NCBI GenBank assembly: GCA_021784455.1
Contig: JAJXSS010000003.1
Location: 1-32,662, forward strand
Length of the DNA stretch: 32,662 nucleotides
Reading direction: 5' to 3'
Source: Planctomycetota bacterium
GTDB taxonomy: Bacteria > Planctomycetota > Phycisphaerae > Phycisphaerales > Phycisphaeraceae
A program made the translations under genes and the position numbers. The notes under the pieces are model-generated. The model was given only the letters and a program-made list of their open reading frames with translations. It had not been told where the DNA came from and ran no database searches. Numbering within the stretch: position 1 is the first letter of the stretch; every line of letters begins with the position of its first letter. Positions 1 to 32,662 of the stretch are shown in pieces.

Positions 1-3
1 CAT
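1..3 (-). CDS. Start codon of a minus-strand gene running off the left edge (product unknown)
   Basis: Reverse complement of 1-16 is GGAGGATCAAGCCATG: strong Shine-Dalgarno GGAGGAT, 6-7 nt spacer, ATG at 3..1. An AT-rich segment lies upstream at about 47-80. Confidence 0.55.
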
Positions 4-46
4 GGCTTGATCCTCCCTGGGTGGAAGGTACAACGCAACGCGGGGG

Positions 47-80
47 TGTATATTGCATTAATTATGCATCACTACACTAG
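47..80. promoter_or_regulatory. AT-rich island with palindrome TGCAT-TAATT-ATGCA (54-68); candidate promoter/operator between divergent genes
   Basis: Strong local AT richness in a GC-rich window, perfect 5-bp inverted arms, located between the minus-strand start at 3 and metG at 349. Confidence 0.35.
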
Positions 81-348
81 CGGTCTTAGACCAGGAGGGC
101 ACCTTGGCCCGGCATGCGGTCATGTTCCGGGGCGGCAGCGCTGGTTCACTGGCCCTCAGACGCGGCGCGCACCAGCATAACGCGCCGGGCCATCGCGGGC
201 AGGGGCAGACCGGTCAGAAGGCCGGGAGGCTCCTGGCTTGAGGCGGTGGCTGCCCGCTGGTGTTAGCCCACCGCCCTGCGTGAGCGGATCAATCGTCCAT
301 GCGCCCGTGTCTCCTTCCTCGCCCAATCCCATTACAATCGAGAGCCTT

Positions 349-1938
349 ATGCCTACCGAGCGCTATTACGTCACCACGCCGATCTACTACGTCAACGACC
401 GGCCCCACATCGGCCACCTCTACACCACCACCGTGGCTGATGTGCTGGCCCGCTATCACCGCCTTAAGGGGGATGATGTCTTCTTCCTCACCGGGGTGGA
501 TGAACACGCCGCCAAGGTCTCGGACGCCGCGGCCGAACGCGGCCTGACGCCCCAGCAGTGGGCCGACCAGAACGCGGCCGTGTTCCAGGAGACTTTCGCC
601 CGCCTTCAGATGACGAACAACGATTTCGTGCGCACCAGCCAGGAGCGGCACAAGGCCAAGGTGACCGCGTATGTGGCGGCGCTCCTGAAATCCGGCGATG
701 TGTACGCCGGTGAATACGAAGGCTGGTACGACGCGGGGCAGGAGGAGTACGTCACCGACTCCAAGGCCCAGGAATACGGCTTTAAGTCCCCCATCAACGG
801 CAAACCCCTGGTGCGGAAGAAGGAGAAGAACTACTTCTTCAAGCTCGAAAGCTACCGCGAGGCGGTGGCCACCGCCATCCGCGCGGGGGAGTTCAGCGTC
901 CGCCCGGAGGCCCGGTGCAATGAGATTCTCAACCGCCTGGCCGAGGCCAAGGATGTGCCCATCTCCCGCACCGGCACCGGCGGCTGGGGCATTCCGGTGC
1001 CGGGCGATCCCGACCAGACCATCTACGTCTGGATCGATGCCCTGTTCAACTACCTCACCTATGTAGACACGCCCGAGCGCCGGCCGTACTGGGAAGCAGG
1101 GGTCACGAACCTGATCGCCAAGGACATTCTCTGGTTCCACGCCGCCATCTGGCCGGCGCTGCTGTTGGCGCTCAAGAAGTGCCCGGGGTATGAGTGGGTG
1201 CGCCTGCCCAGGGGGGTGTACGCCCACAGCTTCTGGATCAGCGAAGGGCAGAAGATGTCCAAGTCGCTGGGCAACTTCGTAGACCTGGCGAGGATCGACC
1301 ACTACATCTCGACGTTCAGCCTCGATGCCTTGCGCTACTTTCTGGCCACCCAGGGCCCCTTGGGGACGACGGATGCGGATTTCGCCGAGGCCAAGTTCAT
1401 CGAGGTGTACAACACCGACCTGGCCAATACCCTGGGCAACTGTTTTTCCCGCATCAGCAACATGACCAACCGGTATTTCGCAGGCCGGGTGCCCTCGCCC
1501 GCGGCGGCCGTGGCCGAAAGCCAGCCCTACGGTCATGGGGCCGAGGAGGCTTTGGCGGCCTTCACCAAGGCACTGGAAGGCATCGACCTGGCCGGCGGCG
1601 GGGCGGCGGCCCAGGGGCTGATCCGCTCGATCGACAACTACATCGAGCAGACCGCCCCGTTCAAGCTGGCCAAAGACGCCGCGAATCTGCCCCGGGTAGG
1701 CACCATCCTTTACCACTGCGCCGAGGCCATGCGCATCGCTTCCCTGCTGCTGTGGCCGGTGATCCCGCACAAGTGCGAGGAAATCTGGCGGCGGATGGGG
1801 CTGGACTACGCCCAACAGATGCAAGCCAGTGCCGGCCGGGGCCAATTGGCCCAGTGGTGCCAGTGGGGCCAACTCCAACCCGGCGCCACCATCGCCCAGG
1901 GCGACCCCCTGTTCCCGCGGTACCAGGCGCCCAAGTAG
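349..1938 (+). CDS. metG: Methionyl-tRNA synthetase (529 aa)
   Basis: YYVTTPIYYVNDRPHIGHLYTTTVADVLARY (HIGH-type motif HIGH), GVDEHAAKV, KMSKSLGNFVD. Start chosen at MPTERYYVTT rather than the longer ORF start at 238. Confidence 0.95.
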   Translation: MPTERYYVTTPIYYVNDRPHIGHLYTTTVADVLARYHRLKGDDVFFLTGVDEHAAKVSDAAAERGLTPQQWADQNAAVFQETFARLQMTNNDFVRTSQERHKAKVTAYVAALLKSGDVYAGEYEGWYDAGQEEYVTDSKAQEYGFKSPINGKPLVRKKEKNYFFKLESYREAVATAIRAGEFSVRPEARCNEILNRLAEAKDVPISRTGTGGWGIPVPGDPDQTIYVWIDALFNYLTYVDTPERRPYWEAGVTNLIAKDILWFHAAIWPALLLALKKCPGYEWVRLPRGVYAHSFWISEGQKMSKSLGNFVDLARIDHYISTFSLDALRYFLATQGPLGTTDADFAEAKFIEVYNTDLANTLGNCFSRISNMTNRYFAGRVPSPAAAVAESQPYGHGAEEALAAFTKALEGIDLAGGGAAAQGLIRSIDNYIEQTAPFKLAKDAANLPRVGTILYHCAEAMRIASLLLWPVIPHKCEEIWRRMGLDYAQQMQASAGRGQLAQWCQWGQLQPGATIAQGDPLFPRYQAPK

Positions 1939-2034
1939 GTTCGGCCCTGGCCGGACCTCTCCCCGGTCGGTTCGGGCTTGCCCGAACATCTGGGTTTGCG
2001 GCGGTCGCCACGACGTTCGGCCAGGGCCGAACCT
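1937..2034. repeat. Cluster of three 22-bp palindromic units (1937-1958, 1968-1989, 2013-2034), consensus AGGTTCGGSC-NN-GSCCGAACCT; likely also a bidirectional terminator/stem region
   Basis: AGGTTCGGCCCTGGCCGGACCT, CGGTTCGGGCTTGCCCGAACAT, ACGTTCGGCCAGGGCCGAACCT read directly. 1937-1953 is also perfectly complementary to 2018-2034 (17 bp). Located between convergent genes. Confidence 0.8.
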
Positions 2035-2059
2035 GCCGACAGACACGCAACCGCGTGCC

Positions 2060-5000
2060 CTACTTCACCGGCATGCGTCCCGGGCCGGGGTCGGTGATGG
2101 TGAGCTGCTTCTTGAGCAGGTTCCACGCGAACCCCCCGGCCGTGATCGGCTCGTTCTTGCCCTGCTCCACGATTTCGGTAAAGCGGCCCGGGTCGGCCTG
2201 AAGCTGGATATTCTGGTCGGCCGCGGTGAACACCAGCTTGTCCGTGCGGATGGTGCGCGGCGGGATCACCAGCACCACCTGCCCCGTGGCCGTCACCTTT
2301 TCCAGTTGCGGGGTGGGCGCCACCCCGCTTACCCAGCCGCTCATTCCCCCCGGGGTGGTTCCGGGAGTAGGCTTGAGGTCCGCCTCCAGACGCCGGCAGT
2401 CCATCTGCACCACCTCGTTGGACTTTTCGGGCTGGTGCGTCATCTTCACCGTGTCGTCGATGATCATGTCGTTCTGACCCGCATCGAAGGTCAACCGGCC
2501 CTTCCAGGTGAACAGGGTCTGCCCCCGCCCGCCGGCGAACGGGCCGGCCGCAGTGCCACCCGTCAGAGCATCCGCCAGGTCATTGCCCGCACCCTTGCCG
2601 GTCTCATGCCCCGGCGCTGGCCGGTAGTCCTCGAACAGCATTTTGCCCGGCCCCACCACCTGCACCGACTGATGGGCGTTTTCGAAGATCAGGTCCGGCC
2701 CCAGGATGGTCAGCCGCGTGCCCAGCGTGGCTAACTGCGGGTCCAGGTATTGCTCGCTGCGGAAGGCCACGTTCCCCACGGCCGCAATGTTCTTGATGCG
2801 CCGCAGCGTATTGGTCCGCCGCCGGGCCTCGGCGCCCCCGGAATGACCCCCGGAATGACCCCCGGAATGACCCCCGGAATGACCCCCGGAATGACCCCCG
2901 GAATGGCCCCCGGAATGGCCCCCGGATTGGCCCCCGGTTTGGCCCCCGGTTTGGCCCCCGGTTTCGCCGGATGACGCGGACATTCCGGGGGCTGCGTTCG
3001 GGCCCGTATCGAACGACAGCAATAGATCATTACAGGTCAGCCGCGTGGCATCGCGTTGGGTCCGGCTGTCGGTGACCACCGAGCCCAGGAAGCGGGCCTG
3101 TCCCCGGCGGTTGTCGAACACCATGCTCTTCTTCCACTGCGTATCGACGCGCACCGGGTGGTCCTGGTCGCCCACCTGCCGGTGATCGATAAACACGAAG
3201 GCCCCCGGCCCGGGCACATCCACACGCTGCTCCTTCTGATGGAAGATGATCTCATGCGACGTCAGGGCCCCGTCGGCCTGGGCCAGCGTCGCTTCGTGCC
3301 GGGCATCGCCGGTCAGCGTCAGCGTGTCCTGGCCCACATCGGCCACGGCCTGGCTGCCGGTCAGCGTGGTGCGCGGCTCGTCCACATCGATGCGCACGTG
3401 GTTGCGGGCGATGATCTGGGTGATGCGGGCGGCCGGGCGCCCGTCGCTGGCCTGGGCCCCCGTCAGGGGCTCGAGTGTCGCCAGCAGGCTGTCGGCCTGC
3501 AGACGCCGCCCAGCCGTTAGGGTCTCTACGTGGCCGATCGCGCGGAACTGCCGCGGCACCAGTCGGCCCCCTTCGGCTGCGGGGGCGTGGGCGAGGTCCA
3601 CCGCCAGTTGATCGGACTTGATCGTGGTGGCCGGTTGATCGGCTGTGCCGCGTGCCTCCACCACCACGTGCCCGGCTGCGGCAATCTGGTCCAGCGACTG
3701 CTTATGCCCCGCGCTGGGGGCGGTCAGCCCGACCACCAGGGCGTCGGCCGAAAGGTTCATGTCGGGATGGAGCACTTTGACATCGCCGCTGAAACTGGCG
3801 GTCTTGATCGCCTTGAGGTGGATCAGGCCCGAGCCGCCTGCGCCGGCGTTACGTTGGTAGAAGGTCAGGTCCAGGCGCTTGGTCCAGGCCACACTCATCC
3901 CTGCTGGCAGCCCGGCCGCGGTGAGTTCGGTTCCGGTATTTTCCGAGGTTGCGGGCGATCCAGGGGCGCCAGTTCCGGGGGCGGGGGCCGCCTGGGCCCG
4001 CAGCACACCGCCGCCCATGATCACACCCGTGCCGGCCACCTGATTGATCACCAGCGAAGGCGCCCGCAGCGTCCCCAGTTCCGGTGAGGTGATGGCGACC
4101 TGCGGGTCCCCCACAAAGCGCACGCGCGCCGAGGACAGAAGGAAATCCACCTCTCCCGCCGTGATGTGGTCCTGACGCACCGTGCGGATTTTCACCGACC
4201 GGGTTCTGCTGCCGCTGATGGTCAGCAGGGCGTCCCTGGCACTGGTCAGTTCCGGAGGCGTGCGGTCCAACGGGTCGACCGTCAGCCGGCCCGACCAGGT
4301 AACAATCAGATCGGAAGGGCTCGGCCGGCAGAGCGAGCCGTCCGGCCCGATATACGCCGTGGCCCGTGCCGGTTTCCCGGGGGTCCCAGCCCCGGATGGG
4401 TCGCTGGCCGGATTGGTGCCCGTCGCTTCGGCCGCCTGCCGGGCCCGGTCCTGGAGGCTGAAGATGGCCGTCAGGGTCTGCCCAGTCAGCGTGGCGTCCT
4501 GATTCTTGAGCGTCACATCCCCGGCAAGCTTGGCCTGGTAATAAACCACCGGCGATCCGGTCCCGGGGCGGGCCGCCGGACTCCCGGAACCGCTGCCGCC
4601 GGAAGACACAGGCGAGGCGCCTGTGCCACTGTCGGTCTTGATGCGGAGAATCCGTCCCTGAAACACTTCCAGGTGGTCAATGCGCCGCTTGAGCTGGTTG
4701 TAGGACAGCGACAGGCCGTTGCCCTGAAAGTCAAAGCGGGCGCTCGTGACATGCACCTGTCCGGTGGAGTCGATCTGCCCCAGTTCCAGGTCGAACTGAG
4801 CGGTATCCATATAAAGCCGCATGGCCAGATCGGGCGAATCCGGCCGCAGATTCACCACCTGCCCCGGTATCCCATCGAAGAGGGACAGCACGATGTGTCC
4901 CTGAAGGCTGCCCGAGCGCGGGTGGTTCTCGGGGGCCAGGATGGACCCCGCATCGGCGCGGATTTCGATGATGCGGGTGGGCGTCAGGTGAATGCGCACG

Positions 5001-5323
5001 ACGGGCCGCGTGACCCGCGCCTGCCCGTTGGCCAGGGGCTCATAGGTCTGGCCGAAGAACTGGATGAGCTGGCCCCGGGAGTTGACCGTCTCCACGGCGT
5101 ATTGGTTCTGGATGCGGCCGGCCGTGGGGGTTCCCGGGGCCCCGGGATTTCCGGGGGTGCCCGTAGTGTTGTTCAGGTCGGGGGCCAGGCCCGGGCTCAA
5201 GGCGGGGTTGGCGGGTGTTTTCTTATTGCTGCTGGGGCGGCTCGGCCGCTGAACCAGGTAAAGCACAAGGACCAGCGCGAGGCAGATCAGGGTCAGCGGC
5301 AGGATGAACCGTCGATTAGGCAT
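2060..5323 (-). CDS. Large membrane-anchored LptC/OstA (LptA)-like multirepeat periplasmic protein (1087 aa)
   Basis: N-terminal anchor RRFILPLTLICLALVLVLYLV; LptC-like segment VVRIHLTPTRIIEIRADAGSILAPE; repeated OstA-like segments (LAGDVTLKNQDATLTGQTL, FSGDVKVLHPDMNLSADAL, AAGHVVVEARGTADQPATTIKSDQL, AIGHVETLTAGRRLQADSL, TATGQVVLVIPPRTIRTDKLVF). Confidence 0.75.
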   Translation of the reverse strand: MPNRRFILPLTLICLALVLVLYLVQRPSRPSSNKKTPANPALSPGLAPDLNNTTGTPGNPGAPGTPTAGRIQNQYAVETVNSRGQLIQFFGQTYEPLANGQARVTRPVVRIHLTPTRIIEIRADAGSILAPENHPRSGSLQGHIVLSLFDGIPGQVVNLRPDSPDLAMRLYMDTAQFDLELGQIDSTGQVHVTSARFDFQGNGLSLSYNQLKRRIDHLEVFQGRILRIKTDSGTGASPVSSGGSGSGSPAARPGTGSPVVYYQAKLAGDVTLKNQDATLTGQTLTAIFSLQDRARQAAEATGTNPASDPSGAGTPGKPARATAYIGPDGSLCRPSPSDLIVTWSGRLTVDPLDRTPPELTSARDALLTISGSRTRSVKIRTVRQDHITAGEVDFLLSSARVRFVGDPQVAITSPELGTLRAPSLVINQVAGTGVIMGGGVLRAQAAPAPGTGAPGSPATSENTGTELTAAGLPAGMSVAWTKRLDLTFYQRNAGAGGSGLIHLKAIKTASFSGDVKVLHPDMNLSADALVVGLTAPSAGHKQSLDQIAAAGHVVVEARGTADQPATTIKSDQLAVDLAHAPAAEGGRLVPRQFRAIGHVETLTAGRRLQADSLLATLEPLTGAQASDGRPAARITQIIARNHVRIDVDEPRTTLTGSQAVADVGQDTLTLTGDARHEATLAQADGALTSHEIIFHQKEQRVDVPGPGAFVFIDHRQVGDQDHPVRVDTQWKKSMVFDNRRGQARFLGSVVTDSRTQRDATRLTCNDLLLSFDTGPNAAPGMSASSGETGGQTGGQTGGQSGGHSGGHSGGHSGGHSGGHSGGHSGGHSGGAEARRRTNTLRRIKNIAAVGNVAFRSEQYLDPQLATLGTRLTILGPDLIFENAHQSVQVVGPGKMLFEDYRPAPGHETGKGAGNDLADALTGGTAAGPFAGGRGQTLFTWKGRLTFDAGQNDMIIDDTVKMTHQPEKSNEVVQMDCRRLEADLKPTPGTTPGGMSGWVSGVAPTPQLEKVTATGQVVLVIPPRTIRTDKLVFTAADQNIQLQADPGRFTEIVEQGKNEPITAGGFAWNLLKKQLTITDPGPGRMPVK
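2831..2962 (-). repeat. 12-bp coding minisatellite, 11 units: protein (TGGQ)3-(SGGH)7-SGGA on the minus strand
   Basis: Plus strand shows atgacccccgga x5, atggcccccgga x2 and ttggcccccgg(a/t) units in tandem, in frame in the 2060..5323 ORF. Confidence 0.95.
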
Positions 5324-5357
5324 ATCACCAGTGTAATGGTACGACTAAAATAAGGGT
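5324..5357. promoter_or_regulatory. 34-bp divergent intergenic region; candidate -10 TAAAAT at 5346-5351 for copA
   Basis: TAAAAT followed by AAGGGT and then ATG at 5358. On the minus strand TACACT-GGTGAT-ATG(5323). Confidence 0.45.
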
Positions 5358-7613
5358 ATGCAGACCACCACCCTTCATGTACGCGGGATGCGTTGCGCCG
5401 GTTGCGTGAACCACGTGGAAAAGGGTTTGGCCGCCGTGCCGGGCGTTGCCCGCGCCAGCGTCAATCTAGCCATGGAACAGGCCACCGTGGTCCACGACCC
5501 GGCCCAGGCGCCCGTGGCCCGTCTGATTCAGGCCGTTCAGGAAGCCGGCTACGAGGCCGAAGATGCCTCGGCCGCCAGTGCCGCTCTGGCGACCGGGCCG
5601 CCCCCGGCCGGCCCCGAGCGCGCCCCGGCCGGCGCCGCTCCGGCGGCTGGACACCGGCACGGCCCCGCGGGTGACTGGGGTTGGCGCCTGGTAGCGGGGG
5701 CCGTGCTGGGGGCGCCCGTCGTCGTTCTGGCCATGTTCTTCCGGGATCCCGCATGGTCCCCGTGGGTGCAGTTCGCCCTGGCCACGGCCGTGCAGGTTCT
5801 CTTGGGCTGGCCCTACTACCGCGGGGCTCTCAAATCGCTCAGGCACGGTCGCGCCGACATGGATACCCTCGTGGCCCTGGGCACCACCGTGGCCTACGGG
5901 TACAGCGCCGGGGTCATGGTCCGCGCCCTGACCGGAGGCGCCGGCATTTTGCCCCATTCGGCGGTCGTCTTCTTCGACACCTCCGTGGTCATCCTCGTTC
6001 TGATCAGCGTGGGCAAGCTGCTCGAAGCCCGCGCCCGGCACAGTGCGGCCGCGGCCATCCGCGGCCTGATCAGTCTCCAGCCGCCGGAGGCGGCCGTGGT
6101 GCGCCACGGCCACGAGGTGAAGATCCCCGTGGCCGAGGTCAAGCCCGGCGATGTGGTGATCGTCCGCCCCGGCCAGCGCGTGCCGGTGGATGGGGTGGTC
6201 CTCGATGGGGCTTCCGCCATCGACCAGAGCATGGTCACCGGCGAATCCATCCCCGAGGAGGTTTCGCCCGGCAGCAGCGTCATCGGCGGCACGCTCAATC
6301 GCGATGGGGCATTCCACTTCCGTGCCCAGCGCACGGGCAGCCAGACCGTGCTGGCCCAGATTGTGGAACTGGTGCGTCAGGCTCAGGGCTCCAAAGCCCG
6401 CGTGCAGCGCATCGCCGATGCGGTGGCCGGGGTGTTCGTGCCCGTGGTGATGCTGCTGGCCCTGCTGGCCCTGGCCGGTTGGGGCCTGGGGGCGGGCCAG
6501 TGGTCGGCCGGCTTAACGGCCCTGGTGGCCGTGCTCATTGTGGCCTGCCCCTGTGCCCTGGGGTTGGCCACGCCCGCCGCCATCATGGTCGGTACCGGGC
6601 TGGGAGCCGGTCTGGGCATCATCATCAAGGATGCCGCCGCCTTGGAACGCGCCGGCCGGCTTACCCACATCATTCTGGACAAAACCGGCACCCTTACCAC
6701 CGGCCGTCCGGCTGTGACCCAAGTCCACCCTCTCTTGCCGGGCATGGATGAGGACCGTCTGGTGGCCCTGGCGGCCAGCGTGGAGCAGGGCAGCGAGCAC
6801 CCCCTGGGCCGGGCCATCGTGCGCTACGCCCAGGAGCGCGGCCTGAATATGACCGCGGCGCAGCAGTTTGCGGCCATCACCGCCGGCGGGGTGCGTGGCC
6901 GGGTCGGCGACAGCAGCGTTCTGGTCGGCAAGTCCCAGACGCTTCGGGAACAGGGGGTGCAGGGCCTGGAGGCCGCCAAGACCGCTGCGGCGCAGCTTGA
7001 GGAGCAGGGACAGACCGTCGTCATCGTGGCCGTGGATGGCCAAGCCAGCGGCCTGATCGCTCTGGCCGACGAAGCGCGCGAGGAGGCGGCCGAGGTGGTC
7101 GCCGAACTGGGCCGCCTGGGCCTGAAAGTCACCCTCATGACCGGCGACAACGCCGCCACCGGCCGGGCTGTGGCCCGGGGGGCGGGCATCGAGGATGTGC
7201 TGGCCGGGGTGCTCCCGGCCGACAAGGAAGCCAAGGTCCGCGACCTGCAGAACACCGGGGCCGTGGTGGCCATGGTGGGCGATGGCATCAACGACGCTCC
7301 CGCCCTGGCGGCCGCCGATGTGGGTCTGGCCGTGGCCGCCGCCGGCGGGGGCACCGATATCGCCCAGGAAGCCGGGCACATCGTGCTGGTCGCCGATGAT
7401 CTTTGGGCCCTGCCCCGGGCCATCCGCCTGTCGCGGGCCACTATGCGCCGCATCTACGCCGGCCTCTTCTGGGCCTTCATTTACAACCTGGTCCTGATCC
7501 CCCTGGCCATGGCGGGGCGGCTGGATCCCATGCTCGCCGCCGGGGCCATGGCCTTCTCCTCCATCAGTGTGGTTCTTAACGCCCTGTGGCTCAAATGGAC
7601 CTGGCACGCTTGA
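5358..7613 (+). CDS. copA: Heavy-metal (Cu+) translocating P1B-type ATPase (751 aa)
   Basis: N-terminal HMA domain GMRCAGCVNHVEKGL, VTGESIPEE, ACPCALGLATP (CPC), DKTGTLTTG, SEHPLGRAI, GDGINDAPALAAADVGLAV. Confidence 0.95.
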   Translation: MQTTTLHVRGMRCAGCVNHVEKGLAAVPGVARASVNLAMEQATVVHDPAQAPVARLIQAVQEAGYEAEDASAASAALATGPPPAGPERAPAGAAPAAGHRHGPAGDWGWRLVAGAVLGAPVVVLAMFFRDPAWSPWVQFALATAVQVLLGWPYYRGALKSLRHGRADMDTLVALGTTVAYGYSAGVMVRALTGGAGILPHSAVVFFDTSVVILVLISVGKLLEARARHSAAAAIRGLISLQPPEAAVVRHGHEVKIPVAEVKPGDVVIVRPGQRVPVDGVVLDGASAIDQSMVTGESIPEEVSPGSSVIGGTLNRDGAFHFRAQRTGSQTVLAQIVELVRQAQGSKARVQRIADAVAGVFVPVVMLLALLALAGWGLGAGQWSAGLTALVAVLIVACPCALGLATPAAIMVGTGLGAGLGIIIKDAAALERAGRLTHIILDKTGTLTTGRPAVTQVHPLLPGMDEDRLVALAASVEQGSEHPLGRAIVRYAQERGLNMTAAQQFAAITAGGVRGRVGDSSVLVGKSQTLREQGVQGLEAAKTAAAQLEEQGQTVVIVAVDGQASGLIALADEAREEAAEVVAELGRLGLKVTLMTGDNAATGRAVARGAGIEDVLAGVLPADKEAKVRDLQNTGAVVAMVGDGINDAPALAAADVGLAVAAAGGGTDIAQEAGHIVLVADDLWALPRAIRLSRATMRRIYAGLFWAFIYNLVLIPLAMAGRLDPMLAAGAMAFSSISVVLNALWLKWTWHA

Positions 7614-7706
7614 ATCGGGCTGTGCTGCGACCTTCAATCCCCCGTTCGAACCACCAACCTGCCGAAGTCCCGGCGGCAGCGGCCCCGGCGTTTCGGCCCA
7701 ACGAAC

Positions 7707-7711
7707 GGAGG
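7707..7711 (+). promoter_or_regulatory. Ribosome binding site GGAGG
   Basis: AACGGAGGTTCTCATG upstream of 7717. Confidence 0.7.
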
Positions 7712-7716
7712 TTCTC

Positions 7717-8100
7717 ATGCAACGCACCTGGCAGATCGGATTGACCGTGCTGGCGGTAGGTGTGATCAGCGGCTTGATGTGGTCGGCCCGGGCGATGGGC
7801 AAGACCGATGCCCCTCACCACACGCTGACGGGCGAAGTGCTGGACATGAGCTGCTACCTTACCGCGGGCGCCCATGGACGCGGCCATGCGGCCTGCGCCG
7901 CGATGTGCCTTAAGGCCGGCGAACCGGCCGGGCTCCTGGTCGGGGACAAAGCCTACCTCCTGGTGGGCAGCCACGAGCATCCCCAGGCCTACGAGCAGGT
8001 CCGCGGCATGGCGGCCGACAAGGTCACCGTTACCGGCAAACTGGTGGACCGCGGCGGCGTGCCCGGCTTCGTCGTGGAAAAAGTGGCACGGGCGCAGTGA
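7717..8100 (+). CDS. Small exported protein with conserved-looking Cys motif (127 aa), in the copA operon
   Basis: N-terminal hydrophobic segment WQIGLTVLAVGVISGLMWSARA followed by TGEVLDMSCYLTAGAHGRGHAACAAMCLKAGEPAGLL; strong SD at 7707. Confidence 0.8.
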   Translation: MQRTWQIGLTVLAVGVISGLMWSARAMGKTDAPHHTLTGEVLDMSCYLTAGAHGRGHAACAAMCLKAGEPAGLLVGDKAYLLVGSHEHPQAYEQVRGMAADKVTVTGKLVDRGGVPGFVVEKVARAQ

Positions 8101-8109
8101 GCGTGGCTC

Positions 8110-9024
8110 TCAAGCCGCCCGTCGCGCCGGTGTCAAGGTCGGCTCGGGCCGGTGCGCGCCGTGCATGATGGCGTGGCGGATGGAGTTATTGGCCAGCCAC
8201 CACGGGTGGCGTACCAGTTCGCGCCAGATGAACTGCCGCGCTTCCTGGCCGTGCAGTTCAGCCTGGGCCAGGGCGTAGATGCGTTCGCGCTGGTCGCAGT
8301 TGCGCCACAGGGCATAGCGCTGGGCCACGGGCAGGTATCCCGCGTACTGGCGGGCGGCCTGGATATGTTCGAGGCCTTCCTGCACCGTGTTCAAGGCGGT
8401 GCGGCTGGCCGCATGCTCGCGCTTGGCCGCCAGGGCCTGCGAGGTCAGGCGCGGCCGGCGGTCCTGGGCCAGCAGGCGGCACCAGTATTCGTAATCCCAG
8501 GTGAACTGGTATTGCTCGTTGAGCGGGCCGTACGCCGCAAAGAAATCACGCCGCCAGAACGTGGCGGCCGAAGGCAGGGGCCCCGAATCGTGCATCAGGA
8601 ACGCGAGCAGAGAGCCGGGATCGCCCGGCTCGATTTCTCCCCGGGGCTGGTCGCGGCTGTCGATCCGGAGCGCCCGGCCGACCAGCCAATCCACCCCGTT
8701 GCCGGGGGCCATCAGGCCGGCCACGGTGTTCAGGGCCTGGGGCAGATAGAGGTCGTCCGCGGCCAGAATGCCCACGATATCCCCCGTGGCGTGGGCCAGA
8801 GCCTTGTTGGCGGCCTGGGCCGGCCCCGTGTCGGGTTCACTGATGAAGGTCACCTGGTCCCGGTAGAGATTGATGATGTCGAGGCTGCCGTCGGCCGATC
8901 CGCCATCGACCAAGAGGTACTCGAGGTTGTCGTACCCCTGGTCCAGCACACTGCAGATGGCGCGTTCGATGTAGTCAACCTGGTTCAGACACGGGGTGAC
9001 AATCGAGATTCGCGGCAGCGTCAT
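8110..9024 (-). CDS. Glycosyltransferase family 2 (304 aa)
   Basis: ISIVTPCLNQVDYIERAICSVLDQGYDNLEYLLVDGGSADGS GT-A fold start; SD AGGAGCC before ATG at 9024. Confidence 0.9.
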   Translation of the reverse strand: MTLPRISIVTPCLNQVDYIERAICSVLDQGYDNLEYLLVDGGSADGSLDIINLYRDQVTFISEPDTGPAQAANKALAHATGDIVGILAADDLYLPQALNTVAGLMAPGNGVDWLVGRALRIDSRDQPRGEIEPGDPGSLLAFLMHDSGPLPSAATFWRRDFFAAYGPLNEQYQFTWDYEYWCRLLAQDRRPRLTSQALAAKREHAASRTALNTVQEGLEHIQAARQYAGYLPVAQRYALWRNCDQRERIYALAQAELHGQEARQFIWRELVRHPWWLANNSIRHAIMHGAHRPEPTLTPARRAA

Positions 9025-9282
9025 GAGGCGGCTCCTGTGATGACCGGTGGAACACCAAGGCACAGCCGCAACCGGCCATGGGACCTATCGGTCATTCCCC
9101 AAGGTGCCTAAACGGCACAGGCGGCATCTTTTGAGGGATTTCAATAAAGGCCGAGCCCGCCTGATTATCGGACCGCCCTGCCATCCAGCCCGTTGCGGGG
9201 TCGCATTGGGCGGGGCGCTGAATCCGGGCGGCTCAAAATGGGGGTCGCCCGTGAACGTACCCGCGATACCCATGATTTTCCC

Positions 9283-10134
9283 CTAGGCCGCCAATGCCTG
9301 GCGGATCTGCTGCGACAGCAGCCACCAGGGGTGATACAGGACCTGGGCCCATAGTTCGCCGCGCGGCTGGCGCGTGGCCAAGGCCCGCCGCTGGTACCCG
9401 AGACGCCGGCGCAAGGTCTGCTGCTGCTGCGGGTTCAGCCGCGGCAGATAGCGCTTCTCGATCTGGATCAGAGCGCGGATGAAGGCATTGGCCTGCGTGC
9501 AGGTCTTGCTGCCCGGATGCTCGCGATAGGTGGCCAGTTCGGCATCCAGCAGGTCGGGCTCGGCCCCGTCCAGGAAGAAGCGCACCCACAGATCGAAATC
9601 CATCGCGTGATGCAGGTTCACATCCAGCAGGCCGGCGCGGTCGCTCAGGGGTCGCCGCCAGAACGTCGCGGGCTGGGGAATGCAAAAGGGCACATCCCGT
9701 AAGAGCGCCCCGGCCGCCGAAAACAACCCCGCCGGCCGCAAGGGGCCCAGATTCCGCCCGGCGGCGTCGATGCGCCGCGCCCGCCCGATCAGCCAGAGGC
9801 TTTGGGGATGGGCGGCGAACCATCCGCCCACGGTCAAAAGGGCCCCGGGCAGCAGCGTGTCATCCGAATTCAGCCAGCCCAGCACCTGACCCCGGGCCCG
9901 GGCCAGCCCCTTGTTGAGCGCATCCGACTGGCCCCGATCCGGTTCGACGATGGCAAAGTCCAGCCGGTGGCGGTAGCGCTCGATGATGGCCGCGCTGCCA
10001 TCCGTCGAGCCGCCATCGACGATCCCGAATTGCAGGTGCGGATAGCCCTGGGCCAGGACGCTCTGGATCGCCTGCTCCAGAAACGCGGCCTGGTTGAACG
10101 AGGGCATGATGACACTGATGCCGGGTAGAGCCAT
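9283..10134 (-). CDS. Glycosyltransferase family 2 (283 aa)
   Basis: ISVIMPSFNQAAFLEQAIQSVLAQGYPHLQFGIVDGGSTDGS. Confidence 0.9.
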   Translation of the reverse strand: MALPGISVIMPSFNQAAFLEQAIQSVLAQGYPHLQFGIVDGGSTDGSAAIIERYRHRLDFAIVEPDRGQSDALNKGLARARGQVLGWLNSDDTLLPGALLTVGGWFAAHPQSLWLIGRARRIDAAGRNLGPLRPAGLFSAAGALLRDVPFCIPQPATFWRRPLSDRAGLLDVNLHHAMDFDLWVRFFLDGAEPDLLDAELATYREHPGSKTCTQANAFIRALIQIEKRYLPRLNPQQQQTLRRRLGYQRRALATRQPRGELWAQVLYHPWWLLSQQIRQALAA

Positions 10135-10179
10135 GGTCGGTACCAGAACAAAGTCGGTCTGCGTTGCGGGGTCATGCTT

Positions 10180-11544
10180 TCACGCGGCCTGACGTGACGG
10201 GGGCGCCCCCGCCGCCAGGCTGCGATACCACTGGATGTAATCGTCCACCTGGCGCTGGAGATTGAAGCGGCGCCGGGCATCCTCGGCAGCCTGGTCTCCC
10301 ATGATCCGGCGGCGCTGGGGATCGCCCAGGATTTGGGCCAGCGCCACAGCCAGGGCGGCCGGGTCACCGGGGCTTGTCAGCAGGCCGCTCCGGCCGTCCT
10401 GCACCTGTTCGGGGATTCCGCCCACGGCCGTGGCCACGACGGGCCGGCCGCAGGCCAGGGCCTCCAGCACCGTGTTCGGGAAGGTGTCGGCGCGGGCGGC
10501 GTGTACGTACACATCCGCCGCCTGGTAGTAGACGGCCAGGGCCCGGGGCTCGGGCACAAACGGCACAAAACGCAGCGTGGCCGCCCCCAGGTTTTCCGGC
10601 GGGGCCTCTTCGCCGACCGCCAAGAGCAGCAGAGGCCGGTCCCACCGCTGCCCGCCCAGCCGGGCCAGGGCCTGGCGCAGGGTCTGAAAATCCTTCCACG
10701 GCGAGCGGCGGATTCCGTCGGCGGCAAAGAGCACGATCCGCGCCTCCGCCGGCAGCCCCGCAGCGGCCCGCGCCGCCGCCTGGTCCCTGGGCCGGAATAC
10801 TTCCAGGTCCACGCCGTTGGGGATCACGCGGGCTTCCACGAGGCCTGGGGCCAGCAGCGATTGTTCCACTTTTCCCATCAGCCACCGGCACGGGGTGGCC
10901 ACGTGCAGCCGGCACCGGGCCAGGATCGCGCGCTTGCGCTGCCAGTTGTAAGCCGTGCCGTCGGCCGCCAGCGCCGGAAAGATGTTCAGGTCCGGGCAGT
11001 TTCCGCAGCCGTGCCGCCAGCGCTGGCACTCAAAGCTGTGGGCACAGTGCCCCGACAGCAGCCAGGCATCGTGCAGCGTCAGCAGCAGCGGGACTTCGCG
11101 ACCCAGAAGCGGCAGGGCCTCCAGGTCAAACCAGCCACCATGCAGGTTATGGGCGTGCAGCACATCAGGCCGGTTGGGCAGCAGTTCCAGCAGTCGGGCG
11201 CTCGCCGGGGCAGGGAGGTCTTCATGGCCCAAGGCCAGGGCACGCTGGCGCCCGGGCTCCACCGTGCGGCGCAGCCGTTGCGCAATGCGCCAGGCCCCCG
11301 GCAGATGAGCCAGCACCGAGCCCTGCCGTGCCTCCAGCCGCCGTGCCAGGGCCAGGGCCCAGCGCCGGGCGGCCGGGAGGCAGGCATCGTGCGGCAAGAC
11401 GATCGTCTGAGGATCCTGACCGTCCTTACGGCCCGCCACCAGGGTGGAGGTCAAACCGCGCCGGCGATAGGCCTCGTGCAGCCGACGGGCCACCTGGCCC
11501 GCCCCGCCCCGTCCGTCCGTGGCATTGATCTGGACAATGTGCAT
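10180..11544 (-). CDS. Glycosyltransferase family 4 (GT-B; WcaC-like Cys cluster) (454 aa)
   Basis: MHIVQINATDGRGGAGQVARRLHEAY; SGHCAHSFECQRWRHGCGNCPDLNIFP; ALACGRPVVATAVGGIPEQVQDGRSGLL. Start re-assigned from 11838 to 11544. Confidence 0.9.
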   Translation of the reverse strand: MHIVQINATDGRGGAGQVARRLHEAYRRRGLTSTLVAGRKDGQDPQTIVLPHDACLPAARRWALALARRLEARQGSVLAHLPGAWRIAQRLRRTVEPGRQRALALGHEDLPAPASARLLELLPNRPDVLHAHNLHGGWFDLEALPLLGREVPLLLTLHDAWLLSGHCAHSFECQRWRHGCGNCPDLNIFPALAADGTAYNWQRKRAILARCRLHVATPCRWLMGKVEQSLLAPGLVEARVIPNGVDLEVFRPRDQAAARAAAGLPAEARIVLFAADGIRRSPWKDFQTLRQALARLGGQRWDRPLLLLAVGEEAPPENLGAATLRFVPFVPEPRALAVYYQAADVYVHAARADTFPNTVLEALACGRPVVATAVGGIPEQVQDGRSGLLTSPGDPAALAVALAQILGDPQRRRIMGDQAAEDARRRFNLQRQVDDYIQWYRSLAAGAPPSRQAA

Positions 11545-11552
11545 GTCGGAGC

Positions 11553-12518
11553 TCACGCGACCCGGGCCCGGGCGCCGCGCGACATCTTCCAGGGGGGGCT
11601 CATCCGCTTGGCTTCCTGCGAAAACGCCGCCAGCCGTTGCTGGAAGGCCGCGCCGCTCCAGGCCCGCACCAGGCAGCGCGGCAGGGCCAGCGGGTCGCAT
11701 GCGCGGGTGACCAGTCCGGGCACCGTGGTGCAGGCGGCGCTGAAGCCGGCTGTCTGCACCAGGCGCCGTGTCGTGGCGTTCCAGTCGCGCCGGCCCCCGA
11801 AGGGGTAGGAGAAGCTGTTCACCGACCGCCCCAGCCATGCTTCGATGACCCGCTTGCCCTGGGTGATCTCGTGGTCCTGCTCTTGCGGGTTCAGGGCCGA
11901 TAACTGGGGGTGGCTCAGCGTGTGGGCCCCGATTTCGATGAGCGGGTGGGCGGCCAGTTGCTTCAATTGCGTGTGGGTCAGGGCCGTGCGGGCCAACTGG
12001 TTCTCCCGCGCCACGCCCTGCCGGGCGGCCAGATCCCTCAGCATGCGGTCGCGCTGGGGCGCCGGCAGCGTTTTCAAGACACTGTGCAGGTCCTGCGGCA
12101 CGGGCCCAACCCCCGCGGCCGCACCGGCGCTGGAGATCAAGCTGTCCAGCTCATCCCACCAGAAGGCGCGCGCCGACCCGACCATATCCGCGGTGACGAA
12201 CACCGTGGCCGGCACTTCGAACTCTTCCAGGATGTGCAGGGCGTGCGTGAAGTTGTCGGCATAGCCATCGTCGAAGGTCACCACCATGGCGCGCCCGGGC
12301 GCCTGGCCGCGGCACAGGGCGGCCGTCAGGTCCGCCACGCCCATGACCCGGTAGTGCCGGCGCACGATGCTCATCTGCTGGCGGAATTGCTCGGGCGTCA
12401 CCGCCAACTGGTCATGGTCGGTCGCCAGTTCCGCCACACGGTGATACGCCAGGATGCAGGCGCCGGTCCGGCACCAGGCCAGGATTCTGGAGACCTGTTC
12501 TTGAAATGCGGTCTTCAT
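11553..12518 (-). CDS. Polysaccharide deacetylase (NodB/CE4 family, 321 aa)
   Basis: MVVTFDDGYADNFTHAL, IGAHTLSHPQLSAL, FSYPFGGR motifs. Confidence 0.9.
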   Translation of the reverse strand: MKTAFQEQVSRILAWCRTGACILAYHRVAELATDHDQLAVTPEQFRQQMSIVRRHYRVMGVADLTAALCRGQAPGRAMVVTFDDGYADNFTHALHILEEFEVPATVFVTADMVGSARAFWWDELDSLISSAGAAAGVGPVPQDLHSVLKTLPAPQRDRMLRDLAARQGVARENQLARTALTHTQLKQLAAHPLIEIGAHTLSHPQLSALNPQEQDHEITQGKRVIEAWLGRSVNSFSYPFGGRRDWNATTRRLVQTAGFSAACTTVPGLVTRACDPLALPRCLVRAWSGAAFQQRLAAFSQEAKRMSPPWKMSRGARARVA

Positions 12519-13252
12519 GGCCCCTCCCTGGGGGTACGGACCGCCCGGACACCCAGCAGCAGTTCGTAATCCCGATCCTGTGCGTCAAACTCTTCAGGTT
12601 TCAGTTCGTTGCTGGCCAGCCCTTGCAGGAACGCCGTGGCCGTCAGCACGTTGCCGTAAGCCTTCACCTCGACATGTCCCGGCGCAAACGCTTCTGCAAA
12701 GAACCGCCCCAGCGACAGGGATGTGAAGCGCCAGTAGTCGCCCCAGCGATCCATGTCGAAACGGGAGATCTGACTGATCCCCGCACAGGTGGCCAGCAGC
12801 ACGCCCCCGGGTTTGAGCGCCGCGGCCAGATGATGCAGGGCCTGGCGCACCTCGTAGATGAACCCCAGCGTCTGGGTCAGGATGATGCAATCGAAGGCCT
12901 CGGTGGGAATGCCGTCTCCGCTGACCAGGTCCCCGATCAGGGTGGCCTGCGGATCCCCCGCGCTCGTGTGCAGCACATCGGCCTGCGTCACCCGCTCGTC
13001 CCCGAACTTTCGCGTATAGACCGGTTCGGCGATTTCCAGCACGCGCCCCCGGATGTCCCGGCGATGGCTGACCAGGAAGCGCTCCATGTAGCAGCGGTCG
13101 ATGGGCAAGCCGCGGTCGAAGCCGAAGGTCCGGCTTACCGGGGTCAGCCGGCGCAGCGATCCCCAGCGCACGGCCGGGGGCCGCTGATGCCAGGCGCGCA
13201 GCCGGCGATACGCCGGGGCGGGCAGCACAGTTTTGGCGACTTGCTTCAGCAT
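12515..13252 (-). CDS. Class I SAM-dependent methyltransferase (245 aa)
   Basis: RGRVLEIAEPVYTRKFG ... FDCIILTQTLGFIYEVRQALHHLAAALKPGGVLLATCAG. ATGA overlap with the deacetylase start at 12518. Confidence 0.8.
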   Translation of the reverse strand: MLKQVAKTVLPAPAYRRLRAWHQRPPAVRWGSLRRLTPVSRTFGFDRGLPIDRCYMERFLVSHRRDIRGRVLEIAEPVYTRKFGDERVTQADVLHTSAGDPQATLIGDLVSGDGIPTEAFDCIILTQTLGFIYEVRQALHHLAAALKPGGVLLATCAGISQISRFDMDRWGDYWRFTSLSLGRFFAEAFAPGHVEVKAYGNVLTATAFLQGLASNELKPEEFDAQDRDYELLLGVRAVRTPREGP

Positions 13253-13280
13253 GGCATCAGCCCTTGCGATCGGGCGCCTT

Positions 13281-16229
13281 TCACGCGGCTTTGCGCTTGG
13301 ACCCGCCGGGGCGCAGCCGCGCCAAGACATACCGGGGGTCCTCAAGCGGGCGCGTCACGAAACGCAGGGCGTTGCGGTGGCGCCGTTGCCAGTATCGGAC
13401 GGGGTAGTCCAAAACCTTGAGGGCCGCGATCCCCAGATGGTAGAGCGGCGAATCCACCAGGCGCTCAAGGTCGCCGGTGGGCCGCATCTGCACCCCGATC
13501 CGGCCGGCGGCGATGTCCTGCCGCAACTGCTCGATGGCGGCGGGGTGCTGCCCCCGATAGCGCTGCAGCCAGCCGAAGTGGCGGTAATCGTTGTGGCAGC
13601 GGTAGGGGTGGTTCAGATGCAGGAACACTTCTTCGGCCCACTTCTGGGCCTGGCTCAAACGCGTCCAGTCCACATGGGCGTAATAGTTGCTCTTGGCCGC
13701 CACCTGGGCGGGAAATACCAGCGAGTAATGCAGGAGTTCGATCCCCAACTTGCGCGTGTCACGGGCGGTCAGCCAGCGGCCCTGCCGCAGATCTCCGCCG
13801 GAAGCATCCACCACCGTCGGCGGGCGGTGGGTCGCGTAGTGGTATCCCGGCCCCCAGCGGAACAGCCGGTGATACTGGGCCGCCCCGCGCCGCAGATACC
13901 AGCCATCCACCACTGTATCGAAGCCGCCCCAGAACTGAAGCTGGTGAAAGCTTACGGCCGTTATCCCCGGGTCGGAGGTCAAGAGGTCGCAGATGCGCTG
14001 CATGTCCTGTGGCCGGTAAAACTCATCGCAATCCACCTGCCAGAGCCAGTCACCGGTGGCCCGGGCGGCGTAGGCCCGGCTCTGCTGGTCCTTCTCCCCG
14101 GGCCAGAAGCCATCGGGGTGGCCATCATCTTCAGCCGTCACCACGATCACCTTGTGCTCGGGGTCCTCATGGCGCTGGAAATCGCGAAGCACGTCAAGAG
14201 TGCCATCGGTGGAGTGGCCGCGGGGATCGGCAACGCCGCGGGCGGCCGGGCACGCCCCTTCCACCACGATGATCTGGTGGGCGAACGGATACAGGGCCCG
14301 CAGGTTGTAGCGGGTGAACGGCTCGCCGTTGAGCACGATCATGCCGAAGGTGACGCGGGGCAGACCCTGGTGGCCAGCCCTTGGCGCCGTGGGCTCGTGC
14401 GCCGTATCGGGTTTCACGGCATCGACGATCAGCGAGGTATAAGCCAGTCTGCCGCCTTGGTTCCGGGAGTCCAGCTTCGCACAGCGGTGGATCAGCCCGT
14501 CCCGGACGGACCAGTCGGTCTGATGGAACACACCGTGCTCGTCCCAATACTCCAGCAGACGCACCGCGAAGCCGGCCCGCTGGAGCAGCACGCTTAGGCT
14601 TCGATAGTCGTAGAGAACCTGGTGGTCGTGCGCGGCGGCCGTGGGGCCGTCAGGGATGACGGCAGCGACATACGCCGGATCAGGATGCAGGCCATCGGGC
14701 ACGGCCAGACGCAGATGGCCCCCGGGCCGAAGAAACTCCAGGCAGTTCGCCAGGGCGGTCAGCGCCTGCTCGGGAGTCAAGTGTTCCCACACATGCTCGG
14801 CCAGGAAGGTGTCTCGTGTGGAGGGATTCCAATAGCGGAGGAAGTCTGCACGGCGAGTGATATCCAGCGTAGGTGTGTCCGTGGCCAGCCAACCGCGGAT
14901 TTTTGTCGGTCCTGCACCGAGCAAGATGCGGCGGGCACGGCGGAATTGCATTGCAGCCAGCGCGCATTTGCCGGCGTGGCGTAAACGCCGCAGCGGCTGG
15001 GCGATGAGCGTCATCGCGTGCCCGATTGCACGGACCCTCGAACAAGAGCGCGCCCCGGCCAAGCTCGGTGCGGAACTATCCAGATCCAGAATCTGCCGCA
15101 GGGTGATGGTTTCCGATTGCGGTGAAAAGAGCCGGTGCACACGAGCCCAGCCGGCCTGTCCCATTTTCTGGCCGAGAGACTCATCCCTGAACAGGCGCAA
15201 GAGTGCCCGTGCGTGGGCGTCCACATCGCCAGGGGTAAAGAGGATGCCCGTCTTGCCATCCGCCACGATTTCAGGAACACCACCGCTGATGCCTGTGACA
15301 ACGGGCAGACCAGCCGCCTGGGCTTCAGCCAAAGCGACCCCGAAGGCTTCTTCCTGACCCGTGATCGGCCCTTTGCGATGGTGGGCGGTGAAGAGGTCTG
15401 CCTGGACCATCAGGTTCTGGGCCGTGGTCGGTTCGACCTCGCCAAGCAGGCGGATGCGATCGGGGCAGGAGGAGTGCCGTTGCAGAGCCAGGCAGGCAGC
15501 CAGCAGCGGGCCGCCACCCGCGATGGTCAAATGCGCGTCGAGTCCGCGCTGGCAAGCCAGGTCGAACGCCTGGATTGTCAGGTCTGGTCCCTTGCAATCC
15601 ACGAGTCGGCCGAGGTACAGAATGTTCAAGGGACGGCCGTGTGAGCTGCGTTTGGGTGGGTGGACGGGGGCGGGCACGCCGAAATACTTGAGGGCAATGG
15701 CGTGGGCCGGCACGCCGATTTGTTGAAGGCGAAGGACCATTTCCTTCGAATTGGCGATGATGGTGGCCCGGCGTGCCAGGGCGCGCACACGCTCCGGATA
15801 GTCATTCGGAAAAACCCGCGCGTGGGGCGGCTCGTCCCGGCGCAAATCCCAGGTGGCATCGTATCCGTGGGCATGCACGAACAGTGGAATATTCGATTCC
15901 TGCCAGACGGGCATGAATTGCAGGGCGAAATCCAGGTAGTGGATCAGAACGCGATCCACCCCCGGCCGGCGGATCGCCGCCGCCATGTTGCGCAGCGCCA
16001 CCTTTCTCCCCCAGCAAGCCACCGGCAGCCCCAGGCGGTGCGCCGCTCGGCGCCACAGGGCTGGCTCATCGTGCCATAGACCCAGGGTCGCCACCCGCCC
16101 GCCCCAAGTCGGCGCCGGGACCCGATGGCACGCGATCAGGGCCACGTTGTCGCCCAGGCAGGCTAACGTGCGCTGCATCCACGCTTCCGAGGGCGTGCAC
16201 CAGTTCGGCATGGCGAACAGAACGCTCAT
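13281..16229 (-). CDS. Three-domain fusion: GT4-type glycosyltransferase, SAM-methyltransferase-like, GT2-like glycosyltransferase (982 aa)
   Basis: N-terminal GT-B: RPLNILYLGRLVDCKGPDLTIQAF, EAFGVALAEAQAAGLPVVTGISGGVPEIVADGKTGILF. Middle: LLGAGPTKIRGWLATDTPTLDITRRADF, AEHVWEHLTPEQALTALANCLEFLRPGGHLRLAVPDG. C-terminal: VTFGMIVLNGEPFTRYNLRALYPFAHQIIVVEG, GDWLWQVDCDEFY. Confidence 0.85.
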   Translation of the reverse strand: MSVLFAMPNWCTPSEAWMQRTLACLGDNVALIACHRVPAPTWGGRVATLGLWHDEPALWRRAAHRLGLPVACWGRKVALRNMAAAIRRPGVDRVLIHYLDFALQFMPVWQESNIPLFVHAHGYDATWDLRRDEPPHARVFPNDYPERVRALARRATIIANSKEMVLRLQQIGVPAHAIALKYFGVPAPVHPPKRSSHGRPLNILYLGRLVDCKGPDLTIQAFDLACQRGLDAHLTIAGGGPLLAACLALQRHSSCPDRIRLLGEVEPTTAQNLMVQADLFTAHHRKGPITGQEEAFGVALAEAQAAGLPVVTGISGGVPEIVADGKTGILFTPGDVDAHARALLRLFRDESLGQKMGQAGWARVHRLFSPQSETITLRQILDLDSSAPSLAGARSCSRVRAIGHAMTLIAQPLRRLRHAGKCALAAMQFRRARRILLGAGPTKIRGWLATDTPTLDITRRADFLRYWNPSTRDTFLAEHVWEHLTPEQALTALANCLEFLRPGGHLRLAVPDGLHPDPAYVAAVIPDGPTAAAHDHQVLYDYRSLSVLLQRAGFAVRLLEYWDEHGVFHQTDWSVRDGLIHRCAKLDSRNQGGRLAYTSLIVDAVKPDTAHEPTAPRAGHQGLPRVTFGMIVLNGEPFTRYNLRALYPFAHQIIVVEGACPAARGVADPRGHSTDGTLDVLRDFQRHEDPEHKVIVVTAEDDGHPDGFWPGEKDQQSRAYAARATGDWLWQVDCDEFYRPQDMQRICDLLTSDPGITAVSFHQLQFWGGFDTVVDGWYLRRGAAQYHRLFRWGPGYHYATHRPPTVVDASGGDLRQGRWLTARDTRKLGIELLHYSLVFPAQVAAKSNYYAHVDWTRLSQAQKWAEEVFLHLNHPYRCHNDYRHFGWLQRYRGQHPAAIEQLRQDIAAGRIGVQMRPTGDLERLVDSPLYHLGIAALKVLDYPVRYWQRRHRNALRFVTRPLEDPRYVLARLRPGGSKRKAA

Positions 16230-16236
16230 GTAGGTC

Positions 16237-17148
16237 TCACAGGGCCCGCACGGGGCGTGGAAAGCAGTAAACGTTGGTTATCGCGGCTTCATCCGGGATC
16301 TGGTCGAAGCGAGCCAGATCGAAGGGTTCAAAGTGGCGGGTGAACGTGAACTGGTCGTACCTCAGGTCCGCGACCAGGTCGTAGATCTGCTTCACAGTCG
16401 TGCCGGCCCGCTGCGCCGTCAGGCGGTTGTACTCGATAGCCAGCATCGGCCGGAACCGCTCCAGCACGCGGCGTCCCCCGCACAGGGCTTTGTATTCAGC
16501 GCCTTCGATGTCCATCTTCAGGAAATGCAAGGCGCTGGTCCCCGTCGCGCGCGCGAAATCGTCCAGCGTGGTGGTGGGTACGTTCAGTGTCCCTGGCCGG
16601 ACCTCCGCCGTCAGATACCCTACCCCGCTGCAATGGTGCAAAAACGCCGTATGATTCGTCACTTCGTCCGACGGCGGAACGAAAGACCCCACTCCCAACT
16701 GGTCCGTTACCGCCTGGGCATGCACGTGTACCCAGTCATAACCGTTGGTCTGGCAATTGCGGCGGACTTTGGCGGCATTGCCCGGCAGGGCCTCAAAGGC
16801 ATCCACTCGCCCCTGCGGGCCCACCAGCGACGCCATCAGCAGCGTGAACCAGCCGCGTTCCGTGCCCAGGTCCCACACGTGCTGGCCGGGACGGATGTGG
16901 TGCTGCATGACGCTGGTCATTTCCGGGTCGTAGTCGCCGAAAAAGAAGATTCCGGCCGAAGCGTAATCGTGAGGCGAGGCCCCGATGTTGAAGCCCCAGC
17001 GCGTGTAAACCGGCAGATCCTCATCGACGCACCACTTGCGCAGGTGATCGCGCACGAAATGCCGCGTCCCCAGCCCGGGGAACCGGCTGACCACGCAGCG
17101 CGAGGCCTTGGTGAAGAAAAGACGTGGCGAGACGATTTGCGTGCTCAT
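16237..17148 (-). CDS. FkbM family methyltransferase (303 aa)
   Basis: GQHVWDLGTERGWFTLLMASLVGPQGRVDAFEALP ... VPTTTLDDFARATGTSALHFLKMDIEGAEYKAL. Confidence 0.88.
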   Translation of the reverse strand: MSTQIVSPRLFFTKASRCVVSRFPGLGTRHFVRDHLRKWCVDEDLPVYTRWGFNIGASPHDYASAGIFFFGDYDPEMTSVMQHHIRPGQHVWDLGTERGWFTLLMASLVGPQGRVDAFEALPGNAAKVRRNCQTNGYDWVHVHAQAVTDQLGVGSFVPPSDEVTNHTAFLHHCSGVGYLTAEVRPGTLNVPTTTLDDFARATGTSALHFLKMDIEGAEYKALCGGRRVLERFRPMLAIEYNRLTAQRAGTTVKQIYDLVADLRYDQFTFTRHFEPFDLARFDQIPDEAAITNVYCFPRPVRAL

Positions 17149-17199
17149 CGGGGCTCCTCATTAGCGGGGCTGTGGCCCCTGTGGGGTTCGGCCGGCGCC

Positions 17200-18465
17200 T
17201 CAGGCGGCCCGGCTCCAGCTCACTTCGTTCCAGTGCACCGCCCCCCACGGCCGCTCCTGCCACAGGGGTACCTGGTGTTGATTGATCAGTTTGATCAGCG
17301 GCACATCCGTCAGGACATCAAAGGGCACACTTGCCGTGCTCTGGCAGATGCCGATGTCGGCGTAGTAGGCCCCCGGGGCCAGCGGCAGGCCCCGCACGTG
17401 CAGACGCACTTGGTGCGTTCCCGGGGCGGCCGAGAACCGGTATCCCTGGTCCCAGGAAAACAGGATCGCCACCTTCTGGTCGTATTCGTTCTTCAGGATC
17501 AGGGTCAGACTGGCATCGTGTACCGGCCGGTACACCTCCAGCGTGATCTCCACGTGGAAATCGGAGAGCATCGCCACTTCCGGCACCCGGGCCGGCAGGC
17601 CGTTGACAGCCAGACCGGTGACCCGCAAGGTCGGATCATCCTCGTGGTCCCGCCGGTAATACTCCAAGGGGTGCAGCGTCTGACCATCGGCATCGGCTGC
17701 GTCACCGTAGTAACGGTTGACCACCTCACCGGTGGGACCCAGAGTCAGCAGCCGGCCGGCGTGCAGGTAGGCACATCGCTGTGTCAGCGAACTGACCGCC
17801 CCCAGGTTGTGGCTGACAAACAACACCGTCCGCCCCTGGTTGGCCACATCCTTCATCTTGCCCAGGCATTTTTTCTGGAAGGCCGCGTCCCCCACCGCCA
17901 GGACCTCGTCGACGATCAGGATCTCCGGCTCCAGGTGGGCCGCCACCGCAAACGCCAGGCGCACGTACATGCCGCTGGAGTAGCGCTTTACGGGCGTATC
18001 CAGAAACGGCCCGATGTCCGCGAAATCCACGATGGCATCGAACCGCCCGGCAATGTCCCGCCGGCTCATGCCCAGCAGCGTGCCGTTCAGAAAAATGTTC
18101 TCCCGGCCGGTGAGTTCGGGATGAAAACCTGTGCCCACCTCCAGCAGGCTGCCCACCCGCCCGCGGATCCACGCCTGGCCCCGAGTGGGGCAGGTGATGC
18201 GTGAAAGAATCTTCAGCAGCGTGCTTTTGCCCGCCCCGTTGCGTCCGATAAAACCCACCACTTCGCCGCTCTTGATGCTGAAGCTCACATCCTTCAGGGC
18301 CCAGACCTCGCGCACTGGTACCGAGGCCACCGGCCGGCGCCGCAGCCGGGCCCAGGCCCGGCCCGCCGCGTCGTACACCGCCTCACGCAGCATGCCGCCG
18401 GGCCCCGCCGCCCCCAGCCGGTAGAGTTTGCTCAGTCCCTCGGCTTGAATGACCACGTCGCTCAT
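17200..18465 (-). CDS. wzt: Polysaccharide ABC transporter ATP-binding protein with Wzt-like C-terminal domain (421 aa)
   Basis: GFIGRNGAGKSTLLKILSRI Walker A, YSSGMYVRLAFAVAAHLEPEILIVDEVLAVGD, plus a C-terminal beta-sandwich-like segment as in Wzt-type ATPases. Confidence 0.88.
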   Translation of the reverse strand: MSDVVIQAEGLSKLYRLGAAGPGGMLREAVYDAAGRAWARLRRRPVASVPVREVWALKDVSFSIKSGEVVGFIGRNGAGKSTLLKILSRITCPTRGQAWIRGRVGSLLEVGTGFHPELTGRENIFLNGTLLGMSRRDIAGRFDAIVDFADIGPFLDTPVKRYSSGMYVRLAFAVAAHLEPEILIVDEVLAVGDAAFQKKCLGKMKDVANQGRTVLFVSHNLGAVSSLTQRCAYLHAGRLLTLGPTGEVVNRYYGDAADADGQTLHPLEYYRRDHEDDPTLRVTGLAVNGLPARVPEVAMLSDFHVEITLEVYRPVHDASLTLILKNEYDQKVAILFSWDQGYRFSAAPGTHQVRLHVRGLPLAPGAYYADIGICQSTASVPFDVLTDVPLIKLINQHQVPLWQERPWGAVHWNEVSWSRAA

Positions 18466-18469
18466 AAAG

Positions 18470-18504
18470 TCTCAGACCTCAGATCTCAGGTTTCGGGTCT
18501 GGGG
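18470..18504. repeat. Degenerate heptanucleotide tandem repeat (TCTCAGA CCTCAGA TCTCAGG TTTCGGG TCTGGGG)
   Basis: Five consecutive 7-mers in register immediately upstream of the wzt start codon (18465, minus strand). Confidence 0.55.
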
Positions 18505-18507
18505 GGT

Positions 18508-18529
18508 AGGTTCGGGCTGGCCCGAACCT
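18508..18529. repeat. Perfect 22-bp palindrome AGGTTCGGGC-TG-GCCCGAACCT; fourth copy of the 1937-2034 repeat family
   Basis: 10-bp perfect arms around TG, located one base beyond the wzm stop codon (18533..18531, minus strand). Confidence 0.85.
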
Positions 18530-18530
18530 G

Positions 18531-19496
18531 CTACACCACATCGGCAAACCGCCGCACCGAGCGGCCGTACCACACCAGTCCGCCCATCAGGCATAGCAGC
18601 GCCACGGCTGCCGATGCCGCCAGTTCGGCCAGCGGCAAGGGCGTGCCCAGGGCGATGGCTCGCAACGTTTCCACCGGCCCGCTCATGGGGTTTACCCACA
18701 CCAGCCCGCGCAGAATGCCCGGCAGCCGCTGGGAGGGCAGAATTACGGGGGTCAGGAACAGCCCAAGCTGCAGGGCAAACGGCACCACGTAACGCACATC
18801 CCGGTAGGTGACGCTCAGCGTGGCGACCCATATCCCCACGCCCGCGGCCGCCAGCACCATCACTGCCAGCGGCAGGGGCACCAGGAGCCATGCCATGGAA
18901 AGAGGAGTGTGATACCACACCATCATCCCCCCCAGCACCGTGCCGGCGATCGCGAAGTCGACCAGGGCCGTGCCCAGCGTGGCCAACGGCAGGATCAGCC
19001 GCGGGAAGTACACCTTCTGGATCATGCCCGCGTTGCTGATGAAGCTGCCCGCGGCGTTGCCCACCGCCGCGGCAAAGAAGCTCCACGGCAGCAGCCCTGT
19101 ATAGAGGAAGATGGGATACGCCACCCCGGGGTGGTCGGCGGCCTGGCCCAGCAGGGGCCCCAGCACGGCGCTCAGCACGATCATGGTCAGCACCGGCTGA
19201 AGCACCGCCCAGGCCGCCCCCAGCAGCGTTTGCTTGTAGCGTACCTTGATGTCCCGAGCCGTCAGCGACCACAGCAGGTCGCGGTAATGCCACAGACCCG
19301 GTAGATCCAGGCTTTGCATGCCTCCCAGGGGGCGGATCAGCGTTAACCGCTGCCCGCCGCGGGTAGAGGAGGCCTCGGCCAGGACCGGGATGGAGCTGGA
19401 TACCGTCGTCAAAGCGTCTCTCCGTACCTCGAAAGCGCGGCCGGCATACCGGCCCGTCCCAGGCCGCATTCCCGGCACCAGCGGCATATTCGTCAT
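18531..19496 (-). CDS. wzm: Polysaccharide ABC transporter permease, Wzm/ABC-2 type (321 aa)
   Basis: LWSLTARDIKVRYKQTLLGAAWAVLQPVLTMIVLSAVLG; six hydrophobic segments; adjacent to the Wzt-like gene. Confidence 0.88.
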   Translation of the reverse strand: MTNMPLVPGMRPGTGRYAGRAFEVRRDALTTVSSSIPVLAEASSTRGGQRLTLIRPLGGMQSLDLPGLWHYRDLLWSLTARDIKVRYKQTLLGAAWAVLQPVLTMIVLSAVLGPLLGQAADHPGVAYPIFLYTGLLPWSFFAAAVGNAAGSFISNAGMIQKVYFPRLILPLATLGTALVDFAIAGTVLGGMMVWYHTPLSMAWLLVPLPLAVMVLAAAGVGIWVATLSVTYRDVRYVVPFALQLGLFLTPVILPSQRLPGILRGLVWVNPMSGPVETLRAIALGTPLPLAELAASAAVALLCLMGGLVWYGRSVRRFADVV

Positions 19497-19635
19497 CGTC
19501 GCACCGCCGCCCGCACTTAAGTGTCTGTCGTTGCGGCGCTGCGGTCATGTAACCCCGGCGGACCCAACGGCAATTCCCAGAGGGGAATGTGGTAGACTTT
19601 CAAGTTGCCGGCCTCAGCCAAGGGATGGCTATCTG
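19497..19635. promoter_or_regulatory. Divergent intergenic region with dyad ATTCCC-AGAG-GGGAAT (19573-19588) and possible -10 TAGACT (19593-19598)
   Basis: Direct reading between the divergent starts at 19496 (minus) and 19636 (plus). Confidence 0.35.
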
Positions 19636-21456
19636 ATGCGCGTATTGGTCCTGATGAAATGGGCGGTGGGGGGGCTGGTCCTGAGCGCTTTGGCGGCCGG
19701 ACCGGTTATCGCGCAGGGCCCGGATCAGGCCGAAGAACGGTACTGGGCCATTCTCCGCAGCGGCACCGAGGTGGGCGCCACCACCTTGACCGACTGGGCC
19801 GATCCCGACAAAACTGCCCGCCTCGACAAGACCCCGCTCTTTGCCCCGCGCAATCCCGTGCGTCTGCTGTGCGATCGCTCGGTTAGCGTGGCCCTTACCG
19901 GCCCGCGTCTCCTTTTTCAGAACGGCGACATCCTGCCGGGCCAAGTCACGGAAATCCGCCCCGCTGATCCCACCGGCGGCTCTCCCGCCTATGCGCTGGT
20001 GCAACTGGCCGCCCCCTTTATAGGTCCGGATAACACCGCGCCGCTCCTGCCCGTGCGTCTGGATGCCGTGCGTCGCCTGCTGATGACGGACGATGTCCAG
20101 GAGGATTACCAGCCCAACAGCATCATCCTCAAGGACGGCCGCCGGTTATCGGTCCTGGGCCTGCGCTGGACCCGGGATGGGGTGCGGGTGCTGGTTCAGG
20201 GGCAGATTCTCAGCCTGGCCCTCAAGGATCTGGCCGAAGTGGACCTGCCCGCGGCCGATCTGGTTCATCTGGTCCTGGCCCAGAACGCCTACCCCGGTCC
20301 GCGGGCTGATGGCCTCATCGGCCGGCTCCGCGCCAGCAACGGCGCCGCGCTCACCTTCCGCAGCGACATGCTCAGGCCCCTGGCGATTCAGACCGGCGCT
20401 GGGCACCATGCCAAAAGCAGTCTGGCCTGCGTGCAGGTCCAGCCGGGCTGGGCCCTGGAACCCCTGACTCTGCCCGTGGATGAAGTTGCTGTCTCCGATT
20501 ACTGGCGGCCCACGGATGTGCCCCTGTCCCTTCTGCCGGCCCGCACCCTGCAGGAAAAGAGCTATACCGGTTACCTCTGGCACTGGCGCCGCAATCTGGA
20601 TGTTCGCGGGGGCCTGCTGGAAGTCGGCCGTATGTCTGCCGACCTGGGGGTGGGGATGCACTCGCTCTCCCAGGTGGCCTTCACGCTGCCGCCTTCGGCC
20701 CAGGCCTTCTGGAGCATCGTGGGCCTGGCCCGCGATGTCGGCAGCGGCGGTTGCGTCAACCTTCAAGTCACCCCCGATGATCCGGGCCACGCGCCGCTGT
20801 GGCGCCGCGATTTTGTTCGTGGTACTGATGGCCCCATCGTGGTCGGCCCCGTCCCCCTGCCCCAGGCCGCCGGCCAGATGGTGCTGTCGGTGGGCTTTGC
20901 CGATCACAACCGCCCCCAGGGGGCTGACCCCATGGATATCCGCGACCGGGTGAATTGGCTGATGCCCCTGGTGGAGATTGACCGCGCCGTGCTGCCCCAG
21001 CCCCAGCAGGACTGGCGCTATTACCTGCCCGTTCTGGATGATTGGCAGCCCGGTGTGGACCTGGCCCAGGTAGGCCGGCTGGGGGTGAACTGGGATCCAT
21101 CAGGCCGGCGCTGGGAAATGACCCTGGACACGGCCCACGGCGGCTACCAGCTCACCCGGCGCATCGAGGTTCTGAGCCCGGATGCCGCCCTGGGCCTGAC
21201 GGTCGCCCGCACGGGGGAGGGGGCTGCTCCCATCCTGACCCTGCAGGTTGCTGGTAGCACCGCGGCCCCGCAACAACTCGATACCCGTAGCGCCCAGCCC
21301 GGCGCCGATGCCACCGTTTCCTGGCCGCTGCGCGATTTTGTCAACAAAACCATTAATCTGGTTCTGACCGTGTCGCCGCCTTCGGGGGCCACCATGGGCC
21401 CGCTGGCCTGGCGGCGTCTGGGCATCACGGGCAACGGGCCGCCGGCCCACCCCTAG
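19636..21456 (+). CDS. Exported protein with NPCBM-like domain (606 aa)
   Basis: Signal peptide MRVLVLMKWAVGGLVLSALAAGPVIAQ; segment RNLDVRGGLLEVGRMSADLGVGMHSLSQVAFTLPPSAQAFWSIVGLARDVGSGGCVNLQV resembles NPCBM domains. Start re-assigned from 19318. Confidence 0.7.
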   Translation: MRVLVLMKWAVGGLVLSALAAGPVIAQGPDQAEERYWAILRSGTEVGATTLTDWADPDKTARLDKTPLFAPRNPVRLLCDRSVSVALTGPRLLFQNGDILPGQVTEIRPADPTGGSPAYALVQLAAPFIGPDNTAPLLPVRLDAVRRLLMTDDVQEDYQPNSIILKDGRRLSVLGLRWTRDGVRVLVQGQILSLALKDLAEVDLPAADLVHLVLAQNAYPGPRADGLIGRLRASNGAALTFRSDMLRPLAIQTGAGHHAKSSLACVQVQPGWALEPLTLPVDEVAVSDYWRPTDVPLSLLPARTLQEKSYTGYLWHWRRNLDVRGGLLEVGRMSADLGVGMHSLSQVAFTLPPSAQAFWSIVGLARDVGSGGCVNLQVTPDDPGHAPLWRRDFVRGTDGPIVVGPVPLPQAAGQMVLSVGFADHNRPQGADPMDIRDRVNWLMPLVEIDRAVLPQPQQDWRYYLPVLDDWQPGVDLAQVGRLGVNWDPSGRRWEMTLDTAHGGYQLTRRIEVLSPDAALGLTVARTGEGAAPILTLQVAGSTAAPQQLDTRSAQPGADATVSWPLRDFVNKTINLVLTVSPPSGATMGPLAWRRLGITGNGPPAHP

Positions 21457-21496
21457 GCGGCGCGTAACTTGGCCGCCTTCCGAGTCAAATAACCGT

Positions 21497-22624
21497 ATGC
21501 CAAGATCAATCTGGCACGTCTGGTGTCTGATACTGCTGCTGATGCCCGCCAGCCTGCGTGCCGAAGGCGAGTGGGAGATCACTCCCCAGAGCCAGCACGC
21601 GGCCGATCTGGGACTGCAGTGGCTGGCTCACAATCAGGGGCCCAACGGCAACTGGCGCAGCAACAACCTGGGCCTGGTGGGGATGGGCGTGCTGGCTTTC
21701 CTCTCCGCCGGGTATACCGATCACGGCCGCTACGGCTCGGTCGTGCGCCGCGGCCTCGATTTCATCCTGGCCAACGCCAAGCCCTCGGGTCTGCTCAACA
21801 TCACCGAAGGCCAGCACGACATGTACAACCACGGTCTGGCCACCTTCGTGCTGACCCAGGCCTACGGCATGGTCGACGACCGCCGCATCGGACCCGTCCT
21901 GGATAAGGCCCTCAAGCTCATTTGCGATGTCCAGTGCGATGATGGCGGCTGGGATTACCGTGCCGTGCGTCTGCGCCAGGGCCATGACTGCTCCCTGGCC
22001 GTCATGCAGGCCAAGGCCCTGCGTGGGGCCATGGATGAGGGCTTTGATATCCCGCCCCACACCGTGGAAATGGCCATCGCCGCCGTGCGCCGCTATTACT
22101 GGATTTCCGGCCCGCCCGATGGGAAAGGCGCCCAGTATGGCTCCGACCCCCTGGCCCAGAGTCCCGGCCGCTTCACCTACCAGGGCAATCAGGGCAATTC
22201 CACCACCGCCATGGCCGCCGCCGGCGTCGTCTGCCTCCAGGAATTCGGCCAGTACGGGGATTTCCGCATCCTGCGCTCTCTGGATGCGGTCATCGCCGAC
22301 ATCCACCGCGAGTGCAAGCCCAAACGCGGCGTGCTGCCCCTGGATCCCTACACCATGTACTACGTGGCCCAGGGGCTGTACCAGGTCGGCGGCCAGCGCT
22401 GGCGGCAGAACTACCCCTTCCTCCGCGACGCCATCGTGAAATCCCAGAACACCAATCCCAACCCCGCCGATCTGGGCTCCTGGGAATCGGGCAAGTGGGT
22501 CACTGGTCCCGACAGCCGCCTCTGGGGCACGGCAGTGGGCGTCTTTACGCTCAGCATCCCCAACCGCTACCTGCCCCTGTTGCAGCAGGTGCCCCCTGAA
22601 ACACTGCGAGCCCCGACGCCATGA
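21497..22624 (+). CDS. Exported prenyltransferase/squalene-cyclase-repeat-like protein (375 aa)
   Basis: Signal peptide; QW-type motifs QGPNGNW and QCDDGGW (QxxxGxW); alpha-toroid-like helical repeats. Confidence 0.75.
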   Translation: MPRSIWHVWCLILLLMPASLRAEGEWEITPQSQHAADLGLQWLAHNQGPNGNWRSNNLGLVGMGVLAFLSAGYTDHGRYGSVVRRGLDFILANAKPSGLLNITEGQHDMYNHGLATFVLTQAYGMVDDRRIGPVLDKALKLICDVQCDDGGWDYRAVRLRQGHDCSLAVMQAKALRGAMDEGFDIPPHTVEMAIAAVRRYYWISGPPDGKGAQYGSDPLAQSPGRFTYQGNQGNSTTAMAAAGVVCLQEFGQYGDFRILRSLDAVIADIHRECKPKRGVLPLDPYTMYYVAQGLYQVGGQRWRQNYPFLRDAIVKSQNTNPNPADLGSWESGKWVTGPDSRLWGTAVGVFTLSIPNRYLPLLQQVPPETLRAPTP

Positions 22625-25098
22625 GTTTTTTGTCCGCAGGATTTCTTGGAGCCCTGGTGGCTGTGGCCGGTCCGCTGGCCATCCATCTGCTGAACCGGCG
22701 CCGCTTCCGCACCCTGGAATGGGCCGCCATGGACTTCCTGCGCGATGCGGTCAAGCGCAACAAGCGCATCCTCGATATCCGCGACCTGATTCTGCTGCTC
22801 TTGCGCACCCTGGCCGTGCTCTTCTTCGTGCTGGCCATGGCCCGGCCTTACTGGTCGGCCTCGGGCGCCGCGGTCGCCGGCCGTAACCAGCCCGTGCACG
22901 CCGTGGTGGCCATCGACAACAGCCTCTCCATGGGCTACACCGAACTGGACAAATCTCTGCTCGATATTGCCCGTGACCGGGCGGATGCCTTCCTGCGGTC
23001 GTTGCCCGCCAATTCCCAGGTTTCCCTCGTGGTCATGTGCCCCTCCTCCGATGACCAGGGTCGCCTGGGCTCCCTGGGCGTGCAGGATGCCATCGAGGCG
23101 CTGGACCAGGTGCACGTGGTGGATCGCCAGGCCAATCTCACCGATGCCGCCGAGCAGGTGCGAGCCATGCTCGCCCTGCCCGGGGCCCCCGGCGCCAAGT
23201 ACGTCGTGTTCTTCAGCGATATGCAGGCCCAGACCTGGTCCGCCTCGGGCGCCGCCCAGGTGCTCAAGGGCGTTTCCCCCATCCACGTCGTGCAGGTCGG
23301 CCAGCCCGGCCGCGACAATACCTGCGTCGCCGATTTCCGCCTGCGCGACGGCATCGCCGATGCTCAATCCCCGGCCGTCTTCATCGCCACCCTCCGCCAT
23401 TTCGGCACCCAACCCCATCCCCGCCTGCGCGTCTCGCTCAAGATCGACCACCAGGTCGTCGAGGAGCGCCAGGTGGATCTGGAGCCCAACCAGCCCCTGG
23501 AGGTCATGTTCAAGTACCGCTTCACCGCCGCCGGTACGCCCCACGATCCGCTCTTCGTCCCCGCCACCGTGGAACTGGAACACGACCACCTGGCGATGGA
23601 TGATTCCCGCAGCATCATCGTCCCCGTGGTGGCCAGCGTGCCCGTGGTCTTCGTGGATCAGCTTGGGGCACGCGAAGACCCCAGCCAGAACCGCTTCGGC
23701 GACACCCTGCCTCTGCGCCGCCTCCTGGCCCCGCGCAGCCAACTGGCCGGGGGCCCCAACCAACTCGTCCAGGTCCGCCACATCACCCCCGACCAGATTA
23801 CCCGCGAGGTCCTTAAGGACGCACGCCTCACTGTCATCGCCGGCGTGCGCAGCATCAGTCCTGAGACCGACCGCCTCCTGCGCCAGTACGTCGAGCAGGG
23901 CGGCCAGCTCATCATCGCCGCCGGCGGCGACTTCGACCCCGTGGCCTGGGATGCCGCCGCCTGGCGCAGCGGCGCGGGGGTTCTGCCCCTGCCGCTGCGT
24001 CCCCAACTGATCGGACAGTTGCCCACGGCCGACCACCCCAACATCCCCACCTTCCACCTTGACCCCCGCAGTTTCGACGATCCCCTGTTCCGTCTGGCCC
24101 TGCCCCAGTCCACCTATCAGGACCTGCTGGCCTCGCCCTTCTTTTTCATGAGTGCCGCCGTGGACGAAAAGGCGCCGCGGCCCGATTCCCAGGTTCAGCG
24201 TGCCCGCCTGGAACAGGCCCGCCTGTGGCTGGCCGATGCCGATGAACTGCAGCGCCACTGGGCCGACCTTGCCAGCCAGGGCAAACTCACCGAGGACGAC
24301 CGCCGCCAGCGTGCCCGGCTTGCCCAGGTCCGTCAGGAGATGGGCCCGCGCTGGGTCCTGTGGTCCAATCCCCTGGCCCCCGACCCCTGGTTGCGGCCCA
24401 TGGACCAACTGCTGGCCCAGAGCCAGCCCCGTATCATCGGCCGCTATACCAACGGCCAAGCCTTCGCCGTGCGCCGCGACCTGGGCCGCGGCACCATCCT
24501 CTTGATCACCACCGGCATCTTCCCCCTGTGGAATAACATGGCCGTCGACCAAAGCGTGCTGCTCTTCGACCACGCCATGCGGGCCATGCTGGCTCACACT
24601 CTGCCCACCCAGACCTTCGGCCCCCGGTCCGTGCTGACCATCCCCCTGGAATCCCGCGATCTGGGGGCCACCTTCACCCTCCAGCGTCCCGGGGCCGGCC
24701 CGCCGGTGCCCCTTCTGGCCGAGGCCCTGGGCGAGCGGGCCTACGGCCTGCGCATCCGCTATCCGGTGCAGCGCGGTATCTACACCATCCGCCGCACCCC
24801 CGGGCCCGGCGAAGCCGCCGACCCGGCCGGCCAGGCCAACTGGACCTTGCAACTGGCCGTCAACGGCCCCGCGGAAGAAAGTGATCTGACCCCTATCGAC
24901 GCCAAGCAACTGGCTCAGCGGCTGAGCCCGCTCACCATCCGCTGGGTCAACCCCGGCGAATCGATCGCCATCGCCAGCATCAGCGTTGAGCGTCATGACC
25001 TGTGGCGCTATCTGATGCTGCTGGCCCTGCTCTGCCTGGCCGCGGAAATGGCGTTCCTGGCCTTCGGCCGCTCCTTCAGCCGGAGGAACAGCGCATGA
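22621..25098 (+). CDS. BatA N-terminal/vWA domain membrane protein (825 aa)
   Basis: MSFLSAGFLGALVAVAGPLAIHLLNRRRFRTLEWAAMDFLRDAVKRNKR BatA-type N-terminus; AIDNSLSMGY (DxSxS MIDAS). Confidence 0.85.
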   Translation: MSFLSAGFLGALVAVAGPLAIHLLNRRRFRTLEWAAMDFLRDAVKRNKRILDIRDLILLLLRTLAVLFFVLAMARPYWSASGAAVAGRNQPVHAVVAIDNSLSMGYTELDKSLLDIARDRADAFLRSLPANSQVSLVVMCPSSDDQGRLGSLGVQDAIEALDQVHVVDRQANLTDAAEQVRAMLALPGAPGAKYVVFFSDMQAQTWSASGAAQVLKGVSPIHVVQVGQPGRDNTCVADFRLRDGIADAQSPAVFIATLRHFGTQPHPRLRVSLKIDHQVVEERQVDLEPNQPLEVMFKYRFTAAGTPHDPLFVPATVELEHDHLAMDDSRSIIVPVVASVPVVFVDQLGAREDPSQNRFGDTLPLRRLLAPRSQLAGGPNQLVQVRHITPDQITREVLKDARLTVIAGVRSISPETDRLLRQYVEQGGQLIIAAGGDFDPVAWDAAAWRSGAGVLPLPLRPQLIGQLPTADHPNIPTFHLDPRSFDDPLFRLALPQSTYQDLLASPFFFMSAAVDEKAPRPDSQVQRARLEQARLWLADADELQRHWADLASQGKLTEDDRRQRARLAQVRQEMGPRWVLWSNPLAPDPWLRPMDQLLAQSQPRIIGRYTNGQAFAVRRDLGRGTILLITTGIFPLWNNMAVDQSVLLFDHAMRAMLAHTLPTQTFGPRSVLTIPLESRDLGATFTLQRPGAGPPVPLLAEALGERAYGLRIRYPVQRGIYTIRRTPGPGEAADPAGQANWTLQLAVNGPAEESDLTPIDAKQLAQRLSPLTIRWVNPGESIAIASISVERHDLWRYLMLLALLCLAAEMAFLAFGRSFSRRNSA

Positions 25099-27530
25099 TG
25101 CACTGGCTGGGCTGGCTGCTGGGTATTCGCGACCTCGAGTCAATCCACGACTGGAGGCTGGGTTTCGCCGCCCCCTGGGCCAGCCAGCGTCCGGCCCTGG
25201 TCCTGTTCGCCGCCCTGATCCTGGCTGCCGCCACCGTCGTCTTTTACCTCCGCCGTCAGGCCGTGGCCCGGCGCCGCGGGCAGATCTCCCTCATCACTCT
25301 GCGCACCCTGTTGCTCCTGCTGCTCCTGCTGTGCCTGGCCGAACCCACGCTCATGCTCGGCTACACCCGCACCTCGCGGGCTCTCCTGGTCATGCTCTTC
25401 GACAACACCGACAGCATGAACATCGCCGACAAGCTCTCGGCTGAGGATCGCAAGGCGCTGGCCGATGTGGTCAGTTCCACCGCCGGCACCAAGGGCCCCG
25501 ACGCCACCCGCGTCCAGCTCGTGCGCCGCGCGCTCGAACAGGACCGCACCGGTATCTTCGCCCGCCTGGCCCGGCGTTACCGCCTGCGCCTCTACGCCCT
25601 GGACCGCCCCGACCAGGTCCGGCCCCTGGAGGTCGGCGAAGAGGAAGGGGCCCCTCTGGACCACGACGCCTTCGTCGCCCTGGCCAAACAGCTTCAGCCG
25701 ACCGGTCAGGTCACCGCCCTGGGTTCGGCCCTCAACGATCTGGCCCGCCGCCACCAGGGCCATCACGTGGCCGGCGTGGTCATCTTCAGCGACTTTGACA
25801 ACAACGCCGGGCCCGACCCCCTGGCCGCCGCACCGGGCGTGGACGCACCCCTGTTTACCGTGGGCCTGGGGCCCAAGCAGGCGGTGGACCTGTCCGTCGC
25901 GCTCCAGGCCCCTCTGATCGTCAAGAAAGGGGAGAAGACCGACGTCACCGTCACCATCCGCCAGTCCGGCCTGACCGGCCGCAGCACCGAGGTGCAGCTT
26001 CTGGCCCGCCGTCTGGGTGCTTCCGGTGATGAGGCCCTGCAGACCTCGGCTACGCCCGTGGGTCCGGCTCGGCCCATCACCCTCGACCGCGACCAGATGT
26101 CCGTGGAGTTGCCCTTCACCCCCGATACCGCCGGCCGCTTCGTCCTCCAAGCCCGCGTCCCTCCCTTCGAGGATGAGGTTTTGGACGACAACAACACCGC
26201 CGAGCGTGACATCACCGTCCAGGATGAGTCCCTCAAGGTGCTCTTCATCGAATACGAGCCCACCTGGGAGTGGCGCTTCATCAAGGAGGTCTTTCACCGC
26301 GATCCGCTGGTGGGGCTCCAGGGCTTCCGCACCTTCCTCCAGTCCGCCGATTTCAAGGTCCGTACCACCAACCCCCTGTTCCTGCCCACCCTGGTGCGGC
26401 CGCGTTCCGAGTTTTTCTCGTACGATGTCATCTTTCTCTCCGATGTGCCGGCCGAGATGCTCAGCCCGCATTTCCAGGACATGCTCCAGGAATACGTCGG
26501 CAGCTTCGGCGGCGGGCTGGTCGTGATCTCCGGGCCCCGTTTCGGTCCCCAGGCCCTGGCCAACACCAAGATCGCCGGAATGCTGCCGGTGGTGGTCGAT
26601 CCCAACGCCCAGATCCGCGACCGCCATCCCTTTACCCTGCAACTGACCCCCCAGGCCTCCCAGTACGATTTCATGCGCCTGGGGGACACTCCCGAGGAAA
26701 ACCAGCGGGCCTGGGCCAACCTGGGCAAGCTGCCCTGGTACCAGCCGGTCCTGCGCCCCCATCCCCTGGCCACCGTACTGGCCCAGCACCCCACCGACAA
26801 GTGTGTCGATGGCGTCACGCCCCAGCCCCTGATCGCCATCCGCCGCTACGGCAAGGGTGAAGTCGTCTATTTCGGCTTCGACGAAACCTGGCGCCTGCGC
26901 CGCCTCTACGGCGAAAAGTATTACCGCCAGCTCTGGGGCCAGATGATGTATCACCTGGGCCTGTCCCGCGCCCTGGGGTCGCAGAAGCGTTTCCAGGTCC
27001 GTACCGACCGCAGCGCCTATCAGACCGGCGACAAGGTGCGTCTGACCGTGGAAGCTTACAACAGCGACTTCGAGCCCCTGGGCCTGCCCGCGCTGAGTGC
27101 CGAGTTACTGCCGCCAGCGGGCGATCCCACCGCCAAACCCCAGGAAATCAGCGTACCCCTGGCCCGCGGCAAGAACATCTATGAAGTCAGCTTCCCCGTC
27201 TTTACCGAGGGATCGCACCGGGTTTTGGTGCATGACCCCGTCACCAACCGGTCGGTAGAGGTCAATTTTAAGGTGGCCCCGCTGACGGCCGAACGCCGCA
27301 GTGCCGTTCGCGATACCGCCCTCCAGCAGGCCCTGGCGGCCAAGACCGGCGGCCAGGCCCTGGAACTGTCTCAGATCGACCGCCTGGGTAAGCTTTTAAC
27401 GCAGTCCAGGATCAACCTGCCCGTAGAGCACGATACCCGCCCCCTCTGGGACACCTGGCTGTTCCTCCTGCTGGGGCTGGCCCTGATGCTGGGAGAATGG
27501 ACGCTTCGCAAGCTGATGAACCTGCCATGA
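25095..27530 (+). CDS. Membrane vWA/glutamine-amidotransferase-like protein (811 aa)
   Basis: N-terminal TM segments; LVMLFDNTDSMNIADK degenerate MIDAS; VLFIEYEPTWEWRFIKEVF ... YDVIFLSDVPAEML ... SFGGGLVVISGPRFGP GATase1-like segment. Start at the ATGA overlap rather than 25002. Confidence 0.8.
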   Translation: MMHWLGWLLGIRDLESIHDWRLGFAAPWASQRPALVLFAALILAAATVVFYLRRQAVARRRGQISLITLRTLLLLLLLLCLAEPTLMLGYTRTSRALLVMLFDNTDSMNIADKLSAEDRKALADVVSSTAGTKGPDATRVQLVRRALEQDRTGIFARLARRYRLRLYALDRPDQVRPLEVGEEEGAPLDHDAFVALAKQLQPTGQVTALGSALNDLARRHQGHHVAGVVIFSDFDNNAGPDPLAAAPGVDAPLFTVGLGPKQAVDLSVALQAPLIVKKGEKTDVTVTIRQSGLTGRSTEVQLLARRLGASGDEALQTSATPVGPARPITLDRDQMSVELPFTPDTAGRFVLQARVPPFEDEVLDDNNTAERDITVQDESLKVLFIEYEPTWEWRFIKEVFHRDPLVGLQGFRTFLQSADFKVRTTNPLFLPTLVRPRSEFFSYDVIFLSDVPAEMLSPHFQDMLQEYVGSFGGGLVVISGPRFGPQALANTKIAGMLPVVVDPNAQIRDRHPFTLQLTPQASQYDFMRLGDTPEENQRAWANLGKLPWYQPVLRPHPLATVLAQHPTDKCVDGVTPQPLIAIRRYGKGEVVYFGFDETWRLRRLYGEKYYRQLWGQMMYHLGLSRALGSQKRFQVRTDRSAYQTGDKVRLTVEAYNSDFEPLGLPALSAELLPPAGDPTAKPQEISVPLARGKNIYEVSFPVFTEGSHRVLVHDPVTNRSVEVNFKVAPLTAERRSAVRDTALQQALAAKTGGQALELSQIDRLGKLLTQSRINLPVEHDTRPLWDTWLFLLLGLALMLGEWTLRKLMNLP

Positions 27531-29191
27531 CGCAACTGGCCGCCGTCCATCACGGTCTGAATCAGGTCCGGCGCTTCCGCTCCGCGATGCGCCTGGGCTC
27601 GGCCTGGTGCCTGGCCGTGTGCATCCTGCTCTGGGCCCTGTTGGCCGAGTTCGGGCTCGACCTCTGGGTGCGCATGGGGCAGTTGGAACGGGGCATCCTC
27701 CTGGCGGCCATGATCGGCCTCATCCTCTGGGTGTTTGGGCGTTTTATCCGCCCGGTCCTGGGCGTGCGCGAGGATGAGACCAGCCTGGCCCTATTGGTCG
27801 AACGCAACCAGGGCATCCATTCCGACCTGGTCGCGGCCCTGCAATTTGCCGAGCCCGGCCGCGGGCAGTCCGGTTCGGCCGCTCTGCGCCAGGCCGTGGT
27901 GGACTACGTCGGTGAACTGGCCCCGAGCCTCAACTTCCTCGAAGGTTTCCCCGCCCGGCAACTCGTGTGGCGCATCGGCCTGACCGCGGCCACCCTCATC
28001 GTCTGGCTGGGGCTGGTTCTGCTGGCCCCCCACTACGTGCTGGCGTTTGCCAACCGTTTTGTCGTTGGCTCGGCCACCTATCCCACCCGCACGCGCATCG
28101 TCCAGGTGATCCGGCCCGGGTTGCGGGCCGCCTATGGCCAGCCCGTGCTCTTCGAGGTGCAGGCCGCCGGGTGGCTGCCCGAAACCGGCGTCGTCCAGTT
28201 GCGCACCCGCAGTGGCGACGCCACCACCACCGTGACCCTGCACCGCAGCCTGGACCGGCCGGGCCAGTACACCGGCCGGTTCGAACGCCTGCTGGATCAG
28301 GCCCAGTACACCGTCCAGATCGGCGATGCCTCGCTGGGCCCGCGTCCCCTGGCCCTGATTCCGTTGCCCAGCGTCACTTTGAACCTCCAGATCACCACGC
28401 CCGCGTACGCCCGCGCCCGTTTCCACCAATCCAGCGAGGTCGGCTCCCTGCGCACCGCCCTCGAAGGCTCCCGCGTCGTCCTGATCGTCAAGGCCGACAA
28501 GCCCCTGCGCTGGGCCCGACTCACCCTGGACGGCAAGGTCTATCCCCTGACCCGGGCGGGCGACCACTTCGTGCTCGACCGGCCCGATACCCCCCTGGCC
28601 CACGTCACCGACACCCTGCACGGTCAAGTCCAGGTTCAGGATGAGGACGGCCTGTCCCTGGATCGGCCCTTGAACCTCATGCTCCTGGTCCGACCGGACA
28701 ACCCCCCGCGTATCGCCGCCGCTGCCGTCACCCGCGTCGTGATGCCCGATGCCGTGCCCTCCCTGCGCTACCAGGCCGTCGATGATTTCGGCCTGGCCCA
28801 ACTGACCCTGCACATGGCTATCACCCGCGCCGGCGATGAGCAGGAGGCCGCCTCCCCGCTGGCCACCACCCAGCCCTCCACCTCCCGGCCGGGGGACGAA
28901 ATCACCCGCACCGTGGCCCGCTTCGACGCCCATCCCCTGACCGCCGAGGGTACTCTCACCATCCCGCTGGCTTCCCTGCACCTGACCAAAGGCGACCGCG
29001 TGGCGGTGACCCTCGAGGCCACCGATTGGCGCGGCGGCTTGCCCGGCAAATCCACCCGCAGTGAAACCCTCGTGTTCGAGGTGACCGACCGCCAGGGTGT
29101 TCTGGCAACGATGGACGAACTGAATGATCAGATGAGCCACCGTCTCGACGAGATCATCCGGGCTCAACTGGGGATTGGAGGCCGGCCATGA
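27527..29191 (+). CDS. Membrane protein similar to the N-terminal part of DUF4175-type proteins (554 aa)
   Basis: Two N-terminal TM segments followed by LGVREDETSLALLVERNQGIHSDLVAALQFAEPG and beta-rich periplasmic repeats. Confidence 0.65.
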   Translation: MTQLAAVHHGLNQVRRFRSAMRLGSAWCLAVCILLWALLAEFGLDLWVRMGQLERGILLAAMIGLILWVFGRFIRPVLGVREDETSLALLVERNQGIHSDLVAALQFAEPGRGQSGSAALRQAVVDYVGELAPSLNFLEGFPARQLVWRIGLTAATLIVWLGLVLLAPHYVLAFANRFVVGSATYPTRTRIVQVIRPGLRAAYGQPVLFEVQAAGWLPETGVVQLRTRSGDATTTVTLHRSLDRPGQYTGRFERLLDQAQYTVQIGDASLGPRPLALIPLPSVTLNLQITTPAYARARFHQSSEVGSLRTALEGSRVVLIVKADKPLRWARLTLDGKVYPLTRAGDHFVLDRPDTPLAHVTDTLHGQVQVQDEDGLSLDRPLNLMLLVRPDNPPRIAAAAVTRVVMPDAVPSLRYQAVDDFGLAQLTLHMAITRAGDEQEAASPLATTQPSTSRPGDEITRTVARFDAHPLTAEGTLTIPLASLHLTKGDRVAVTLEATDWRGGLPGKSTRSETLVFEVTDRQGVLATMDELNDQMSHRLDEIIRAQLGIGGRP

Positions 29192-32100
29192 AAAGCACCT
29201 CTTTGTTCCTGGCGTTGGGCTTGGTGCTGTTCCTGGCGGCCGCGGCGCCGCTGCGGGCCGATCCGGGCCTGGATCAGGCGCGGGCCGATCAGGAACGGGC
29301 CCAGTCCCTGGCCCGGGATATGCTCACCAACCTCCTGGACAGCAACCTCCAGCAGTTGCGCGAAAACCTGCTCACCACCACGCCGCTTTACCAGGACCTT
29401 AAGACCCTTCGCGACCGTATGAATGAGCTGGCCAATGAGGATATGGCCGATGTGGTCGATCTCTTGACCCGCAGCCTCTCGGCCACCGGTCCGGAAAGGA
29501 CCGAATTGGTCGGCCGGGCCCAGGCCCGCATGCGTCAGATTCTGGTGCGCCTTTTGGCCGAACGCGAAAAGCTTCGCATCCGCCGCAAGCACGCCCAGTT
29601 GATGGACATGATCAGCGAGGTGCTCCAGAAGCAGATCGACACCCGCGATCAGACTCAGATCCTCACGGCCCGCGATGAACAGGCGGCTCTCGACGTCAAA
29701 GGCTCCCAGAAGACCGTCAACGATACGTACGCCAGCCTGAGCAGTGCCCTCCAGGAGGTCAGCACCTGGTCCGGGGACCTGGGCGCCGCCGCCGCCGCCG
29801 CCGCGCACATGCTCTCGGATCAGAAGGTCGGCCCCCAGTTGAGCGCCGCCCTCGATAATCTGGTGGCCCTGCGTTTTCCCCAGGCCGTTACCGCCCAGAA
29901 CCAGGTCATCGCCTCCCTCCAGAAGGTTCTGGCCGAACTGCGCAAGCTGACCGCGCCCGCCTCCGAGCGTGCCGAGGCCCTGGCCCTGATCCGCCAGCTC
30001 CTTCAGCAGCAGCAGGGCCTGCGCGACCGCATCAAGCCTATCCCCCTCACCGCCGATGTGGTGGATGCCTTCTACAAGGAACAGGCCGGTATTCAGCAGA
30101 AGATTCAGAAACTCTATGCGCTGGTGCCCGACAGCTCCCGTACCACCCCGCTGATGACCCGCGCCGATGCCGCCGCCGGCGCCGCCGGCCAGGCTATTTT
30201 CAACACCGACAAGCCTACCACCCTTGATCAGCAGGACCGCGTGATCGGCGCCCTGGCCCAGTTGGAAAAGGAAATCCAGCAGCAGATCGCCCAGGACAAC
30301 AAGCCCAAGAGCGCCGATGAACTGGCCCACGAGGCCCATCAACTGGCCCAGGCCCGTGAGCAGGTGGCCCAGGCCCTGGATAAGGAGGTCCAGGCCCAGC
30401 GCACCGCTCCCCGCGAGACCGCCCAAGCCGCCAAGCTGATGACCCAAGCCAGGGCCACCCTGGCCCAGGCCGCCAAGACTGCTGATATCCCTGCCACTGT
30501 CAGGGCCCGGATCGCCACTGCCGCTCAGGACGCCGCCCATGCCGCCGAACATCTCCAGGCCGGCAGCCAGGCCAAGCCCGAGGTCAAACAGGCTCAGGAT
30601 TCCGCCCGCCTGGCCCTGGGTGAAACCAACGATGCCCAGGCCAAGGACAACCGTGATGCCATGGCTGTGCGCCTGGGGGAACTCAACCGCGCCGCCGAGG
30701 CCCTGTCGCGTGCCGCCGCCGCTGCCCGCATGGCCGCCGGGAATGTCCAGAAGGGCCCTAAGGGTACCCAGCCTGCTAAAGGCCTATTGCAGCAGGCCGA
30801 TGATGTGGCCCGCCACATCGACCAGGGCGTCAAGGAGGCCGTGCCCGCCACCAATGCTCCGCTGGCCCAGGCCATCGCGGCCGGGGACAAGGCCCAGGCC
30901 CAGATGCCCCAGGCCGCTCAGCCTCGGGGCGTAGAGGCCCGCCAGGCCGCCGCTTCCCATTCCCAGGCAATGGCACGCAACCTCGATCAGGCCGCCCAGG
31001 CCATCCGCCAAGCCATGGTGGATACCGCCAAGAAGCTCGACAGCACTGCTACCGCCGAAATGGCGCAGGTCGATCAATTGAAAAACCAGGTCGATCAAGC
31101 CCGCCAGCAGAACGACAGTGGCAAGGCCACCCCTCCAGCGTTGCAGCAGTTGGCCGACCAGGCCACCCCCCAGGCCCCCGATGTCGGCGCCGCCGTCCGC
31201 GACGCTGCCCAGGCCGCCCACAATCCGCCCGTCACCCAGCCCGCGGCCTCAAACCCGCCCGGTCACCCGATCGAGCCTCCCGCCGGCCAGAATCAGCCCA
31301 CCGGGGCCAATGCCGTCAATCAGGAACTCAGCCGGGCCCAGACCCTGGCCGAAGTCCGCCACGACAACCTCGAAGACTATAAGCGTCTGGCCCAGGAAAT
31401 GGCCGCCGCCGCCCAGGCGCAGATGCAGGCCTCTGACCAGATCGCCCAGGGCCGCCAGGACCTGGCCAAACAGGACAACCAGTCGCCGCAGAACCAGGCC
31501 CAGCAGCAGGCCCAGGACCAGCAGAAGCCCAATCCAGCCGCTCAGCAGTTGGCCCAGGCCATGAATGACTTCGCCGAGGCCGCCACCACCTTGGGGGAAT
31601 CTGTCCAGAAGGCCACCGGGCAGTCTGAAATCGCCAACCAGCCCATTCGCCAGGGAGTCGAAGCGGCCAACGCCATCCCCACCCCCCCACCCCAAGGGCA
31701 GGAGCAGCCACAGGGCCAGGGTGAAGATCAGCAGCAGGCTCAGGGCCAGCCGCAACAGCCACAGGGTCAGGAGCAGGCTCAAGGTCGGGACCAGCAGCAA
31801 CAGGGTCAAGGCCGGCAGCAGGCCCAGGGCCAGCAGGGGAGGTCGCCACAGTCGGGGGCAGGCATGAAGCCCGAAGACGCCTTGGGCACCGCGATGGCCA
31901 TGGCCGGGCCGCAGGCCGCCCAGGCCGCCATGAAGGCCATGGGTCAGGGCCAGCAACCCGGCCAGGCCGGTCAGCAGCCGGGCCAGCAATCCGGTCAGCA
32001 GCCTGGCCAGCAGGCCAATCAGGGCAAGGGCGGCGATCAGGTCAGTACCGGTCTGGTCCGCGGCCAAACCAGCCGCCAAGTTAATGCCGGTGGCCAGCGC

Positions 32101-32259
32101 GGCGGCGACACCGCCGTTACCGATGCCCAGCCCGCCCCCCAGGTCTGGTCCACCCAATTCCCGCCCGCCGTGCGCCAGGCCATGCGGGCCACCGAAAAGC
32201 AGACCCCGCCGCCGGGCTACGAAGAGCGGCTGCGCCAATACTTTGAGAGTGGGAACTGA
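29188..32259 (+). CDS. Exported coiled-coil, Ala/Gln-rich protein with low-complexity Q/G tail (1023 aa)
   Basis: Signal peptide; long Ala/Gln/Asp helical region; [19 protein letters not shown]..., [23 protein letters not shown]-terminal [33 protein letters not shown]. Confidence 0.8.
31690..32040 (+). repeat. Low-complexity Q/G-rich coding tract
   Basis: Repeated cag/ggc/cag codons encoding QGQ/GQQPGQ units. Confidence 0.8.
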
Positions 32260-32285
32260 ATCGGCACGATTTTGAGGAGCCCCAT

Positions 32286-32662
32286 ATGAGCAACGTTACC
32301 GCTAGACCGGAAGTCAGCCGCGACGATGTCGTCGCCGTCGAGCAGTGGGAAAAGACCTACCGCCAACTCAGGCAGGAACTGGGCAAGGCCATCGTCGGCC
32401 AGCACGATGTCATCGAGCAGATGATTGTGGCCATCCTGGCCAAGGGGCACTGTCTGCTCGAAGGTGTGCCCGGCCTGGCCAAGACTCTGATGGTCTCCAG
32501 CCTGGCCAAGGCCCTGTCCCTGTCCTTCCACCGCATCCAGTTCACGCCCGACCTGATGCCCTCGGACATCACCGGCACCGATGTGCTGCAGGAAGACCCC
32601 ATCACCCGCGAGCGCAAGTACGTCTTCGTGAAGGGGCCCGTCTTTGCCAACATGATCCTGGC
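32286..32662 (+). CDS. MoxR family AAA+ ATPase, 5' part (truncated by the window end)
   Basis: Translated by eye: [102 protein letters not shown]; Walker [19 protein letters not shown] upstream. Absent from the ORF track because it is open-ended. Confidence 0.92.

Follow-up and report, generated by a model that had tools for sequence, protein, structure and literature searches.

MoxR-Bat modules occur widely, with known roles in a few maturation systems. The locus described here raises the question of whether a run of overlapping genes for envelope proteins, leading into a moxR gene, constitutes a functional unit, and what such a unit would do. The window, meaning the whole stretch of DNA that was analysed (32,662 nucleotides), is the entire contig C53 of a fragmented planctomycete genome (4.17 Mb in 528 contigs), and moxR runs past its end. 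The genes are as follows.

g0: 19636..21456, + strand, exported protein with an NPCBM/NEW2 domain (Pfam NPCBM, E=6.8e-7)
g1: 21497..22624, + strand, exported alpha/alpha-toroid protein with a squalene-cyclase-like fold, 375 aa (SQHop_cyclase_C, E=1.2e-4, below the cut-off; AlphaFold; Foldseek)
g2: 22621..25098, + strand, BatA-type inner-membrane vWA protein, 825 aa (BatA, 1.7e-17; VWA_2, 6.4e-8; two_anch, 6.6e-20)
g3: 25095..27530, + strand, membrane protein with vWA and pseudo-GATase1 domains, 811 aa (DUF7408 and MG2, both weak; 3rht, E=0.004)
g4: 27527..29191, + strand, DUF4175-like protein, 554 aa (DUF4175, E=4.4e-6, below the cut-off)
g5: 29188..32259, + strand, Q/A-rich exported protein, 1023 aa (composition and a conserved C-terminal signature)
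g6: 32286..32662, + strand, MoxR AAA+ ATPase, cut by the contig end (AAA_3, 1.6e-24); remainder on contig C117 (L045:1-678)
g7: L045:792-1700 on contig C117, downstream of the MoxR remainder, DUF58 protein

A previous sequence-only reading had described five open reading frames joined by four ATGA overlaps, with moxR 26 bp further on, and had labelled the products as QW/cyclase-fold, BatA/vWA, vWA/GATase, DUF4175-like and MoxR proteins of a MoxR-vWA envelope module. The ORF coordinates confirmed this layout. ATGA is shared at all four junctions (g1/g2, g2/g3, g3/g4, and g4/g5), and the moxR start at 32286 lies 26 bp past the g5 stop. Each label was backed, in some cases by matches under the curated Pfam cut-off, and the MoxR-vWA envelope module was likewise supported. 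Alternative in-frame starts exist upstream for g3 (GTG, 25002) and g4 (ATG, 27497). The overlapping starts at 25095 and 27527 were preferred because ortholog alignments begin at these positions and because GGAGG precedes the g3 start. GGAGG-type sites were found ahead of g3, g5, and moxR; g2 and g4 are without a clear site.

An extension to the right in search of a DUF58 gene, as the same reading had suggested, led to contig C117. This contig opens inside a MoxR gene, followed by DUF58 and by a convergent gene which, by sequence inspection, probably encodes cobyric acid synthase. Because both MoxR pieces resemble the ortholog at locus L085 (72% identity for the C117 fragment and 71% for the C53 N-terminus, as against 37-66% for other modules), C117 is very probably the continuation of C53; we infer the join itself, across a gap of ~45 nt that takes in the MoxR Walker B segment. 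The DUF58 protein of C117, which itself carries a vWA domain, is 62% identical to that of L085. Assignment to the MoxR family was supported by matches over the cut-off, AAA_3 in the truncated gene and both domains in the full-length L085 ortholog (AAA_3, 2.4e-61; AAA_lid_2, 3.2e-14), and PDB entry 2r44 matched MoxR at 1.5e-76. As C117 supplies the rest of moxR and DUF58, the operon would comprise at least seven genes, with the NPCBM gene g0 located 40 bp upstream of g1. The transcription unit probably opens with g0; its exact start is uncertain (the longest ORF begins at 19318), and an ortholog lies directly upstream in 9-10 related loci, only a subset of relatives having g0.

Conservation of the gene order in Planctomycetota had been named as a check on the proposed operon. 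A scan of public genomes by g3 alignment yielded 80 loci, so that 81 were examined including the window, with profiles used for every gene. The order toroid, BatA, vWA/GATase, g4, g5, MoxR, DUF58 (g1-g7) was complete in 34/81 loci, mostly from Planctomycetia and Phycisphaerae; two of the complete loci have a doubled moxR and one has g5 in two frames. Most of the incomplete loci end at contig ends. Well-flanked exceptions with only g3, or only g3-g4-g5, were also found (L121, L146, L153, L159, L169-L172); in these, either the unit can come apart, or its other members have become too divergent to be recognised. The closest orthologs among named genomes belong to metagenome-assembled genomes of Phycisphaerae/Phycisphaeraceae, which makes a phycisphaeral planctomycete the most likely source of the window. 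Locus L111, labelled Kiritimatiellia, falls within the phycisphaeral group of the tree, possibly through transfer or misbinning.

The same genome and related ones carry paralogous modules in the order MoxR-DUF58-BatA-vWA/GATase-giant-toroid (e.g., L092 and L094), and pieces of such sister modules lie on contigs C176, C8, C288, and C528 of the focal genome. The g3 proteins of loci of the present type ("group A") form one clade with 100/100 support apart from the sister modules, a result which is partly expected for a group gathered by similarity. In a sample of the phylum, with three candidates scored per genome, at least 20 of 292 genomes contained a group A g3 (over 570 bits), and a gap in bit score separated group A (575) from the next best (396). 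A close g4 was found in 5/400 genomes of the order sample. As judged from these comparisons, the locus belongs to a second family of planctomycete MoxR-DUF58-BatA modules.

The overlaps are conserved selectively. Across loci, NTGA overlaps occurred at 45/63 g2/g3, 42/61 g4/g5, and 27/67 g3/g4 junctions, versus 4/54 at g1/g2, 1/42 at g5/moxR, and 0/38 at moxR/DUF58 (Fisher p 1e-10 to 5e-24 for conserved against other junctions, nominal values as the loci are related). Strict coupling of the whole run, as originally proposed, therefore held in part: it stood for g2/g3, g3/g4, and g4/g5, but the g1/g2 overlap is largely confined to the focal genome, and ATGA coupling hardly ever occurs at MoxR and DUF58. 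A lack of conservation in both order and overlaps, which the same reading had named as its refutation, was looked for and did not apply. It follows from this contrast that coupling belongs to the membrane and exported proteins g2-g5 and not to the unit as a whole. Fixed stoichiometry and a physical complex, also proposed in that reading, may be envisaged for these products.

Topology was derived from hydropathy and charge; the automatic threshold overlooked the C-terminal hydrophobic segment of g3. The g2 protein has a double-TM N-terminus, a vWA domain with DxSxS...D, a GATase-like segment, and a C-terminal TM helix. Its MIDAS residues D99, S101, S103, and D200 are invariant in 46 sequences, and the Thr position was not identified. 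The positively charged TM1-TM2 loop is among the best conserved segments of g2 (0.75, compared to 0.56 for the vWA domain) and is a candidate contact for MoxR/DUF58. In g3, MIDAS residues D103-x-T/S-x-S107, T207 (T/S), and D233 are conserved in 42 sequences; its GATase1-like domain has an elbow V-I-A-G-P-R without a cysteine nucleophile, and an MG2-like piece is present as well. The vWA, Ig-like, and g5 parts are predicted to face the periplasm, on the basis of the positive TM1-TM2 loops and by analogy to the BatA homologue BB0173, whose vWA domain was shown to be periplasmic (PMC5700661).

The g4 protein consists of N-terminal TM helices, tandem Ig-like domains, and a C-terminal helix. Its AlphaFold model (pLDDT 89, pTM 0.61) matched multi-Ig ectodomains in Foldseek. 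The focal protein scored below the gathering threshold of DUF4175 (PF13779; 25.5 vs 27.3 bits), and 24 of 39 g4 orthologs matched this family at E<0.01 (best 9.9e-9); by these scores g4 appears to be a distant DUF4175 relative and not a filed member. The g5 protein is rich in Q (15.7%) and A (18.9%) and has a single hydrophobic N-terminal segment, being otherwise without TM helices. In each of the 42 complete g5 proteins, the C-terminus is formed by the signature W..LPP..R.AIR...P.GYEErL..YF. A search of g4, g5, and the giants against NCBIfam gave nothing meaningful.

The DUF4175-like and the Q-rich product had been read as two separate proteins, a view which the profile matches revise. The giants of the sister modules span about 1100-3000 aa. 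The g4 profile matched the N-terminal part of long proteins (open frames of about 800-1400 aa and longer), giants of 2000-3000 aa finish in a motif similar to the tail of g5, and the g5-tail profile picked up G007, a long protein of 1077 aa, at its C-terminus (E=7.4e-6). Within a genome, the g5 tail was strong only at g5. With the g4 profile at the N-terminus of long proteins and the g5 tail at the C-terminus of the giants, g4 and g5 thus correspond to the halves of one giant protein of the sister modules. A third, partly split arrangement was observed in L090, L091, and L098.

The g1 protein has a signal-like N-terminus and was modelled by AlphaFold as an alpha/alpha toroid (pLDDT 90), with AprG, squalene-hopene cyclase, complement C3, and GH76 as best Foldseek matches (TM about 0.55). 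Of all subunits it is the best conserved, with 48-61% identity over 27 loci, and many of its polar residues are invariant. A role as squalene/hopene cyclase was rejected on the scores for SQHop_cyclase_C (21.7 bits, cut-off 26.1) and hopene_cyclase (19.5 vs 431); g1 shares the cyclase fold and stands outside the squalene/terpene cyclase family. Upstream of g0/g1, many relatives have an ECF sigma gene together with gX, which encodes a protein of 1300-1700 aa with a PQQ-type beta-propeller and, in some, PA14; in the focal genome, an ecf-gX pair lies on a separate contig (C524). A sigma-70 promoter scan found no site and was uninformative. Besides ECF sigma, gX, and g0, the neighbourhoods of related loci contained no conserved neighbouring gene for a client.

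Our main reading, to which we assign a probability of roughly 50%, is that of a machine of the Bat type. Its cytosolic components, MoxR and DUF58, would act on a platform in the membrane that is built from periplasmic vWA, Ig-like, and coiled-coil parts. MoxR, with DUF58 as vWA adaptor (cf. NorQ-NorD, in which NorQ remodels the NorD linker (PMC13036017), and RavA-ViaA), would work on the short conserved cytosolic loops of BatA and g3, and this action could take the platform in the periplasm through a cycle of conformational change or assembly. The g4 and g5 proteins would form one extended arm. In this proposal, the two genes are translationally coupled because together they stand in for a single giant chain, and g5 might dock to a partner through its terminal signature. 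Overall, the machine would serve to assemble, mature or remodel a component that is exported or lies at the surface, under ECF sigma control in many relatives. Counted against the Bat-type machine were the loci with only g3 or g3-g4-g5, the MIDAS Thr not being evident in BatA, a topology derived from hydropathy and charge, and the Leptospira batABD result described below. A more specific version is put forward as speculative and, on balance, unlikely in all its details: a planctomycete-centred trans-envelope machine in which ATP hydrolysis by MoxR/DUF58 would be passed via two periplasmic vWA/GATase proteins to a split g4-g5 arm of Ig and coiled-coil parts, whose C-terminal signature would dock to, for example, a vWA MIDAS, the g1 toroid or the outer membrane. 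This would be an energised, periplasm-spanning arm for outer-envelope assembly.

Other explanations were weighed against the Bat-type machine. The overlaps and gene order might reflect ordinary operon compaction without functional coupling, and ATGA is a common bacterial junction. However, NTGA was found at 114/191 of the pooled g2/g3, g3/g4, and g4/g5 junctions across classes compared to 5/134 at the remaining three, which makes this account doubtful. A tentative alternative, for which the chances seem low, is a maturation chaperone inserting a metal or cofactor into one periplasmic enzyme, as for MoxR and methanol dehydrogenase or NorQD and NO reductase, with g1 as a possible client. Most MoxR-vWA pairs with an assigned function act in maturation (PMC13036017, PMC3893208), g1 is the subunit with the highest conservation and has many invariant polar residues, and several enzymes share the toroid fold (AprG transaldolase, terpene cyclases, GH76). 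Yet no metalloenzyme or redox gene is conserved beside the operon, NorQD-type systems have neither an arm like the long g5 nor a platform of two membrane-anchored vWA proteins, and a non-exhaustive look at g1 identified no catalytic signature of known toroid enzymes.

That the products instead buffer the periplasm without a single client, as a Bat-type oxidative or envelope stress operon, is considered rather improbable. BatA, vWA, MoxR, and DUF58, the core of the Bat operon (PMC5700661), are present, and the ECF sigma gene upstream in many relatives would suit such a role; however, the operon proteins gave no Pfam match to BatC, BatD or BatE (TPR, BatD, SH3). In Leptospira biflexa, deletion of batABD left growth and morphology unchanged (PMC3557215), so Bat-type modules may be dispensable. 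Least credible, with a very slim chance, is an anti-phage or conflict system. MoxR-vWA ternary systems of this kind occur in planctomycetes (PMC7159879) and bpMoxR matches the focal MoxR, but far below AAA_3. PADLOC models matched none of the seven proteins, no effector was seen, and Pfam showed no beta-propeller fused to vWA in g2 or g3, the PQQ propeller of the relatives' gX being unfused to vWA. The defence-system and bpMoxR ternary readings were dismissed on the PADLOC result and the absent propeller-vWA fusion; conserved order, high conservation without effector swapping, and envelope location also speak against them.

Every family in the operon is already known. The open-access literature searched yielded no account of their combination, of the permuted yet conserved order, of the giant split in two or of the signature at the g5 terminus; absence from it is not proof of novelty. 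The main text of a paper on essential genes in Planctopirus (PMC10632474) mentions neither MoxR nor vWA. With its defined subunits and terminal signature, the operon offers interfaces that can be tested in planctomycetes amenable to genetics.

Among known systems, the Bat operon (MoxR, DUF58, BatA, and BatB with BatC/D/E) has in common with the focal operon MoxR, DUF58, and a BatA protein with double TM and a vWA domain predicted to be periplasmic; this combination was found here, its DUF58 part depending on C117 continuing C53. In contrast to the Bat operon, the focal operon adds an exported toroid, vWA-GATase fusions, a DUF4175-like Ig-domain protein, and the Q-rich g5, and MoxR and DUF58 come last. 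DUF4175 (PF13779) is an alphaproteobacterial family with a Gln/Gly-rich C-terminus. The g4 proteins match about positions 184-395 of its 825-position profile, whereas the low-complexity part is a separate gene in the focal operon. NorQ-NorD and RavA-ViaA likewise pair a MoxR-type AAA+ protein with a soluble vWA partner, represented by DUF58 in the focal operon, which differs in having no encoded client enzyme and in possessing extra membrane vWA proteins and an extended exported arm. The sister planctomycete modules have the same components when counted as domains, overlapping genes, and a related giant C-terminus; they differ in a permuted order, in the fusion of g4/g5 in one protein of 1100-3000 aa, and in a separate g3 clade. 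The present variant shows which parts belong together: seven ordered genes, three conserved couplings, and the giant of the sister modules split in two coupled genes.

The product of the Q-rich protein gene g5 ends in a C-terminal signature of approximately 40 residues (window 32125-32256), which was present at the end of all complete g5 proteins, including those of relatives, and occurred in essentially one strong copy per genome. Between g5 and the DUF58 gene, moxR was found twice in tandem in the loci L111 and L182.

In phylogenetic analysis of g3, the vWA/GATase-like protein, sequences from a Kiritimatiellia-labelled MAG and from Pirellulaceae-type loci (L111, L118, and L122) fell inside the phycisphaeral clade. 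This placement in the g3 tree suggests either transfer or misbinning.

Immediately 5' of the operon in nine related loci (L108, L114, L138, L161, L171, L180, L190, L195, and L196), an ECF sigma factor gene was followed by a gene for a protein of 1300-1700 amino acids with a PQQ-type beta-propeller. To the left of the operon in the window, a polysaccharide gene cluster was found:

2060-19548, cluster of envelope polysaccharide genes, encoding an LptD-N-like protein, several glycosyltransferases, a polysaccharide deacetylase, an FkbM methyltransferase, and a Wzt-like ABC transporter

A heavy-metal P-type ATPase gene adjoins this cluster.

The paralogous sister MoxR-BatA modules contributed two further proteins. 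One is a giant protein, corresponding to g4 plus g5:

L094:2432-11479, Ala/Gln-rich giant protein of 3015 amino acids, part of a sister MoxR-BatA module

The other is a toroid homolog of the focal genome (G000:C176:4714-5670), in which the matched stretch contains an in-frame TGA that may represent the gene end within the match, a sequencing error, or a pseudogene.
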